Of a stretch of 64,000 nt of DNA, positions 1 through 64,000 are shown in pieces (positions within the stretch are counted from its first letter, which is position 1; every line of letters starts with the position of its first letter). This DNA is from Streptomyces mexicanus (GTDB lineage Bacteria > Actinomycetota > Actinomycetes > Streptomycetales > Streptomycetaceae). Where the stretch lies: positions 2,748,211 through 2,812,210 of the forward strand of contig NZ_LR732544.1 of NCBI RefSeq assembly GCF_902506575.1. The letters run 5' to 3'. Made by a program: the position numbers and the translations under genes. Below the pieces are notes generated by a model that was not told the DNA's origin, did not search any database, and was given only the letters and a program-made list of their open reading frames with translations.

Positions 1-726
1 GTGTGGGACCGCACGGTGGGGCTGGTCGTGGGGCGGGACGCGGCGCTGCTGGTGGACGCGGGGTCGAGCCTGGCGGAGGGTGCGCGGGTGCGCGCGCGGG
101 CGGAGGCGCTCGCCGGCGGCCGTGTGACGCTTCTCGCGCTGACGCATCCGCACTTCGACCATGTCTTCGGGGCGGCGGCGTTCGAGGGCGCGGAGATCTA
201 CGCCGCGCGGGGCGCGCACTCCGGGCGCGACGGCGCGCACGAGAGCGGGTGCAGCGGGCACGACTGCGTCCACGGCCGGCACGGCTCCGTCTACGACGAC
301 GAGCGCGGGCGGGCGGAGCTGGGCGAGGACGCCGTGCGCAACGGGCTGGACGCCCGGGCGGCCGAGGAGGCGGTGGCGGCGCTGGTGCGGCCCGGCCACG
401 AGGTCTGCGGGCGCCTGACGCTCCCCCTGGGGGACCGGGAGGTGCTGCTGGCGGACGTGGGTCCGGGCCACACCGGGCACGATCTGGCGGTGGTGGTGCC
501 GGGCGATCCGGCCGTGGTCTTCTGCGGGGATCTGGTGGAGGAGTCCGGCGAGCCCCAGGCGGGCCCGGACGCCGTGCCGTCCCGCTGGCCGGCCGCCCTG
601 GACCGGCTGCTGGACCTGGGCGGCGAGGACGCGGTGTACGTGCCCGGTCACGGAGCGGTGGTGGACGCGGCCTTCGTCCGGGCCCAGCGGGAGGCGCTGG
701 CCGCGCGTTTCGGCGTGTCGCGCTGA
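1..726 (+). CDS. MBL-fold metallo-hydrolase (5' end may lie outside window)
   Basis: A metallo-beta-lactamase superfamily hydrolase. The metal-binding signature H-P-H-F-D-H is seen at about residues 49-54, and later conserved histidines and aspartates occur in GPGHTGHD, FCGDL and VPGHG, in the order typical of the fold. The substrate cannot be deduced. The frame is open at the first base of the window, and related proteins usually carry about 15-20 more N-terminal residues, so the GTG at position 1 may be internal. A Cys/His-rich insertion (CSGHDCVHGRHG, about residues 83-94) is unusual. It is followed 32 bp downstream by the DUF3097 gene on the same strand, which may be cotranscribed. Confidence 0.8.
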   Translation: MWDRTVGLVVGRDAALLVDAGSSLAEGARVRARAEALAGGRVTLLALTHPHFDHVFGAAAFEGAEIYAARGAHSGRDGAHESGCSGHDCVHGRHGSVYDDERGRAELGEDAVRNGLDARAAEEAVAALVRPGHEVCGRLTLPLGDREVLLADVGPGHTGHDLAVVVPGDPAVVFCGDLVEESGEPQAGPDAVPSRWPAALDRLLDLGGEDAVYVPGHGAVVDAAFVRAQREALAARFGVSR

Positions 727-758
727 TCCGCGCGGCGTATCTCCCTATCGTCACTCGA

Positions 759-1562
759 ATGCGGCAGTACTCTCCCGACCTGACCCCTCCGTGGAAGAAG
801 TCCCAGCCGGTGCCGGAGGTACCGGCGGAGACGGGCCTGGTGGTGGAGGAACCCGGCACCGGCTTCTGCGGGGCGGTGATCCGCTGCGAGGCGGGCACGG
901 TGACGCTGGAGGACCGCTTCGGCAAGCACCGGGTGTTCCCGCTGCAGCCGCGGGGGTTCCTGCTGGAGGGCCGCCCGGTGACGCTGGTGCGGCCGTCGTC
1001 GACCGCTCCGGTACGGCCCACCCGTACGGCCTCCGGTTCGGTCGCGGTTCCCGGCGCCCGCGCGCGCGTGGCCCGCGCCGGGCGGATCTACGTCGAGGGC
1101 CGGCACGACGCCGAGCTGGTGGAGAAGGTCTGGGGCGACGACCTGCGCATCGAGGGCGTGGTCGTGGAGTACCTGGAGGGCGTGGACGATCTGCCGGCGA
1201 TCGTGGAGGCCTTCGCCCCGGGCCCGGACGCCCGGCTCGGCGTGCTGGTGGACCACTTGGTGCCGGGCTCGAAGGAGTGGCGCATCGCGCAGGCGGTGAC
1301 CGGTGAGCACGCGCTGGTGGTCGGCCACCCGTACATCGACATCTGGCAGGCGGTGAAGCCGTCGTCGCTGGGGATCGAGGCGTGGCCGGACATCCCGCGC
1401 GGGCAGGACTGGAAGACGGGCGTGTGCCGGGCCCTGGGCTGGCCGGAGAACACGGGCGCGGCCTGGCAGGGAGTCCTGTCGCGGGTGCGGTCCTACAAGG
1501 ACCTGGAGCCCGAGCTGCTGGGATGTGTCGAGCGTCTCATCGACCACGTGACCGTGCCCTGA
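759..1562 (+). CDS. DUF3097 family protein
   Basis: A 267-residue protein matching the actinobacterial DUF3097 family as I recall it. The N-terminus reads MRQYSPDL...PPWKK, there is a central small beta-rich segment (GAVIRCEAGTVTLEDRFGKHRVFPL), and the C-terminal half is TOPRIM-like, with IYVEGRHDAELVEKVWGDDLR and LGVLVDHLVPGSKE. The TOPRIM resemblance (a conserved E in VEGRHDAE and an acidic LVDH motif) suggests nucleic-acid or nucleotide chemistry, but no activity is established. ATG at 759 is chosen because the family begins there. The same frame is open far upstream, but only as a shadow of the MBL gene. It is convergent with hemW. Confidence 0.85.
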   Translation: MRQYSPDLTPPWKKSQPVPEVPAETGLVVEEPGTGFCGAVIRCEAGTVTLEDRFGKHRVFPLQPRGFLLEGRPVTLVRPSSTAPVRPTRTASGSVAVPGARARVARAGRIYVEGRHDAELVEKVWGDDLRIEGVVVEYLEGVDDLPAIVEAFAPGPDARLGVLVDHLVPGSKEWRIAQAVTGEHALVVGHPYIDIWQAVKPSSLGIEAWPDIPRGQDWKTGVCRALGWPENTGAAWQGVLSRVRSYKDLEPELLGCVERLIDHVTVP

Positions 1563-1651
1563 GCCCACCGGGACCCGCCGCGTGAACGGCTGCGCAGGGG
1601 GGCGACTCGCCCGAGTGGTGCGTGCTCCCCGCCACCGCGGGGGCAGGCCGC

Positions 1652-2893
1652 TCAGTCCACCAGATCCCTGACGACCGCGTCCGCCAGCAGCCGCCCCCGC
1701 AGCGTCAGTGCGGCCCGGCCCCGCTCGTACGGGCCGCTCTCCAGCAGGCCGTCCCTGAGCGCCCGCCGGGACGCCGCCAGGCCCTCCTCCTTCAGCAGGG
1801 ACAGGGGCACCCCTTCCCGCAGCCGCAGTTCCAGCAGGATGCGCTCCACGCGGCGGTCCTCGTCCGACAGCAGCTCGCGCCCGGCGCCCGGGGAGCGTCC
1901 CTGCGCCAGGGCGGCGGCGTACGCGCCGGGGTGCTTGACGTTCCACCAGCGCACGCCGCCGACGTGGGAGTGCGCGCCCGGGCCCGCGCCCCACCAGTCG
2001 GCGCCGCGCCAGTACAGCTCGTTGTGCAGGCAGCGGGCGGCCTCGGAGGTGGCCCAGTTGGAGACCTCGTACCAGGTGAAGCCCGCCGCGGTGAGGGTGT
2101 CCTCGGCGATCAGGTAGCGGTCGGCGTGGACGTCGTCGTCGGTCATGGGGATCTCGCCGCGGCGGATGCGGCGGGCCAGCTGGGTGCCCTCCTCCACGAT
2201 GAGCGCGTAGGCGCTGACGTGGTCCGGGCCCGCGCCGATCGCCGCGTCCAGGGAGGCCCGCCAGTCGTCGTCGGACTCGCCGGGGGTGCCGTAGATCAGG
2301 TCGAGGTTGACGTGCTCGAAACCGGCCGCGCGGGCCTCGGCCACGCACGCCTCGGGGCGGCCGGGGGTGTGGGTGCGGTCGAGGATCCGCAGCACGTGCT
2401 GCCGCGCGCTCTGCATGCCGAAGGAGATCCGGTTGAAGCCGCCCTCCCGGAGCACGGCGAGGTAGGCCGGGTCGACGGACTCCGGATTCGCCTCCGTGGT
2501 GACCTCGGCGTCCGGGGCGAGGCCGAACTCGTCGCGGATCGCGCCCAGCATCCGTACGAGGTCGCCGGCGGCCAGCAGGGTGGGCGTGCCGCCGCCGACG
2601 AAGACCGTGCGGACCGGGCGCGGGTCGTCACCGAGGACCTTGCGGGCGAGGCGGATCTCCTCGACCAAGGCCTCGGCGTAGTTGTCGCGGGAGGCGAGGA
2701 CGCCGCCGGTGCCGCGCAGCTCGGTGGCGGTGTAGGTGTTGAAGTCGCAGTAGCCGCAGCGGGTGGCGCAGTAGGGGACGTGCAGGTAGAACCCGAGGGG
2801 GCGGTCGGCCGCCCCGGCGAGCGCGGACGCGGGGAGCGTGCCGTCGGCGGGGACGGGCCCGCCGTCGGGGGGTGCGGAAGGCATGCCTTCCAT
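1652..2893 (-). CDS. hemW: Radical SAM heme chaperone / coproporphyrinogen III oxidase-like HemW
   Basis: A 413-residue radical SAM enzyme of the HemN/HemW family. The CxxxCxxC cluster that binds the 4Fe-4S/SAM centre is in YCATRCGYCDF at about residues 41-51. It is followed by GGGTPTLL (SAM-binding glycine motif) and the family signatures RISFGMQS and NLDLIYGTPGES. The length fits HemW, which inserts heme into apoproteins, rather than the longer oxygen-independent oxidase HemN. Actinobacterial orthologues commonly start at the second methionine (MPSAPPDGG, start base 2884), so three residues may be extra. The gene ends near the convergent DUF3097 gene. The SpoIIE-type phosphatase lies 36 bp upstream on the same strand. 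Confidence 0.92.
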   Translation of the reverse strand: MEGMPSAPPDGGPVPADGTLPASALAGAADRPLGFYLHVPYCATRCGYCDFNTYTATELRGTGGVLASRDNYAEALVEEIRLARKVLGDDPRPVRTVFVGGGTPTLLAAGDLVRMLGAIRDEFGLAPDAEVTTEANPESVDPAYLAVLREGGFNRISFGMQSARQHVLRILDRTHTPGRPEACVAEARAAGFEHVNLDLIYGTPGESDDDWRASLDAAIGAGPDHVSAYALIVEEGTQLARRIRRGEIPMTDDDVHADRYLIAEDTLTAAGFTWYEVSNWATSEAARCLHNELYWRGADWWGAGPGAHSHVGGVRWWNVKHPGAYAAALAQGRSPGAGRELLSDEDRRVERILLELRLREGVPLSLLKEEGLAASRRALRDGLLESGPYERGRAALTLRGRLLADAVVRDLVD

Positions 2894-2929
2894 TGTCCCG
2901 TACCGGCGCGGAACCTCCGATCGCCCGCC

Positions 2930-4804
2930 TCACTCGGCCTGGAGCACCAGCAGGGCCAGGTCGTCCTCGGGCGGCCGCTCGCCGAAGTCGTGCACGAGGC
3001 GGCGGATGCGCTCGGCGAGGGGTTCCGCGTCCAGGCCGGCGCAGCTCGCCAGGGCGGCGGCGAGGCCGTCGCCGTCGTCGAACTGGCGGGAGCCGGGGCG
3101 CCGCTCGGGCACCCCGTCGGTGACGCACAGCAGCGGGTCGCCGGGGCGCAGCTCGAACGTCTCGCAGGTGTATGTCTCGTCCTCGATGACCCCGAGCAGG
3201 GTCTGCGGGCGGGCGACGGTGCGCACGTCCCCGGAGCGGGTGAGGACCAGCGGCAGCGGGTGTCCGGCGCAGGCCAGGGTGCAGCGGACGCCGCCGTCGA
3301 AGGGGGCGAGTTCGCCGTAGAGCAGGGACAGGAAGCGGGTCTGCGGGCCGTCGCCGGGGGCGACCGGGCCGACCAGGGCGCGGGCGGCGGCGTCGGCGGC
3401 CTCGGTGGCGTCGTCGAGGAGGAGCTGGTTGAGGCGGTCCAGGACGTCGGCGACGCCGTAGCCCTCGCGGGCCAGCAGCCGCAGCCAGGGCCGGGCGAGC
3501 CCGATGACCACGGCGGCCTCGGGACCTTTGCCCTGCACGTCGCCCACCGCGAAGCACCAGCGGCCGTCGCCGGCCGGGAAGAGGTCGTAGAAGTCGCCGC
3601 TGGGCCCGCCCTGGTCGCAGGGTTCGTAGACGAGGGCGCTGCGCATTCCGGGGATCTCGGCGACCGCGCCGGGCAGCAGGCCGCGCTGGAGCACGGCGCT
3701 GATGGTGGCCTGGCGGGCGTACTGCCGGGCCGCGCCGATGCCGAGCGCGACCCGGCGGCTGAGGTCCTCCACCAGCCCGGTGACCTCGTCGGGGAAGCGC
3801 ACCAGCCCGGCCCGGCCGATGACGAGCGTGCCGAGCGGGCGGCCGCCGGCGACCAGACGGTAGGCGAGCGCCGCGCCGTCGGCCGCCCGCGGCCCGAGGG
3901 CCTCGCCGGGCCAGGGGTAGGGCACCGGGCCGGCGGCCGGGTCCTCGCCGGGACGTGGCGGGTCCTTCTCCAGGGCGCGGCGCAGCTCCTCGATGCGGTT
4001 CTCGCTGACGTGCCAGACCCGGGCCAGGCGCGGTCCGGCGGCCTGCGTGCCGTCGCCCCAGCCGCCGCGGAGCGTGGACTCGTCCTCCAGCCACACCGCG
4101 CACCAGTCGGCCAGCCGGGGCACGAGGAGCTGTCCGGTCAGGGCGGCGACCAGGTTCTCGTCGAGCTGTCCGGCGAGCAGGTCGGAGGCCTCGGCGAGGA
4201 AGGACAGGGCGCCGCGGCCCAGCCACTCGCGGTCGCGTTCGGCGCGCTGCGCCTGGGGGGCGAGGATCTCGGCGACGCCGAGGGCGGGCTCGTCGTCGTC
4301 CGGCGGTTCGGTGCCGGGGTCGCGCTGGGCGGGCAGCCGGGCCCAGACGGTCTTGGCGCCGGTGCGGTAGGTGATGCCCCATTCCTCGGCGAGCGCGGTG
4401 ATCAGGCGCAGGCCCCGGCCGTACTCCGGGGGCTCGTAGGCCGTCTCGGGGGCGTGGTGGCGCAGGGCGCGCGAGGGGTGGCGGTCGGCCACCTCGACGA
4501 CACAGGTGCCGCTGTCGGGCTCCAGCCGGCAGGTCAGCTCGACATCGGTGCCGGCGTGCACGACGGCGTTGGTGACCAGTTCGCTGACGACGACCAGGAT
4601 CTCGTCGTCCAGGCGGTCGGGCACGTTCAGGCCCCGCTCGCGCCACTCGGCGAGGGCGGCGCGGACCAGGGCGCGGGCGGTGCCCGGCGCGAGAGGACCG
4701 CCGGGCAGAGTGGCGCGCGCCTGCGCGCACGCCGGGGCGCCCGGGCGCGCGGGCGCGCCGGGCGCGGGGGACGCGGTCTCCCGCTGTGTCGGAATGACCC
4801 CCAT
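2930..4804 (-). CDS. HATPase-GAF-SpoIIE (PP2C) signalling phosphatase
   Basis: A multidomain phosphatase of the kind abundant in Streptomyces sigma-factor networks. The N-terminal 140 residues form an RsbW-like ATPase, with the N box SELVTNAVVHAG and a later GRGLRLI motif. A GAF-like middle follows, with low-complexity linkers. The C-terminal 240 residues are a SpoIIE/RsbU PP2C domain with the metal-binding segments GGPSGDFYDLF and FAVGDVQGKGPEAA, plus a terminal DDLALLVL motif. It probably dephosphorylates an anti-anti-sigma factor and may also act as an anti-sigma kinase. ATG at 4804 is preferred because GGGAG lies 6 bases upstream. The frame stays open to 4876 without a better start. Confidence 0.85.
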   Translation of the reverse strand: MGVIPTQRETASPAPGAPARPGAPACAQARATLPGGPLAPGTARALVRAALAEWRERGLNVPDRLDDEILVVVSELVTNAVVHAGTDVELTCRLEPDSGTCVVEVADRHPSRALRHHAPETAYEPPEYGRGLRLITALAEEWGITYRTGAKTVWARLPAQRDPGTEPPDDDEPALGVAEILAPQAQRAERDREWLGRGALSFLAEASDLLAGQLDENLVAALTGQLLVPRLADWCAVWLEDESTLRGGWGDGTQAAGPRLARVWHVSENRIEELRRALEKDPPRPGEDPAAGPVPYPWPGEALGPRAADGAALAYRLVAGGRPLGTLVIGRAGLVRFPDEVTGLVEDLSRRVALGIGAARQYARQATISAVLQRGLLPGAVAEIPGMRSALVYEPCDQGGPSGDFYDLFPAGDGRWCFAVGDVQGKGPEAAVVIGLARPWLRLLAREGYGVADVLDRLNQLLLDDATEAADAAARALVGPVAPGDGPQTRFLSLLYGELAPFDGGVRCTLACAGHPLPLVLTRSGDVRTVARPQTLLGVIEDETYTCETFELRPGDPLLCVTDGVPERRPGSRQFDDGDGLAAALASCAGLDAEPLAERIRRLVHDFGERPPEDDLALLVLQAE

Positions 4805-5148
4805 CTGCGGCTCCCGGGCATGCGCGCGAACTCGGTTCTGTCGTCGGGGACAGGGTGACAGACCGGCTGCGCCCATAAGCGGCGAGTTACCGAAGTGGGC
4901 GGTCGTACGGGAGAACTGCGCTACGGGAGTGATCGAAGACGGGCGGATTCAGGCGAGAGTGGGCAAAGGGGCGACGGAAGCGAAAGCGGGCGTCCGCCCC
5001 CGCGCCCCTGGGAGGGCGCGGGGCGGGGCTCCATACGAGGACCGGGAACAGTCCTCAGGAGGGTCGCGGGGCGGGTGCTCGCAAGAGCGGGCGGGGTCCC
5101 CCCGAGGGCGAGGGACAGGTCGCCCGCAAGGGGCGCGGGACGCGGTCC

Positions 5149-7023
5149 TCACGCCTCGCGCGTGCCCGCGTACATCTCCTCGATCAGGTGCTTGTACTCG
5201 CGCTCGACCACCGGCCGCTTAAGCTTCAGGCTCGGGGTGATCTCGCCGTGCTCGACGTCGAGGTCGCGCGGCAGCAGGCGGAACTTCTTGATGGTCTGCC
5301 AGCGCTGCAGGCCCTCGTTGAGCTGCCGGACGTAGCCGTCGACCATCTCCACGGTCTGCGGGGCGGCGACGACCTCGGCGTACGACTTGCCCTGGAGGCC
5401 GTTCTCATCGGCCCACTTCAGGATCGCCTCCTCGTCCAGGGCGATCAGGGCGGTGCAGAAGTTCCGGTCGGCGCCGTGCACCAGGATGTTCGACACGTAC
5501 GGGCACACGGCCTTGAACTGGCCCTCGACCTCGGCGGGCGCGATGTACTTGCCGCCGGAGGTCTTGATGAGGTCCTTCTTGCGGTCGGTGATGCGCAGGT
5601 AGCCGTCCGGGGACAGCTCGCCGATGTCGCCGGTGTGGAACCAGCCGTCGGACTCCAGCACCTCGGCGGTCTTCTCGGGCAGCTTGTGGTAGCCCTGCAT
5701 GATGCCGGGGCCGCGCAGCAGGATCTCGCCGTCGTCGGCGATGCGGACCTCGGTGCCGGGCAGCGGCTTGCCCACGGTGCCGGTGCGGTAGGCCTCGCCG
5801 GGGTTGACGAAGGAGGCGGCGGAGGACTCGGTCAGGCCGTAGCCCTCCAGGATGTGGATGCCGGCGCCGGCGAAGAAATAGCCGATCTCGGGGGCGAGGG
5901 CCGCGCTGCCGGAGACGCAGGCGCGCAGCCGGCCGCCGAACGCCTCGCGGATCTTGGAGTACACCAGCGCGTCGGCGATCTTGTGCTTGGCGGCCAGGCG
6001 GGCGGGCGCGGAGTGCACGCCGGTGCGCCGGAAGTTGTCCTGGGTGACCCGGGCGTACTCGCGGGCGACCCCGGCGGCCCACTGGAAGATCTTGTACTTG
6101 GCCGCGCCGCCCTCGCGGGCCTTGGCGGCGACGCCGTTGTAGACCTTCTCGAAGATGCGCGGGACGGCGGCCATGTAGGTGGGCTGGACGACCGGCAGAT
6201 TCTCGATGATCCTGTCGACGCGGCCGTCGACGGCGGTGACGTGACCGACCTCGATCTGGCCGGAGGTGAGGACCTTGCCGAAGACGTGCGCGAGCGGCAG
6301 CCACAGGTACTGCACGTCGTCGGGGCCGATCAGGCCGGTGGAGGCGATCGCCTTCGCCATGTAGGCCCAGTTGTCGTGCGGCAGCCGCACGCCCTTGGGA
6401 CGGCCGGTGGTGCCCGAGGTGTAGATGAGGGTGGCGAGCTGGTCCTTGGTCAGCGCGCCGACCCGCTCCTTGATCAGCTGCGGGTGCTCCTCCAGGTACG
6501 CCGCCCCGCGCCGCTCCAGCTCGTCGAGGGTGAGCACGAAGTCGTCGCCGTCCACCCCGGCGGGGTCGATGACGACGACGTGGTGCAGGTCGGGCAGCCC
6601 GGCGCGCTGGTCGAGGGCCTTGGCCAGCTGCTCGGCGTTCTCCGCGATCAGGACCTTGCTCTCGGAGTCGGAGAGGATGAACGCCGACTCCTCGGCGTTG
6701 GTCTGCGGGTAGATCGTGGTGGTGGCCGCGCCGGCGCACATGATGCCGAGGTCGGCGAGCAGCCACTCCACGCGGGTGGTGGAGGCCAGCGCCACGCGCT
6801 CCTCGGGGTGCACCCCCAGCTCGATGAGTCCGGCGGCGATCGCGTAGACCCGCTCGGCGGCCTGCGCCCAGGTCAGCGACTTCCAGTCGTCCGGGCCCTG
6901 GCCGGAGGCCGACGGCACGGGGTAGCGGTAGGCCTCCGCGTCCGGGGTGGCGGCCACGCGCTCCAGGAAGAGGGCCGCCACGGACGGCGGACGGTTCTCG
7001 ATCAGGGTCTGTGCGTCGCTCAC
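5149..7023 (-). CDS. Long-chain fatty acid--CoA ligase (FadD15-like, AMP-forming)
   Basis: A 624-residue adenylate-forming enzyme. The AMP-binding P-loop [11 protein letters not shown] is at about residues 203-213. Downstream are [10 protein letters not shown], the [14 protein letters not shown] motif, [10 protein letters not shown] and the hinge motif [20 protein letters not shown]. It activates long-chain fatty acids to acyl-CoA through an acyl-adenylate. The C-terminal extension and overall length match the FadD15/FACL group, a standard Streptomyces core gene. It is monocistronic in appearance. No operator is obvious in the 330 bp upstream. Confidence 0.93.
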
Positions 7024-7250
7024 GACATCCTCCGGGGCCCGCGACAGTGCGGCTGGCTCAAGGTGCGGCTGGGTTGACTCACGGGTGGTTCGGGCGGGGG
7101 GTTCGGACGGGTGGTTCGAGGTCGGGCGGTGGTGTGTGTCCGCGCGTGGTTCGGGCTTTGTTTAACTCACGAGTAACCAGTGAGCAGGGACAGGGTAAGG
7201 GGCGACCGGCCACCGCGTAAGGGGCTGTGGCCTGTCACTTCGTACACAGA

Positions 7251-7305
7251 GCGGGCCCCGGGACGCACAGGGGCCCGCCGCACTTTCGTACGACGGGCCC
7301 CTTTT
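7251..7305 (+). terminator. Nested GC-rich hairpins followed by TTTT
   Basis: GCGGGCCCC (7251-7259) can pair with GGGGCCCGC (7270-7278). The same central GGGGCCCG can alternatively pair with CGGGCCCC (7294-7301), which is followed by TTTT. The site sits between the 3' end of lepA and the 5' end of the acyl-CoA ligase gene, both on the minus strand. It fits a terminator for lepA, possibly bidirectional, although the T run is on the plus strand. Confidence 0.5.
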
Positions 7306-7352
7306 CACCCGCTTCGCCGGGGCGCCGGCCGGCCGACCCGGGCCACCGGCGG

Positions 7353-9221
7353 TTACTTCTTGGCCTTGCCCGATCCCGCGCTGTCATCGCTGGAGAGCAC
7401 CGCGATGAAGGCCTCCTGCGGAACCTCCACGGAACCCACCATCTTCATGCGCTTCTTGCCCTCCTTCTGCTTCTCCAGCAGCTTGCGCTTGCGGGAGATG
7501 TCACCGCCGTAGCACTTGGCGAGGACGTCCTTGCGGATGGCGCGGATGGTCTCGCGGGCGATCACGCGGGAGCCGATGGCGGCCTGGACGGGCACCTCGA
7601 AGTTCTGCCGCGGGATCAGCTCCTTGAGCTTGGCGACGAGCCGCACGCCGTACGCGTACGCCTGGTCCTTGTGGGTGATCGCCGAGAAGGCGTCCACCTT
7701 GTCGCCGTGCAGCAGGATGTCCACCTTGACCAGGGAGCTGGACTGCTCACCGGTGGGCTCGTAGTCGAGGGAGGCGTAGCCGCGGGTCTTGGACTTCAGC
7801 TGGTCGAAGAAGTCGAAGACGATCTCCGCGAGGGGGAGGGTGTAGCGGATCTCGACCCGGTCCTCGGAGAGGTAGTCCATGCCGAGCAGGGTGCCGCGCC
7901 GGGTCTGGCACAGCTCCATGATCGCGCCGATGAACTCGGTGGGCGCGAGGATCGTGGCCCGCACGACCGGCTCGTACACCTCGGCGATCTTCCCCTCGGG
8001 GAACTCGCTCGGGTTGGTGACCGTGTGCTCGGTGCCGTCCTCCATGATCACGCGGTAGACCACGTTCGGCGCGGTGGCGATCAGGTCGAGGCCGAACTCG
8101 CGCTCCAGGCGCTCGCGGATCACGTCCAGGTGCAGCAGGCCGAGGAAGCCGACGCGGAAGCCGAAGCCGAGCGCGGCGGAGGTCTCCGGCTCGTAGACCA
8201 GCGCGGCGTCGTTGAGCTGCAGCTTGTCCAGGGCCTCGCGCAGCTCGGGGTAGTCCGAGCCGTCCAGCGGATACAGGCCCGAGAAGACCATCGGCTTGGG
8301 GTCCTTGTAGCCGCCGAGCGGCTCCGTGGCGCCCTTGTTCTGGCTGGTGACGGTGTCACCGACCTTGGACTGGCGGACGTCCTTCACACCCGTGATCAGG
8401 TAGCCCACCTCGCCGACGCCGAGACCGTCGGCGGGCAGCATCTCCGGCGAGTTGGTGCCGATCTCCAGCAGCTCGTGGGTGGCGCCCGTCGACATCATCT
8501 TGATGCGCTCGCGCTTGTTGAGCTGCCCGTCGATGACCCGCACGTACGTCACGACGCCCCGGTAGGAGTCGTAGACCGAGTCGAAGATCATCGCGCGGGC
8601 GGGGGCGTCGGCCACGCCGACCGGGGCCGGGATGTCCCTGACGACCTTGTCGAGCAGCGCCTCGACGCCGAGACCGGTCTTGGCGGAGACCTTCAGCACG
8701 TCGTCCGGCTCGCAGCCGACCAGGTTCGCCAGCTCCTCGGCGAACTTCTCCGGCTGCGCGGCCGGCAGGTCGATCTTGTTGAGCACGGGGATGATCGTGA
8801 GGTCGTTCTCCATCGCCAGGTAGAGGTTGGCGAGGGTCTGCGCCTCGATGCCCTGGGCGGCGTCGACCAGGAGGATGGTCCCCTCACAGGCGGCCAGCGA
8901 CCGCGAGACCTCGTAGGTGAAGTCGACGTGCCCCGGAGTGTCGATCATGTTGAGGATGTGCGTGTTGCCGGGGTCGTGGGTGGGAGCCCACGGCAGACGC
9001 ACCGCCTGGGACTTGATCGTGATGCCGCGCTCGCGCTCGATGTCCATGCGGTCGAGGTACTGAGCGCGCATCTGCCGCTGCTCGACCACCCCGGTCAGCT
9101 GGAGCATCCGGTCGGCGAGGGTGGACTTGCCGTGGTCGATGTGCGCGATGATGCAGAAATTGCGGATCAGAGCCGGGTCGGTACGGCTCGGCTCGGGCAC
9201 ATTGTCAGTGGTCGCGGGCAC
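7353..9221 (-). CDS. lepA: Elongation factor 4 (LepA)
   Basis: A ribosome-associated GTPase that back-translocates or remodels stalled ribosomes. The G1 motif AHIDHGKST is near the N-terminus. G2/G3 follow with [12 protein letters not shown] and [16 protein letters not shown], and G4 NKIDLPAA is present. The diagnostic LepA C-terminal domain contains [33 protein letters not shown], and the C-terminal arm contains [28 protein letters not shown] at 9221 ([17 protein letters not shown]) is the usual Streptomyces start, with AGGA 6 bases upstream. The frame continues to 9281. It is divergent from rpsT, the conserved actinobacterial arrangement. Confidence 0.95.
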
Positions 9222-9310
9222 GCAGGGTCCTGTCTCTTGAGGCGCCTTATGCCTCGGGTCGGATCGATACGTAGTCTCCATGGTCCCACGTACGGACCGC
9301 GGGAGCGGGT

Positions 9311-9340
9311 TTGGGCCGGGACAAGGGCCGCTGGTAGTCT
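9311..9340 (+). promoter_or_regulatory. Possible rpsT promoter
   Basis: TTGGGC (9311-9316) and TAGTCT (9335-9340), 18 bp apart, resemble a housekeeping sigma -35/-10 pair. They lie 116 bp before the rpsT start in the lepA-rpsT divergent interval. The -10 hexamer is a fair Streptomyces match; the -35 is weak. Confidence 0.35.
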
Positions 9341-9456
9341 GACTGGCTGTGCCTCATGCCCGTTCGGCATGCCCGCTCGGTCGCGAGGCGCGACTCACAG
9401 AAAACACCGGCGCGGGACCCCTGCGGCCCCGGGCCAGAACCTGAGAAGGCTCCTTC

Positions 9457-9723
9457 GTGGCGAACATCAAGTCCCAGATCAAGCGGATCAAGACCAACGA
9501 GAAGGCCCGGCTGCGCAACAAGGCCGTCAAGTCCTCCCTGAAGACCGCGATCCGCAAGGCTCGCGAGGCCGCTGCCGCGGGTGACGTCGAGAAGGCCACC
9601 GAGCTGCAGCGCGTTGCCGCGCGTCAGCTGGACAAGGCCGTCTCGAAGGGCGTCATCCACAAGAACCAGGCCGCCAACAAGAAGTCGGCGCTGGCTCAGA
9701 AGGTCGCGGCGCTCAAGGGCTGA
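9457..9723 (+). CDS. rpsT: 30S ribosomal protein S20
   Basis: An 88-residue lysine/alanine-rich primary rRNA-binding protein of the small subunit. It has the invariant start [18 protein letters not shown], the central [14 protein letters not shown] and the C-terminal [14 protein letters not shown] segment, and is full length for the family. The start is GTG with GAAGG-type purines about 7 bases upstream. It stands alone between the divergent lepA and convergent holA, the standard order in Streptomyces. Confidence 0.97.
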
Positions 9724-9853
9724 AGCTCCCTTTGATCTGACCGCCGGAAGGACCCCGGGCGGGCCCTCTCTCATCCGCCCCCGACCGGCACTCCGAGTCC
9801 GTACGCGGCCTGCGTTCGCCACGCGGGTACGGGCTCAGCCTTATCGAACCGCG

Positions 9854-9897
9854 GGCCCCGGAACCGTCCCCTTTCCCCAGGGGGAGGCACCGGGGCC
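9854..9897. terminator. Inverted repeat between convergent rpsT and holA
   Basis: GGCCCCGG (9854-9861) pairs with CCGGGGCC (9890-9897). It lies about 130 bp after rpsT and 92 bp before the 3' end of holA, so it could terminate from both sides. The arms are short and there is no T run, so this is only a plausible terminator. Confidence 0.4.
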
Positions 9898-9988
9898 TTC
9901 GGCGTGCCCCGGTCCTCTCTGTCGGCTGTCAGCCTCTGTCAGCGGTCCTCCGAGATCAGCTGTCAGCGGTCCTGGAGATCAGCCTCGG

Positions 9989-10978
9989 TCAGCCGCGGCC
10001 TCGGGAACGGGCCGCGCGGGCGATCGTCACGACCGCCTTCTCCAGCGCGTACTCCGGGTCGTCGCCGCCGCCCTTGACGCCGGCGTCCGCCTCGGCGACC
10101 GCGCGCAGGGCCATGGCCACGCCGTCCGGGGACCAGCCGCGCATCTGCTGCCGGACCCGGTCGATCTTCCAGGGCGGCATGCCCAGCTCCCGCGCCAGGT
10201 CGGCGGGCCGGCCCCCGCGCGCGGACATCAGCTTGCCGATCCCCCGCACGCCCTGCGCCAGCGCGCTGGTGATCATCACGGGCGCCACGCCCGTGGCCAG
10301 CGACCAGCGCAGCGCCTCCAGGGCCTCCGCGGCCCGGCCCTCCACGGCCCGGTCGGCGACGGTGAAGCTGGAGGCCTCGGCCCGGCCGGTGTAGTAGCGG
10401 CCGACGACCTCCTCGTCGATCGTGCCCTCGACGTCGGCGACGAGCTGGGACACCGCGGAGGCCAGCTCCCGCAGGTCGCTGCCGATCGCGTCGACCAGCG
10501 CCTGGCACGCCTCGGGCGTGGCGGAGCGTCCCAGGCCGCGGAACTCGCCCCGGACGAACGCCAGCCGGTCGGCCGGTTTGGTCATCTTCGGGCAGGCCAC
10601 CTCCCGCGCCCCCGCCTTGCGCGCGGCGTCCAGCAGCCCCTTGCCCTTGGCGCCGCCCGCGTGCAGCAGCACGAGGGTGATCTCCTCGGCGGGCGCCCCG
10701 AGATACGCCTTGACGTCCTTGACGGTGTCGGCGGACAGGTCCTGCGCGTTGCGCACGACCACGACCTTGCGCTCGGCGAACAGCGAGGGGCTGGTCAGCT
10801 CGGCGAGCGTGCCGGGCTGCAACTGGTCGGGGGTCAGGTCCCGTACGTCGGTGTCGGCGTCGGCGGCCTTCGCGGCGGCCACCACCTCCTGCACGGCACG
10901 GTCGAGCAGCAGCTCCTCCTGGCCCACGGCAAGGGTCACCGGGGCGAGAGGATCGTCGTTCGCGGTCTTCCTGGGCAT
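9989..10978 (-). CDS. holA: DNA polymerase III subunit delta
   Basis: The clamp-loader delta subunit, which opens the beta clamp. The 329-residue protein has the HolA N-terminal pattern VTLAVGQEELLLDRAVQEVV, LFAERKVVVVRNAQDL, and the three-domain AAA+-like layout without a functional Walker A. The C-terminal motif MPPWKIDRVRQQMRGWSPDGVAMALRAVAEADAGVKGG is family-specific. ATG at 10978 (MPRKTANDDPLAP) is the normal start; the upstream extension to 11011 is not supported. In Streptomyces the gene upstream on this strand is usually comEC. Here it is missing because the sequence changes at an adapter-like junction 63 bp upstream. Confidence 0.92.
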   Translation of the reverse strand: MPRKTANDDPLAPVTLAVGQEELLLDRAVQEVVAAAKAADADTDVRDLTPDQLQPGTLAELTSPSLFAERKVVVVRNAQDLSADTVKDVKAYLGAPAEEITLVLLHAGGAKGKGLLDAARKAGAREVACPKMTKPADRLAFVRGEFRGLGRSATPEACQALVDAIGSDLRELASAVSQLVADVEGTIDEEVVGRYYTGRAEASSFTVADRAVEGRAAEALEALRWSLATGVAPVMITSALAQGVRGIGKLMSARGGRPADLARELGMPPWKIDRVRQQMRGWSPDGVAMALRAVAEADAGVKGGGDDPEYALEKAVVTIARAARSRGRG

Positions 10979-11041
10979 CGCGTCAAGCATCCCACGGGCC
11001 ACTGACAACACGGCCGCGACGGGGGCGGGGGTCCGGGCGTG

Positions 11042-11074
11042 TCGTCGGCCGCGTCGGTTGTGTATAAGAGACAG
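11042..11074 (+). other. Illumina Nextera/Tn5 adapter sequence embedded in the assembly
   Basis: The last 16 bases, TGTGTATAAGAGACAG, are identical to the Tn5 mosaic-end portion of Nextera adapters. Over the full 33 bases the match to the read-1 adapter, as I remember it, is 30 of 33, with mismatches at positions 9, 15 and 17. On the minus strand it encodes CLLYTTDAADD, close to a peptide commonly produced by translated adapter contamination. It is not biological and marks a false join. Confidence 0.93.
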
Positions 11075-11140
11075 GCCGCCAGCTGATCGAGCACCGGGCC
11101 CGGGCCGCGGCCTGGGCCCGGTGCTCGATCAGCTGGCGGC
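11075..11140. repeat. 66-bp fold-back palindrome adjoining the adapter
   Basis: The arms 11075-11106 and 11109-11140 are reverse complements over 32 bases with one mismatch and only 2 bases between them. The right arm is coding sequence of the small minus-strand gene. The left arm, directly attached to the adapter, is its mirror copy. This is typical of a chimeric fold-back at a library-fragment or contig end rather than of a natural hairpin. Confidence 0.85.
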
Positions 11141-11407
11141 GGACGTACTCGCGCTTGTAGCCGATGGCCTCGCAAGCCTCGGCCTGCTTGACCTCGCCGC
11201 TGTCGATCGCGGCGGCGACGGCCGCCCAGAAGTCGAACTCGGCGTCGGCCTTGCGCTGGTCGCGGGTGGCCTTCGCGGCCGCCAGGCGCTGCTGGACCTG
11301 CTGTACGCGCTGTGCTTCGGCGGCCTTCTCGGCGTCGGACTTGGGCATTTCGTCAGCTCCTTCTGGATAGGGGAGGATGGGTGCTCCTCCTGCTCCGTTC
11401 TGGAGCG

Positions 11408-11471
11408 GGTTCGGGGCCCGGGGCGGCCGGCTGACCTTGGCCGGGATGGCGGCCGCCCCGGGGCGAAGTCA
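11408..11471 (-). repeat. 64-bp direct repeat, copy 1 (terminator-like hairpin)
   Basis: Identical over 64 bases to 11746-11809. It contains the inverted repeat CCCCGGGGCGGCCG...CGGCCGCCCCGGGG, and its right end supplies the TGA stop of the gene at 11469. Each copy therefore sits exactly at the 3' end of a minus-strand gene and probably acts as a terminator or mRNA-stabilising hairpin. Confidence 0.8.
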
Positions 11472-11714
11472 GTCCTCGCGGAACGTCGCGTAGTCGCCCT
11501 TCGGGTACACGTAGTTGGTCAGTGCGCCCTCCGCGGCGACCGCAGCAGCGCCGAGACCGGCGATGCCAGCGGCGGCAACGGCGCTGTGGTGGCTCGCCAT
11601 GTCGGCTGCCAGGGAACAGACCTGAGTGGCCCGCTGAGCGAGGGCGGGGGTTTCCCCGTCCGCGCGGGTGGTCTGGTTGATGAAGGTCTCGCGCATCTTG
11701 TCTCGGAATCCCAT
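11469..11714 (-). CDS. Small hypothetical membrane-associated protein
   Basis: An 81-residue protein starting MGFRDKMRETFINQTT, with an alanine/glycine-rich hydrophobic stretch (HSAVAAAGIAGLGAAAVAAEGAL, about residues 43-65) that may be one membrane segment. ATG at 11714 has AGGACGG upstream. It lies between two copies of the 64-bp hairpin repeat, in a run of minus-strand genes leading away from the transfer block. It is not a family I recognise. Its position suggests an accessory role in plasmid transfer or maintenance. Confidence 0.6.
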   Translation of the reverse strand: MGFRDKMRETFINQTTRADGETPALAQRATQVCSLAADMASHHSAVAAAGIAGLGAAAVAAEGALTNYVYPKGDYATFRED

Positions 11715-11745
11715 GACTGCCGTCCTGTCTCTGCGAAGGAGGGGA

Positions 11746-11809
11746 GGTTCGGGGCCCGGGGCGGCCGGCTGACCTTGGCCGGGATGGCGGCCGCCCCGGG
11801 GCGAAGTCA
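11746..11809 (-). repeat. 64-bp direct repeat, copy 2 (terminator-like hairpin)
   Basis: The second exact copy of the 11408-11471 repeat. It supplies the stop codon of the gene at 11807 and the intergenic hairpin before the gene at 11714. Complete identity over 64 bases implies a recent tandem duplication or gene conversion. Confidence 0.8.
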
Positions 11810-12361
11810 CTCGCTGAGGTCGCGGTGGCCCAGCGACTCGGCGGCGACGCGGACCAGGGCGACGGTGTCGCTGAGCGCGGCCGCCTCCTCCATCTCGCCG
11901 TCCAGGGCGTACGCGCCGCGCAGGTGCACGGTCAGCTCGTGCAGTGCGGGCAGGACCTGGCTGGTCTGGAGGGCCAGCCGGATGTCGTCGTAGTTCGCGC
12001 CGTTGGTGATGTCCTCGGCGGTGTCCCGGAAGGCTGTGGCGGCCTTCCACAGGTCGTCGCCGTCGCGGGCGTCGGGGTCGATGCCGTCGGCGACGTCGTA
12101 CGCGAAGCCCTTCACCAGATGGGCCGTGCCCCACGTGGCCAGGATCAGCAGGATCGCCATGTTGTCGGTGATGTTCAGGACCGGGGCGAACTCGGTGACG
12201 TGGTTGATCATCCAGGCGAGGGCACCGGCGCCGACGACGCCGACGGCGACGGTCGAGATGTGGTCGCCCACCAGGCGCAGGACGCGGGTGGTGCAGCGCC
12301 GGGCCCGCAGGGCGCGGCCGTGGCCGTGGCCGTCGGCGGAGTTGAGGTGCATCGCGGTCAT
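11807..12361 (-). CDS. Hypothetical two-helix membrane protein
   Basis: A 184-residue protein with two hydrophobic helices (ISTVAVGVVGAGALAWMI and ITDNMAILLILATWGTAHLV, roughly residues 36-53 and 66-85). A soluble acidic C-terminal half follows, rich in DDLWKAATAFRDTAEDI. ATG at 12361 is preceded by GGAAGGAA. The frame runs back to 12472, but that extension crosses the paired palindromes at 12421-12467, which look like an operator, so the internal start is preferred. No family recognised; possibly part of the transfer/spread functions. Confidence 0.6.
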   Translation of the reverse strand: MTAMHLNSADGHGHGRALRARRCTTRVLRLVGDHISTVAVGVVGAGALAWMINHVTEFAPVLNITDNMAILLILATWGTAHLVKGFAYDVADGIDPDARDGDDLWKAATAFRDTAEDITNGANYDDIRLALQTSQVLPALHELTVHLRGAYALDGEMEEAAALSDTVALVRVAAESLGHRDLSE

Positions 12362-12420
12362 GAGCGGGGTTCCTTCCCTTCGGTGCGCGGCCCCCCGTTC
12401 GGGTGCCGCACTTCTAGGAT

Positions 12421-12467
12421 GCCTACATTTTGTAGGCCTGTCTAGAGTGTGCCTACTTTTTATAGGC
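12421..12467. promoter_or_regulatory. Paired operator-like palindromes
   Basis: Two copies of the dyad GCCTAC-N6-TAGGC: GCCTACATTTTGTAGGC at 12421-12437 and GCCTACTTTTTATAGGC at 12451-12467. They start 30 bp apart, about three helical turns, in the upstream region of the gene starting at 12361. The AT-rich centres and regular spacing suggest cooperative repressor binding. Confidence 0.6.
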
Positions 12468-12486
12468 ACCATCTTGTTTCCGCTGG

Positions 12487-12876
12487 TCAGGCGATCCGGG
12501 AGGCCGGGACGGAGGGGGCAGGGATCGTGGCGTGGGCGGCGGCCGCGAGGAGGGCGACCAGCTCGTGCGCGGCCTCGCCCGCCTCCCGCAGCGCCTCGAC
12601 CAGGTCGGCGTCGCCCAGCGCCGTGGCGCTGGTGGTCAGCGCGTCCAGGTAGACGGCGGCGTCGTAGATGTCGCCGCGCAGGTCGATCAGGCCCGGCTGG
12701 TAGGCGGGGGCGCTGGTCAGACTCGCCGCGCCGGCCAGGTGCTCCGGCATGGTCTCGTCGCGCAGCTGCTCGACCTGCCTGTCGAGCGCTGCGGCGAGTT
12801 CCTCGGTGCTCTCGTACGCCCAGGTCTTCCCCAGGATGCGGGCGGCCAGGGCGGTGAGCTTGGAGGGGACGTTCAC
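12487..12876 (-). CDS. Hypothetical helical protein
   Basis: A 129-residue, almost entirely helical, acidic protein (LTALAARILGKTWAYESTEELAAALDRQVEQLRDE...). GTG at 12876 is preceded by GAAGGAG 5 bases upstream. It sits between a convergent-looking palindromic repeat on its 5' side and the paired operator downstream. No recognisable domain. Confidence 0.6.
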   Translation of the reverse strand: MNVPSKLTALAARILGKTWAYESTEELAAALDRQVEQLRDETMPEHLAGAASLTSAPAYQPGLIDLRGDIYDAAVYLDALTTSATALGDADLVEALREAGEAAHELVALLAAAAHATIPAPSVPASRIA

Positions 12877-12924
12877 GATGGCTCCTTCGTCGTCGGGGAA
12901 TCCGGCCGGATTGCCGGGCGTTCC

Positions 12925-12977
12925 CGCCGAATCCCGAACTTCGGGACTACCGGACTTACAGAGTTCGGGATTCGGCG
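12925..12977. repeat. Dispersed palindrome family, member 1
   Basis: CGCCGAATCCCGAAC (12925-12939) and GTTCGGGATTCGGCG (12963-12977) are perfect complements around the core ACTTCGGGACTACCGGACTT. It belongs to the family of ACTCCGGGACT-type imperfect palindromes scattered through the element. Confidence 0.7.
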
Positions 12978-12993
12978 CGAGCGCCCGAGCTGG

Positions 12994-13809
12994 TTATTTG
13001 CTGGTGGTGCGGCGTTCGTCCTTGCCCTGGCGGGCCCGGTCGGCGCGGCGCTCGGCGGCCGCCAGGGCGGCCGCGGCCGGGCCGTCGCACTCGACGCAAG
13101 GGACGGAGATCCCGGGGGCGGTGATCCGGCCGGTGTCCTCGCAGACCAGGCACGTCGGCCCCTTCGCGGGGGCCTGGACGCCATAGGCCTTGCGATAGGC
13201 GGCGACCGGCGGAGTCTTCGGCGGCTTCGGCTCCGCCGGGCGCCGGCGGGCGGTCTTGACCGGCTCGACGCCTCCGGCCTGCATGGTCCAGGCCGTCCGA
13301 AGCAGGGCGGCCACCGGGCGCATGGCCTCGTTGCGTACCCGTTTGCTGACCTTCTTCTTGACCGAGCGGACCTCGCGGCGGATCTTCGCCCTCACCTTGC
13401 GCCGGCCGTACTTGGCGATCTCGACCGCGCCCTTGCGGATCTCCTGGGCATAGTCGATCGGCGGGGGAGGCTCCTCTCCGAACCCGGCCTCGATCAGCCA
13501 CAGCCAGTCGATCTCCTGCTGCCCGGCGCGGTAGCGGCAGTAGGCCATCCACTGCGAGACGTCGACGCGAGGCTCGACCCAGGTGTGTCCGACCGGGCAG
13601 GCGGCCTCCACCACTGCGTCCATGCCGGTCTTGAAGGCCAGCCGCAGGCCGGTGTCCGCCTCGCACACCGGGCAGGCGATCACGGTCGGAATCCATGCCC
13701 GGCGCCACGTGTGCTCGGGGTCCTCGACGATGTAGCGGAAGCGGCGCTCGAAGAACAGGTAGTGATCACCGTTGTCGGGGCTGAGGGCCCTCCACGGGCT
13801 GATCGGCAT
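12994..13809 (-). CDS. Hypothetical zinc-binding protein of the transfer region
   Basis: A 271-residue protein with two likely zinc sites: CPVCEADTG...CPVGHTW in the N-terminal third (residues about 46-75), and CLVCEDTGRI...VPCVEC near the C-terminus (about residues 222-241). Between them is a strongly basic segment (YGRRKVRAKIRREVRSVKKKVSKRVRNE), fitting nucleic-acid binding. ATG at 13809 follows GGAGGAGGTCC. It is the last gene before the TraB-type translocase and separated from it by a 206-bp palindromic gap. Similar proteins are common on Streptomyces plasmids; no function known to me. Confidence 0.6.
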   Translation of the reverse strand: MPISPWRALSPDNGDHYLFFERRFRYIVEDPEHTWRRAWIPTVIACPVCEADTGLRLAFKTGMDAVVEAACPVGHTWVEPRVDVSQWMAYCRYRAGQQEIDWLWLIEAGFGEEPPPPIDYAQEIRKGAVEIAKYGRRKVRAKIRREVRSVKKKVSKRVRNEAMRPVAALLRTAWTMQAGGVEPVKTARRRPAEPKPPKTPPVAAYRKAYGVQAPAKGPTCLVCEDTGRITAPGISVPCVECDGPAAAALAAAERRADRARQGKDERRTTSK

Positions 13810-13867
13810 CGGACCTCCTCCGGGGGAACATTTGGGATCTTCCGGACGTAACAGCGGGGGAACTGAG

Positions 13868-13997
13868 GGAAACGTGCAGGTCAGAGCCCTGGAACAGGGC
13901 CGGAACGGGGGCCGGGACGGGGGAACATGTTCCGGCCGGGGGCGGGGGGTTCCGGACCTGTTCCGGCCCGGTTCCCCCCGCTGACCTGCATGTTTCC
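13868..13997. repeat. Long-range inverted repeat enclosing GGAAC/GTTCC clusters
   Basis: GGAAACGTGCAGGTCAG (13868-13884) is the reverse complement of CTGACCTGCATGTTTCC (13981-13997) with one mismatch. The 96 bases between contain many GGAAC and GTTCC half-sites, including GGGGAACATGTTCCGG. It lies immediately 3' of the TraB-like gene. It could be a regulatory or conjugal-transfer (clt-type) site, which in Streptomyces plasmids often lies next to tra. Confidence 0.55.
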
Positions 13998-14015
13998 CGG
14001 TGTTCCGGAAGCGGG

Positions 14016-16385
14016 TCAGGCCTCGTCGCCCTCACCGATGAGAGCCTTGAGGTCGCGCAGGCGGTAGCCCTTGACCGTCTTGGAGGCGCCCTTGGGCCGG
14101 TAGGACTCCTTGGCCCACTTCTGGCCGCGCGGGGCCAGGACCTTGTCGAGCACCAGGGCCAGGACCGCGCCCTTGGTCACCGGCTTGCCGCCCTCAGGGA
14201 CGAAGCTGTCCAAGTCCCACGAGGTCGGGTCGAACCCGTGGAGCTGGTCGAACAGCTCGTCCTCCGTCAGGCCGCTCGGGTCACCGAGGTCCCGGTAGAT
14301 CGTGCGGATCGTGCGCAGCAGGATCGGAAGCGGCTCCTGCTCGACCTCGTCGTCGTCCCAGGGGTCGCCGCCGCCGGGGTTCGGCAGCACGACGCCGGGG
14401 ACGAACGCCCTGGACTCGGCGTCCAGCTCGCACATCCCGGCCGCGGCCCGCTCGGTGGCCCGGCGGTCGGCCTCCTCGTCGCTGGTGATGCAGGCCCGGT
14501 AAGGGATCGGCTCGCAGTAGTCGCCGCCCGCCATCACGTACGCCACCGACGCGTCGTTGACGGCGTCGCCCATCGCGGGCAGCAGCCGGTCCGGCCGCCA
14601 GCCCTGGGCCATCGCGCCGCCGCCGGCGATCTGCACGATGTCGTCCTTGTCGCAGGCGCACATGACCTGGACCGGGAGTTCGGCCAGCCACATGTTCGCG
14701 CCCACCCGGTCGCGGGTGACGCCCTGGGAAGCGATCTCCAAGTCCACGTCGGACTTCTCCGAGGTGAGCTTGATCTGCTTGACCAGCTCGTCCAGGCGGA
14801 GCGGCTTCTCCTCGCCTTCCTCGGGCTCGGGGAAGGTCTCGCTCTTGGCCGCCATGACCAGGGCCGGGAATTCGTCGATGACGACGGTAATTCCGGGCCG
14901 CTCCGGGCTGGCTTCCCAGTTCAGGCCCATTCCGAGCCGGTCGAACAGCTTCGGCCGGCCCATTCCGATCGCCAGGGCCCATTCGAGAACGACCCGGGCC
15001 TCCTGCGGCGTCCGGGCGACCGCGGACATGCACTTGCGGTACGGGCCGAAGCCCGAACCGTACGATCCGAGGTCGATGCCCACGATGATGCGGTCGTTGG
15101 TCGCGGTCAGCACGTCCAGACGGGCCCGCAGCATCGTCGACTTGCCCGAGCGGGACTTGCCGATGTACGCAACGCTGGTCCGCTTGCCCGGAAGGGCCAG
15201 GGGGCGGCCGGACATGTCGGCGCCGAACTGCGCCTTGTGCAGTTCGTGAGTGGTGACCGACTTCGGCGCACGGTAGGGGAGTTCCGGCACGGCCTTCCAC
15301 GGGTCGTCGCCCGGAATACGCAGCACGCATTCGTTGCGGGCCTGCGCGGACTGCTGCAGCAGCGCCGAATTCGTGCGCACGCCCGGCAGGCACGCCTCCA
15401 GCAGGCCCAGGTTCGCCGACAGCTTCTCCGGGGTCTGGTTCTTGAGTACGACCACGGTCTCGAAGCCCCAGTTGCGCGGGCGGACCTGCAAGGAGTGGAC
15501 GGCGACGCCGATCTCCTTGGTCAGCGCCTCGTGCAGCATCGCCTCGAACGCGCGCGGCGTCATGCCCATCTCGAACCGGTCCGGCAGACCGGCCTCGGCG
15601 CGCTCCAGCTCCTCCAGCTCCTCCGGGCTCATGTCCGGCCGGCGGCCGACCCGGGCCAGGACCGCGAGGTTGACCAGCACGCCAGCGCCCAGACCGATCA
15701 TGCCGTCCATGAACACGAATCCAGCGGCGTCGATCCCGGCCATCGGCAGGTAGGCAGCGGCGGCGCGCTGGAGGAACTTGCTGCGGGCCGTGGCGGCCGC
15801 CGCGGTGGCCTGGACCAGTGCCATCGACGACTCCTGCTGCGCGATGTCGGCGGCCTTCTTCTTCGCGTCCTTCTGCAGCAGCGCGAACTGGGCCCGGCGG
15901 GCCGCCCGCTCTGCCTCCCGCGCGAGCATTTCGGCGCGGCGCTTGGCGGCATCGGCGTTCTGCCCCTCGATCCCGCGCACCCAGCGGTGGATGCGCACGC
16001 CGCCACGGATGGTGGTGGGCACGATGCCGCGCGGCGTCCGCTGCCGCGCCACCCACCGGCGGATCCGGCGCCGGGCCTGGCGCTGGACGTACGCACGGCG
16101 GGCCGTGCGGCCCTCCGGGGTGCGAAGCGCCGGGCTGATCCACGGCGCGTCACCCTCCGGGTCCTCCCCCAGCTCCCACTCCTGGGCGGTGAACACCCTC
16201 CCCTCGACCGGCGCGGGCGGCTCGGGCTTGGTCATGTCGACGCGGGCCGCCGGCGTGGGCGCGGGGGTCTCGGGCGCCGGGGTGTCGGAGACCTCAGGCG
16301 CGGTGTCGGCGAAGGGCAGTCGGATCACCTTCGCGACCGCCTCGCCGCGGCCGGTCTCCGCCGTCCGCTCGTCGGTCTCGTTCAT
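14016..16385 (-). CDS. FtsK/SpoIIIE-type conjugal DNA translocase (TraB-like)
   Basis: A 789-residue P-loop translocase. Residues 1-200 are a charged and proline-rich N-terminus. A hydrophobic segment at about 208-245 (AAAYLPMAGIDAAGFVF...GLGAGVLVNLAVL) should anchor it in the membrane. Walker A is GKSRSGKST at about 409-417 and Walker B is VVIDEF at about 501-506. The C-terminal part after about 690 has a winged-helix character like the DNA-reading domain of FtsK/TraB. In Streptomyces a single such protein moves double-stranded plasmid DNA between mycelial cells. Downstream neighbours in the operon (DUF2637 and small membrane proteins) fit intramycelial spread genes. Confidence 0.85.
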   Translation of the reverse strand: MNETDERTAETGRGEAVAKVIRLPFADTAPEVSDTPAPETPAPTPAARVDMTKPEPPAPVEGRVFTAQEWELGEDPEGDAPWISPALRTPEGRTARRAYVQRQARRRIRRWVARQRTPRGIVPTTIRGGVRIHRWVRGIEGQNADAAKRRAEMLAREAERAARRAQFALLQKDAKKKAADIAQQESSMALVQATAAAATARSKFLQRAAAAYLPMAGIDAAGFVFMDGMIGLGAGVLVNLAVLARVGRRPDMSPEELEELERAEAGLPDRFEMGMTPRAFEAMLHEALTKEIGVAVHSLQVRPRNWGFETVVVLKNQTPEKLSANLGLLEACLPGVRTNSALLQQSAQARNECVLRIPGDDPWKAVPELPYRAPKSVTTHELHKAQFGADMSGRPLALPGKRTSVAYIGKSRSGKSTMLRARLDVLTATNDRIIVGIDLGSYGSGFGPYRKCMSAVARTPQEARVVLEWALAIGMGRPKLFDRLGMGLNWEASPERPGITVVIDEFPALVMAAKSETFPEPEEGEEKPLRLDELVKQIKLTSEKSDVDLEIASQGVTRDRVGANMWLAELPVQVMCACDKDDIVQIAGGGAMAQGWRPDRLLPAMGDAVNDASVAYVMAGGDYCEPIPYRACITSDEEADRRATERAAAGMCELDAESRAFVPGVVLPNPGGGDPWDDDEVEQEPLPILLRTIRTIYRDLGDPSGLTEDELFDQLHGFDPTSWDLDSFVPEGGKPVTKGAVLALVLDKVLAPRGQKWAKESYRPKGASKTVKGYRLRDLKALIGEGDEA

Positions 16386-16480
16386 GCTGGTCTTGCCTCC
16401 TCATCTGGGGTGGTGGCGAGACGGGGACGGCCATCGTCTTGGTCGGTGAGGGACCGGCCCCGTCTCGCTCTGTCATTTGG

Positions 16481-16528
16481 GAACTCTGTGACTCCGGTAG
16501 TCACGGACTTACAGACTCCGGTGTCTGC
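16481..16528. repeat. Dispersed palindrome family, member 2
   Basis: A double unit in the 163-bp gap between the DUF2637 and TraB-like genes, with cores ACTCTGTGACTCCGG and ACTTACAGACTCCGG on either side of GTAGTCACGG. The other members carry the same ACTCTGT-ACTCCGG words. Confidence 0.65.
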
Positions 16529-16548
16529 CTCGGTGTCTGTCGCGCGTA

Positions 16549-17991
16549 TCAGCTGGTCGCGGCGAGATGCAGGACCGGGTCGCCGTTGTACTCACGCTCG
16601 GCTTCCTTGATCCGCTGACGGCACCAGGTCTCCCCGCGCACCACCCGCATGTGCTCCGGCACCTCCTTCTCGAAGTACCGCTGCACGTCCCGCCAGCCGG
16701 TCTCCTGGTCCGCGCGCAGCCGCGCGAGGACCCACTCGCGGGCCGCCTTCTTCTCGGCCTCGGCCTGCTCCGGCGTGGCCGCGCGGGCAGTCTCCGCGGC
16801 CAGCGCGCGGGCCACGCGGGACAGCTTCGAACCGCCCCCGTCAGAGCCCTTCTGACGGCCCCGCGCGGAGGGGGGGTTGTTGGGCTTGACCTGCTCATTC
16901 TTGGCGCGCGTGCGCGCCGCACGCGGGCCCTGCGCGGGCTCCCCACCGGGGACCTCGGCGCCCTTTTTGATCTTCGCGGCGGATGCCTTCGTGCGGTCCG
17001 CGCGCAGGGCGTTCGCGGGGTCCGCGAGGATCCTCCTGATGGCCTCCGGGTCGATCATCCACCCCTCGCCGGCGGGCACCTCGCGCACCGGCTCGACGGG
17101 CGCGTCAAACATCGCGAGCGACGCTGTGGGCCTCAGCTCGTCGTACTGCTCGACGAGCCCGGCGACCTTGCCCGAACGCTTCCCGAACCGCTTGAGGATG
17201 CTCCTCTTCACGCCCGGCTCGGCGCCGTGCTCCTGGCGCCACGCACGGTCCCAGGCTTCCGCCTTCGACAGGGGCGGGATCGTCGCGGTGCGCAGCCACA
17301 TGGCCCGCCAGGTGACGCGCGGGTGGGTGATCCGCCGCAGCAGTGCGATCCGGATCTCCTCCGCAGTGCGGCCGCCGGCCGCATGGCTCTGGGAGTGCAT
17401 GTAGATCTCCCAGACCGCCACGCCGAACAGCGACGAGGCGGCGAACACGACCGCGAGCTGCGGCTTGTCCGCGTGGTGCCAGGCGTTCAGCCCGGCCGCG
17501 ACCGAGGCGAACAGCCAGGTCATCACCGTGTAGAGGCCCGCGGGCTTGTTGTTGGCGACCGCCCACTTGCGCAGCCAGGCCATCGCCCACGTCGCGCCCT
17601 CAATGAAGAGGGGCACCATCAGCGCCAGCACCCAGATCACACCGAGGCCGACCACCGCCGAGAACTGCCCGGGGAAGGCGAACGCGATGCTGGTGACGAC
17701 CACGGTCATCACCCACGGCAGCGGCTCAGCGATCGCAGCGGCGAACCGCTCGTTGCGGGCCTTGCGGGCGGCGGCCCGCTTCTCCCGGCGCCTGGCCTTC
17801 TCCTCCAGCTTCTTCGTCTTCGCCGCCTGCTTGCGCAGCTCCTTGCGCTCGGCGGCCTTCTCGCGGGCCTCGGAGATCTCGATGTCCGCCAGGGCGTTGG
17901 TGCGTCGCCCCTCCGCTTCGGCCTGGGCAGCCGCCACGCGGGCCTTGATCCTGTCCAGCTGACGGCGGCCCTCGTAGGTCGTCGTCTCCAT
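16549..17991 (-). CDS. DUF2637 family membrane protein (plasmid spread protein)
   Basis: A 480-residue protein. Residues 1-90 form a long charged coiled coil. About 93-230 contains four membrane helices (PWVMTVVVTSIAFAF, VVGLGVIWVLALMVPLFIEGATWAMAWL, LYTVMTWLFASVAAGLNAW, LAVVFAASSLFGVAVWEIYM), the pattern of DUF2637. The C-terminal 230 residues are charged, with a final WCRQRIKEAEREY helix. DUF2637 proteins accompany TraB on Streptomyces plasmids and are thought to aid intramycelial spread. The ATG at 17991 overlaps the stop of the upstream small gene (ATGA), so the set is translationally coupled. Confidence 0.8.
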   Translation of the reverse strand: METTTYEGRRQLDRIKARVAAAQAEAEGRRTNALADIEISEAREKAAERKELRKQAAKTKKLEEKARRREKRAAARKARNERFAAAIAEPLPWVMTVVVTSIAFAFPGQFSAVVGLGVIWVLALMVPLFIEGATWAMAWLRKWAVANNKPAGLYTVMTWLFASVAAGLNAWHHADKPQLAVVFAASSLFGVAVWEIYMHSQSHAAGGRTAEEIRIALLRRITHPRVTWRAMWLRTATIPPLSKAEAWDRAWRQEHGAEPGVKRSILKRFGKRSGKVAGLVEQYDELRPTASLAMFDAPVEPVREVPAGEGWMIDPEAIRRILADPANALRADRTKASAAKIKKGAEVPGGEPAQGPRAARTRAKNEQVKPNNPPSARGRQKGSDGGGSKLSRVARALAAETARAATPEQAEAEKKAAREWVLARLRADQETGWRDVQRYFEKEVPEHMRVVRGETWCRQRIKEAEREYNGDPVLHLAATS

Positions 17992-18176
17992 CAGCGAGTC
18001 CTTTCCTGGCCGCGCCCCTGGCGGGCGCGGGTGACGCGGGTAATCGGGTCGGAGACGTTGAGGGAGGTCAGGACCTCCCAGGAGTCGAAGTCAGCGCCGG
18101 TCCAGTCCGTCATGTCCGCGGACTGCGGTGCGGTCGCGGCCCGGCGGCCGCGATGCCGGGTGATCGCGGTCTGCAT
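17991..18176 (-). CDS. Small hypothetical protein coupled to the spread operon
   Basis: A 61-residue protein (MQTAITRHRGRR...DFDSWEVLTSLNVSDPITRV). It shares ATGA start/stop overlaps with both neighbours, which is the main support that it is real. Basic N-terminus, no membrane segment, no known family. Confidence 0.55.
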   Translation of the reverse strand: MQTAITRHRGRRAATAPQSADMTDWTGADFDSWEVLTSLNVSDPITRVTRARQGRGQERTR

Positions 18177-18439
18177 CACGCCGCCTCCTTGTCCCTGAAG
18201 CCGCCCGCCACCGTGCGGAAGGCGGGAGAGGCGAGGGCGCCCGGCGGGGTGAGGACGGCGTCCAGGGCGATGACCACGAGGGTGATCAGCACCATGCCGA
18301 CGCGGGCCATGACGTCCAGCTCGATCCCGCACAGCCAGGCGCCGCCGGCCAGCGCGGCGAACAGCCGCAGTCGGCCCAGCATCACGGGCAGCAGGGAGAA
18401 CAGGACGATCAGGCGGGGGTTGGAGGTCGTGAAGTTCAT
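18176..18439 (-). CDS. Small two-helix membrane protein (Spd-like)
   Basis: An 87-residue protein with two or three hydrophobic segments (PRLIVLFSLLPVMLGRLRLFAALAGGAWLCGIEL and VGMVLITLVVIALDAVL). Its ATG at 18439 overlaps the end of the preceding gene, and its stop overlaps the next start. Small hydrophobic proteins of this kind next to TraB and DUF2637 match the spd genes that widen conjugation pocks. The assignment rests on context. Confidence 0.6.
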   Translation of the reverse strand: MNFTTSNPRLIVLFSLLPVMLGRLRLFAALAGGAWLCGIELDVMARVGMVLITLVVIALDAVLTPPGALASPAFRTVAGGFRDKEAA

Positions 18440-18723
18440 GCGGCCCGACCACCCTTCGCGGTGGCCAGGGCGGCGGTGCCGCGCCGCGGCAGCGGTACCA
18501 CGTTCGCCGGCGGGCGGATGCTCAGCGTGCGGCGCAGGTGCGCGATGTTCTCGCGGTCGATGCCGTTCTCCGGGTCGCTGGTGTCCTCCACGAACTCCAG
18601 GAAGGCGGCCTGCATCTCGGGGGAGGCGGCGCGCAGGTCGGCGAAGTCGATGCCGAAGCCCAGCGCGGCCTCGATGTACTCGGTCTCGCTGTCCACGATT
18701 CGACCTGCAACGATGGTCTTCAT
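18436..18723 (-). CDS. Hypothetical first gene of the spread operon
   Basis: A 95-residue acidic protein (MKTIVAGRIVDSETEYIEAALGFGIDFADLRAASPEM...) with a basic tail. ATG at 18723 is the first start of a four-gene overlapping minus-strand operon that runs into TraB. The promoter must lie in the 296-bp divergent interval shared with the GntR regulator. No family recognised. Confidence 0.6.
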   Translation of the reverse strand: MKTIVAGRIVDSETEYIEAALGFGIDFADLRAASPEMQAAFLEFVEDTSDPENGIDRENIAHLRRTLSIRPPANVVPLPRRGTAALATAKGGRAA

Positions 18724-18846
18724 AGGGTCGTGCCCCTCTACTCGGTCGGCCCTCATGCGGCTCCCCGGCCTGGCGCGGCTGGGGAGCCGTTTTTGGCATG
18801 GCGGTGCCCTCACAGGAAGGGCACCTGTAGGTTCACCGGACCATTG

Positions 18847-18990
18847 AAACCTAGGTTTCTTCCGGCTGATTCGATGACACACTACCGATCAAGAGATGTC
18901 AAGAACCTAGATCTAAACGAGTTGCCGACACGCTAGACAAGACCCCGAATCGACGTTAAACCTAGGTCTGTCCTAGGCTGATCGCCTAGG
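18847..18990. promoter_or_regulatory. CCTAGG operator array between spread operon and GntR gene
   Basis: AAACCTAGGTTT is a perfect 12-bp palindrome at 18847-18858. AACCTAGATCT occurs at 18904-18914. Three further CCTAGG dyads lie at 18961-18966, 18972-18977 and 18985-18990, the last ending 29 bp before the GntR start. The array fits autorepression by the adjacent regulator and control of the divergent transfer operon, as with KorSA of pSAM2. Binding is inferred. Confidence 0.65.
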
Positions 18991-19019
18991 CCAACTACCA
19001 CGGGGAGAGACGCACTCCG

Positions 19020-19823
19020 ATGACTCAGCCAAGGACGCCGAAATGGCGACAGCTCGCCGACGAGGTACGCCGTCAGATTGAAGACGGCACGTACTCGCCA
19101 GGATCGGCGTTGCCGCAGCTCAAGCCCGCCGCAGAGGCGGCCGGTGTGTCGTACGAGACCATGCGCGCCGCGTATAAGGCACTGGAGTCCGAAGGCTTGG
19201 TCCGGAGCGTCAAGCGGACGGGATTCGTCGTGCTGCAAGCGCCAGGCCGCCGGCGCGTAACTCGCGGCACCACAGTCACCCGTGACCCGGCTCGCGGCTA
19301 CGTCTTCCCTGCGGCAGCCCGTCCGGACGAGCCGTGGGAGGTCCACGGTCGTCCAGTCCGATCCTTCGTGCCAGCCCCAAAGGAGGTGGCGGAGCACTTC
19401 GGCATCGAGCCCGGCACCGAGACCCTGCGTCGCCGACGTGTCACATCCCCGGCCGGCGAGCCGCCGTTTCAGCTGGTCGACACATGGCTCAGCCCGGAAG
19501 CAGTAGAGGACGCTCCTCAGGTTGCGGAGGCGTCGACCGGTCCGGGCGGATACCTCGACCGCCTCGAAGAGGCTGGCCACGGTCCGATCGCCTGGACAGA
19601 GACCATCCGGATCCGCTTGCCCGAGCGGGATGAAGCACAGCTGCTGAACATCTCGACGGCCATGCCTGTCCTGGAGACCACGATCATCGGCAGGTCTGCC
19701 CGGACGGAACGCCCCATCGAGGTCACCGTTCGTGTGATCCCGGGCGACCGGGTGGAGCTGTTCAGCGAACTGCAGCGAGCTCGTTCGGCACGCTGGCCAG
19801 TCGCCCCGGTCAGACCGAAGTAG
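19020..19823 (+). CDS. GntR family regulator with UTRA domain (KorSA-like)
   Basis: A 267-residue repressor. The winged helix occupies residues about 8-75, with the GntR signature ADEVRRQIEDGTYSPGSALPQLKPAAEAAGVSYETMRAAYKALESEGLVRSVKRTGFVV. A UTRA-like effector domain follows (RRRRVTSPAGEPPFQLVDTWLSPEAVEDA...VLETTIIGRSARTERPIEVTVRVIPGDR). Streptomyces plasmid repressors such as KorSA/TraR have this build and silence tra genes. ATG at 19020 follows GGGGAGAG. It is divergent from the spread/transfer operon with CCTAGG repeats between. The ligand is unknown. Confidence 0.85.
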   Translation: MTQPRTPKWRQLADEVRRQIEDGTYSPGSALPQLKPAAEAAGVSYETMRAAYKALESEGLVRSVKRTGFVVLQAPGRRRVTRGTTVTRDPARGYVFPAAARPDEPWEVHGRPVRSFVPAPKEVAEHFGIEPGTETLRRRRVTSPAGEPPFQLVDTWLSPEAVEDAPQVAEASTGPGGYLDRLEEAGHGPIAWTETIRIRLPERDEAQLLNISTAMPVLETTIIGRSARTERPIEVTVRVIPGDRVELFSELQRARSARWPVAPVRPK

Positions 19824-20275
19824 CGCCATGGCGCCTGGTCCTGCCGGTCTTCACCCAACCGAGGGCTTCGGGCGCCGCAACAACTTCGTGTCCCACCCGT
19901 TGGGCAGCAGTGAGTGAAGAGGAAGATGGGTTCCGTGAAGTACGAACAGCCCCCGTAGACATGGCGACGGCCGTCCCTGCGCCAACAGGAACGGCCGTCT
20001 GTGAGTCGACTCGCCCGCCTACCAAAGCTCCGAGTCGTACGTCGGCGGTATCGCCGGGCACCTGGCCCTAAGGGCCCGGGTACCGATATCAGAATAGCCA
20101 GACCCGGCCGCAGCAAACAGCTCGCGTGTGCCGCGTCACTTCTATCTGGTGACGATCCGCCCTCCGTACGGCTCCCCGATACCAGGGGAGACCCCAGCAC
20201 GATGCGCACCATCGCACGACCGCTCGGCACGATCGTGCCGCAGCCGGACTCCGCCACCCCGAGAGGGGGTGTGCG
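19824..20275. other. 452-bp intergenic region
   Basis: Apart from the hairpin at 19965-19998, no credible gene is seen: the short frames have poor third-position GC bias. The 3' part should contain the promoter of the winged-helix gene; no confident -35/-10 pair was found. Confidence 0.5.
19965..19998 (+). terminator. Hairpin after the GntR gene
   Basis: GACGGCCGTCCCTG (19965-19978) pairs with CAGGAACGGCCGTC (19985-19998) with one mismatch and a 6-base loop, 140 bp after the stop codon. The stem is GC-rich without a T run, usual in this genus. Confidence 0.45.
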
Positions 20276-21658
20276 TTGAGGAAGCGTTCAGGGCGGCCGC
20301 CAAAGTTCGCCGCGGTCCCCAACGAGACGATCGACAACGCGGTCGCCCTCGACTTCATGGCCCTGGCCCTGCTGACGGTGCTGCTGCGGCACCAGGACGG
20401 CTGGGAGATCACGCTCAAGGAGATCGGGGAGAAGTACGGCTACGGCCGGGACGCCATGGCCGGGGCCATGGGTCTGCTGCAGGTGGCCCAGTACGTGGTC
20501 AAGGTCCGCTACCAGCTGGTCGAGAACAACCAGTGGGCGACCGAGGTCGTCGTCTACGAGGTGCCCGCCACGGATGAGGAGATCCAGGATCTCCTGGAGA
20601 CCATCGACGCTGAGCCGCAGGTACGCCCGGGCACGGCGGAAGTCATCCAGCCGACCAAGAAGGCCTTCGAGGCGGCGGCGAAGCGGCGGGAGAAGCTCCT
20701 GCCCCGACAGCGCGGGCAAAAGGGGATCAACTTCACCGTTCCGTCCAGGGGGGCCGCGGCCGCCGGCGGCCGCGGCAGTCAAGGTAAGGCGGCCGAGGCC
20801 AAGCCACCTGCGCAGCAGCCGCGGAAGACGGCGGCCGCGAAGTCGACGAGGGCGGCGGCCGGTGCGAAGGCGCCGGGCAAACGGCTGTCGCGGGAGCAGG
20901 CAGCCGCGATGCGCCTGGTGGAGGAGGCCTTCCCCACGGAGCTGCAGCTGCTGCTGCCGTCGTACCGTCCGGCGGTGCTGCGTGACGCCATCCTGGAGGC
21001 GCTGGACTCGCGCACGGCCGATGTCGTCGCCGAGCGGATCAAACGCCGCTGGTGGAAGCACGGCTACGAGGAGGCCGCCGCACCGGGCGGCAAGGGGATC
21101 GGCTCGCCGGTCGGCGTGGCGGTCGCCCTGGTGCGACCGTCGACGGACTGCCCGGAGCCGATGTGCGAGGACGGCGTCATCCTCGACACCAGCCTGCCGT
21201 GCCGGACCTGCAAGCAGCGGCGCGAGGACCACAAGGCCGACCGCGTCACCGGAGTTCCCGAGCAGCGCGGTGAGACCTCACCAGGGGCGGCCCCGACCCG
21301 GACCCGGTGGAAGTGTCGGGGCTGCACCACCCTCGGCAGGGGCGAGGCTCCGGAGGACAGGCTGTGCCGCCAGTGCCGCCGGGAGACCGAGGAGGCGGAG
21401 GCAGCCGCCCGGGCGCTGCAGGAGCGGCTTCTGCAGGCCGAAGAGGAGCGCAAGCGCATCGCCGCCGAGCAGTGGGACGCGATGCTGGAGGAGGCCTACG
21501 CCGAGCACGCCGAGCGGGAGCAGGCGGCCGCCGAGGAACGGGCCCGCCAGGAGGAGCAGGCCCGGCGCAGGGCGGAGGAGGAAGCCGAGCGGCGCCGCCT
21601 GCAAGAGGAGATCGCCCGGCAGCACCCGGAGCTGCTGGCGTACTCCCAGACCGGCTGA
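20276..21658 (+). CDS. Winged-helix / zinc-ribbon protein, replication-initiator candidate
   Basis: A 460-residue protein. Residues 15-95 form a winged helix (NAVALDFMALALLTVLLRHQDGWEITLKEIGEKYGYGRDAMAGAMGLLQVAQYVVKVRYQL), like DnaD-type or replication-associated HTH domains. An Ala/Lys/Arg-rich linker follows. Residues 280-375 hold several CxxC pairs (CPEPMC, CRTCKQ, CRGC, CRQC) forming probable zinc ribbons, and the C-terminal 90 residues are an Arg/Glu coiled coil. It starts with TTG at 20276 after GAGAGGGGG. Its position next to a palindrome-rich noncoding kilobase suggests plasmid replication or its control. It could instead be a general regulator. Confidence 0.6.
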   Translation: MRKRSGRPPKFAAVPNETIDNAVALDFMALALLTVLLRHQDGWEITLKEIGEKYGYGRDAMAGAMGLLQVAQYVVKVRYQLVENNQWATEVVVYEVPATDEEIQDLLETIDAEPQVRPGTAEVIQPTKKAFEAAAKRREKLLPRQRGQKGINFTVPSRGAAAAGGRGSQGKAAEAKPPAQQPRKTAAAKSTRAAAGAKAPGKRLSREQAAAMRLVEEAFPTELQLLLPSYRPAVLRDAILEALDSRTADVVAERIKRRWWKHGYEEAAAPGGKGIGSPVGVAVALVRPSTDCPEPMCEDGVILDTSLPCRTCKQRREDHKADRVTGVPEQRGETSPGAAPTRTRWKCRGCTTLGRGEAPEDRLCRQCRRETEEAEAAARALQERLLQAEEERKRIAAEQWDAMLEEAYAEHAEREQAAAEERARQEEQARRRAEEEAERRRLQEEIARQHPELLAYSQTG

Positions 21659-21720
21659 CCGACCTGCCACGTCCGCCCGCGCCCCACCGGAGCGCGGGCG
21701 GACACCAGCTGGACCGTCGC

Positions 21721-21769
21721 CGACATGCCGAAGTCCCGAAGTCTGTGACTCCGGGACTTCGGCATGTCG
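21721..21769. repeat. Dispersed palindrome family, member 3
   Basis: CGACATGCCGAAGTCCC and GGGACTTCGGCATGTCG are perfect 17-bp arms at the two ends, with the core GAAGTCTGTGACTCC between. It is one of the most complete family members, 62 bp after the winged-helix gene. Confidence 0.75.
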
Positions 21770-21866
21770 CGCCCTCGGCGCCGGCGGCCTCGCCGAACCA
21801 GACAAGACAATGATGGCCAGAACGGTGCCGGGTGGCGCGTTCGTGCCTGCCGCAACTCCAGAGTTA

Positions 21867-21907
21867 CAGAGTCCGTGAGTCCGGTACTGCCGGGCTCACG
21901 GACTCTG
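21867..21907. repeat. Dispersed palindrome family, member 4
   Basis: CAGAGTCCGTGAG (21867-21879) and CTCACGGACTCTG (21895-21907) are perfect 13-bp arms around TCCGGTACTGCCGGG. It ends 26 bp before the stop of the convergent gene at 21934, so it could also terminate transcription. Confidence 0.75.
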
Positions 21908-21933
21908 GCCCTGCGGCGTGCCATTGCGTACGG

Positions 21934-22308
21934 TCAGCCGCCCTCGATGTGCCGGCGGCCCGTGTCGTACTGGCGCCGGACAGTGGAGTGCTTCTCGGGG
22001 TCGCCGTGCAGGTGCTCGGCGATCGTGCGCCAGGACAGCTTGTGGTCGTCGCGCAGGTGGACGACCTGGACGGCGGCGCGGGACTCCAGGAGCCGGGCGA
22101 GCTGCGTGGTGGCCCGTGCGGCGGCGAGCGCGTCCTCGGCTGAGGCCTGCGGCGTGTACCCGGCGCCGTAGTCGTCGGCGAGCGCCTGGAGGCCGTGGGC
22201 GAGGCGTCCGGAGGTGACAGCCCGGGCCAGGTGGCCGTGCCGGTCGTCCAGGCGGGTCCAGGCGACCTCGATGCGCAGCTCGGTCTGCGGCGTGACGGTC
22301 ACGGCCAC
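21934..22308 (-). CDS. Hypothetical HTH protein
   Basis: A 124-residue protein beginning (GTG) VAVTVTPQTELRIEVAWTRLDDRHGHLARAV, with a C-terminal helix-turn-helix-like segment HKLSWRTIAEHLHGDPEKHSTVRRQYDTGRRHIEGG. GTG at 22308 follows AAGGGACT; the frame continues to 22389, through one of the GTGCGC palindromes. The three palindromes at 22340-22424 lie directly upstream, so it may bind them and regulate itself. No named family. Confidence 0.6.
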   Translation of the reverse strand: MAVTVTPQTELRIEVAWTRLDDRHGHLARAVTSGRLAHGLQALADDYGAGYTPQASAEDALAAARATTQLARLLESRAAVQVVHLRDDHKLSWRTIAEHLHGDPEKHSTVRRQYDTGRRHIEGG

Positions 22309-22339
22309 GGGGGAGTCCCTTCGTTGTCCTGACGGTGGT

Positions 22340-22424
22340 GTGCGCGTTGCGCACGCCAATCTTGCCTCCCTGCCGTGCGCATTGCGCACACTCCGTCGTT
22401 GCGGCCGCTGTGCGCAATGCGCAC
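22340..22424. promoter_or_regulatory. Three 15-bp palindromes at exact 35-bp period
   Basis: GTGCGCGTTGCGCAC (22340-22354), GTGCGCATTGCGCAC (22375-22389) and GTGCGCAATGCGCAC (22410-22424). The consensus is GTGCGC-N3-GCGCAC and starts are exactly 35 bp apart. They lie 32-116 bp upstream of the minus-strand HTH gene. This may be an operator array or an iteron set of the replication region. Confidence 0.8.
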
Positions 22425-22460
22425 ACCACCTGTCGGAGTCGCCGGCGGACCCTCCCGGAG

Positions 22461-22573
22461 GCGTTTTCGCAGGTCAGCCCCGAGTGTCGGAATTCCCGCA
22501 CTCGGGGCTGACCTCGTTAAACGAAGCGTTTTCGCAGGTCAGCCCCGACTGTCGGGTTTCCCGACAGTCGGGG
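22461..22573. repeat. Tandem 23-bp direct repeats, each starting a hairpin
   Basis: The word GCGTTTTCGCAGGTCAGCCC is at 22461 and 22526 (identity extends to 23 bases). The first leads into a 16-bp hairpin (22471-22486 with 22499-22514). The second leads into a 14-bp hairpin with a TTT loop (22543-22556 with 22560-22573). Confidence 0.75.
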
Positions 22574-23592
22574 GACCCTGCACTCTCTTTAGAAGACTGG
22601 GTTGGTTAGAAGACGAGAGAACACAAGAGCGCCTTCGGCGCGTGAGCGCCGTGGTGACGCCCGGAGGGCTAAGTACCTGTAGTGGTGCGCGAGCGCGCGT
22701 GAGGGCGGCTTCGCCGCGTCCGACGGCGCCACGGCGCCGGATACGCCTCCCTCCCCCCTTACAGACAGACCTGAAAGGTCGGTGCCGCCTGCCCGGCCCT
22801 GCCGAACGGTCTCCCCACCTCGTTCCCCTAACAGGCCCTCGGGCCTCTGATCGGTGGTGCCCCAGTACCCCGGTACTGGGGCACCACCCACCCTCACCAC
22901 CGTTTCGAAGGCCGACCCCCTCGCGCTGGAAGCGCAGGTCGTAGCCGCAACCCTGGTGGAGTTGCAGGGGACCGACGGGCGGAGCGAGGCTCCACCGTCG
23001 ATCAAGGGCCCGAGGGCCTGTTAGGGGTTAAGAGAGAGGGGCGCGGGCCCGTCACCCCGACGGGTGACGGGCCCGCGCCGTGGGTGGCTGGCCTGAGTGC
23101 GTACGTGCAGGTCAACCCATAAAGGGGACGCCCCTCCGGGGCGACTCAACACAGCCCAATCGGCTCCGCCTGGGGCGCCACAGGCGCCCCAGGCTCCACC
23201 GATGGGACAGCGGACGCCCTACGGGCGACAGCCACAAGAGGAGTCGGCGCGTCCCTGAGCGTCCCTGTGCGGCTCTCAGCGCTTGATCGGCACTCCGGGG
23301 CGTCGGTGTCGGGAACGGGGCTCCTGGCGCCGTCCAGGCGTGTTCTCGGGGGTGTTCTGCGGCGGGCGTGCCCAGCGGTTCCGCAGGTGCGGTGTCACCG
23401 GCCCTGTCCCGCCGCGGGGTCCGGGCGACCCGCCGGCGGACGCCGCCCCCAGCCTCAACTGCCGGAGTCACGGAGTCTCGGAGCTCGATATTTCCGGACT
23501 CCCAGACTCTGTAATTTCGTGCATAGATATGCAGGTCAAAGCCATAGTGCGGTGATCGGGTGGAGAAATCTTCCGGGCACCCCTTGTGTGGG
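22574..23592. other. Palindrome-rich noncoding region, candidate origin or structured RNA
   Basis: About 1 kb with no convincing gene and many perfect stems. Arms 22855-22869/22872-22886 (15 bp, 2-base loop), 23041-23057/23062-23078 (17 bp, 4-base loop) and 23169-23179/23183-23193 (11 bp, ACA loop) are local hairpins. A 21-bp perfect inverted repeat (22825-22845 with 23007-23027) encloses the first hairpin. UUCG-capped stems such as GCGCCTTCGGCGC are also present. The composition fits a plasmid replication origin or a structured noncoding transcript. The region ends with dispersed-palindrome member 6. Confidence 0.55.
23460..23512. repeat. Dispersed palindrome family, member 6
   Basis: Contains CCGGAGTCACGGAGTC and, on the other side, CCGGACTCCCAGACTCTG. 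It is a weaker palindrome, but made from the same words as the other members. Confidence 0.6.
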
Positions 23593-23637
23593 TGTACGGA
23601 AGTCCGTACAGTCTTCGGTGTACGGACTTCCGTACAC
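23593..23637 (+). promoter_or_regulatory. Double palindromic operator before small gene
   Basis: TGTACGGAAGTCCGTACA (23593-23610, perfect palindrome) and GTGTACGGACTTCCGTACAC (23618-23637, perfect). They lie 18-62 bp upstream of the ATG at 23655. The two dyads differ only in the central dinucleotide and also pair with each other. Confidence 0.75.
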
Positions 23638-23654
23638 CCTGCGAAGGAGAACCG

Positions 23655-23846
23655 ATGTTCAACGGCACCCCCGAGGAACTCCGCCAGCGTCAAGCCCAGG
23701 CTCGCGAGCTTGCCGAACAGGCCGCCGCGATCCTCGACCAGATCGACGCCCTCGGAATGGGAGAGGGGGTTGGGCAGCTGCACCTGCCCAACGTCGGCGT
23801 GCTCCGCAAGCGGCCCGGCCAGGGCTGGGTCATCACCGAACGCTGA
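23655..23846 (+). CDS. Small hypothetical coiled-coil protein
   Basis: A 63-residue protein (MFNGTPEELRQRQAQARELAEQAAAILDQIDALG...VLRKRPGQGWVITER): a helical N-terminal half followed by a short beta-rich tail. It has a strong ribosome site (GAAGGAG 6 bases before ATG) directly after a double operator, so it is tightly regulated. A longer frame from 23586 is rejected because it would start inside the operator. Family unknown. Confidence 0.65.
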   Translation: MFNGTPEELRQRQAQARELAEQAAAILDQIDALGMGEGVGQLHLPNVGVLRKRPGQGWVITER

Positions 23847-23904
23847 CTGTGACCGGACCGCAGACATCCGCACCGCTGACCAAACACGAGGGAGCACACG
23901 CTCG

Positions 23905-24372
23905 ATGAACGCCAAGGACCCGATCACCTACGTCCCGTCCAACGAATCCCGCCTCGGCGGCGGTGACATCGTCATCAGCCTGACCCCCGAGCAGTCGCAG
24001 AAGCTGGGCATGGAGGCGGGCATCCTGGCCGACTGGTTCCACAGCGCGCTGTGGGCCTTGGCCATGCTGCGCACCGTGAACCCCGCCGCCGACGGCGTGC
24101 CGTCGTCCACCTGGCACACGATGATCAACGACGTGGACCACCAGCTCCTGCCGCGCCTGGAGGGCATCCGCGACGCCCTGATCCGCGCCCACGACAGCAG
24201 CGGCGGCAGCGTCGGCGACCTGGCCCTGGCCATGGACGTTCCTCGCAGCACCGCGCAGTACCGCCGGGACGTCCTGCGCCGCTCACAAAAGAGCACGTGG
24301 GAGGACTGGGCCGTCTTCGGCGGCCCGCAGCACGGGGGCGAGGCCCCGCAGGACGACCGCGACGGCCAGTAG
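23905..24372 (+). CDS. Hypothetical HTH protein
   Basis: A 155-residue protein with a C-terminal helix-turn-helix-like segment (VGDLALAMDVPRSTAQYRRDVLRRSQ, about residues 109-134) preceded by helices rich in Leu/Ala. ATG at 23905 lies 58 bp after the preceding small gene, probably in the same operon behind the 23593 operators. No specific family recognised. Confidence 0.6.
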   Translation: MNAKDPITYVPSNESRLGGGDIVISLTPEQSQKLGMEAGILADWFHSALWALAMLRTVNPAADGVPSSTWHTMINDVDHQLLPRLEGIRDALIRAHDSSGGSVGDLALAMDVPRSTAQYRRDVLRRSQKSTWEDWAVFGGPQHGGEAPQDDRDGQ

Positions 24373-24470
24373 CCGCCGCGCACCCGAGAGGGCGGACCGG
24401 TCCGCCGGCCAAAGCAAGAGCGGCCCGCCCCCCGGGGCTCACCATCCATCAGGGACAGGAGACCACCATC

Positions 24471-24950
24471 ATGAGCCAGCCCGCCGCCGCCGTGTTCGCC
24501 GCCGTGTTCGCTGCGCTGTACGTCGCCCACAGCGTGGGTGACCACTGGGTGCAGTCCAGCTGCCAGGCCGCCACCAAGGGATTGCCCGGGTGGACCGGGC
24601 GGCTCGCCTGCGGCCGCCACGTCCTGGGCCTGACGCTTACCAAGGGTCTGGTCCTCGCGCCCGTCGTCCTGGTGCTCGACCTGCCGGTGACCACCCTGGG
24701 CCTGGTCCTCGGGCTCGGCATCGACGCAGCCACGCACTACTGGGCAGACCGGCGCACCACCCTCAAGCGCCTCGCCGACCGGTGCGGCCAGACTGCGTTC
24801 TACTCGCTGGGCACGCCCGCCCATGCCGAGCACCCGGTGACCGCGAAGGGCGAGTACGCGCCCACGATCGGGACGGGCGCCTATGCACTCGATCAAAGCT
24901 GGCACGTCCTGTGGCTGGGCGTCGCGGCCGTGCTGATCGCCACCGTCTGA
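24471..24950 (+). CDS. DUF3307-like membrane protein
   Basis: A 159-residue protein with about four hydrophobic helices (AAVFAAVFAALYVAHSVGDHWVQ, LGLTLTKGLVLAPVVLVLDL, TTLGLVLGLGIDAATHYWADRR, WHVLWLGVAAVLIATV). The HSVGDHWVQ and DAATHYWADRR motifs have the H-x3-D and D-x3-H/Y-W character I associate with DUF3307. ATG at 24471 is preceded by GGGACAGGAG. Found on many actinobacterial plasmids; function unknown. Confidence 0.6.
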   Translation: MSQPAAAVFAAVFAALYVAHSVGDHWVQSSCQAATKGLPGWTGRLACGRHVLGLTLTKGLVLAPVVLVLDLPVTTLGLVLGLGIDAATHYWADRRTTLKRLADRCGQTAFYSLGTPAHAEHPVTAKGEYAPTIGTGAYALDQSWHVLWLGVAAVLIATV

Positions 24951-25043
24951 CGGCCCTGCGTGCTGTTCCGCCCGGGCCTCGCCGGCCGGGCGGGGCGGTG
25001 CACAGGGCCGGACAGCCCGGCCGCCCGTGACCGAAGGGACCCC

Positions 25044-25331
25044 ATGATCCGCGATGCTGCCACCTGCGACCGGCCGAACTGCCTGGCCGTCTACCTCGAA
25101 CCCGATGACCGTCCCGAAGGGCAGCCCTTCGAGACGGCCTTAGCCGCTGCAGGCTGGCGGCTCGGCGCCGACGGCCACGCTTGCCCGGCCTGCGCGACCG
25201 GCACGGGTCCGGTCCTCGAACGCGGCGAGTGCCCCCGGTGCTGCGGCTCCACCGTGGACCGCCCGGCCGGAGCGACTTGCCACTACTGCCGCCACGTCCA
25301 GCCCTTCTGCGGGGGCGACTTCCTCATCTGA
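25044..25331 (+). CDS. Cysteine-rich zinc-ribbon protein
   Basis: A 95-residue protein with nine or more cysteines: CDRPNC near the N-terminus, then CPAC, CPRCCGS and CHYC...FC, arranged as one or two zinc ribbons. ATG at 25044 follows GAAGGGACCCC. It is the last gene of the plus-strand run 23.6-25.3 kb. Role unknown, possibly nucleic-acid binding. Confidence 0.6.
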   Translation: MIRDAATCDRPNCLAVYLEPDDRPEGQPFETALAAAGWRLGADGHACPACATGTGPVLERGECPRCCGSTVDRPAGATCHYCRHVQPFCGGDFLI

Positions 25332-25348
25332 TGCCCACGACTCACCGA

Positions 25349-25388
25349 GTGCGGAAGTCCCGAAGTCACAGACTCTGGACTCCCGCAC
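25349..25388. repeat. Dispersed palindrome family, member 7
   Basis: GTGCGGAAGTCCCGAAGTC, then ACAGACTCTGGACTCCCGCAC: an imperfect palindrome directly after the zinc-ribbon gene. Confidence 0.65.
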
Positions 25389-25482
25389 GACCCCCGTCTC
25401 AGTCGGCCCCGGCGTCCTAGCGGTTGGCCGGGAGTGGGTGAGGCTTGTGTGGCCGGGTCCGTCCTCCGTAGCTTGGGGGGCC

Positions 25483-25995
25483 ATGGGACTCTTCGACAAG
25501 CTGACCGGCACCCGGCGCCCGCCAGAGGGCGTTCCTGCGGTTACGGGGGAGGAGTTGCGGGCAGCGTTGGTCGGTCTCAACGCGCCCGAGGTTCCCTTCG
25601 TGGTCCGTTACGGTGGCGGTGAGCAGTGCGACCTGCTGGCGGAGTGGCGGTTGACCGAGCCCGCCTGGCAGCAGGTCTTCGTCCGGTCCCAGATGAGCCA
25701 CGCCGTTCGGATCCGGATGCGGCTGGACCACAAGGAGCACGAGGTCCGCGCTCTCGAAGAGCAGTGGGAGCTCAGCCGGGCCGGAACTCCGACCGGGCTG
25801 AGGATGACGTCGGAGTACACGCGAGGGCCGAGTCGGACCGTCAGCCGCCAGTGGACCATCGGACGCAGGGACGGCGCTCGCCTCGAAGCGACGGAGACCT
25901 TCCGTTTCGACAGTGCCCAGATGCGTGAGCCGCTGCGCGACACCGTGCTCAGGTCCGGCTGGACCTGGCGTGGGGTGGTCTTCGGCAAGCTGTGA
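25483..25995 (+). CDS. Hypothetical protein
   Basis: A 170-residue mixed alpha/beta protein starting MGLFDKLTGTRRPPEGVPAV, with the strand-rich pattern PFVVRYGGGEQCDLLAEWRL...VFVRSQMSHAVRIRMRLDHKEHEVRALEEQW. I do not recognise a named family, though similar proteins beginning MGLFDKLTG are frequent in Streptomyces. It lacks a strong ribosome site and sits alone between converging units. Confidence 0.6.
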   Translation: MGLFDKLTGTRRPPEGVPAVTGEELRAALVGLNAPEVPFVVRYGGGEQCDLLAEWRLTEPAWQQVFVRSQMSHAVRIRMRLDHKEHEVRALEEQWELSRAGTPTGLRMTSEYTRGPSRTVSRQWTIGRRDGARLEATETFRFDSAQMREPLRDTVLRSGWTWRGVVFGKL

Positions 25996-26075
25996 GGTCG
26001 TCGGCGATCGACGACTTTCCTCGTCCGGCACGCGTCCCGCCGGGCGGTCGCTGTCAGTGCCCCTGTCACTTACGG

Positions 26076-27305
26076 TCAGACGGCCGCGGCCTGTTGACGG
26101 GATGCCCGGCCCCATCCCAAGGCGCAGTCCACGGCGGCGAGCAGGGTCGGCTCCCATCCGGCGGCCGCCAGGCCCGCGTTGTCATCGAGGCCTGCGTCAG
26201 CGAGGACGGACAGCTGCACAGCGTGCTCGACGCCTTCCACCCAGGCCTCGCGCACCGCCTTGCGGACCGCGACGCGGGCCTCCAGGTCGGCGGTGCTGCC
26301 CGGCTCGCCGGAGCGCCGGGCGGAGGCGAGTTCCTCGCCGCATCGGGCGACGTCCTCCAGCAGGGCCGCGGCCCGCTCGGCGTCGGGCCGCATCGGCGCC
26401 GGGGAGGCCTTCGGGCTCACTCCGCGGCGCAGCTGTTCCATGCGGGTGGGCAGCGGCGTCCAGGACGGCTCGCCGGCCATCGTCGCGTTCGCCGCGTCGA
26501 CGGCCTGGCTCCAGGCGCGGGCCAGGCCCCGGGCCTGCAGCGGGATCCCGGCCGGGACGGGGTGCCCCTCGCGGTGGTTGCCGTGCAGAGTCACCCACAG
26601 GGCCAGGATGCTGCCGTTGCGCCGCTCCACCAGCGCCAGGCGCTCCGGCAGCCAGCGGCGCAGCCCGGCCCTGCACAGCCCGGACAGCTGCAGCACTTCG
26701 GCGTAAGCCTCCGCCTCACTCCAGCCCTGCGGGCGGCGCACCAGTCGCACTTCCTCCATGGACGGTGACAGGTCATTGATCCCGCAGGCGCACAGCTCCC
26801 CGGAGCGGGCTCCGGTGTCGGCGACCATCGCGCCGATGGCGAGCATCCGGATCTGGCCGGGCAGGGCGTCGGCGCGGTCAGCGAGGTCGGCGAGTGAGGC
26901 CCGCAGCAGTGAGCGGGCCCGCTTGGTCACCGGGTCCTTGCGGGCGGGGTCCGGCTGCGGCGGCAGGTCGGCGTCCACACCCATTGCCTGCGCCAGCAGG
27001 GCCAGGACTTCGATGCGGATCTGCCGGGAGTGCTCGCCACTCTCGGGCCTCGCGGCCCGGCGCACCCTCAGCTCACCACGCGCCGCGAGCGCCAGGTAGG
27101 CGTCGATCGCGTCGCGTGCAAGCAGGGCGGCCGCGTCGGCATCGTCCGTCAGTGGATGCTCGGCATGGGCCAGGGCGCGGCCGTATTCGCCCGCCACCCA
27201 GCGCACCTGACGGCCGCGGGAGTCGGAGATCTCGCTCCGCGACCGGACCTCGTCGGCAGCGGCCAGCAGCAGCTGCCGGCCTTTCAGTTCGGGGCTCAGC
27301 GCCAT
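26076..27305 (-). CDS. Tyrosine-recombinase-like protein of the element
   Basis: A 409-residue protein. Residues about 155-175 read IGAMVADTGARSGELCACGINDL, matching box I of tyrosine recombinases around the catalytic arginine. I do not see a convincing HxxR box or a C-terminal nucleophilic tyrosine, so it may be inactive or a DNA-binding relative. The C-terminal 60 residues (WVEGVEHAVQLSVLADAGLDDNAGLAAAGWEPTL...) recur in a truncated copy at 32801-32941. ATG at 27305 overlaps the stop of the upstream gene (ATGA). Together the pair forms an operon behind the 27693-27750 operators. Confidence 0.5.
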   Translation of the reverse strand: MALSPELKGRQLLLAAADEVRSRSEISDSRGRQVRWVAGEYGRALAHAEHPLTDDADAAALLARDAIDAYLALAARGELRVRRAARPESGEHSRQIRIEVLALLAQAMGVDADLPPQPDPARKDPVTKRARSLLRASLADLADRADALPGQIRMLAIGAMVADTGARSGELCACGINDLSPSMEEVRLVRRPQGWSEAEAYAEVLQLSGLCRAGLRRWLPERLALVERRNGSILALWVTLHGNHREGHPVPAGIPLQARGLARAWSQAVDAANATMAGEPSWTPLPTRMEQLRRGVSPKASPAPMRPDAERAAALLEDVARCGEELASARRSGEPGSTADLEARVAVRKAVREAWVEGVEHAVQLSVLADAGLDDNAGLAAAGWEPTLLAAVDCALGWGRASRQQAAAV

Positions 27306-27679
27306 CAGCGGGCCTCCTTGGCGGGCCGCCGTACCGCCTGCCGTACCCCGCGGGCGGCCGAGGACCACGACAGAGCCTGCCCGCCGTGGAACTGACGGAA
27401 GGCGGTGTCCTTGGAGATGGCGGCCGCCGCGGCGATCTGCGACCACGTCGCTGCCTTCTCCTCCGGCAGACCCTCGCCGCGCAGGGCGCGGCCCGCTGCG
27501 TCGTGGGCCGCGCGTCCGGCCGCGTCAGCGACCAGCATGAGCAGCTGCAGCCGCTGGAGGGGATCGACGGCGAGCCCGACCGCGCGGGCGAGCAGCTGCA
27601 CGCGGTCGGCCGGTGGCGCCTCCCCGGCCTGCTGCACGAGGTCGCTGATCTCCGCGCCCATCATGTCGACGTTCTCCAC
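27305..27679 (-). CDS. Putative HTH partner of the recombinase-like gene
   Basis: A 124-residue protein starting with GTG (VENVDMMGAEISDLVQQAG), with GGGAGG 7 bases upstream. The C-terminal half contains WSQIAAAAAISKDTAFRQFHGGQALSW, which reads as a helix-turn-helix like that of TetR-type or sigma-like proteins. It is translationally coupled to the recombinase-like gene and begins 14 bp from a paired GTTGT-N6-ACAAC operator, so it is a good candidate for the cognate repressor. Confidence 0.6.
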   Translation of the reverse strand: MENVDMMGAEISDLVQQAGEAPPADRVQLLARAVGLAVDPLQRLQLLMLVADAAGRAAHDAAGRALRGEGLPEEKAATWSQIAAAAAISKDTAFRQFHGGQALSWSSAARGVRQAVRRPAKEAR

Positions 27680-27692
27680 CCGGCAACCTCCC

Positions 27693-27750
27693 GTTGCGCC
27701 AAAACAACGAACGGGGGGAGGGTAGCGGACTTGCGTTGTGTCGATACAAC
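27693..27750 (-). promoter_or_regulatory. Paired GTTGT-type operator, locus 1
   Basis: GTTGCGCCAAAACAAC (27693-27708) and GTTGTGTCGATACAAC (27735-27750), starts 42 bp apart, immediately upstream of the gene starting at 27679. The same pair with identical spacing occurs at 32952-33009 and 49856-49913. Confidence 0.75.
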
Positions 27751-27790
27751 GAACAGACACGGTTGGCGCGAACCGTGCCGGTTGGCCGAA

Positions 27791-27833
27791 TGACAGACTC
27801 TGTTACTCCGGGACTTCGGTGTGTCGGCACTCC
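27791..27833. repeat. Dispersed palindrome family, member 8
   Basis: TGACAGACTCTGTTACTCCGG, then GACTTCGG...GCACTCCGG. It lies just after the operator pair, the same arrangement as at 33051. Confidence 0.65.
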
Positions 27834-27963
27834 GGAGCTCGCAGGTTCAGGGCGACTCCGGGCTGGCCAGGCAGCTGGAGCCGATCGCAGCCTGTCACGG
27901 GCAGGCGTCGACGCGCCTCTGTTCTGGCGCGCGTGCTGGCATAGACAGACGCAAGGTGGGGTC

Positions 27964-28833
27964 GTGGAGTACCCCGCATCGCTCGCACTGGCGCAGGCCG
28001 TCTCGTCTCCGCCGGCAGGACCGGGCTGGTGGGCCGAACCCAAGTTCGACGGCCACAGGGTTGCCATCTGGCGCCTGCCGGAGACGGTCCGCCTGCACAC
28101 ACGGGCAGGCCGGGACGTCACCCGCCAGTGGCCGGACCTGGCTGCGGCCGCGCGACGGCTCCGCCCCAGGACCGTCCTGGACGGCGAGGCCGTGGTGTAC
28201 GCGGGTCACCGTGTCGACTTCTCTGCGGCGCAGGCCCGCGGCGCCTCCGGCCCCGCCCGCGCCCGCGCGCTCGCCGAACGACATCCGGCCTCCTACGCGG
28301 CGTTCGACATCCTGCAGCACCCCGACCTCGGCGACGTGCGCCACTTGCCCTGGCTGCAGCGGCGCACCTTCCTGCTGGACGTTCTGGAGGACATCGGCCC
28401 GCCGCTGCAGGCCGTGCCTGCCACCGACGACCGTACGGTGGCCGCAGCCTGGTACGACACGCTCATCGACCAGGGCATCGAGGGCCTGGTGTGGAAGCAC
28501 GCCGCCAGCCCGTACCGCGGCGACCGGCGGATCTGGCGCAAGCAGCGCCACGCGGACACCCTGGACGGCACGATCGTCGGCTTCACCGGGCCGCACGTCC
28601 GCCCTCACGCCGTGGCCGTGCGACTCCCCGATGGCCGCGTTGCACTGTCTCAGCGACTGACGAGCATCCTCGCTGCCCAGCTCGGCGAGCGCCTGGCCGG
28701 CACAGCTGCCGGTGGCCGCGCTCGCACGTCGGGAGGCGATCCCTACCGGGCGCTCGTAGAAGACGGGCCCACAGTCGAGGTACTGGCGGGCAGCACCCGG
28801 CACGCAGTGCTCACGGTGACCAGGACCCGGTGA
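27964..28833 (+). CDS. ATP-dependent DNA ligase, LigD/LigC-like
   Basis: A 289-residue ligase with the nucleotidyltransferase motif I EPKFDGHR (lysine nucleophile K in KFDG) at about residue 25. Motif III-like YAAFDIL, motif IV-like EGLVWKH and motif V IWRKQRH follow. The C-terminal OB fold is present (GTIVGFTGPHVRPHAVAVRLPDGRVALSQRLT). The size fits stand-alone actinobacterial ligases of the LigC group, used in end joining or repair. GTG at 27964 follows AAGGTGGGG. No Ku gene is seen in the window. It may serve replication or repair of the element. Confidence 0.8.
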   Translation: MEYPASLALAQAVSSPPAGPGWWAEPKFDGHRVAIWRLPETVRLHTRAGRDVTRQWPDLAAAARRLRPRTVLDGEAVVYAGHRVDFSAAQARGASGPARARALAERHPASYAAFDILQHPDLGDVRHLPWLQRRTFLLDVLEDIGPPLQAVPATDDRTVAAAWYDTLIDQGIEGLVWKHAASPYRGDRRIWRKQRHADTLDGTIVGFTGPHVRPHAVAVRLPDGRVALSQRLTSILAAQLGERLAGTAAGGRARTSGGDPYRALVEDGPTVEVLAGSTRHAVLTVTRTR

Positions 28834-28896
28834 AGGTCGGGTCTTGTCCGCATCGGCAGCACTGGGCACTCTCGCTCTGTGGTCAACTAGGAAAGC

Positions 28897-29430
28897 TCAA
28901 CCGCACTGCATCTTTGTGGCGGCATGCGTGTATTCCATGATGAGCCGTTTCATGGCGTTGGCGTCACGATGCTTGGAACCAGTGGCTTGAATCGCTGTGA
29001 ACAGCGTTTGATTCTCGTGCTTGCTGCTGTTACAGTTGTCCGCTTTGCCGAATGCTTGATGTCCCGAGTATGCGAACCTGCCATCGTCCGTTTGCTGGCT
29101 AGAGTTCTCCAGGGTCATTCCCTTCGCGAAATCAATGATTGACATGTTGTTCCACCATTCCTGTGAAGTGGTGACGATCAACTTGCCATCAACGGCCACG
29201 CCACACTTCGTCGCCCCTTGTGCGGTCTGGCTCGCTTTGGTTGTCAGGCCTCCCCCCGGGGGGAGGAATGGGGAGAGCGCCTTGGCATCGACGGGAGTAC
29301 CACACAGTGAGTTCGGCACCGAGTATTCCCGTTTATCCTGGCTCCCTCCGCAGCTTGAGAGTGCGACAATAAGGACAATGATTCCGGCTGTGATGGTGAG
29401 GTGTCGGGTCGAGGTTTGAGAGAGCTTCAC
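28897..29430 (-). CDS. Small lipoprotein, paralogue of 59453 gene
   Basis: A 177-residue secreted lipoprotein. The signal peptide is HLTITAGIIVLIVALSSCGG with lipobox LSSC, cleaved before the cysteine. The mature part has paired cysteines (LCGTP, KCGVAVDG, DNCNSS, terminal MQCG). The pattern YSVP..LCG, VDGKLIV, DGRFAYS and C-terminal C recurs in the protein at 59453-59977, so both belong to one family. Base composition is less GC-rich than neighbours, suggesting separate transfer. GTG at 29430; weak ribosome site. Function unknown; perhaps entry exclusion or envelope signalling. Confidence 0.7.
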   Translation of the reverse strand: MKLSQTSTRHLTITAGIIVLIVALSSCGGSQDKREYSVPNSLCGTPVDAKALSPFLPPGGGLTTKASQTAQGATKCGVAVDGKLIVTTSQEWWNNMSIIDFAKGMTLENSSQQTDDGRFAYSGHQAFGKADNCNSSKHENQTLFTAIQATGSKHRDANAMKRLIMEYTHAATKMQCG

Positions 29431-29452
29431 GGTTACTCGCTAAGTAGAAATA

Positions 29453-29658
29453 TCAACCGAAGTTTGTTGCACTGCCAGGAGCCTGGCCGTCCAGGATTGA
29501 GCGTGCATTGATGTAGCCCTGCCGGGCGCCCTCAACTTGTCGTCGTAGTCCCCGGTCCGCATCAGGTTGCTCATGACCTGGAAGCCCATGGGGCCACCGT
29601 GGTTGCCGCAGAGCGGCTTGTCGCCGATGTCGATCATCGTGCGCTTCCACTCGGCCAC
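29453..29658 (-). pseudogene. Frameshifted small gene
   Basis: Reads GTG as VAEWKRTMIDIGDKPLCGNHGGPMGFQVMSNLMRTGDYDDK in one frame, then continues more plausibly in the next frame as VEGARQGYINARSILDGQAPGSATNFG and stops at 29453. The change of frame is near 29537-29545, so one base has been gained or lost. The GTG start directly abuts the stop of the 29659 gene, supporting a real two-gene unit. Family unknown. Confidence 0.5.
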
Positions 29659-29877
29659 TCACTGCTGCCTCGCTGCGTCCTCGAACTGCCCCCGGAAGCC
29701 CAACGGCCGGCGGCCGGCGACCGGTCCCCGGGCCGCTCGCGCGCGCGGTTCGCCGGGCTCCTGGTGCCCATCGCCGGCCGCCCGCTCGACGGGCAGCGAT
29801 CGGGTCGATTTCTGGGCCGGGACGGTAGTTGGCGAGGTGACCGGGCCGGTGCCCAGGGGGCGGCGTGTGGTGCTCAT
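29659..29877 (-). CDS. Small basic protein with RRPLG motifs
   Basis: A 72-residue Pro/Arg/Ala-rich protein, MSTTRRPLGTGPVTSPTT...GRRPLGFRGQFEDAARQQ. Two RRPLG words frame the protein. A similar pattern (MTSRRTLGTGP...QRRTLGMGS) is seen in the small frame at 57324-57548. The next gene's GTG follows its stop with no gap. No strong ribosome site, so the call rests on the coupling and the second copy. Confidence 0.4.
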   Translation of the reverse strand: MSTTRRPLGTGPVTSPTTVPAQKSTRSLPVERAAGDGHQEPGEPRARAARGPVAGRRPLGFRGQFEDAARQQ

Positions 29878-30094
29878 GACGGGAGTGTGTACATGACCGA
29901 GTCCGCGCCATCGCGCGGGGGGCTTCACGCCGTTCCGGTCGACTCGCGGGCCAGACGCATAACGGCGACGGCGACGGCGACGACGACCACGAGAGCGTGG
30001 GCAGTCTGGTCGACGTGGGCGGCGACGCCTGGCTAGGTGCCCCCTGCTGACCGGTGGCGATCCGAGGCAGGGGCGGCGCCATACAGTCGAGGGC

Positions 30095-30463
30095 ATGAGC
30101 ACGATCCCGGAGCCGGTAGAGGCCCGTCCGTGGCGCCCGGAGGACGGGCCCGAACCCCAGGTGTGGACGTGGCCGCGGACCGACCGGCCCGCGCTGTGGG
30201 TGTGGTCCGGCGGTCGCTGGCGGTGGGCAGAGGTCACGGCGAAGCAGGTGTGGGCGGACGGCTCCACCTACTACCGGGTGGCGGTGGACCTGAACGGCGA
30301 CACCTCGGTGACGAGCCAGCTCTACAAGTGGCCGCAGCCCGGGCTGCGCCTGGCCCACGTCAGCCGGTCCAAGCCGACGACGGGCGTGGACGAGACGCGG
30401 CAGGGTGGGATGCCGCGTCGCCCCGGAGGCGCGGGCGGCTCCACCAGCAACCCCACCATGTGA
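30095..30463 (+). CDS. Hypothetical tryptophan-rich protein
   Basis: A 122-residue protein with the N-terminal segment WTWPRTDRPALWVWSGGRWRWAEVTAKQVWADGSTYYRVAVDLNGDTSV. It looks like a small beta-barrel/SH3-like fold with clustered tryptophans. The tail is Gly/Arg/Pro-rich and disordered. GAGGGC precedes the ATG. No family recognised. The 217 bp between 29878 and 30094 contain no convincing gene. Confidence 0.55.
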   Translation: MSTIPEPVEARPWRPEDGPEPQVWTWPRTDRPALWVWSGGRWRWAEVTAKQVWADGSTYYRVAVDLNGDTSVTSQLYKWPQPGLRLAHVSRSKPTTGVDETRQGGMPRRPGGAGGSTSNPTM

Positions 30464-30871
30464 CGATCGACACATTTTTCGGTTTTCGTTGTCCTTTGCT
30501 GGCGGGGGGTTGGAAGAACTCCCAATTGCGGGATCTTACGGAGGCCATTTGCCCAGGTCAGACCGCAAGTAGGCGCCCGGCCGATACGCGAATTCCGACG
30601 AAGCCGCCAGACGCAAATCTCGTCCGTGACGTTCGCGCAGCTCAGCGGGCCCTTTCCGGACCTTGAAGGGTCTCTCAATTGCGGTGATCGCTGACACGCG
30701 CAAAGACCGCTTTCTAGCGGGTTGTTGGGCCGCCGGAGCGTCACCGGACATGCTCCGACCTGCGCTTCAATGTCCTCGGACGGAGAGAGCCGCCCCTCCG
30801 GCAAGGGGCGGCCCCGGGGGTCTCCGTACATCGCATCAGCAAGATCACCGACTACTACGGAGGTCTCCATA
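30464..30871. other. 408-bp intergenic region, lower GC
   Basis: No gene with coding bias was found. The left half (30464-30700) is noticeably less GC-rich than the surroundings, with short dyads such as GGTCTCTCAATTGCGG. A promoter for the small membrane gene at 30872 is expected here. Confidence 0.5.
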
Positions 30872-31072
30872 GTGGCAGGCAACATGAAGATCATGGAACC
30901 GGGGCGCCGCGGCGTGAACGTCGTGCCCCCGACCGGCACGCAGCTCTCGCTGTTCGGTCTCGCCGAGGCGGTGGCCGTGCTCGCCTGGGACAAGTACCCC
31001 GGCCTGGCGGTCGCTCTCGCTGTCACGGCGGTCGTGGCGCTCGGCAAGACCATCACCCACCGGAACCGGTGA
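30872..31072 (+). CDS. Small single-helix membrane protein
   Basis: A 66-residue protein starting GTG (VAGNMKIMEPGRRGVNVVPPTGTQLSLF), with a hydrophobic C-terminal stretch (LAVALAVTAVVALGKTI) and a basic end. GGAGG lies 10 bases before the GTG; an ATG 12 bases inside (30884) is an alternative. Small Spd-like membrane proteins are typical of Streptomyces plasmids. Function unknown. Confidence 0.6.
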   Translation: MAGNMKIMEPGRRGVNVVPPTGTQLSLFGLAEAVAVLAWDKYPGLAVALAVTAVVALGKTITHRNR

Positions 31073-31116
31073 CGGCACCCGTGGGGCGCCCAGCCCGGGC
31101 GCCCCACGGGCAGGGC

Positions 31117-31328
31117 CTACAGGTAGCAGTGCAGCTCCGCGGCGAAGTAGCGGCGGCCGCGGTCGTCCAGGACGACGTAGTCGTCGAGCAGGACGCGGAC
31201 GCGGCTGCCGCCGATCACCTGGGTGACGACGGAGCCGGCCGGGGCGGCGCTGCGGAAGGTGATGCGAGCACCGGGGCCGAACACGCGCTCGGGTTGATCA
31301 CCAGGTAGGTGCGGACGGGGTCAGTCAT
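31117..31328 (-). pseudogene. Small gene broken by a one-base deletion
   Basis: ATG at 31328 with GGGAGACGG upstream gives MTDPVRTYLVINP. After that the coherent protein is in the next frame: ERVFGPGARITFRSAAPAGSVVTQVIGGSRVRVLLDDYVVLDDRGRRYFAAELHCYL, stopping at 31117. The length of 212 bases is one short of a multiple of three. The loss maps to about 31286-31292 in a C/G run, so it may be a sequencing error rather than a mutation. Predicted short beta-rich protein, family unknown. Confidence 0.6.
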
Positions 31329-31450
31329 GGTCCGTCTCCCTCTCGGACGGGGGGCGCGCCCCGTGTGGGCGGCCCTGTACCCCTTAGCTGCTCTCGGGCC
31401 CCGTCGGACAGGAACGGCGCGGTGGGTCGACAGAGCGGAGCAGGCGCCTT

Positions 31451-31490
31451 AGTCCAGAGACCGGAGTCTGTTACTCCGGGACTCTGCCAG
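31451..31490. repeat. Dispersed palindrome family, member 9
   Basis: AGTCCAGAGACCGGAGTCTG followed by TTACTCCGGGACTCTG. The stop codon and last residues (GRVPE) of the gene at 31471 are encoded inside it. Confidence 0.65.
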
Positions 31491-32607
31491 AAGGCCGTTC
31501 AGGCGACTGCAGTCCGCCGACGGCCCGGCCGGGCCGGTCAGGGGCGACCCGAGGGGCGCAGTCGTCGCACAGGGCCTCCGCCATGCCGGCCGTGCGGCCG
31601 CACACCCCGCACGGCCGGTCCTCCCGGCAGTCGGCGGCCGGGACCAGGACGTCACTCGTCAGGGAGGGCACCAGGCGGCCCACGTTGCCGTGTCGGCCGG
31701 GCTCCAGCTCGCGGACGCGGTAGGCGACGGGCGGACCGTCCTCGCCCCACTCCACGGCGCGCACCACGGCGGGGCGGCCGTCGCCGAGCCGGACCCGGGC
31801 GCCGGGAGCGTGGCCGCCGTGCTGGTCGACCAGGCGGGCGTCCAGCCACTCCTTGACCACAATCCACATCACGCCCGGCGGGTCCATGTAGCCGTTGTGG
31901 TTGCGCACCGGCACCCACGCCTTCCGCCACCGGTCGACCAGGCGGCCGACGACGTGCCGGGCCTCGACCTCCTGCCAGGAGACCACGAGGAGGTCCCGGC
32001 CGTCGTCGCTCTCGACGTCGTCGGCGTACGCGTCCAGGAGGGGTTTCACCTCGCCCCACCAGACGGCCGGCACCTTCGTCGTCAGCCTGGCGGCCGCGCG
32101 GTCCAGCGGCTCCAGGAGCGCGTCGACCGCCGCCAGGTCGTCCGCCTCGACGGCGGCCCGCAGCGCGCCCCTGTCCGGGCGCAGCTCGGGCCGCTGGTCC
32201 GTGAGCATCGCGTAGACCAGGGCGAGGAGCCACCGGTCATCCCACGCGTGGAAGGACGCCCACGGGCCGCCCGGCGTCTTCTGCCAGGGCCGCTCCACCC
32301 GCTCCGCGAGCTGCTCCGCGCGGCCGCCGGGGAGTTCTGCAGCGCGCCGCACCGCCCAGCTCGTGCCGCTGCCCACGTCGGCCGGCCTCCACGCCCAGCA
32401 CGCGGTGCCCGGGTGTCCGGACCCCTCGCAACCCTCCGGGCACGGGGCGCTGACCATCGGCACCGCGACGGGCGGCCGCGGCTCCTGGTGCTCCTGGTCG
32501 ACGTCGACCGGCGCGGCCGCGAGGCGGCGGCGGGCGGCTGCGTACGAGATGCCCTCCCGCGCCGCGAGGTTGCGGGCGGCCCGCTTGGCGTGCTTGTCGG
32601 CGGTCAT
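31471..32607 (-). CDS. Hypothetical plasmid protein with C-terminal zinc motif
   Basis: A 378-residue protein. Residues 1-35 (MTADKHAKRAARNLAAREGISYAAARRRLA) resemble a short DNA-binding helix pair. There is a Cys cluster CPEGCEGSGHPGTACW at about 55-70. A long helical Trp-rich middle follows, and near the C-terminus a zinc-ribbon CGVCGRTAGMAEALCDDC. ATG at 32607 is chosen because the upstream open frame reaches back through the pseudogene and operator region. No named family; the N-terminal pattern is common on Streptomyces plasmids. Confidence 0.6.
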   Translation of the reverse strand: MTADKHAKRAARNLAAREGISYAAARRRLAAAPVDVDQEHQEPRPPVAVPMVSAPCPEGCEGSGHPGTACWAWRPADVGSGTSWAVRRAAELPGGRAEQLAERVERPWQKTPGGPWASFHAWDDRWLLALVYAMLTDQRPELRPDRGALRAAVEADDLAAVDALLEPLDRAAARLTTKVPAVWWGEVKPLLDAYADDVESDDGRDLLVVSWQEVEARHVVGRLVDRWRKAWVPVRNHNGYMDPPGVMWIVVKEWLDARLVDQHGGHAPGARVRLGDGRPAVVRAVEWGEDGPPVAYRVRELEPGRHGNVGRLVPSLTSDVLVPAADCREDRPCGVCGRTAGMAEALCDDCAPRVAPDRPGRAVGGLQSPERPSGRVPE

Positions 32608-32800
32608 GACCGGTCGCTCTCCCGGCGGCGGACCCCACGCATCGGCCGCCGTAGCGTCGGTGGACCACGAGGGCACTACGGGGCGGCGCTGACGTCGCGT
32701 GAGGCTGTGCCCCTTGTCCTCGTCGCCGTCCCGGCGTGGGCGGGTCCGGCTCGGAGTCGGGCCGACGCGTGGCGGCCGCTCCCACCATAGCGAGGCGGAG

Positions 32801-32941
32801 CGCCCCCCGGCCCCAGCCCGACGCCCGGTCGATGGCCGTCGGCAGGGTTGGTTTCCATCCGGAGGCTGCCAGTCCCGCATCGTCGGCGAGGCCTGCGTCG
32901 GCGAGGGCGGACAGCTGCACCGCGTTCTCGACACCCTCCAT
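32801..32941 (-). pseudogene. Truncated copy of the recombinase-like gene's 3' end
   Basis: Reads MEGVENAVQLSALADAGLADDAGLAASGWKPTLPTAIDRASGWGRGA, closely matching the C-terminus of the 26076-27305 protein (WVEGVEHAVQLSVLADAGLDDNAGLAAAGWEPTLLAAVDCALGWGRA). It is joined directly to a copy of that operon's leader and operators (32952-33009). A duplicated locus has therefore lost about 1.4 kb internally, leaving promoter plus tail. Confidence 0.7.
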
Positions 32942-32951
32942 CCGACCTCGC

Positions 32952-33009
32952 GTTGTCTCCGAACAACGAACAGGGGGAGTGCAGCGAAGTCTCGTTGTGT
33001 CCGCACAGC
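32952..33009 (-). promoter_or_regulatory. Paired GTTGT-type operator, locus 2
   Basis: GTTGTCTCCGAACAAC (32952-32967) and GTTGTGTCCGCACAGC (32994-33009), starts 42 bp apart, upstream of the truncated recombinase-like copy. The second dyad is slightly degenerate. Confidence 0.7.
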
Positions 33010-33050
33010 AAACGGGCACGGTCGGCGCGACCGTGCCCGTTGAGTTGAAT

Positions 33051-33083
33051 CACAGAATCTGTTACTCCGGCACTCCCGGACTC
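33051..33083. repeat. Dispersed palindrome family, member 10
   Basis: CACAGAATCTGTTACTCCGG plus CACTCCCGGACTC. It encodes the last residues (SPGVPE) and stop of the gene at 33062, placed like member 9. Confidence 0.6.
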
Positions 33084-33508
33084 CTGCGCCTTGGATCCGC
33101 CTCGGTACTGGCCGTCTGCCCCTTGCTGCGCGGCAGGACGGAGCGCCGCAGGTCCTCTTCGGTGTCACCGCGGAGCCGGTGGGCGTGTGCCATGAGCAGG
33201 TCGACCGCGACCCGGATCAGGGTGTTGTCCGTGATGATTTCGGATCGGTTCCGGCGGCGGGCGCTGACGTGCCGGCGCAGCGCGGCGAGGTCGGCAACCT
33301 GGTCCGCCCTCAGGCGTGCCTCCTTGCGCTCCAGCTGCGCCCACTTCGGGCCACCGTCGCTGGGGGGCTCCGTGACTACGGGAGTCGGCGACTCGACGCC
33401 GGGGCCTTCCCCTTCGCTGCCAAGGATGGGTTCGACTTCCGGGGTCAGCGGCTTCCGCTCACCGTTTATGCCCGATTCGGCGGGAACGACTGACCGCGTC
33501 CTCGTCAC
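33062..33508 (-). CDS. Putative ParB-like partition partner
   Basis: A 148-residue protein overlapping the parA stop (ATGA at 33505-33508), hence the second gene of a partition operon. The N-terminal half is acidic and disordered. Residues about 70-125 (RLRADQVADLAALRRHVSARRRNRSEIITDNTLIRVAVDLLMAHAHRLRGDTEEDLRRSV) look like a basic ribbon-helix-helix or small centromere-binding domain. Such small ParB-type partners are typical of type Ib partition systems. The call depends mostly on linkage to parA. Confidence 0.65.
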   Translation of the reverse strand: MTRTRSVVPAESGINGERKPLTPEVEPILGSEGEGPGVESPTPVVTEPPSDGGPKWAQLERKEARLRADQVADLAALRRHVSARRRNRSEIITDNTLIRVAVDLLMAHAHRLRGDTEEDLRRSVLPRSKGQTASTEADPRRRSPGVPE

Positions 33509-34317
33509 GCGAACTCCTTGATCATGCGCTGCGCGGCGGCCTTGTAGACCTCCCGCATCTCGCTGGCACGGCTGCCCAGCTCAGCGAGCGGGATGGCCTC
33601 GTCGGCGGCGTCCTTCACGACCGACCGCAGCGGGATCGGGTCCCAGACCCTGTCCTCACCGAAGATCTGCGGCAGGGTGCCGAGGTGGTGGGTGTGAGCG
33701 GCAAGGCGGCTGTCGACCATGGACGGGATGGCTGCGGCGAACACCAGGTCCGGGTTGCCCATTTCCTTGCGGTTGATCTCGCTCGCGATGAAGTCCCGGA
33801 ACCGCACAGCGCCTTCGACGCCGTCGTACTCCGGCTCGACCAGGGCAACAGCGTAGTCGGCAGCCGCCAGGGCGAGCTGGGTGAGGTGCCCCAGGGAGGG
33901 CTGACAGTCAAACAGGGTGAAGTCGTAATCGTCATCTGCGCCCTGCAGCGCCCGGGCCAGGCGCCCTCGTGACCCGATCACGGCCGCCTCGGAGATGCGG
34001 TTCTCCAGGTCGAACCGGGAGGGGATGATGTCGATGCGCTGGGCGTAGATGCCGTCCCATCCGCAGGGCACGATCGCGTCGGCGGCTACGCCTACCTCTC
34101 CCGACTTGATGACCTCGGCGGTGGTGACGAGCGGCTTCTCCTTACGGTAGGGGCGGCCCATCCTGCGCGAGAGGTTCGCCTGCGGGTCGACGTCGACCAC
34201 CAGGACCTTGCACCCCTCGTCGGCGAGTGCGGCCGCGACGCACTCCACCCAGCCTGTCTTGCCGACGCCGCCCTTGTTGTTGCCGGCGGCGACGCGCTTA
34301 CTCCTGCGCTGCGGCAT
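33505..34317 (-). CDS. parA: ParA family partition ATPase
   Basis: A 270-residue Walker-type ATPase. The deviant Walker A GNNKGGVGKT is at about residues 12-21. The A' motif is VLVVDVDPQANLSRRMG and Walker B is FTLFDCQPSLGHLTQLAL. It lacks an N-terminal HTH, so it is type Ib-like. It segregates plasmid copies together with the downstream small DNA-binding protein. ATG at 34317 follows AAAGGAGAAGCCC; the extended frame to 34449 runs through a dispersed palindrome and is not used. Confidence 0.9.
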   Translation of the reverse strand: MPQRRSKRVAAGNNKGGVGKTGWVECVAAALADEGCKVLVVDVDPQANLSRRMGRPYRKEKPLVTTAEVIKSGEVGVAADAIVPCGWDGIYAQRIDIIPSRFDLENRISEAAVIGSRGRLARALQGADDDYDFTLFDCQPSLGHLTQLALAAADYAVALVEPEYDGVEGAVRFRDFIASEINRKEMGNPDLVFAAAIPSMVDSRLAAHTHHLGTLPQIFGEDRVWDPIPLRSVVKDAADEAIPLAELGSRASEMREVYKAAAQRMIKEFA

Positions 34318-34340
34318 GGGCTTCTCCTTTCTCCGCTGCG

Positions 34341-34387
34341 GGACTCTGCGACTCCGGACGATCCAGAGTCTGTTACTTCGGCAGTCT
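34341..34387. repeat. Dispersed palindrome family, member 11
   Basis: GGACTCTGCGACTCCGGACG followed by ATCCAGAGTCTGTTACTTCGG. It lies 24 bp upstream of parA, so it may also influence partition gene expression. Confidence 0.65.
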
Positions 34388-34536
34388 GGCACCCGCCCCG
34401 CGTGGCTCTGCGAGGAACCCGCCGGTTTCACCCCTGCTGCCGCCGGCACATGGACCGCGGCCGGGCCACGGCAGCTCCCTGCGAGTCAGGACAGGGCGTT
34501 GAGCGCCACCCGTCACGACCGCTACAGGGCGAACGG

Positions 34537-34667
34537 CGCCCGGCAGTGCACTTCCCCGATTCACCTCTCGCAGGTTGTGCACCTTTGCAATGGCTCGTTC
34601 CTGCGCTCCGCCTTAACGTGAGGCTCACCCACCTGGAGCGATCAAGCGAACCGCTTGAGTGCATCCA
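34537..34667 (+). promoter_or_regulatory. Conserved upstream module, copy 1
   Basis: CGCCCGGCAGTGCA at 34537, TTTGCAATGGC exactly 47 bp later at 34584, CCCACCT at 34628 and GAGTGCATCCA at 34657. The same words in the same order and nearly identical spacing occur at 57883-57997. It ends 91 bp before the giant ORF. Probably a promoter/regulatory region; the encoded frame is not a gene. The rest of the 441-bp gap before 34759 has only dispersed member 11. Confidence 0.65.
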
Positions 34668-34758
34668 TCTGCCGTTTTGCACTCGCGTTCCGGTGGGTGC
34701 GACGTGGCATCCGCCCGCCGGCGTGCCACGTGGTGAGTACGTCACACGGGGAGAGCGC

Positions 34759-37700
34759 ATGGGGGATCGGTTCGCGACGGTAGACACGGAAGCGGAGACC
34801 GCGTCCGAAACCGAATCGGCCGCCCCATCTGATCCGCTGCCTCTTCCCGACGGCGCGGAGCCGGTCGACGGCGTACCTGGCTATCACGCGCTAATCAAGG
34901 GCGGCTCGGTCACCGTCTTCAGTCCGGACGGCACCGAGATCGCCTCCGGCTCCCGTCAAGGCGGCGTCGCGGTGGGCCGGGTCGGTGACGTCCGCCTGGT
35001 GAGCGACGGGTACGGCGACAGGCGGCTGTCGTCGTTCGCGATGCTGGCCGCGCGCCACCACCGGGCGGCGACCGATCCGAGCGCCCGCGACAAGGTCTGG
35101 GTGCGGTGGGAGGAAGACGGCGTCGCCGCGGTATACGGCACCGACAAGTACGACGACGACGACCTGCGGGCGGTGAAGGCCGGGAACCTGTACTGGTCGG
35201 GGCAGCGGCAGGCGCGGGTGACCGGCCGAAGGTGGAATCCGGAGACCCGTGACCGCAACCTCGCCGCGGTGCTGCAGGCGTTCGCCCGGCAGGACCGCAA
35301 CATCGTGGTGCTCGGGCCGGGCCAGACTCCGGAGGACCTGGTCGCCTCGCCGACTGCGGCTGCGGCCGTCCCGGCGCCGCAAGCCTCGCCGGCCACGGCC
35401 GCGCCCGCTCCCCCGCCCGAGCCGGAGCCGGAGCCGGAGCCGCTGGATCTCACCGGCCTGTCGTACGAGGAACTGGTGGAGGCGGAGGACGCCGCCGCCG
35501 TGGAGCGGTCCCGGGACTACAGCACCGCGGCGGAGGCCCGGTATCGGGCACTGCGGCAGGAGCGCGGCAGGCGGCTGCTGGACCGGGTGGCGACGGCGGT
35601 GCCGGTCACCGAGATGAGCGGCGAGGAGCTCGCGGCTGAGAGCGACTGGTGGAAGGCGAACTCCTACAAGACGCCGTTCCACTCCTCGGATGAGGAGTAC
35701 CGCACGCTGGAGCGTCACTTCAGGGCGGTACGCACCGAGCGGTACGCCCGCATCGCCCGTACCATCCTGGCCGGTCCGGCGGCGGCGGACCTGGACGATG
35801 AGGCGTTGGAGCGCACCTACGAGCAGGTCGGCCGGACGTGGACGCGCCTGCCGACCGAGCACGAGCTGCACGACCAGGTGGCCGACTACCGCAAGGCCGT
35901 CCAAGAGGAACGGATCGCCCGCCGGGCACGCTCCTACAGCGAGCGGACTCCGGTGGGCGAGATGACGCTGGAAGACCTGATCGCAGAGAGCGCCGAGCTG
36001 GGGTCGAGCCTCGACGCCCGCAACGAGCAGTCCGCCTACTCCTACAGCGATGCGGTCAGGGAGGCCCGGGCCGCGCGGCTGAAGGCCGTGGAGGAGGAGT
36101 GGTTCCAGCGAGGCATGGAGCAGCACCCGGAGGCGGCCCGCGCGAAACTGGGTGGGAGCATCACCGGCCGCCGCTCGGTGCTGATCGACGGTTCGGTCCG
36201 CGCCTACGGCTACATCGAGCGCCAGGGAAAGAAGTTCCGGGCCCTGACCGACTACGACCAGCGCAGCAGGATCGGCGACTTCGACTCCGCGCCGGCCGCG
36301 ATGGCCGCCCTTGTGCAGCGCTACGACCAGGACCCGGAGACGCTGCCGCGGCGCACCTGGGGCCTGGAGCGGGAAGTGGACCTGCCGGTCAGCGCCTACG
36401 ACCCGCTGGTCTCGTGGCTGCGGCGCAGGCCTTCGAAACTCTCCCGCGAGTACGACCGGGTGCTCACCCTCCTCACCCCCTTCCAGCTGCCGACGCAGAC
36501 GAAGGTGGTGAACCCGCTCACGAACCAGGTGATGCGGGCCTACCCGTTCCACTTCGAGGAAGGGCTGCTCGGGGAGCTGGCCCGGATCGCGGAGCGGACC
36601 ACGGAGGACCTGCGCGAGCAGTCGCTGGACGAGAATTTGCCCAAGCGGGAGAGGGAGGCGGCCAAGCGGCGGATCCCGGCGATGGGTGCCGCGCTCATCG
36701 GCATCAACGCGGTGATCGAGCAGGTGCGTGCCGCCGGCGGCGACGTCGAGCGGCGCGGGGTGGACCAGTCCCGGCTGGCGGCGCAGATGGCGGCGCTGGC
36801 CGGTACCGTCAACGAGCAAGAGGAAGGCGAGGCCGATGGCGACGACAAGCCAGTACGAGACGCTGCTGCGCAGGCACTGGGAGGAGTTCCGGCCGCAGGA
36901 GCTGGCGGCGATGGAGGATCCGGACCGGCACTTCCGCAGGCTGGCGGCGCAGATGAGCGAGGCGATCGCCGCGGCGGAGGAGGACCTGGAGGAGAGCCTG
37001 GAGCCGGAGACGGGCTACCAGGCCCGGGTCGGGCAGCTGGAGCAGATCAGGGCGACGGCGCGGGAGCAGGTGCTGCGCGAGATGCTGCCGCCGCCGGAGG
37101 ACGCGGACAGCCCGGCGGCGCCGCTGAGTCCGGAAGCAGTGGAGCTGGCGGCGATCCGCAGGGAGCTGGAGAACCTGTAGCGCGGTTCCGCCCCGATCCG
37201 GCGGACCTGCCGCGCGGCCCGCTGGCTCGGGCTGAGGCGAACCTCGAAGCCATCAAGGTGCTGCGGACGTTGGAGAGCGCCCGCCGCGGCGCCACCACCG
37301 AGGAGAAGCGCATCCTGGCCCGCTGGTCGGGATGGGGCTCGGTCCCGACCGTTTTCCTCGACGAGCCGGATCCCGATGAGCCGATCTACGCACCCGGCGG
37401 CGAGTGGGAGGGCAGGTTCGAGGCGGACCATGCCCGCTGGGAGTCGTACGACCGGGTGCGCAGCGAGCTGCGGGAGCTGCTGGACCCCTTCGAGTGGCGG
37501 GCGGCGTCCCGGGCCGTGCTGTCGGCTCACTACACCCCGCAAGGCGTCGCTGAGGCGATGTGGCAGGGCCTGGCCGCGTATGGCTTCGACGGCGGGGAGG
37601 TCCTGGAGGCTGGGTGCGGGTCCGGTGCGTTCTTCGGGGTGGCCCCGGAGAACGCGCGGCTGACCGGCGTTGAGGTGGACCCCACCACCGCGGCGATCGC

Positions 37701-40700
37701 GGCGCGGATCTACCCGCACGCCAACGTGCTGGCCGAGTCGTTCGCCGACACCGACGCCCCGGTCGGCACATTCGACCTCGTGATCGGGAACGTGCCGTTC
37801 GCGCAGGCCCCGTTCGGGGAGCGCCGCTACGGCGCGGCCGGGCACTCGCTGCACAACGGCTTCATCATCAAGCAGCTCGCACTGCTGCGGCCGGGCGGCT
37901 ACATGGCCGTGATCACCTCGCGGTGGACGCTGGACGGCGAGGACACCTCCGCCCGCCGGGCCATGTCCCGCTGGGGCGACCTGGCGGCCGCGTACCGCCT
38001 GCCGGCGGGCACCTTCGGCGAGACCGCCGACACCGACGTGGTCGCCGACGTGCTGGTCTTCCGCCGCCGCGCGGAGGGCGAGGAACCGGGCGACCAGACG
38101 TGGATCGACGCACCGGAACGGGACCTGGGCGGCCACACCCTCCCGGTGAACGCCTACTTCACCCAGCACCCCGAGAACGTGCTGGGCCGCCTGACGTCCG
38201 AGACGGGGCCGTACGGGCCCCGGGTGACGGTGCAGGGCGACCCGGACGAGGCCCCCCGCCTGCTGCGCGAACGAATGGAGGCCTCCGCCGCCGCGGCGGT
38301 CGCCGACGGCCAGGGCTACGTCCCGCACGAGGACGGGCCCGACCGCGCGCCGCTGCTGCTGCAGACCGCCCGCGAGAAGCACGCGACGGACTTCACCGGC
38401 CGCCTCTACATCGACGACGACGGGCAGATCTGGCAGCACGTCAACGGCGAGGACCCGATCCGGGTCATCACCGCCGACGGCGCCAGTGGCACCGAGCAGC
38501 TGCGGATGCTGCTGTCGCTGCGCGACACCGCGAGCGAGCTGCAAGAGCTGGACCGCACCGGCAGCGACCCCGACCGTGCGCGCGAGGTCCGCAGCCAGCT
38601 CGCCCGGCTGCACACCGCCTACACCACGGCGCACGGGCCGCTGTCCCGGCCCCGGCAGACCCGGATGGCGCTGCCGACCGACGAGGCCAGGGCCGCCGCC
38701 CGCGCCGCCGGCGTCGACCTGGCCGACGACGAGCGGCTTCCCACGGGCTGGGGCTGGTTCCGCCAGGACCCGCACGCCGCCGTCGTCCTGGGCCTGGAGC
38801 ACTGGGACCGGGCGAACGACCGGCCAGTGCCCTCCGAGGTCCTCACCCGGCGGCCGGGCACCCGCCGCAGCGAGCTGGAGCCCACCGACGACCCGAAGGC
38901 TGCACTGGCGGCAGTGATGAGCGCCACCGGCGGCGTGGACCTGCCGCTGATCGCCTCCCTGCTGGGCACGACCCCCGAAGAAGCCCGGCGCCGCCTGGGC
39001 ACCGAGGTCTTCGACAACCCGGTCACCAAGAAGCTGGAGCACGCCGGCGCCTACCTGTCCGGGCCGGTCCGGGTGAAGCTCGAACAGGCCCGCGAGGCGG
39101 CCGCCACCGATCCGAAGTACGCGGTGAACGTCGCCGCGCTGGAAGCGGTGCAGCCGCCACCCAAGCGCCTGGGGCAGTTCACTGCCCAGCTCGGCGCGCA
39201 CTGGATTCCCGCCTCCCTCGTACAGGGCTTCCTGCGCGAGTACCTCGGCGACCCGACCCTTCAGGTCAGCCACAACGAGCGCTACGGCTGGTCCCTGGCC
39301 GCGGGCAAGGTGCCCGACGCAATCAACGCGCTCAAGGGCACCGAACGCCGCTCGGCAGTGCACATCGCCAAGGCCCTGCTCGGGCGGGCCTCAATGGTGG
39401 TCAACACCCTCGATGGCAACGGGGTGGACGAGGACGCCACCCGCGCGATGCGCTACAAGGCCGACGCGATGCGGTCGGCGTTCGAGGACTACTGCACCGC
39501 CAATACCGCCCGGGTGACGCTGCTCACCGACGCCTACAACCGGCAGATGAACGGGCATGTCGTCCGCAACTACGACGGTCTCGCCCCGACCCTAACCGGA
39601 CTCACGACTGAGCGGACCCCCTTCCCGTGGCAGCTCTCGGCGGCCGCGCGAATGCAGTTCGAGCGGGGCGTGGTCCTCGCTCACGAGATGGGCCTGGGCA
39701 AGACCACCACGATGGTGATTGGCTCGCAGGCCCTGAAGGCCTCCGGGCAGATCACCAAGCCCTTCGCGGTCGTCCAGCCGCACCTGGCCCGGCAGTGGCT
39801 GGACGAAGCCAAGCTGCTCTACCCCAACGCCGACATCCACCTGATCACCTCCGACGACCTCGCCGACGGCAACCGTCGCCGGGTCCTGGAGTGGCTGCGC
39901 GCCAACACCCCGGACCTGGTCATCTTCACCGAGGGCGCGTTCGGATCGATCCGGATGAGCCCCGAGCAGCAAGAGCTGTACCTCTTCCGCGAGATCGAGT
40001 CCCTGAAGGAACAGCTCAAGCGCGAGCGCGGAGTCCCGCACAACAACTTCGCGCTGATGCAGCTGGAGAGGCGCCTGACCACGGTGGAAGCCCGCATCCG
40101 GCGCAACGACGCGCCGATGCGCACCCCGGGCGAGGTGTACTGGGACGACCTCGGGTTCGACTACGCGCTCATCGACGAAGCCCACCGCTTCACCGCCGTG
40201 GGCTTCCGCTCCAAGGAGGCCGGCGGCGAGACCGCGAGCGTCCGCGCGGTGGACCTGCACCAGAAGCTCAGGTGGCACCACCAGGTGGCGGAGGCCCACG
40301 GCGGCCGCCCCACCGTCACCCTCGGCACCGGCACACCGATGGAGAATTCCATCTTTGAGCAGTATTCGGTGCTCGAACTGGCGACGCCGTGGCTGCTGGA
40401 CCAGTTCGGAGTGCACGGCCCGGACCTGTGGGCGGAGACCTTCGGGCAGAAGGTCCAGCGCATCGAGATGGCACCGGACGGCAGCGGCCTGACGGTCGTG
40501 GAGCGCTTCTCCCGGTTCGTGTCGAAGTCCACGATGAAGACGATGTGGGGGCTGGCCGCCGACACCAAGACCGGCGACGACGTCGGGATCCAGCGGCCCA
40601 AGCTCGCCGGCGGCGCCCCGGAACTCGTGCTGGTGGAACCGACCGCCGACCAACGCGCCCGGCTCCAGACCCTGGTGGCCAGGGGCCAGGCGATCCACGC

Positions 40701-43700
40701 CGGTGACGTCACCCGCGACGAGGACAACATGCTGGCCGTCTCCGGCGAGGGCCGCGCGGTCGCGCTGGACCCCCGCCTGGTGGACCCCAATGCGCCCGCG
40801 GCAAACAAGCTCGTAACTGCGGCCGACATCATTGCGAAGGGCTACCACGCCCACAAGGACCGCACCTACGCCGTCTCCAGCCGCGACGACACCCCGCACC
40901 CGGTCCCCGGCGGGCTGTTCATCGTCTTCTGCAACAGCGGCACCCCCGGCGGCAACAACAAAGGTGGCTTCGACCTCTACGCCGAACTGCGCGACCTGCT
41001 CGCCGCCCGCGGCGTGCCCCGCGACATGGTCCAGTTCGCCCAGGACCACCACACCCCCGAGAAGAAAGCCGCGATGACCGACGCCGCCAACAACGGCGGC
41101 ATCGCGGTACTCATGGGCTCCAGCGAAGTTCTCGGCACTGGCTTCAACGGCCAGAACCGGGCCTACGCCCTGATGCACCTGGATCAGGACTGGACCCCGG
41201 CCATGATGATGCAGCGCAACTACCGCGTCATCCGCACCGGCAACCAGCACGAGGAAGTGAACATCTACTTCCTGGCCACCAAGGGCAGCATGGACGCCTG
41301 GCAGGTCGGACTGCTCACCTCCAAAGCGGAGGGCCTGCGCGACATCCAACGACCGCCCGGCGAGGGCGACGACGACAACGACACCGTCGAAGAGATCGGC
41401 GAGAGCGACTGGGACTACGCCACGATGGCCGCCGAGATCGGCGGCAACCCCTACATGCGGCAGTTCATGGAGGCCAAGCTCCACCTCCAGGGCCTGGAGG
41501 CCGACCGTCGGAACGCAGCCGCCGACCGCGTCCGCCAATTGGAGCTGCTGGGCATCAAGGAAGGCGAGCTGGTCGGCACCCGGCTGGCCATCGCAGCCCG
41601 CGAAAAGGCACTGCCGAAGATCACCGAGACGATCCGCGGTGCCGCTTTCCGCATCCGTATCGGCGGACGCGAATTCGACCGGTTCGGCGAGGCCGCCCCT
41701 GTTCTGCGCCAGGCCGTCATCGAGGCTGTGCGCGCCCACCAGAGGGAGGGCCTTGGCGCGTGGAAGAAGCTGGGCACCTTTGGGGGCCTCGACTTCGCCG
41801 TTCAGCCGGAGATCGCCCACGGTAGCGGCGAGATCCGCGCGTACATCGGGTTCCCCGAGCTGCGCCACAGCGAGTCACGGTGCTCCATGGAGGACCTGGC
41901 CAAGGGGAACATCGGTGCCACCATGCTGGGCCGCCTGGCCACCGCCCTCGAAAAGGCCGAGGATCACCAGCTGATGGACCGTGAGCGCCTCCCCAGCCTG
42001 GAGAAGGAAGTGGCGGTACTGACGGCCCAGCAGGAAGCAGTGAACTACGGACCTGCCATCGAGCACGCGCGGCGGCGGGTCGAATTGCTCGACGCGGTCG
42101 TCGGCGCGATCACCGAGCGGGACAAGATCCCCGAGCTGACCGAGTCCATGCTCGACCCGAAGAAATATCCCACCGAGAGCAGCCGCAAGAAGGCCCTCCA
42201 GGAGAACGCCGAGAAGCGGGCACCGCTCCAGGCCAAGGTGGACGCGGCGGTCGCGAGCTTGGCCGCGTTCGACGCGGAGAACCCCGCTCCCGAACCCGTG
42301 GTGCTCGTCGACAGCTGGACGGAGGACAACGACACGGACGAGGCCTATGAGCAGTGGCGAGAGCGGCAACGGATCATTGTTCAGCAGAACCGGGAGGCTG
42401 GGCTGGGAGCACCGGCCCCCGCGGACAAGCCCGCCCCTGCGTCCGACGATGGCACTGCCGGGTCCGTTGACGCCGCCCCGGAGCCCGATGCTGCGGCCGC
42501 CAGGCCCACCGGCAGCTCCGACACCCGTCCCGCGGACGGGGCTCAAGCACCGCCGGAGCAAGCCCCGCCGGCAGAGGACGGCAGCAGCACCGAGGAACCC
42601 CTGCAGTCCCAGAGTCCCGAAGTCCGGGAGTCGCAGACCAGCGAGCCGCCCGGCGACGAGCCCGGTCCCGGAACGGAGGAGCAGCCCAGGCCTGGTTTCA
42701 TCACCCGGATCACGCCCCCAGCGGGCACGGCGATCGACCGCTCCTGGTGGGTGGGTGCCTACGGCCAGTGGGACACGTCCAACGTGGGACGCAAGGGCGT
42801 TCCGTCCGCCCTGATCAAGTTCGCGTCTGAGGCGGAGGCGGCGGGATGGGCCGTGGCGCTGCGCGCCGGGTCCGTCGCGACTGAGGACGGAGAATCATTG
42901 CTCGGCGTGTGGGAGTGCGAGGCGTCCGGCACGACCCACGACAACAGCCGGGGTGGGCAGTCGCTCGCCGTTCTGTCCTTGATGTGGACTCAGGCGGAAG
43001 GCGCTAAGCGCTGGACGTTCGACACAGAGCGCTCAGGGGCGGAGCTTGGCGGTCGCCTTCTGCCCGGATACGTGACGCTGACCGACTACCGGCGTGCCCT
43101 GTCTCAGGCCCGGGTGCGGCAGGTAGACCCCTCGGCAAAGGCAACGGCGGCTGCCACTCGTGAGACGAAATCAGCAGAGGTGGAATCGTCCGCCGTCGAA
43201 GACGTAACCACCCTGTACGCACCCGGCGAGCAGGTCCGCGTAACCCCCATGAACTACGACACGTGGAGCAAGACCTACGTGCCGCTGCCTGAGTTCATCG
43301 GCACCGTGATCAGCTATACCCGGAACGGCAACTACATGGTGCGCGAGCCGGAGCACGGCACCAGCAAGCACTATGACGCCCTGCGCGAACTGCACAAGCG
43401 GGACACGGACCCGGCGGACAGCGAGACACCCCCGCCGACGGCCGAACAGCGCAACACCAGCCAGCAGCCGACCGAGCCGATCCCGGAGCAAGACAGCGAC
43501 GGGTACGGGACGGCCAACCTGTACGAGGAGTTCGGTCTCGTGCCGCCGGAACGCGTCCCGAACCCGGCTCCGCAGGATGAGCCGGAGACGGACGCGGAGA
43601 GGGAGGGCGCCGACGGCGTCCCGGACGGGCAGATGACCGTGGAAGAGGCACAGACCGAAGCCGCGCCCGCCGGCCCGGAAGGCACCCCGCCCGCGCCTCC

Positions 43701-46700
43701 TGAGCCCTCCGTCGTCTTGGCCACCCCGCCGACGTCCTCGTCGGACACCCCGGAGCCCCTCCAACAGAGCGAGCAGCGGTTCGGCGGCCCCGAGCAGCTG
43801 GCCCAGTACGCGGACCGGGCGGACATCATCCCGACGAGCGAGTCGTCCTCCACCGTCTGGCTCGACGGTCGGCTGATCGGCTACGTCACGGACCTGAACC
43901 AGACGGTGGGGGCGGCACATGACCAGTCGTGGCCTGCCGGGATGCGGCAAGCGCCCAGGCCCCGCTTCGAGAGTCGGCCCCCCTTCGGCCACAGGGACTC
44001 CGTATCGGCTTTGCTCGAAGACAGCCAGGCGGCGGTGGCGGAACTGGTGGCCCGCGCCCTCCAGATGCCTGTGCCCCGGGAGGCCATCGACGCGGACACC
44101 GCCTGGACCCTCAACGCCACGCTCGGCACGATCCGCCTCTCCCTCAGCTACGCGGGCGAGGACCAGGAAGCCGCCGCACGCCTGTCGGCCCTGCAGCAGA
44201 TCGTGGAGAACCTGAGTGCTGGACAGCTCACCAGCACGGACCTCGCGGATGACCTGGCGCTGGTGCACGACGAACTGCTCTGGGCAGCCGACTTCGGCGA
44301 CACGTCCGAGCCCTACCTGACCCGGGCGGCTGAGGAACTGGCCGTCCTGCTGGCGGCCACCCGCCCGGACGATCCCCGAGCCTGGCGGCCCGACCCGTTC
44401 GTGGCGGCGCCGGCCGACGTCGAGCAGCCCACGCCGACACCCGCCCCCACCCGAACCCGCGCCCGGAGAAAGGGGAGCGCGGCCGCGCCCGGCGCAGGGA
44501 CAGAACAGCTCGGGTTGTTCGGCGATCCGACACAGGACCCGTCAAAAGGCCCGGCGGAGCCGGAGACGGCCACGGGCAGCCGGGCCGTTCCTACCGAGGA
44601 CGGGCGAGAGGCGCAGCTTCGGGCTGCGCTCATCGAGGGCGAGACGATCGCCCCCGTGTCGTTCACCGACCGGCGCGAACCGGCGGCGGGCTGGGTCCTG
44701 ACGACGGCGGGCGGGCACACGTTCCGGCTGCGCCCTTTGACGTACTCCCGTCCGGATGAGGACCAGTGGGAGGCCGGTCACGACGCTGACGGCTCCTACT
44801 GGTGGGCCGCGAACGTGGAGGACCGGCCCCTTGCCGCCGTGCTGGCGCGGATCCGTGAGGACTCGGCGACCCGTACCCGGTTCGCTTCCCTATGGGCCCG
44901 GTACGGGCACCTGACGGCGCAGGCCCCTCAGTTCAAGACGACCACGGAGCGCGTCCAGCTCGAAGAGGGCGTGTACCTGGTCAGCCGGTTCGGCCGCGTC
45001 GGTCTTATCGCGTCGTGCCGGTGGGGCTGGGAGCACCTGACCGACCCGGACGGCGCGCAGGGCCGCACCGGTGAGGACTGGTCCCGGAAGGGCCCGGATA
45101 ACCGGCAGTACGTCGCCGAGTGGAAGATCTGGAACTCCGCCCAGGAAGCCATTCCGAACGCGCGGCTACGCGTCGTGGCCCAGCTCACGGACGACATGGC
45201 GGACACGCCGGACGCGTACTGCGATGCGTCGACGCCGTACGTCGGCAAGTGCTCGGCGAAGCGCTCGGGCGCCCGATACACGGTCGCCGTCGTCACTGAC
45301 CAGGGCAGCGAGCTTGGCTGCTACACCATGTGCGCGCGGTGCCTGTCTCACCGGCTCTTGAACGATGAGGACAGGCACATCAGTCACCGCGACGTGCAGA
45401 GCCTCGCCGAAAGCCTGGCCAAAGGTGATCCGAAGGTGGGCGCCCTGCACTGGAAGCAGTGGCCCGACCGAATCGCTGAGCTGGCCGGACAGATGCTGTC
45501 GGCCGCGCTGGATGCCGGAGAGACCGCCCCCTGGCCCACCCAGGCTCTGACGAGTCAGATCCTCACCGAGGCGTGCGAAGCCGGCGACGACCGCGCTATG
45601 CGGGAAGCGCGAGCGGAGGTGAAGGCTGCGGGCGGGAACACAAAGGCACAGAAGCGGGCGGCGGCGGAAGTGGCCGCAGCACGCCAGGACCGGGCCGCGC
45701 TGGTCGCCCGACGTGGCATGACCCACATGGAAGCGGCGAACGAGGACGACCGCGTGGCCGTAGCAATCCTCGGACTCGCCGGCTGGAGGGTAGAGGGCAG
45801 CGACGCGGCGCCACAGCCTGCTGAGGAGGCGGCACCCAAGGTCGTCGACGTCAATACGCTGACCGTCAGCCCGAAGGACCGCAACGGCGAGCCGTCTTCG
45901 TATGAGTTCACCGTCACCGGCCCCGGGCTAACCGTCGGCGAGTACGAGATCTCCCACGATGCCCAGGGCAGGGGCGCGCGGGGGATCACGTGGCGGGCGA
46001 CCTGGCACGGTGCAGAGCCGTCGGGTCGGTGGGACGTGATCAGCATCGGTGCCGGCAAAGGCGAGAGCGCGGCCCTGGCGGCCGTCGCTGAGCATGCGAC
46101 CAAGACGGGCGGGGACTTGGCCGCCGGATTCACCGTCGCCCGCCGCATGCACTATGACGCCGGACTGTGGATACTGCCGGAAGTCGGGGAGTCGGAGGCG
46201 ATCCAGTACCACCCTGACGGCTCGTGGACGATCACCGCCGAGACCGGCGCCCTCTACACAGTCCGTCGGCAGTGGCAAGGCCGCACCCCCTCCGGTGACC
46301 TGGCGCCGCTCCTGATCGAGGACCAGGCGGGGACCTTGATCGCATCCTGCACCGCCGTCGACAGCTCCATGTCCGCGTGGGCACCGATGCTCGAACGACT
46401 CCGCCTCCACGCCACGGCGGTTGCTGACGGTGTGCCGCACGCCACGGCCGTCACCCTCGGCGGCCCGGGTACGTCGTGGGTCGAGGCGTGGTGTGTGTGC
46501 AGCTGGACCGAGCGCGCCGATGTCGCCGAGTACGCCGACCGCGCCCCCGCCGGTGAGGCACTGGCACAGGCGCACCGCCAGGCCCACCACGCGGAGACGT
46601 CGGCAGCGGCTGAGGCACCGGCCGCCGCTGAACTGCCGCAGCTGGACGTGGCACTCCCGGACGTCGACCTGGCGACTCTCGACGTCGCCGGGCCGTACGA

Positions 46701-49700
46701 GACCGACGAGGAAGCACAGGCGGACATCGACCGGCTGAGCACGGTATGGGCACGGTGGGACGCCCTGCCCACCGTCCAGCGCTTCTACGACGCGGACCGG
46801 CAGCAGCGGCCCGACAGCCAGCGAATCCCGACCAACCCCGTCGCCCAGCTGGCGGCGGCCTATCGGGACGCCGAGCGGATGCTGCGGGAGGGGCCCGCGG
46901 TCTCGCCCGACGACCTGGTGCTTGAGGTCCACACGGTGGCGGTCTGGAGCGGCGTCCTGGAGCCCGTGGTCGACGAGGACCTGCGCGGCCCACTGAGGCA
47001 GGTACGGGAGGCCGCCGCCCTCCTGGCCTCCCGCTCGCGGGCGACGGTCGCCGCCTTCGAGGCGGAGTTGGCCACCCTCACCGCGCACTCGGCAGAGCAG
47101 AACACCACCGCCCTGGAAAGCGCGGCCGCCGACACGGAACCCGCCGAACAGCCGCCCGCCGAGGTCGAGGACGCCCCGGAGACCCGCACCGAGCCGGGCC
47201 CCGACGCCCCGGCCGCTGAAGACCTCGGGGAACCATCCGCGAGCACGCCTACCGCGACGGACACCGAGCCGGCGAGCACGGAAGACACCCCGGCACCGGA
47301 GGACCCCCAGGAAGCACCGGAGCCGCCGACCGCCGCCGACGACGCTCCGGGCGACACCGCGGCGGACACCGCTTCAGGCGATACCGCCGCGGGCAGCGAT
47401 CCGGCACCGGATGGCGTGCCGGTCCCCCAGGACGCGCCGGAGTCCGCAGGCGCGGTCCCGGATGAGGCGATGCACGAGGCACAACGCGAAGCGTCGTTCC
47501 ACGAGCAGGACCGAGCCCAGACGGCGGACGGCGAACAGCAGACGCCGGAGCCCGACACGGCGGCCGCGCCGACGGCCCTGGCCCCGGCCCCGGCGGGGGA
47601 GGACGCCCCCAGTGATGAGACGGCGCGAGACGCTTCGGAGGAGCCGACCATGACCACCCCGCCGATCCCGGAGACCACCGACACCCCGGACGAACCGATC
47701 ACCGAGGAGCCGCCCGCACCGCAGCGCTACTTCGAGACGGTCGCGCTCGCGGGCGACCCCGGCTATCAGCTGCGCCTGTCCGGGCTGGACGGCCAGCCGG
47801 TCGACTCCGGCGAGGTACTGCGGGACGGCCTCGTCATCGCCACGGTCCACCCGGGCGGCGACGGCGGCTGGTACGCACGGCTGGCCGCCGAACCCGCCGA
47901 CTTCACCTACCTGGCGGATCAGCCGCAGGAAGCGGCCGCCTACGCCGCGGTCATGCACTCCGCGTTCACCGGCACCCCCTACGGCCCGCCGGCGGGCGCG
48001 GCCGTGGGCGACGAGACGCGACAGCGGGTGGACGTGCTGCGGGCCACCCTGCGCGACGTCGCCCTGCAGCACCGCGAGGCGGTGGCCCTCGCCGCCGCCC
48101 GGGCCTACCCCAATGCCGAGCAGACCGAGCATTTCCAGGCCCTGGTCGGCGCCCTCGACGGCCTGGCGGCCGCGGTGTCCGAGAACTACGGCTCGCAGCA
48201 GATGATGCAGCACCTCGACGCCGTGCAGGGGGCCGTGAACGCCTGGGGCGGCGCACTGCCGGTCGACCCGGGCCATCCCGTACGCGGTCAGCTCGCCTTC
48301 CCGCTGGCCTCCCTCCTGTACGACTCCCGGCGCCTGCAGGACCAGGTGCAGGCCACGCTCATCGCGGTCCAGGCAGAGCGGGCCGCCGTCCGTGAGCAGG
48401 CTGCGCCCACCGGTCCCGGGCCCGAGGTGCAGCCGGAGCCCACCGCCGCGGCGGACAACGGAGCGTCCGAGGAACCCACAGAGTCACGGAGTCCCGAACT
48501 CCCGGACTCACAGACTCCCGGCATCGCATCGGACATGGTCTCAGCGGCGCCTGCCAGCCCTGCCGAGTCACCCCAGAGCGCCACTTCTTCCGGCGCCGCA
48601 CGGCAGGCCGTTCGGCCTGACAGCGTTCACGACGCCCCGCCGGCTGCTCCTGCCAGCACGTCCCCTCCTGTGATGGCCGCTGAGGGCGTCCGCCAGGACC
48701 AACGGGACGCCAGTCCGCTCACGGCTGACTCGTCCGAGGCTTCCCCGGAGCGCGAGCCTGCGTCGGGCGAGGACTTTGCCCTGTCGACCGGCGCGAACAC
48801 GGAAAGGGCACCAGCGCCGGCCGGTTTCGAGGACATCAAGGCGGACTTCGCGGAGGTTCAGCGTGCGTGGGCGGAGCACGTTCCTGCAGAGTACGGCAGC
48901 GCTACAGACCTGTATCAGGCCGTGGAGACTGAGCTGAGCGTCCTGCAGCGGATGTTCGACGACGCCGTCCCCAGCGCGACGCCGACCACGGTGGAGGCGG
49001 CCCCGATCGCGTCGGTGCCGCCCGCTCCGGCTCCGGCTGAACCGGCCTCGGCACCAACGCGCACCGCCGGACATGCGCAGGCCTCAAAGGCCGCTTCGGC
49101 TCAGCCCGCATCCAGCGCCTGGCCGGAAGAGGCATTCGTTCCGGACTACGCCCCACCCACCTGGTACCTCGAACACGCCTCCCCGCAAGGGCTGGGCGCC
49201 TGGGCGCTTCCTGCGTTGCAGCCGGAGGTAGGAGCCGTGAACACCGCCCTGCGGAGAGCCGACGCCCACGTCGGTGCACTGCAGGAAATCCCCGAATGGC
49301 GGCAGATCCAGACGGTGCGTGGCGCCTGGAGCCACCTGTGGCGGGTCATCCGGGAAAGGGCCAGGGAGCACTTTGATCAACTGCGCGGAGACGGCCGCGT
49401 CGGCGACTTCTTCCGCAAGTGGTCCCTGCGCGCGTGCGAGCGCATCGGACAGTGGGCCCAGGCCGGCGCCGAGCGGCTGCTCCGCGACAGCGACCGGCCC
49501 GACGCGCAGCGCGCCCACCTGCCGAGCGCCGAGGCCTTGCTCCGGCTCGGTGACGCGGCGCTGTCCTACAGCAGCCAGCGCGGCGGCCGTGCGGAGATCC
49601 CATCGGGCACGTCGGCCGCGACGGTGGACCTGCCAGAGCTGCGCAAGCTCGGGGAAGCCCTCGAACGGCCCATGCCGACCGTGAACAAAGTGGCAGGGCC

Positions 49701-49851
49701 CGGCTCTGGAGTCTCCTCCCTGGCAGCCCGCGGCCGCTCCACCACCATCAGGAGGGCAGCACGGCGTCCTGGGGACACCGTGGAGCAGGCTGGGCACCTG
49801 CGGCGCGGCGGTCCAGAACAGCAGCATGGGCGCAAGCCGACCCAGCGCTAA
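34759..49851 (+). CDS. Giant DarB-like methyltransferase-helicase protein (5,030 codons)
   Basis: ATG at 34759 follows GGGGAGAG. Residues 1-690 contain repeated charged helical units (SYEELVEAEDAAAVERSRDY..., MSGEELAAESDWWKANSY..., MTLEDLIAESAELGSS...). Near residue 948, VLEAGCGSGAFFG is a SAM-binding motif I, and near 1006 GNVPFAQ replaces the NPPY motif IV of N6-adenine methyltransferases. An SNF2-like helicase follows: HEMGLGKTTT (~1641), DEAH (~1805), TLGTGTPMEN, and QRNYRVIRTG (~2152). The remaining 2,600 residues are Pro/Glu/Ala-rich linkers with small beta domains, a Cys-rich segment near 3488-3534 and a final helical domain. The architecture resembles P1 DarB, which protects injected DNA from type I restriction; here that role is inferred. 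Between 36836 and 37180 coding bias shifts to another frame, so the real product may be two proteins. Confidence 0.7.
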   Translation: MGDRFATVDTEAETASETESAAPSDPLPLPDGAEPVDGVPGYHALIKGGSVTVFSPDGTEIASGSRQGGVAVGRVGDVRLVSDGYGDRRLSSFAMLAARHHRAATDPSARDKVWVRWEEDGVAAVYGTDKYDDDDLRAVKAGNLYWSGQRQARVTGRRWNPETRDRNLAAVLQAFARQDRNIVVLGPGQTPEDLVASPTAAAAVPAPQASPATAAPAPPPEPEPEPEPLDLTGLSYEELVEAEDAAAVERSRDYSTAAEARYRALRQERGRRLLDRVATAVPVTEMSGEELAAESDWWKANSYKTPFHSSDEEYRTLERHFRAVRTERYARIARTILAGPAAADLDDEALERTYEQVGRTWTRLPTEHELHDQVADYRKAVQEERIARRARSYSERTPVGEMTLEDLIAESAELGSSLDARNEQSAYSYSDAVREARAARLKAVEEEWFQRGMEQHPEAARAKLGGSITGRRSVLIDGSVRAYGYIERQGKKFRALTDYDQRSRIGDFDSAPAAMAALVQRYDQDPETLPRRTWGLEREVDLPVSAYDPLVSWLRRRPSKLSREYDRVLTLLTPFQLPTQTKVVNPLTNQVMRAYPFHFEEGLLGELARIAERTTEDLREQSLDENLPKREREAAKRRIPAMGAALIGINAVIEQVRAAGGDVERRGVDQSRLAAQMAALAGTVNEQEEGEADGDDKPVRDAAAQALGGVPAAGAGGDGGSGPALPQAGGADERGDRRGGGGPGGEPGAGDGLPGPGRAAGADQGDGAGAGAARDAAAAGGRGQPGGAAESGSSGAGGDPQGAGEPVARFRPDPADLPRGPLARAEANLEAIKVLRTLESARRGATTEEKRILARWSGWGSVPTVFLDEPDPDEPIYAPGGEWEGRFEADHARWESYDRVRSELRELLDPFEWRAASRAVLSAHYTPQGVAEAMWQGLAAYGFDGGEVLEAGCGSGAFFGVAPENARLTGVEVDPTTAAIAARIYPHANVLAESFADTDAPVGTFDLVIGNVPFAQAPFGERRYGAAGHSLHNGFIIKQLALLRPGGYMAVITSRWTLDGEDTSARRAMSRWGDLAAAYRLPAGTFGETADTDVVADVLVFRRRAEGEEPGDQTWIDAPERDLGGHTLPVNAYFTQHPENVLGRLTSETGPYGPRVTVQGDPDEAPRLLRERMEASAAAAVADGQGYVPHEDGPDRAPLLLQTAREKHATDFTGRLYIDDDGQIWQHVNGEDPIRVITADGASGTEQLRMLLSLRDTASELQELDRTGSDPDRAREVRSQLARLHTAYTTAHGPLSRPRQTRMALPTDEARAAARAAGVDLADDERLPTGWGWFRQDPHAAVVLGLEHWDRANDRPVPSEVLTRRPGTRRSELEPTDDPKAALAAVMSATGGVDLPLIASLLGTTPEEARRRLGTEVFDNPVTKKLEHAGAYLSGPVRVKLEQAREAAATDPKYAVNVAALEAVQPPPKRLGQFTAQLGAHWIPASLVQGFLREYLGDPTLQVSHNERYGWSLAAGKVPDAINALKGTERRSAVHIAKALLGRASMVVNTLDGNGVDEDATRAMRYKADAMRSAFEDYCTANTARVTLLTDAYNRQMNGHVVRNYDGLAPTLTGLTTERTPFPWQLSAAARMQFERGVVLAHEMGLGKTTTMVIGSQALKASGQITKPFAVVQPHLARQWLDEAKLLYPNADIHLITSDDLADGNRRRVLEWLRANTPDLVIFTEGAFGSIRMSPEQQELYLFREIESLKEQLKRERGVPHNNFALMQLERRLTTVEARIRRNDAPMRTPGEVYWDDLGFDYALIDEAHRFTAVGFRSKEAGGETASVRAVDLHQKLRWHHQVAEAHGGRPTVTLGTGTPMENSIFEQYSVLELATPWLLDQFGVHGPDLWAETFGQKVQRIEMAPDGSGLTVVERFSRFVSKSTMKTMWGLAADTKTGDDVGIQRPKLAGGAPELVLVEPTADQRARLQTLVARGQAIHAGDVTRDEDNMLAVSGEGRAVALDPRLVDPNAPAANKLVTAADIIAKGYHAHKDRTYAVSSRDDTPHPVPGGLFIVFCNSGTPGGNNKGGFDLYAELRDLLAARGVPRDMVQFAQDHHTPEKKAAMTDAANNGGIAVLMGSSEVLGTGFNGQNRAYALMHLDQDWTPAMMMQRNYRVIRTGNQHEEVNIYFLATKGSMDAWQVGLLTSKAEGLRDIQRPPGEGDDDNDTVEEIGESDWDYATMAAEIGGNPYMRQFMEAKLHLQGLEADRRNAAADRVRQLELLGIKEGELVGTRLAIAAREKALPKITETIRGAAFRIRIGGREFDRFGEAAPVLRQAVIEAVRAHQREGLGAWKKLGTFGGLDFAVQPEIAHGSGEIRAYIGFPELRHSESRCSMEDLAKGNIGATMLGRLATALEKAEDHQLMDRERLPSLEKEVAVLTAQQEAVNYGPAIEHARRRVELLDAVVGAITERDKIPELTESMLDPKKYPTESSRKKALQENAEKRAPLQAKVDAAVASLAAFDAENPAPEPVVLVDSWTEDNDTDEAYEQWRERQRIIVQQNREAGLGAPAPADKPAPASDDGTAGSVDAAPEPDAAAARPTGSSDTRPADGAQAPPEQAPPAEDGSSTEEPLQSQSPEVRESQTSEPPGDEPGPGTEEQPRPGFITRITPPAGTAIDRSWWVGAYGQWDTSNVGRKGVPSALIKFASEAEAAGWAVALRAGSVATEDGESLLGVWECEASGTTHDNSRGGQSLAVLSLMWTQAEGAKRWTFDTERSGAELGGRLLPGYVTLTDYRRALSQARVRQVDPSAKATAAATRETKSAEVESSAVEDVTTLYAPGEQVRVTPMNYDTWSKTYVPLPEFIGTVISYTRNGNYMVREPEHGTSKHYDALRELHKRDTDPADSETPPPTAEQRNTSQQPTEPIPEQDSDGYGTANLYEEFGLVPPERVPNPAPQDEPETDAEREGADGVPDGQMTVEEAQTEAAPAGPEGTPPAPPEPSVVLATPPTSSSDTPEPLQQSEQRFGGPEQLAQYADRADIIPTSESSSTVWLDGRLIGYVTDLNQTVGAAHDQSWPAGMRQAPRPRFESRPPFGHRDSVSALLEDSQAAVAELVARALQMPVPREAIDADTAWTLNATLGTIRLSLSYAGEDQEAAARLSALQQIVENLSAGQLTSTDLADDLALVHDELLWAADFGDTSEPYLTRAAEELAVLLAATRPDDPRAWRPDPFVAAPADVEQPTPTPAPTRTRARRKGSAAAPGAGTEQLGLFGDPTQDPSKGPAEPETATGSRAVPTEDGREAQLRAALIEGETIAPVSFTDRREPAAGWVLTTAGGHTFRLRPLTYSRPDEDQWEAGHDADGSYWWAANVEDRPLAAVLARIREDSATRTRFASLWARYGHLTAQAPQFKTTTERVQLEEGVYLVSRFGRVGLIASCRWGWEHLTDPDGAQGRTGEDWSRKGPDNRQYVAEWKIWNSAQEAIPNARLRVVAQLTDDMADTPDAYCDASTPYVGKCSAKRSGARYTVAVVTDQGSELGCYTMCARCLSHRLLNDEDRHISHRDVQSLAESLAKGDPKVGALHWKQWPDRIAELAGQMLSAALDAGETAPWPTQALTSQILTEACEAGDDRAMREARAEVKAAGGNTKAQKRAAAEVAAARQDRAALVARRGMTHMEAANEDDRVAVAILGLAGWRVEGSDAAPQPAEEAAPKVVDVNTLTVSPKDRNGEPSSYEFTVTGPGLTVGEYEISHDAQGRGARGITWRATWHGAEPSGRWDVISIGAGKGESAALAAVAEHATKTGGDLAAGFTVARRMHYDAGLWILPEVGESEAIQYHPDGSWTITAETGALYTVRRQWQGRTPSGDLAPLLIEDQAGTLIASCTAVDSSMSAWAPMLERLRLHATAVADGVPHATAVTLGGPGTSWVEAWCVCSWTERADVAEYADRAPAGEALAQAHRQAHHAETSAAAEAPAAAELPQLDVALPDVDLATLDVAGPYETDEEAQADIDRLSTVWARWDALPTVQRFYDADRQQRPDSQRIPTNPVAQLAAAYRDAERMLREGPAVSPDDLVLEVHTVAVWSGVLEPVVDEDLRGPLRQVREAAALLASRSRATVAAFEAELATLTAHSAEQNTTALESAAADTEPAEQPPAEVEDAPETRTEPGPDAPAAEDLGEPSASTPTATDTEPASTEDTPAPEDPQEAPEPPTAADDAPGDTAADTASGDTAAGSDPAPDGVPVPQDAPESAGAVPDEAMHEAQREASFHEQDRAQTADGEQQTPEPDTAAAPTALAPAPAGEDAPSDETARDASEEPTMTTPPIPETTDTPDEPITEEPPAPQRYFETVALAGDPGYQLRLSGLDGQPVDSGEVLRDGLVIATVHPGGDGGWYARLAAEPADFTYLADQPQEAAAYAAVMHSAFTGTPYGPPAGAAVGDETRQRVDVLRATLRDVALQHREAVALAAARAYPNAEQTEHFQALVGALDGLAAAVSENYGSQQMMQHLDAVQGAVNAWGGALPVDPGHPVRGQLAFPLASLLYDSRRLQDQVQATLIAVQAERAAVREQAAPTGPGPEVQPEPTAAADNGASEEPTESRSPELPDSQTPGIASDMVSAAPASPAESPQSATSSGAARQAVRPDSVHDAPPAAPASTSPPVMAAEGVRQDQRDASPLTADSSEASPEREPASGEDFALSTGANTERAPAPAGFEDIKADFAEVQRAWAEHVPAEYGSATDLYQAVETELSVLQRMFDDAVPSATPTTVEAAPIASVPPAPAPAEPASAPTRTAGHAQASKAASAQPASSAWPEEAFVPDYAPPTWYLEHASPQGLGAWALPALQPEVGAVNTALRRADAHVGALQEIPEWRQIQTVRGAWSHLWRVIRERAREHFDQLRGDGRVGDFFRKWSLRACERIGQWAQAGAERLLRDSDRPDAQRAHLPSAEALLRLGDAALSYSSQRGGRAEIPSGTSAATVDLPELRKLGEALERPMPTVNKVAGPGSGVSSLAARGRSTTIRRAARRPGDTVEQAGHLRRGGPEQQHGRKPTQR
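36836..37180 (+). CDS. Small TnpV-like protein overlapping the giant frame
   Basis: A 114-residue acidic helical protein, MATTSQYETLLRRHWEEFRPQELAAMEDPDRHFRRLAAQMSEAIAAAEEDL...ELAAIRRELENL. In this frame nearly every third codon base is G or C, whereas the giant frame over the same bases has many A/T third positions and gives a Gly/Ala/Asp-rich, low-information peptide. It therefore appears to be the frame actually selected. GAGGAAGGCGAGG lies upstream of its ATG. The resemblance to TnpV-like small proteins is from memory and weak. Confidence 0.65.
   Translation: MATTSQYETLLRRHWEEFRPQELAAMEDPDRHFRRLAAQMSEAIAAAEEDLEESLEPETGYQARVGQLEQIRATAREQVLREMLPPPEDADSPAAPLSPEAVELAAIRRELENL
42604..42637. 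repeat. Dispersed palindrome family, member 12 (inside giant ORF)
   Basis: CAGTCCCAGAGTCCCGAAGT then CCGGGAGTCGCAGAC. In frame it encodes QSPEVRESQT in a disordered linker, so the repeat has inserted or spread within coding sequence. Confidence 0.65.
48478..48520. repeat. Dispersed palindrome family, member 13 (inside giant ORF)
   Basis: ACAGAGTCACGGAGTCCCGA then ACTCCCGGACTCACAGACTC. It encodes ESRSPELPDSQT, the same kind of peptide as member 12, again in a linker. Confidence 0.65.
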
Positions 49852-49855
49852 CGCG

Positions 49856-49913
49856 GTTGTGCCAGAACAACGCACCCGGAGCGTCTCGCGCCGTCTCGTT
49901 GTAGGTGCACAAC
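49856..49913. promoter_or_regulatory. Paired GTTGT-type operator, locus 3
   Basis: GTTGTGCCAGAACAAC (49856-49871) and GTTGTAGGTGCACAAC (49898-49913), starts 42 bp apart, beginning 5 bp after the giant ORF. The orientation of the flanking words matches loci 1 and 2 (reading to the left), but no downstream minus-strand gene is seen. It may be a relic or may control an unseen transcript. Confidence 0.7.
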
Positions 49914-50833
49914 GATGGCCGCGGCCCAGTCGGGCCGCCGCGACAGGTGCCGGCGGCAACGGCAGCCGAGCCGACAGCAGGCAGGCCCCGGGGGATCCGT
50001 TTCGAGAGACTGACCCCCCGGCCTGCAGACGGGCGCTCAGCCACGACGATGCCGGCACCGCTGGCCAAGCGATGACGGGCTCAGCCACATCGCGGCAGCA
50101 GCTGCTCCCCCTGAGCCCATCCCCGACGGCAAGGTCTGCTCACGCTCACGCATCCACGACGGCGGCAGTACGGCGGCCAGCCCACCGTCCGCCCGGCAGT
50201 CGGCACACCGCACCCCAGCCAGGCACCCCTCCCCTTCCCGCCGGCCTCCCTACGCGCACAACAGCGATACCGTCGGCCGGGAGACGGCCCGCCACGTAAA
50301 CCCCGGCGAGAAGCCGCTCCCTCACGGCTGGGGCAGCTACTGCACCGCGCAGGCCTGCTACTCGGCTGGCCACTATTCCGTAACGACCGGGGAGTGCGCA
50401 CAAAGAGCGCGCAGTAAAGCAGTGACTTCGCCGGGAGCGAGGAACTGCCGCCTCGGCGCCCCCGGTTTTCCAATTCTCGGGGAATCCACCTGTTTGAGTC
50501 GATATGCCCTGCGGATACCTATTCGGCCTTCTTTTCCCGCCCCCTCACCCGCCTCCATTCACGTTCCATCTACTCTTTCGCGAGCTGTAACGTTGCTGCC
50601 CTGATCCACGGCCACACCCGGGTTGTGACCCAGCCCGCAGTGTGGAGGCAACGCCCCTCAAGCAACAGGTAGTTGGGCGTTGATGAGGTGCGGGCGTCCG
50701 CCTAACCGGGTGGTAGCATCCACGCGTCTGCGACCTTGGACCACTCGCCTCAGGCGCTGTATTGATGCCGGCCACGGAATCCCGTGCGGGACCGTCCGCC
50801 AACGGCCGCAGCCATACGCCAGGAAAGGTTTCC
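49914..50833. other. About 920-bp intergenic region
   Basis: No frame shows coding bias. The last 250 bp are lower in GC and should contain the conservon promoter. TTCTCGGGGAATCCACC near 50475 has short dyads, but no clear -35/-10 pair was identified. Confidence 0.5.
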
Positions 50834-52018
50834 ATGACTGAAGACGCACTTGTTTGGTTCCTGGTTGCCGTGGCGGTCATTGCGATCGCCGCGGTCGGGA
50901 TCCTCAGTCGTCGCAACAAGGCCGTAGCGAAAAGAAAGGCCGAGATAGAGGCGGAACTCAACCAACAGCTGAGCAGCGCGGACGAGCAAATCGCCACCCT
51001 CAGCCGCGAATTGCAGCAGTTCAAGGACGAGCACGCCGAGCGTATTCGACAAGCCGAGGAGGCGGCCGAGGAGAGCACCAAGGCTGTCCTCAAGGGTTCC
51101 GCGCGTTTTTTGCAGAGCCTGGCCGCCGAGCAGCAGACGCTGCTTGAGGCGATCCAGCGCAAGTACGGGGGCCATTCCGTCCTGGGCGACCTGCTCGAAG
51201 TCAGCCACGCCAATGCGCAGATGTCACGGAAGGCCCAAGGTATCGCGGTCGTGTGCGGCGCGCCGCTGGGCCGCCGCAACAGGCCTGCGAGCGTGTACGA
51301 CGTGGTGCGTAGCGCGATGGGGCAGATCCGCAACTTCGAGCGGGTCGCCATCATGCAGCAGACCGGCTTCGCCCTGAAGGCGTCCGCTGTTTCCCCCGTC
51401 GCGCTTGCTGTCGCCGAGCTTCTTGACAACGCTGCCAGCTTTTCGCAGCAGAACGCTCCTATCGAGGTCACGTTCCAGCGGGTTCAAAAGAATCTGTGCA
51501 TCATCATCGATGACGCCGGTGTCGGCATGAGCGACGAGGACAGGCAGCAGGCAACCGCTTTGCTGTCGGGTGACTACCGGCCTCGCCTGTCGCAACTGGG
51601 AAACCAGCCCAAGTGGGGCTTCCCCGTCATCGCCTTGCTTGCGCAACAGTACGGCTTCCGTGTGGACGTCACCGGTGTCTCACGCTACGGCGGCGTGCGG
51701 GCGGTCGTCCTGCTTCCTGAGGAGCTCTGGACCATGGAGGAAACGGCACCGCCGACCGAGACGGTCCAGACAGGCCATGTGAGCGGACCGGTCCCACCAT
51801 CGGATTCGGCGCCGCGCACTGCGCACGGCCTGCCGCGGCGCGGCGCGCGTCAGGTACCCGTGGCCAGCGTCCCGGACCGGGACACCACCACGGCGGCGTC
51901 CCCCGAGCCGGAGGAGGCGGGCCAGGCGGCCAGGCGAAGCCTGGGCGCGTTCCAGCGGGGCACGCTGTCGGGCCGGAAGCTGACCGTCGCGCCGTCCGAA
52001 GGAGCCGATGACGCATGA
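50834..52018 (+). CDS. cvnA: Conservon sensor-like ATP-binding protein CvnA
   Basis: A 394-residue protein: one N-terminal membrane helix (ALVWFLVAVAVIAIAAVGIL, residues ~5-24), a coiled coil to about 90, then a histidine-kinase-like ATPase domain with the N box AVAELLDNAASFS, G1 box DDAGVGMS and a later GFPVIALLAQQYGF. A Pro-rich tail follows. There is no obvious phospho-acceptor histidine box, as in other CvnA proteins. Conservons form a membrane complex of CvnA-D likened to eukaryotic G-protein-coupled systems. The start follows AGGAAAGG. The stop overlaps the next ATG. Confidence 0.88.
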   Translation: MTEDALVWFLVAVAVIAIAAVGILSRRNKAVAKRKAEIEAELNQQLSSADEQIATLSRELQQFKDEHAERIRQAEEAAEESTKAVLKGSARFLQSLAAEQQTLLEAIQRKYGGHSVLGDLLEVSHANAQMSRKAQGIAVVCGAPLGRRNRPASVYDVVRSAMGQIRNFERVAIMQQTGFALKASAVSPVALAVAELLDNAASFSQQNAPIEVTFQRVQKNLCIIIDDAGVGMSDEDRQQATALLSGDYRPRLSQLGNQPKWGFPVIALLAQQYGFRVDVTGVSRYGGVRAVVLLPEELWTMEETAPPTETVQTGHVSGPVPPSDSAPRTAHGLPRRGARQVPVASVPDRDTTTAASPEPEEAGQAARRSLGAFQRGTLSGRKLTVAPSEGADDA

Positions 52019-52863
52019 CGACTGACGACCTGTCGTGGATGCTGCAGGACATCGTGGACAACGTGCCCAAGGCGCTGCACACTGTCCTGCTGTCCGCGGA
52101 CGGTATCCCCCGCGGGGCGAGCGACGGTATGGACCGTAGGGCCGTGGAGACGATCTCCGCTGCCATGTCGGGCATGCAGTCCCTCAGCCGCGCCGCGGCG
52201 AAGTTCGCCGGCATGGAGCCGGAAGCGACGTGGGAACAGACGATCATCGAGTTCTCTCACGGGTGGGTCTTCCTGATCGGAGCCGGTCAGGGCGCCTACT
52301 TGGCGGCCGCGGCGGAGCCTGACGTCGACATGGGCGCGATCAGCTTCCGCATGCACCGGCTCGTCGCCCGCCTCGGCACCAACCTCACCACCCCTCCCCG
52401 GGTCAAAGCTGATGCCTGGGCCGAGCAGGCTGATCGAGCGCGGGAGCGGGCAGGAGGTGGCGCCGGGGCGGGTATCGCCATCGCGGACCTGGACGCGGCC
52501 TTCGGCGACGTACGTGGCGCACGGAATGCCGTGCTGCTGCGCAGCGACGGCCTGCCCCGGGGCGCGACCACGAGTATGAGCCGCGACCTGGTGGACACCA
52601 TCTCGGCGGCGATGCAGGGCCTCCACGCGTACAGCCGCGCCACGTCGAGGTTCGCCGGCGTCCAGGACGCACGCTGGCGCCAGACCGTCATCGAGTTCTC
52701 CCACGGGTGGGTCTTCCTGGTCCCCGCAGGAGGCGGCTCCCTGCTCGCCGCAGCTGCCGAGCCGGAGACGGACATCGCCAAGTTCGCCACGCAGCTGCAC
52801 GAGGACGTCGTACCGCGCTTGAGCACTCATCTCGCAGCGAGCAAGGAGGCGAGCCGCAGGTGA
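52015..52863 (+). CDS. cvnB: Tandem roadblock/LC7 protein CvnB (two fused domains)
   Basis: A 282-residue protein made of two roadblock/LC7 domains. The first copy (residues ~5-125) reads HTVLLSADGIPRGAS...ETISAAMSGMQSLSR...TIIEFSHGWVFLI. The second (~150-270) reads NAVLLRSDGLPRGAT...DTISAAMQGLHAYSR...TVIEFSHGWVFLV. A normal CvnB has a single copy of about 140 residues, so this is an intragenic duplication. It should regulate the CvnD GTPase, and a double domain would act as a built-in dimer. It overlaps cvnA (ATGA) and cvnC (GTGA). Confidence 0.88.
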   Translation: MTTDDLSWMLQDIVDNVPKALHTVLLSADGIPRGASDGMDRRAVETISAAMSGMQSLSRAAAKFAGMEPEATWEQTIIEFSHGWVFLIGAGQGAYLAAAAEPDVDMGAISFRMHRLVARLGTNLTTPPRVKADAWAEQADRARERAGGGAGAGIAIADLDAAFGDVRGARNAVLLRSDGLPRGATTSMSRDLVDTISAAMQGLHAYSRATSRFAGVQDARWRQTVIEFSHGWVFLVPAGGGSLLAAAAEPETDIAKFATQLHEDVVPRLSTHLAASKEASRR

Positions 52864-53243
52864 CCGACGAGCCGGAACCGGGACTGGAGCTGACCTCGGC
52901 ATTAGTCCCACTGTTCGTGATCACGAACGGGCGGTCCCTGCCGCCGGAGCACGCCTACGAGCGGACGACACTGGTGTCGGCCAGCCAGGATGCCTCCGCT
53001 GAAGCGCGCACTCTCTCCCCCGAGGCTCGTCAGGTCTTGGAGCTGGTCACGGGCGGTTTCCTGTCCGTGGCGGAGGTGGCGGCGCATACGCACTTGCCGC
53101 TGGGGATCGTACGGATCCTCTTGGCACAGCTGGAGGAGCGTGGCCTGATCGCGGCGAGGAAGCCGATTCCTCGCGCGGAACATGTGGATCGAGACGTGCT
53201 CAACGCCGTGCTCGACGGCCTCAGAGCCCGATTCGGAGCGTGA
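52860..53243 (+). CDS. cvnC: DUF742 protein CvnC
   Basis: A 127-residue protein of the DUF742 family: RSLPPEHAYERTTLVS, then a winged-helix-like region LSPEARQVLELVTGGFLSVAEVAAHTHLPLGIVRILLAQLEERGLIAARKP. GTG at 52860 overlaps the cvnB stop (GTGA). CvnC is a conserved part of the conservon complex, role unclear. Confidence 0.88.
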   Translation: MTDEPEPGLELTSALVPLFVITNGRSLPPEHAYERTTLVSASQDASAEARTLSPEARQVLELVTGGFLSVAEVAAHTHLPLGIVRILLAQLEERGLIAARKPIPRAEHVDRDVLNAVLDGLRARFGA

Positions 53244-53807
53244 TTGGTGTACCTGGATTCAGGGGTTTCCACCGCAGTGAAGGTGCTCGTGGTGGGGCAC
53301 TTCGGGGTGGGGAAGACGACGTGCATCCGGAGCATCTCCGAGATCGAGCCGCTGAGCACCGAGGAAGAGATCACCGAAGCCAGCGTCCCCTTCGATGACC
53401 TGTCGGGCACCCCCGACAAGACCACGACGACGGTCGCCATGGACTTCGGCCGCTTGACCCTCAGCGATGAGGTGGTCCTCTACCTCTTCGGCACGCCCGG
53501 CCAGGAGCGTTTCAAGGAGATGTGGGAGGAGCTGTCCCGCGGTGCCTTGGGCGCGCTCGTCCTCGTCGACCCTGAGCGACTCTCGGAGAGCTTCCCGGTC
53601 CTAGACCTGGTCGAGCGGTTCGGCCTGACCTACGCCATCGGCGTGAACCGCTTCGAGGGCACGCCGGACTACCCCCTTGAGGAGGTGCGCGAGGCGCTGA
53701 ACCTGTCCGCGGACACCCCCGTGACCCACTGCGACGTCCGCGACCAGAAGTCGGCGGCACAGGCTTTGATCACCCTCGTGGAACATCTGCTGTCCCTCAG
53801 CGATTAG
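53244..53807 (+). CDS. cvnD: Conservon GTPase CvnD
   Basis: A 187-residue small Ras-like GTPase: G1 GHFGVGKTT (about residues 18-26), a conserved threonine stretch DKTTTTVAMDFG, G3 replaced by LFGTPGQERF, and G4 NRFE instead of NKxD, as usual in CvnD. It acts as the switch of the conservon. The start may be TTG 53244 or GTG 53247; GGAG lies a few bases upstream of both. It directly abuts cvnC. Confidence 0.9.
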   Translation: MVYLDSGVSTAVKVLVVGHFGVGKTTCIRSISEIEPLSTEEEITEASVPFDDLSGTPDKTTTTVAMDFGRLTLSDEVVLYLFGTPGQERFKEMWEELSRGALGALVLVDPERLSESFPVLDLVERFGLTYAIGVNRFEGTPDYPLEEVREALNLSADTPVTHCDVRDQKSAAQALITLVEHLLSLSD

Positions 53808-53820
53808 GAGCTCACCCCTC

Positions 53821-55182
53821 ATGGAGCATCGTCCCGACATACAGGGGCCGCCGGCCGGCTGCCCCGCACACGGCAACACCCAGCTCTACGGCTCACAGTT
53901 CGGAGCGGACCCCGACGGTCACTACGCCTACCTGCGCAGCCTCGGACCCAGCGCGCCGGTCGACGTCGCACCGGGCGTGGAGGTCGAGCTGGTCACCAGC
54001 TACGAGGCCGCCAAATGGATTCTGCAGAACCCGGCAACCTTCGTGCGGGACTCGCGGCGCTGGAACGCGCTCAAGGAAGGCCGCATCCCCCAGGACAGCC
54101 CTGCACTGCCCATGATGGGCTACCGGCCCAATGCCCTGTTCAGTGACGGGGCGGCGCACGGCCGGCTTCGGGAGGCCGTCACCGACAGCCTCGCTCACAT
54201 CAGCTCGCTCCAGCTCGGGCGGCAGACCCGGCAGTCGGCCGACTACCTGATCAGCCGCTTCAGCAGCGACCGCCTCGGCGAGGCAGAGCTGATGGCCGAG
54301 TACGCGCAGCCTCTGCCGCTGCTGGTCTTCAGCGACCTGTTCGGGTGCCCGCCCGAGATCGGTGACCGCGTCATCACCGGGATCACCGGCATCTTCGCCG
54401 GTACGGTCGGCGCGGACGAGGTACTGGGCGAGGCTCTCGCCGAGCTGATCGCCCTCAAGCACCGCCGGCCCGGCGACGACGTGACGACCCGGCTGATGCA
54501 GCACTCGGCCCAGCTGACGGACGAGGAAGTGCTGCATCAGCTGGTCACGCTGCTGTCCGGAGGCACTGCCCCGTTGACCGGGGCAATCGGCACCGCTAGC
54601 GCCCTCATGATCGGCGAGGACTGGCAGGCGGACCGGCCCGTGGAGGACGCGGTCACCCAGGTCCTGTGGAACTATGCGCCGATCGCCAACTACGCGGGCC
54701 ACTACCCCACGCAGGACGTGGAGCTGGGCGGCCGGGTCCTCAGGGCGAACAACCCGGTACTGATCAGCTTCGCCGCCGCCAACACGGACCCTCAGCTGGC
54801 CGAACACCGCGAGCAGCTCAGCGCGAAAGCGCATCTTGCCTTCGGTGCTGGGCCGCACGCCTGCCCTGCCAAGGACCCGGCTCTCACCATCGCCGTGGCC
54901 GCCGTGGAGTCCCTCCTCAACCGCTTGCCGGACGTCGAGGCCCGTGTCCCTCTCAAGGACCTGAACTGGGTTCCTGCTCCGTGGAGCCGTGTTCTGGTAG
55001 AGCTGCCCGTCCGCTTCACTCCCCGCACCGTGACGCCGACGCCGGCGTCGACCCCCGCGCCTCAGGCAACCGCGTCCGCCCCCGCCGACGCGGACACCAC
55101 TCGCCGTACGTCGTCGGCGGCCGCGGCCAAGCCCAAGCCGGGTCTGTGGAGCAAGTTCTTGGCATGGACCAGAGGAGAGTGA
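53821..55182 (+). CDS. Cytochrome P450, CYP157-like, without ExxR
   Basis: A 453-residue P450. The heme-thiolate loop FGAGPHACPA supplies the cysteine (about residue 346). The I-helix region reads LLSGGTAPLTGAIG, without the usual A-G-x-E/D-T. The K-helix ExxR motif is absent: at the expected place the sequence is VTQVLWNYAP. Loss of ExxR is a known property of the CYP157 family, which lies in Streptomyces conservons. The last 60 residues form a Pro/Thr/Ala-rich tail ending KPGLWSKFLAWTRGE. It follows cvnD by 13 bp in the same operon. Substrate unknown. Confidence 0.85.
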   Translation: MEHRPDIQGPPAGCPAHGNTQLYGSQFGADPDGHYAYLRSLGPSAPVDVAPGVEVELVTSYEAAKWILQNPATFVRDSRRWNALKEGRIPQDSPALPMMGYRPNALFSDGAAHGRLREAVTDSLAHISSLQLGRQTRQSADYLISRFSSDRLGEAELMAEYAQPLPLLVFSDLFGCPPEIGDRVITGITGIFAGTVGADEVLGEALAELIALKHRRPGDDVTTRLMQHSAQLTDEEVLHQLVTLLSGGTAPLTGAIGTASALMIGEDWQADRPVEDAVTQVLWNYAPIANYAGHYPTQDVELGGRVLRANNPVLISFAAANTDPQLAEHREQLSAKAHLAFGAGPHACPAKDPALTIAVAAVESLLNRLPDVEARVPLKDLNWVPAPWSRVLVELPVRFTPRTVTPTPASTPAPQATASAPADADTTRRTSSAAAAKPKPGLWSKFLAWTRGE

Positions 55183-55277
55183 CGAAGGCAACTGCCTTGT
55201 TGAATGGTCATCTTGTATGTACGCCGCCATGCAAGGGTATGCATGGCGGCTGGTGACCAGATCATGAAAGGGCCGTC

Positions 55278-56519
55278 GTGGAGACTGCGATAACCGCCAG
55301 TCGGCGCTTGACTGTCTCGCTCTTCTCCCGACTACGGACCGAGCAGGGACAGGCAAATCCGTTCCCGCTCTACGCGGAACTGCGCTCGAAAGGCGAAGTC
55401 ATCGCAGCCCCCTGGGGAGGGCACATCGTCACCAGCTACGAGCTGTGCGACCAGATTCTGCGCAGCCGGAACTGGCTGGAGCCCGACGCGGACTGGCGGG
55501 AGCGACAGGGAACCGGCACCCGCTGGGGGGCGCCCTCCTCACGCGAGATGAGCAAGACCCTGCCGGCGCTCAACCCCCCAGAGCACACCCGGGTGCGCCG
55601 CTCTGCAGGAATGTTCGACCGCGGCACCCTCAAGCAGCTGCGAGCCCCTGTCAGCCACATTACGAGGCGACTTCTCGACTCCCTTGCCGAGAGACTGCAG
55701 GACGGTGAGGCCGATTTCCACGCATTGGTCAGCGAGGAGCTGCCGGTGGCCACGATCGGACACTGGCTCAAGCTGCCCACCGCGGACTTTCCCAGGCTCC
55801 GTGCACTCACGCACGACCAGGTCTTCACCCAGGAACTGCTGCCCTCGGCCAGCCAGCTGGCACTGTCCGACGCAGCCACGGCAGAGCTGCGCGTCTACTT
55901 CACCGACCTGGTGCACGAGCGCCGCCGCCAACCGGGCGACGATCCCGTCTCCCGCTGGATAACGGTGTGGGACACGCTGGAGAGCGACCGCGACAGGGCA
56001 GACGAGGCGGTCTACCTCCTGGCGCTTTTCGTGCTTCTGGCCGGGCTGGAGACGACTTCTACGCTGCTGTCGACCGCGACCCTCCTCCTCCTGGAGCACC
56101 CTCGGCAGTGGGACCGGCTCGCCGTTCAGCCCGACCTCGTGCCGGCGGCGGTGGAAGAGGCCCTGCGTTACGACCCACCCACGCATGTGATCAGCCGCGT
56201 GGCGGCGAAGGACTGCGTGCTGGGCGGTGTAGAGGTCCGCGAGGACGAAATGGCCCACCTCATGGTCGCGGCGGCCCACCGCGACCCGGCCAAGCATGAG
56301 GATCCTGAGCTTTTCAACCTGCACCGCAAACCGGCGCATCTCGCCTTCAGTGGCGGCATCCACTACTGCCTCGGCGCCCCCCTGGCCCGCCTTGAAGCCC
56401 AGACCCTGCTCCATCAGCTGGTCACGCGCTTCCCGCGTCTGGCCCTCGCACGACGACCTTCCTGGGCCCCTCGCGTGGCGTTCAGGCGGCTGCTGAACCT
56501 GGACGTAACCCTGATATGA
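55278..56519 (+). CDS. Cytochrome P450, CYP154-like
   Basis: A 413-residue P450 with all canonical motifs: I-helix LAGLETTST, K-helix EEALR (ExxR), meander RDPAKHEDPELFN and heme loop FSGGIHYCLGAPLARLEA. CYP154 members follow CYP157 in several conservons, so the pair is a standard module. GTG at 55278 has AAAGGG upstream. Its stop overlaps the next ATG (ATGA), coupling it to the enoyl-CoA hydratase. Substrate unknown. Confidence 0.88.
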   Translation: METAITASRRLTVSLFSRLRTEQGQANPFPLYAELRSKGEVIAAPWGGHIVTSYELCDQILRSRNWLEPDADWRERQGTGTRWGAPSSREMSKTLPALNPPEHTRVRRSAGMFDRGTLKQLRAPVSHITRRLLDSLAERLQDGEADFHALVSEELPVATIGHWLKLPTADFPRLRALTHDQVFTQELLPSASQLALSDAATAELRVYFTDLVHERRRQPGDDPVSRWITVWDTLESDRDRADEAVYLLALFVLLAGLETTSTLLSTATLLLLEHPRQWDRLAVQPDLVPAAVEEALRYDPPTHVISRVAAKDCVLGGVEVREDEMAHLMVAAAHRDPAKHEDPELFNLHRKPAHLAFSGGIHYCLGAPLARLEAQTLLHQLVTRFPRLALARRPSWAPRVAFRRLLNLDVTLI

Positions 56520-57289
56520 GCACGATCGATCTCCACGCCCTTCTCCCCCACAAGGCCCTGCACATCATCGAGGACGGTCCCGTCCTACAAGTAGTCCTCG
56601 CCCCGTCAGTCGAGGACGGTTCCCTGTCAGCAGCAGCACTCGACGACCTCAGAGCCGTCCTGGAGGGTCTGCACGACCGGCCCGACATCCGGGTGCTCAT
56701 CCTCAGCGCTTCCGGAGAAAACTTCTGTACAGGCGCCGACCGCACCGAGTACCGCGCGGCGCTGGAAGAGGACCCCACCGGTGCCGCTCTGCGTCGCATT
56801 GCCGACAAGGCCTACCGCGTCTGCGACGCCTTGGAGAACACGCACGCGGTCACCATCGCCCGACTCCACGGCAATGTGGTCGGTGCAGGCCTGGCGCTGG
56901 CCTCCTTCTGCGACCTGCGCGCCGGGGCGGACACCTGCCGGTTCCGCATGCCGGAGATCGGGCTCGGCCTGCCGCCGGCCTGGGGCGGCGCCATGGGCCG
57001 CCTGATCGTCGAAGCCGGCGCCGCCAGGATCCGGGAACTCATGCTGACCTGCGAAACCTTCGGTGCGGACACCGCTCACCGACTCGGCCTACTGCATAAG
57101 GTGGCGCCGGTCGAGGAACTGGACGCTGCGATCAACGGGTGGGTCAGGCCGCTCGTCCGTCGCTCGCCGGAGGCTGTGACGCTCACCAAGCGCATGCTGG
57201 CCGGTTACTCCCGTGCAGCCCGCACGGCGGACGTCGCACTGCTCGATGCCCACCTGCTCACCGCTCAGCTCGCCCGGCCGCGGTCGTAG
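56516..57289 (+). CDS. Enoyl-CoA hydratase/isomerase family protein
   Basis: A 257-residue crotonase-fold protein: oxyanion-hole segments ASGENFCTGADRTEY (about 64-78) and RLHGNVVGAGLALASFCDLR (about 117-136), and the MPEIGLGLPPAWGGAMG motif that often carries a catalytic glutamate. The C-terminal helix contains TLTKRMLAGYSRA. It is translationally coupled to the CYP154-like gene, which is unusual for a conservon and suggests a CoA-linked substrate for the operon. Confidence 0.85.
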   Translation: MSTIDLHALLPHKALHIIEDGPVLQVVLAPSVEDGSLSAAALDDLRAVLEGLHDRPDIRVLILSASGENFCTGADRTEYRAALEEDPTGAALRRIADKAYRVCDALENTHAVTIARLHGNVVGAGLALASFCDLRAGADTCRFRMPEIGLGLPPAWGGAMGRLIVEAGAARIRELMLTCETFGADTAHRLGLLHKVAPVEELDAAINGWVRPLVRRSPEAVTLTKRMLAGYSRAARTADVALLDAHLLTAQLARPRS

Positions 57290-57323
57290 CGAGCAGCACC
57301 GCGGCGAGCGGAACCCTCGTACG

Positions 57324-57548
57324 ATGATCGCTGTGACCAGCCGCCGCACCCTTGGCACCGGCCCCGACGCACCCTCTCGGAGCATCCGCGCCGCCCAGGC
57401 CGACCTTCTTGACTCACTGCCCAGCGTTCATCTGCCCGACCTCGACGAATTGCGAGCCCGTGGGGTCCTTGGATCTCGCCCCGCTGCGGCGCCGGGTCAA
57501 CGGCGAACCCTCGGGATGGGCAGTGCGGACGACCCCCTGGATACCTAG
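57324..57548 (+). CDS. Small RRxLGTGP protein (possible gene)
   Basis: 74 residues, MIAVTSRRTLGTGPDAPSRSIRAAQADLLDSLPSVHLPDLDELRARGVLGSRPAAAPGQRRTLGMGS. It shares the opening RR(T/P)LGTGP and closing RR(T/P)LG words with the 29659-29877 gene. The start could also be GTG at 57333. Support is the partial similarity only. Confidence 0.35.
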   Translation: MIAVTSRRTLGTGPDAPSRSIRAAQADLLDSLPSVHLPDLDELRARGVLGSRPAAAPGQRRTLGMGSADDPLDT

Positions 57549-57882
57549 GCGGCCCGCAAGACGATTGGCTCCCAACACAGGCGTCCTGCCAACACCACCG
57601 GGCGCCGACGTCATTACAAGCGCTGGACCATCGTGTTCCGGCACCGACGAAGTCATAGCAGCGCCAAACACAGGCCGGCCTGAGCGGTAAGCAACCGCGC
57701 GGGCCGGTCCTTCTCTACGGTTTCCTTCGCCCTCGCCTCCGGGGAGAACCGACACAGAAACCGGCCCCGCGCTGACCTCTTCGGCAGCTGCAGGAGAGGC
57801 CTTGCATGCCCCTCGGCGAGGGGCAGTCTGTGCAGATCCACGGTCCGTGTGTCGTCGATGTGCACTGTCGGGGACGAAACGA

Positions 57883-57997
57883 CGCCCGGCAGTGCAGATC
57901 ACCGGCTGAGTGATCGATATCTGTGCATCTTTGCAATGGCCCGTTTCTGCGAGGCCCCTCTACCGTGGGGCCCGCCCACCTCGACCGAGTGCATCCA
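57883..57997 (+). promoter_or_regulatory. Conserved upstream module, copy 2
   Basis: CGCCCGGCAGTGCA at 57883, TTTGCAATGGC exactly 47 bp later at 57930, CCCACCT at 57975 and GAGTGCATCCA at 57987, matching the module at 34537-34667. It lies 180 bp upstream of the membrane protein gene. The rest of the 629-bp gap (57549-58177) shows no gene. Confidence 0.65.
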
Positions 57998-58177
57998 CGC
58001 TCTGGCTGGATCCCCGACGTACCAACACGTCAACTGCAGCGCATTCACGCGCATGTCAGCGTGCTCGGCCGGGCTCCGCCCTGTGCGGTCCACAGCACAT
58101 GGCATGACACGCCAGGGGCTGGGAGCCCGCCTTCATGACCAAACCACGGACCTGGAATGTCCCACGGAGAAAGCCTC

Positions 58178-58735
58178 GTGACCACTCCTCCCCCTCCCAG
58201 CCCTGCTTCCGGACCCAATCGGGAGTTCGTGCCCGCCTATCCCACCCCGGCCCCGGCCTTTTACCGCGAAGCTGTGCCACCGTCGAGCCCGACTGCATGG
58301 TCGGCACCGGCCGGACCGGTGAATCTGCCCCCCGCGCCTCTGGTCGGGTGCAGGGTGTGCGGCGTTTCCCCCGCCGCACCGATTACGGTCCGCGCCCATC
58401 AAGGTCTGCTGTTCATGATGCGTTGGCAAACGCTCGATGGCCCCTTTTGCGCGATCTGTGGCATCGCTCTGGTCCGCGACATGACCACCAAGACCCTCTG
58501 GCAAGGCTGGTGGAGTCCCATTTCGCTGATCTTGGCCGCTCCGTTCACCCTGGTTTCCAACTGGATCGCGTACCACAAGCTGAGCCAGCTTCAGCCGGCC
58601 GCCCCCGTTTTCCCGGGCCAGCGCCAGCTGATCCCCGGTAAGCCCGTCCTGCACCGTCCGATGGCCTACGTGGCGCTGATCCCCCTGATCTGGGCAACGG
58701 TTGTGATCACTCGCCTGATCATCTCAGGCGCCTGA
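58178..58735 (+). CDS. Membrane protein with zinc motif
   Basis: A 185-residue protein: Pro-rich N-terminus, a CRVCGV...CAICG zinc-binding pair around residues 58-95, and hydrophobic segments WWSPISLILAAPFTLVSNWIAY and MAYVALIPLIWATVVITRLII. GTG at 58178 has GGAG 8 bases upstream and is preferred to the ATG at 58157. Similar short CxxC membrane proteins are widespread in Streptomyces; no assigned role. Confidence 0.65.
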   Translation: MTTPPPPSPASGPNREFVPAYPTPAPAFYREAVPPSSPTAWSAPAGPVNLPPAPLVGCRVCGVSPAAPITVRAHQGLLFMMRWQTLDGPFCAICGIALVRDMTTKTLWQGWWSPISLILAAPFTLVSNWIAYHKLSQLQPAAPVFPGQRQLIPGKPVLHRPMAYVALIPLIWATVVITRLIISGA

Positions 58736-58874
58736 TCTGCAATGACGGTCCAAGTCCCCGCCGCGCCACGGCGGGAACCGCCGATCACCCACCTACCGAC
58801 CCACTCCCCGCGAGAGCGGGACGCCCCTCTTTGGACGGAGGGGCACGAGATCCCTCTTGAGAGAGAACTGCACA

Positions 58875-59279
58875 GTGAACCCGAAGAAGAAGACAGTCAT
58901 CCGGTCACTCGCGCTCGCCTCCATGGGCACCGCAGCAATCATGCTGGCCACCGGCACCGCACAGGCCGCGAGCTGGGGCACCACGAACCTCACCTCGTGG
59001 ACGAGCAAGGGCAACGTGAAGGTCGGCACCGCGAAGTTCACAGCCAACGGCGACAAGCTCACCGTCTGCGACCGCCGTGCTGACGGCTACTCGCCCGCTG
59101 TCCGGGTCTTCAGGCACTCCGACTTCAAGCTCGTCTGGACGGTCCGCGCAACGCACGGCAACGGAACGTGCACGACCGCGAGCAAGAACCTCGGTGAGAG
59201 CACCAAGTACGAGTTCTGGGCCGACACCGACCCGTACGGCGACTACGTCATCAAAATCACCACTGCCGGCGCCTCCTGA
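58875..59279 (+). CDS. Small secreted protein
   Basis: A 134-residue protein with a Sec signal peptide: basic VNPKKKTVIRS, hydrophobic LALASMGTAAIMLATGTA, and cleavage after AQA (about residue 31). The mature 100 residues are beta-rich with two cysteines (TVCDRR and GTCTTA) that may form a disulfide (WGTTNLTSW...YEFWADTDPYGDYVIKI). GTG at 58875 with GAGAG upstream. It looks like a small extracellular immunoglobulin-like domain. Function unknown. Confidence 0.7.
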   Translation: MNPKKKTVIRSLALASMGTAAIMLATGTAQAASWGTTNLTSWTSKGNVKVGTAKFTANGDKLTVCDRRADGYSPAVRVFRHSDFKLVWTVRATHGNGTCTTASKNLGESTKYEFWADTDPYGDYVIKITTAGAS

Positions 59280-59352
59280 GCAGCGTCGCTTGAAGACCGT
59301 GGCAACGCAGTGTGCAGCGGATTCGGGAAGGTCATGACGATCCCCGGTCCGT

Positions 59353-59388
59353 GCGAGGGGCCCGCAGCTTCGGCGGCGGGCCCCTCGC
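59353..59388 (+). terminator. Strong hairpin terminator
   Basis: GCGAGGGGCCCGC (59353-59365) and GCGGGCCCCTCGC (59376-59388) are perfect 13-bp arms with a 10-base loop, 73 bp after the secreted-protein gene. Very stable stem without a T run. Confidence 0.75.
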
Positions 59389-59452
59389 GCATGTTCCTGG
59401 TGGGTAACTTATCTGAACCTATCGACCGACTAGATAGAAGCACAGGAGACCC

Positions 59453-59977
59453 ATGGTGATCCGCGGCACAGGAATCGTCACTATTGGTGTACTCGCGGGG
59501 CTGCTGCTGAGCGGCTGCTCCGAGGGAGAGAAAAAGAACTACACCGTACCGGAGAAGCTCTGCGGAGCGGCCGTGGCTCCCGACCTCACCCGCGCTCTGC
59601 TTCCTGCGGGCAACAAACTGCGAGCAACGCAGCAACACGTAGGCGGGCCTGCGCAGAAATATTACTGCGACGTACTGGTGGACGGGAACATTGAGCTCGT
59701 GGTCAAGGGCGTGTGGCGCCCGTCCGGGATCACGGCGAAGCAGGCGGCAGACAAGGAGCTGGTGTTTAATTCCCGCTCCAGCGACGGCGGCCGGTTCGCA
59801 CTGTCCGACGACAAGGCCTTTACCGTGGTCGACTGCAAGAACAGTGAGCACAAGGCCGATAGATATTCCTTCGAAGTAGTTGTGGCGCACCCTGCAGGAG
59901 ATGTCAGCAAAAAAATGCTGCGTTTCCTGGCCGCATTTTCCGAGTCATATCGCAAGATGCTTCCCTGTCAAAGCTAA
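59453..59977 (+). CDS. Small lipoprotein, paralogue of 28897 gene
   Basis: A 174-residue lipoprotein: signal IVTIGVLAGLLLSGCSE with lipobox LSGC. The mature part follows the 28897-29430 protein in outline (YTVP..LCG, VDGNIELVV, DGGRFALSDDKAF, conserved cysteines CDV, DCKN, terminal PCQS). It is divergent in sequence, so an old duplication or repeated acquisition. ATG at 59453 follows CAGGAGACCC; TTATCT and TAGATA words upstream may be promoter elements. Role unknown. Confidence 0.7.
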   Translation: MVIRGTGIVTIGVLAGLLLSGCSEGEKKNYTVPEKLCGAAVAPDLTRALLPAGNKLRATQQHVGGPAQKYYCDVLVDGNIELVVKGVWRPSGITAKQAADKELVFNSRSSDGGRFALSDDKAFTVVDCKNSEHKADRYSFEVVVAHPAGDVSKKMLRFLAAFSESYRKMLPCQS

Positions 59978-60262
59978 CGTGAGAGACAGGATTCCCCATG
60001 CTTCCTGACCGGCCGGGGGCCCGTGCCTGGGCTCGCCCGGCATCTTCCCGCCGGGCGTCATGAAGTGACCCACCCGGGCCCGGCGGGCGGCTACCGTGAT
60101 CCCTGGCAGGACGCGCACGCCGCTCGCCGCCGCTCCCGGCGCCCACGCCGCCCGGGGAGCACAGTCGGCCAAGGTCTCTCGGGGCCCGCGAGGTTCAGTC
60201 CTGCTGTCGGCTCCTTCCAGATGCCGGCGGATGCGTGGGGCCGCCGAAGCATGGAGGACCTG

Positions 60263-60961
60263 ATGCCGAAGAGGCAGAGCACCGCCGCCCGCCGCGCCCG
60301 GGCCGCCGCCCGCCAGGGCGCGAAGTACACCACCGCCCTCCGCACGGAGACCGGCCAGGAGGCCGCTGGACGGACGTTCCCGGGAAACGGCGGCCCGTGG
60401 GTGTCGGCGTGGACCGGCGACCCGCACAACGACGTCAACGCCGCCTGTGGACACCACCTGCGGGCCCTGTGCGGGGGCTGCGGGGTCTGCACCACCTGTG
60501 ACGGCTGCTACTGCGCGGAGGCCGCCGAGGAGGCCCGCATCGACGCCGAGGTCGTCCGGGACTACGCGGACCACGCGGAGCACTACGACCACACCGCCGG
60601 GTGCTACCTGTGCGATGACGAGCAGGAGCGCAGCGAGGGCTACGCCCGCTGCTGGAAGTGCGGGCTGTCCTTCCCTGACGGCAGGTTCGACCTGGTGACC
60701 CACACCCCCGGCTACTGCTTCCGTCTCCACCCGCAGCCGTCCGGCATCGACTGGTCGTATCTGCGGGGCCAGGACGTCCGCCTCGTCGGCACGCACTACA
60801 CGATCACCGGGCACGTCCCGGCCGACCAGGAGGCGCCCGAGCCGGGCGACCTCACGCCACATCTGACCCTCGTACGGACCGATGCCGGGTACGAGGGCGA
60901 GGTGTCGCCGTTCAACCCGCGCGAGTGGCTGGAGGTCCACCCGGCGCCCCCGGCCGCGTAG
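60263..60961 (+). CDS. Cysteine-cluster zinc protein
   Basis: A 232-residue protein with dense Cys/His motifs: CGHHLRALCGGCGVCTTCDGCYC (about residues 61-85; only partly typical of a known finger), then CYLCDDEQERSEGYARCWKCG (about 118-138). The N-terminal MPKRQSTAARRARAAARQG is basic and could bind nucleic acid. ATG at 60263 has GGAGG 5 bases upstream; an ATG at 60251 is possible. No family recognised. The 285 bp upstream contain only small dyads. Confidence 0.6.
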   Translation: MPKRQSTAARRARAAARQGAKYTTALRTETGQEAAGRTFPGNGGPWVSAWTGDPHNDVNAACGHHLRALCGGCGVCTTCDGCYCAEAAEEARIDAEVVRDYADHAEHYDHTAGCYLCDDEQERSEGYARCWKCGLSFPDGRFDLVTHTPGYCFRLHPQPSGIDWSYLRGQDVRLVGTHYTITGHVPADQEAPEPGDLTPHLTLVRTDAGYEGEVSPFNPREWLEVHPAPPAA

Positions 60962-61042
60962 CAGCTCACGAAGGGGCCGATGGGCCGTTCAGGGGTGGCG
61001 CCGAGCACGCCCGGTCCCTTCGTGGATGCGGGGGCATCGGGA

Positions 61043-62140
61043 TCATGCGTCCTCCCCTTCGTGTCGGGCCTGCGCCAGCAGCGCCGCCACGACGTCCGTC
61101 TGTTCCTCGCTCTCTTCAACGAGCGTGTTCACCACGTCGTCGGCGGAGCCGAGGACCTGCCGGGTGAGGCGCTGCATCAGCTCGGGGTCGGTGCCGCTGC
61201 CGGGGCCGGTGAGGTCGACCCGGGTCGGCCGGCGCGGGGCGATGATGTCCGGCCCGGCCGGTGCCTCGGTCGCCGCATCGGCGTCGGCGAGCGCACGGTA
61301 GACGGAGGCGACGGAGGGGTGCTGTCCGGCGTTCTTCCCGGTCTTGATGGTCAGCTTCTTGGCGATCTCGGGAACGGGGACGCCCTTGTCCTTGAGCGCG
61401 CGGGCGAACAGCAGCATGTCGTCGTCGATGACCTTGGGGCGTCCACCGTGGTTGCCCTTGGTCGCGGCGGTGACCTGCCCTTCCAGGGTCTTCTCACGGA
61501 TGTAGTTGCGGTCGAGCTGGGCGGCGACGGCGAGGACGGCGAAGAACATCGCGCCCATGCCGTTGGGGTCGTAGATGCCGGTGAGCGGGCCTGTGAGGAG
61601 TTCGAGCTGGACACCGGCCCTCTGGAGCTGGTTCGACAGGGTCATCAGCTCGGCGGCGTTGCGGGCCAGGCGCTTGAGCTCATGGACGGTGAGGATGACC
61701 TCCTGGTCGGGGGCGGCCTCCTTGATGTCGTACGCCAGCTTCAGCGCCGCCTCCAGCTTCGGGCGCGTCTTCACGCGCGTGCTGATCTTCTCGGAGAAGA
61801 TCCGCTTGCAGACCGGTTCGAGCGCATCCAGCTGGGACTGGAGTTCCTGCTGCGCGGTCGAGCAGCGCGCGTACCCGATCCGGATCGGCTTGGCCGCCGC
61901 TGCGGCCGGCACTGCCTCCACGGGCGGACCCTGCTTCCAGGGCCGTCCCCGGCCGCGGTCCTCGGGGACGAGGACATCGAGTTCCTCGCGGAGCGCGGGC
62001 ACGAGGATGAAGCGGGCGGTGTGGTACTTCGTCGCGGTCTTCCCGCCGCGAGTACGGCAGGCACTGCCCGCCGGGGCTTCACACTTCGGACAGTCGTTTC
62101 GTTCTACCGCGATTGCGGCTTGATCGGGCGTCAGGTCCAC
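61043..62140 (-). CDS. Serine recombinase (resolvase family) with N-terminal zinc motif
   Basis: A 365-residue recombinase. Residues about 15-32 are a zinc-finger-like CPKCEAPAGSACRTRGG, common in actinobacterial recombinases. The resolvase domain starts at about residue 86 with IGYARCSTAQQELQSQLDALE, where the serine of RCST is the nucleophile, and continues with LTVHELKRLARNAAEL and FFAVLAVAAQLDRNYIREKTLEGQ. A helix-turn-helix follows (VPEIAKKLTIKTGKNAGQHPSVASVYRAL). It is most likely a multimer resolvase of the plasmid, or an invertase. Confidence 0.85.
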   Translation of the reverse strand: MDLTPDQAAIAVERNDCPKCEAPAGSACRTRGGKTATKYHTARFILVPALREELDVLVPEDRGRGRPWKQGPPVEAVPAAAAAKPIRIGYARCSTAQQELQSQLDALEPVCKRIFSEKISTRVKTRPKLEAALKLAYDIKEAAPDQEVILTVHELKRLARNAAELMTLSNQLQRAGVQLELLTGPLTGIYDPNGMGAMFFAVLAVAAQLDRNYIREKTLEGQVTAATKGNHGGRPKVIDDDMLLFARALKDKGVPVPEIAKKLTIKTGKNAGQHPSVASVYRALADADAATEAPAGPDIIAPRRPTRVDLTGPGSGTDPELMQRLTRQVLGSADDVVNTLVEESEEQTDVVAALLAQARHEGEDA

Positions 62141-62160
62141 CCCGGCAGTCTGTCAGAACT

Positions 62161-62245
62161 GTCTCGCAGAACGTGCATGTTTTGAGAGGACTTCTGCGAG
62201 CGGCGACCTGCGGATTCGTGATCGACTTTGGGAGTCTCGCAGAAC
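62161..62245. promoter_or_regulatory. res-like site upstream of the serine recombinase
   Basis: GTCTCGCAGAAC at 62161-62172 and again at 62234-62245 (73 bp apart), with an inverted TTCTGCGAG at 62192-62200 between. The first repeat lies 21 bp upstream of the recombinase start. Repeated 12-bp half-sites next to a resolvase gene are typical of a res recombination site that also acts as an operator. The rest of the 447-bp gap up to 62587 shows no gene. Confidence 0.55.
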
Positions 62246-62587
62246 TCTCGCAACTGTTCATTTATGAGAATCACCGTGCGTGCACCCGTGGCCATGACGC
62301 GCCCGCCGGGGCCCGGACAGAGGGATGTGACGGACCTCCGGCCGCTGTCCAGGGGTGCCGGTCCCCCAACAGTGGTTGGCGCTGGTGGCTGCTGGGGGCC
62401 TTCGCCGGCCCCCAGACCCCCGCTTCCCCGGCACCGCCCGGCGCGGGCAGCGCTCCCGTGGTGCAGGTGCGTGCGCGCCGGACGGCACCGGGGCCGTGTA
62501 TGGCTTCGGTGCCGTCCAGCGCGCCCAATGTGGCTTACGGGGCCTCCGGCGCCTGCTCGGCGGTGCTGGCAGCGTGGTCGGGGTCGG

Positions 62588-63499
62588 TCATGGGCAGCGG
62601 CGGCGTACGGTGCCGTCGGCGAACCAGCGGACCAGGGACACCGCGAGGTCGACGGCCATGCGCGCCTCGGCGAGCGTCTCTTCCCGGGTGGGCTGCTGGC
62701 CACCATGGCGGCTCGTCTGCCCCGTCCAGAGCAGGGACAGCATCGTGGTGATCGTGGCTTCCCCCTCGACGCCAGTCTTCCCGGCGAGGGCGACGTCCCA
62801 CTGACCTGGGTGCTGGCGCAGCTCGCGCAGCATCGTGCCGAGCGTGGCCTTGGTGTTGTTCGGCTCCAGCGTGGCGTGCGCGGCGCATTCGACGGCCTTA
62901 ATCGCCTCGCTGTAGGCACGTCCCGGCTCGGGGTGCAGGGCGTACGCCGCGGTGTAGGCCCGCCGCAGGTGCTCGCTGGCGGATCCACGGTCGGGCTGAC
63001 CCGCTGCGCGGGCGGCCGTGTTGAGCAGCGCGGTCACGGTGGGGTCGACGCGGTGGACCAGGGCGCGGCCGTTCGGGCTGATGGTGTACGCGGACCGGCC
63101 GTCGTCGAGCAGCTCCTGCAGCGGCCTGCGGTGCTTCATGAAGGCGACGTTCGCGAATCCGCCGGCCATGGCCTCAAGCATCCCCAGCTTCTGCCCGGCT
63201 GGGAGCTGGACGGGCACGCCAGCGCCCGGCAGCAGGTTGAGGATCGCATCGACGACGTCGAGCAGCCGCTCGTCGGGCGTGTACCAGGCGAGGAACTCGG
63301 CGTCGTCGACCTCGGGTCCGTGCTCGGTGTCGCGGTACAGGTCGCAGCGCAGCAGGACCCGGTCGGCCAGTCGGCTGGATTCGCGGACCGCTCCGTCGAT
63401 CCACTGGCGCAGGGCGGTGGACAGGGCCGGGGGCACGTCGTGCCGCAGGACACCGCCGGTGCCCTGGCGTGTCGAGAGAGGGGTCCACATGTCGCTCAC
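62588..63499 (-). CDS. Hypothetical protein with Abi-C-like C-terminus
   Basis: A 303-residue helical protein. The C-terminal 130 residues (HLRRAYTAAYALHPEPGRAYSEAIKAVECAAHATLEPNNTKATLGTMLRELRQ...HGGQQPTREETLAEARMAVDLAVSLVRWFADG) recall the C-terminal domain seen in several abortive-infection and RloC/HEPN-like families. I cannot confirm HEPN residues. GTG at 63499 or ATG at 63490 are both possible. Divergent from the next gene across a dyad. Function undetermined. Confidence 0.55.
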   Translation of the reverse strand: MSDMWTPLSTRQGTGGVLRHDVPPALSTALRQWIDGAVRESSRLADRVLLRCDLYRDTEHGPEVDDAEFLAWYTPDERLLDVVDAILNLLPGAGVPVQLPAGQKLGMLEAMAGGFANVAFMKHRRPLQELLDDGRSAYTISPNGRALVHRVDPTVTALLNTAARAAGQPDRGSASEHLRRAYTAAYALHPEPGRAYSEAIKAVECAAHATLEPNNTKATLGTMLRELRQHPGQWDVALAGKTGVEGEATITTMLSLLWTGQTSRHGGQQPTREETLAEARMAVDLAVSLVRWFADGTVRRRCP

Positions 63500-63586
63500 G
63501 CGCCAACGGTAGGCGGCCCGGTGCCGGGCCTGCACACGAATTGGACCCGCCATCAGGACCGGTCACCGAAGAATTTCGGCCAGTTT

Positions 63587-63646
63587 CTACGGGGTCTATA
63601 TACCGGGGGCCTCACCGCTCATACACTCGTCATGTAGATCCCGTAG
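63587..63646. promoter_or_regulatory. Inverted repeat in divergent promoter region
   Basis: CTACGGGGTCTA (63587-63598) and TAGATCCCGTAG (63635-63646) are complementary apart from one base, in the 180-bp gap between the divergent 63499 and 63680 genes. Probable operator. Confidence 0.5.
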
Positions 63647-63679
63647 AACCAGGCAAGAACTACCCGGAAGGTTGACGGA

Positions 63680-63973
63680 GTGAACGAACCCATGATCGGA
63701 AACCTGTCCCCGTACTCCTGGTCCTCGGAGCAGTCCGTGGCCTACGAGGCCGCCGTCGAGGCGATCAACGGTGTGGTCGGCGCCTACAGCCGTCTCATCG
63801 CCGACGCCGAACAGCGCCCGGGCGCGGAGGACACGGTCGCCGAGTACCGGCGGCTGCGCACCGCCTGCCAGCAGGAGCGGCGCGCCCTGCGGGCCGAGGA
63901 CAGCGAGGCAGTGGCCCGCGTCCGCGCCGAGTACGCCGCGCGGCTCCGCGAACTGACGGAGCGGGACGCGTGA
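63680..63973 (+). CDS. Small helical protein
   Basis: A 97-residue acidic, helical protein (MNEPMIGNLSPYSWSSEQSVAYEAAVEAINGVVGAYSRLIADAEQRPGAED...VRAEYAARLRELTERDA). GTG at 63680 follows GGAAGGTTGACGGA. Its stop overlaps the start of the next gene (GTGA). Resembles small helical proteins that precede other genes in Streptomyces plasmid operons; function unknown. Confidence 0.65.
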   Translation: MNEPMIGNLSPYSWSSEQSVAYEAAVEAINGVVGAYSRLIADAEQRPGAEDTVAEYRRLRTACQQERRALRAEDSEAVARVRAEYAARLRELTERDA

Positions 63974-64000
63974 GCCAGGACGACGCCAGCCGCTACCAGC
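63970..64000 (+). CDS. Start of a further coupled gene (cut by window end)
   Basis: GTG at 63970 (VSQDDASRYQ...) overlaps the previous stop codon in the GTGA pattern. Only ten codons are visible, so the product is unknown. Confidence 0.4.
   Translation, partial: MSQDDASRYQ

Follow-up and report, generated by a model that had tools for sequence, protein, structure and literature searches.

Does this Streptomyces chromosome carry a plasmid-like element integrated beside holA, or were chromosome and plasmid placed side by side during assembly? The window, i.e. the whole stretch of 64,000 nucleotides analysed here (C17:2748211-2812210), lies on contig C17, which accounts for 7.16 Mb of a 7.93-Mb, 159-contig assembly scored at 98.9% completeness and 0.3% contamination; in the stretches that were read, C17 is interrupted by 101-base N gaps. 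Unless a contig is named, coordinates are those of the window, and the same numbering is continued beyond its right edge. On the left the window shows the conserved chromosomal genes lepA (elongation factor 4; 7353-9281, minus strand; TIGR01393 at 963.8 bits and PF06421), rpsT (ribosomal protein S20; ORF at 9457-9723, plus strand; PF01649 at C17:2757670-2757915, i.e. 9460-9705) and holA (DNA polymerase III delta; 9989-11011, minus strand; TIGR01128 at 185.5 bits for a cut-off of 80). The last of these, matched in 39 of the 41 genus genomes searched with its own counted, is the last intact chromosomal gene and is followed by its upstream spacer (11012-11041), where the alignments of relatives reach about 11006-11019. 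After an adapter-like stretch and a fold-back, the DNA is that of a plasmid from 11108 to 64000 and on to ~ 71080 (C17:2819290) outside the window, which makes a piece of ~ 60 kb. The first-pass annotation had claimed such a switch in gene content at this point, and the change from lepA-rpsT-holA to plasmid DNA at the adapter and fold-back bears it out. A gap-free contig piece of 76 kb spans holA, the plasmid DNA and the leuS side. An Rfam scan of the window at gathering thresholds gave no match and a tRNA scan of the window gave no tRNA gene.

The 33 nt at 11042-11074 (plus strand) read TCGTCGGCCGCGTCGGTTGTGTATAAGAGACAG and are identical at 30 of 33 positions to the Nextera/Tn5 read-1 oligo TCGTCGGCAGCGTCAGATGTGTATAAGAGACAG, which appears as Tn5ME-A in PMC4248319; the likeness previously claimed for a 33-base stretch is hence confirmed against that oligo. 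The feature itself is real from 11042 onward, its proposed start at 11041 being one base early. At the insert edge of the remnant the mosaic end is matched at 17 of 19 positions and its final 16 nt, at 11059-11074, are exact, as had been stated before. When the 19-nt mosaic end was searched with up to 3 mismatches, one match was obtained in the window and none in 100 shuffles. Furthermore, the oligo tail, that is the 17 nt preceding the exact 16-mer, agrees with the read-1 adapter at 14 of 17 positions, a level found 7 times, with this site counted, when both strands of 13 Streptomyces stretches (607,584 positions) were scored. Three substitutions are present in the remnant, and other copies in the assembly also have a few. 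A P5/i5 tail or index sought upstream of 11042 gave a score of 6 versus a shuffle mean of 6.1 and none was found; an index and P5 or P7 beyond the oligo are not obligatory, as the read or the join may stop earlier.

The mosaic end was derived from Tn5 ends, and this descent favours reading the 16 bases as the end of a natural Tn5/IS50-like transposon with no adapter involved. Against it, the 16-mer is directly preceded by the synthetic 5' part of the read-1 oligo, the assembly contains P7, the read-2 oligo and index-like bases at other places, and no transposase family was matched among the neighbouring ORFs (10983-13809) with Pfam and NCBIfam. It was the synthetic tail that led us to reject a natural transposon end, whose probability we consider practically nil.

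The remnant at 11042 has company in the assembly. The 16-nt mosaic end, with at most one mismatch, was matched 19 times, 18 in C17 and once in C81. Eighteen of these sites were scored by script and show either the read-1 oligo at 26-31 of 33 positions (15 sites) or the read-2 oligo at 29-34 of 34 (3 sites), while the C81 site, the nineteenth, shows read 1 at 30/33 as counted by hand. At four read-1 sites (L004, L006, L008 and L018) the part beyond the mosaic end agrees poorly, at 11-12 of 17 by subtraction; in the table of adapter surroundings, the L019 row duplicates the L018 site. At C17:4020232-4020297, the whole P7 end is followed by TTCTGCCT and a complete read-2 oligo (34/34). Bases resembling GTAAGGAG precede several read-1 copies and are exact in L016, and we take both octamers to be Nextera indices. 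An N gap lies 96-392 nt away at 10 of the 18 C17 sites, and no N run is found within the ~ 3-kb stretch around the 8 others, the 11042 site included. Untrimmed Nextera (Tn5) adapter in draft assemblies shows the same features, namely the read-1 oligo of 33 nt, mosaic end included, beside genomic sequence; some other copies in this assembly also have P5- or P7-like tails and index-like bases. The difference is one of position, since the copy at 11042 is found inside a scaffold, bridging two replicons, instead of at a contig end.

Among 61 genomes of the genus, 53 are without a match to the mosaic end, this one has 19 and seven others have 1-28. The reversed pattern used as control gave a single match in each of 6 of the 61 genomes and none in this assembly. 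One of the seven, G012, a single-contig assembly of 9.0 Mb, shows 28 matches with at most one mismatch, 3 of them exact, for one match of the reversed control, and is probably another finished-looking assembly in which adapters were kept. The others are G008, G017, G032, G043, G048 and G056. Matches located at most 65 bases from a contig start amount to 2/2 in G008, 1/1 in G032, 1/1 in G048, 3/4 in G017 and 2/6 in G056, and these positions are as untrimmed adapters would give them. At the adapter site L009 (C17:2888342), which among the other adapter sites is the only one compared with G009 for flank distance, the flanks are 0.7 kb apart in C17 and 18.8 kb apart in G009; this site is possibly another false join, and a real indel could also explain the distance.

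Directly after the adapter comes a 66-bp fold-back at 11075-11140, near-perfect as the first reading had it, with 33-nt arms that are 97% complementary and not separated by any spacer. It is the strongest hairpin of the 76-kb gap-free piece (score 28, the runner-up being 21). Its right arm (11108-11140) is genuine plasmid sequence and lies within a small gene on the minus strand, of which the 5' part at 11108-11348 is retained and which is interrupted by the fold-back, and its left arm (11075-11107) repeats the end of the plasmid contig in inverted orientation. Strength and absence of a spacer would suit a real plasmid hairpin, for instance an origin, a transfer site or a terminator, with the adapter alone being foreign. 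This reading is scarcely credible, as the leftward alignments of five plasmid relatives end at 11097, inside the palindrome, and in two annotated relatives the gene continues straight through. Indeed, the counterparts OG542_RS40385 and GR129_RS35035 are each 282 bp long, and in both circular plasmids the gene is intact and followed by more plasmid genes.

Fold-backs of this sort also occur directly at other contig ends of the assembly, which further argues against a real plasmid hairpin. They were found at C64 1-98, C3 1-70 and C24 1-87, that is at 3 of 134 contig ends versus none of 268 internal stretches; this count covers 67 contigs of 1-20 kb out of the 159, shorter contigs and those cut at 20 kb having been dropped. 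Fold-backs are also seen at the edges of two N gaps, at coordinate 76083 and at C17:1722041, the latter read by eye. The hairpin at 11075-11140 is read as one of the same kind as those at contig ends, buried by the join. A long hairpin was present within ~ 200 nt of 1 of the 17 other adapter sites tested (L010) and absent at 16, hence adapter and fold-back are usually separate artefacts. Artificial palindromes have been described in DNA that was amplified (PMC6218980). The fold-back chimeras treated there are likewise inverted copies of adjacent sequence with no counterpart in relatives, but the setting of that paper is whole-genome amplification and long reads.

We then turn to the continuation of the chromosome. 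The 8 nt at 11030-11037, GGTCCGGG, are also the first 8 nt of contig C64 reversed, and the true chromosomal sequence probably ends near 11037, where we infer the exact end point to lie. C64 (4490 bp) carries the assembly's only match to comEC (PF03772). The holA flank and C64 adjoin in 13 of the 13 holA loci of relatives, with matches -6 to 331 bp apart; five of these are 4-kb loci and show the holA-side part of C64 only, and one, L044, has the terminal small gene inverted. For all 8 relatives compared in this way, placing C64 after the flank gives alignment scores of 151-249, versus 113-135 for the arrangement as assembled. Synteny with the single-contig genome G009 holds up to 11009 and is found again from 71148, and by this comparison ~ 60 kb of foreign DNA replaces ~ 7.4 kb of chromosome. 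The degV model (PF02645) gave no match in the assembly, the same model missing 8 of 14 control genomes; recovery of the chromosomal stretch from C64 to leuS may hence be incomplete.

On the other side of the adapter, the foreign DNA is assigned to a family of circular, mobilizable Streptomyces plasmids of 85-91 kb. From 11097 to ~ 49480 the window is largely colinear with NZ_CP107912.1 (85,287 bp) and NZ_CP047145.1 (91,452 bp), both circular and mobilizable, with 67-97% identity per listed piece, pieces shorter than 150 nt being omitted from the BLAST rows as printed. The backbone of the NZ_CP107912.1 family is present, namely an FtsK-like gene, a ParA region, a giant ORF and a mob/T4SS block, the mob and T4SS genes being located here on contig C103, where the T4SS coupling protein matches PF12696 and PF02534. 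The FtsK/SpoIIIE-like protein (14016-16385, minus strand; phrog_12531, E 1.3e-38) shares 84.6% and 80.6% identity over its length with its counterparts in the two circular plasmids, and its gene is also found on three draft contigs of 88-91 kb from other Streptomyces. The giant ORF (34402-49851, plus strand, 5149 aa) has a counterpart in each of the two plasmids, 15.6 kb and 14.5 kb long, and its weak SNF2, ResIII and methyltransferase matches are confined to the first half. The two plasmids differ from this one in the region from 50 to 64 kb of the window and on to 71 kb, where only short, weak matches are obtained, the cas8e-like gene included. Pfam and NCBIfam gave no match for the first-tried plasmid ORFs, some of which are perhaps in wrong frames, and PHROGs matched 3 of 10 proteins.

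Other features of the plasmid piece were observed. A direct repeat of ~ 80 bp, 93% identical (11408-11490 and 11746-11824), flanks a small plasmid ORF region and is perhaps regulatory; a related copy of its first 57 bases occurs elsewhere in the Ru62 contig. The segment at 50805-57281 shows 76% identity to a portion of a Streptomyces plasmid of 678 kb, where cytochrome P450, roadblock and ATP/GTP-binding proteins are annotated. The ORF at 61043-62140 combines a serine resolvase N-terminal domain with a phage-type zinc finger.

This plasmid continues past both joins. To the left of 11097 it resumes on contig C118 after 75-78 missing bp, as measured against three relatives. At the right end, C17:2818607-2819278 (70397-71068) matches positions 2-203 of the Cse1/Cas8e profile and the end of C103 matches its positions 212-449; the two contigs share an exact overlap of 14 nt (71067-71080 and C103 23436-23449). 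The cas8e/cse1 gene is thus seen in two parts, 70379-71080 (L066:6379-7080) and C103:22452-23444 (L106:19003-19995). No Cas model matched the next three ORFs scanned on the C103 side (345, 184 and 621 aa) or, on the side of C17, the ORF of 250 aa, and the plasmid cas8e may stand alone, without Cascade partners. The right end (~ 71080), which lies beyond the window and was missed by the first-pass annotation, is also joined to the chromosome, the join splitting cas8e.

A fourth plasmid piece, C17:1715792-1719542, is misplaced ~ 1 Mb away and has one side flush with an N gap. A dispersed repeat of ~ 290 bp that belongs to the plasmid family is found at C103:1-299 and C17:1715792-1716077, at the ends of two plasmid pieces, and probably broke the assembly there. 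When ordered on the relatives, the pieces make a circle of the 60-kb piece, C103 reversed, the C17:1715792-1719542 piece reversed and C118, then back to the first; one of its joins is the 14-nt overlap and the other three have 1.5-1.6 kb, 64-68 bp and 75-78 bp missing. The summed length is about 94 kb. Most likely the plasmid exists as a circular replicon of its own, ~ 95 kb in size and present in at least 4 pieces in the assembly.

Since each side continues elsewhere in the assembly, the chromosome on C64 and the plasmid on C118, the join between holA and the plasmid is false, and with the 19 mosaic-end matches this upholds the earlier claim of a false joining of chromosome and element. On the strength of the assembled sequences we hold it nearly certain that this join is an assembly artefact. 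The 60-kb insert having false joins at both its ends, the further claim that an integration at holA must not be read from this context is valid as well.

The proposed course of events is as follows. The genome was sequenced from a Nextera (Tn5 tagmentation) library with incompletely trimmed adapters. A read starting from the left end of the plasmid contig would have passed into a fold-back self-copy (11108-11140 as 11075-11107) and then into the read-1 adapter, from 11074 down to 11042. Indeed, the minus strand passes from the plasmid gene through the fold-back copy into the read-1 adapter complement, as would be given by a short-insert read overrunning its insert into untrimmed adapter. The plasmid contig would have been lengthened by this adapter-bearing tail, and the tail would then have been fused, during contig joining or gap closing, to the chromosomal contig whose end lies just upstream of holA. 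At its other end, in the plasmid cas8e (~ 71080), the piece was likewise fused to the chromosome on the leuS side. In the cell, the comEC region (C64) comes after holA. The adapter, the fold-back, the displacement of comEC and of the plasmid continuations on both sides and the many further adapter remnants are observed; we infer the order of the read events, the software step and the free circle.

Some observations count against an artefact, among them the missing degV match and the rarity of a long hairpin near the other adapter sites, both given above. Another is that the left and right joins of the plasmid piece fall on opposite sides of one chromosomal gap, the holA side and the leuS side, which would not be expected from two independent random misjoins; a gap-filling or reference-guided step could join both ends to one gap. 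Furthermore, the right join (~ 71080) shows no mosaic-end match and no long fold-back. A 14-nt palindrome, read by eye, is centred on this join.

A plasmid truly integrated between holA and the leuS region, with the few dozen bases of the junction as the sole artefact, would account for a contig piece in which holA, the plasmid and the leuS side follow one another without gaps, with chromosomal synteny resuming on the leuS side. Furthermore, the relative NZ_CP107912.1 has a site-specific integrase and a recombinase, and the piece itself contains the resolvase-domain ORF. We nevertheless find such an integration very unlikely, given that C64 abuts the holA flank and that the plasmid runs past both joins onto C118 and C103, one of them in the middle of cas8e. 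An integrated circle is opened by one cut, but here ~ 34 kb of matching plasmid sequence lie outside both joins. The element is not found whole at one site, about one third of the matching plasmid sequence being on C103, C118 and elsewhere on C17. Integration at holA was rejected on the grounds that the chromosomal and plasmid continuations were both found on other contigs. One could also imagine that a subset of the culture holds a recombined plasmid derivative, with the 60-kb piece between holA and leuS replacing comEC-degV, beside the normal chromosome and the free plasmid, the adapter having been captured at one edge; we judge this most improbable.

Under the preferred reading, that of two false joins, the junction of adapter and fold-back is no biological feature. 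The chromosome-like C17 (7.16 Mb) carries 18 of the 19 mosaic-end matches together with plasmid DNA at two places. A search with the 16-mer of the mosaic end, allowing at most one mismatch, is a cheap flag for such cases and rings in 8 of the 61 genus genomes, this one included. From the scaffold as it stands, gene-context methods would misread a plasmid-like element as integrated beside a conserved replication gene, comEC as displaced and cas8e as truncated. Statements on an integration beside holA or on a truncated cas8e in this genome are hence to be withdrawn.
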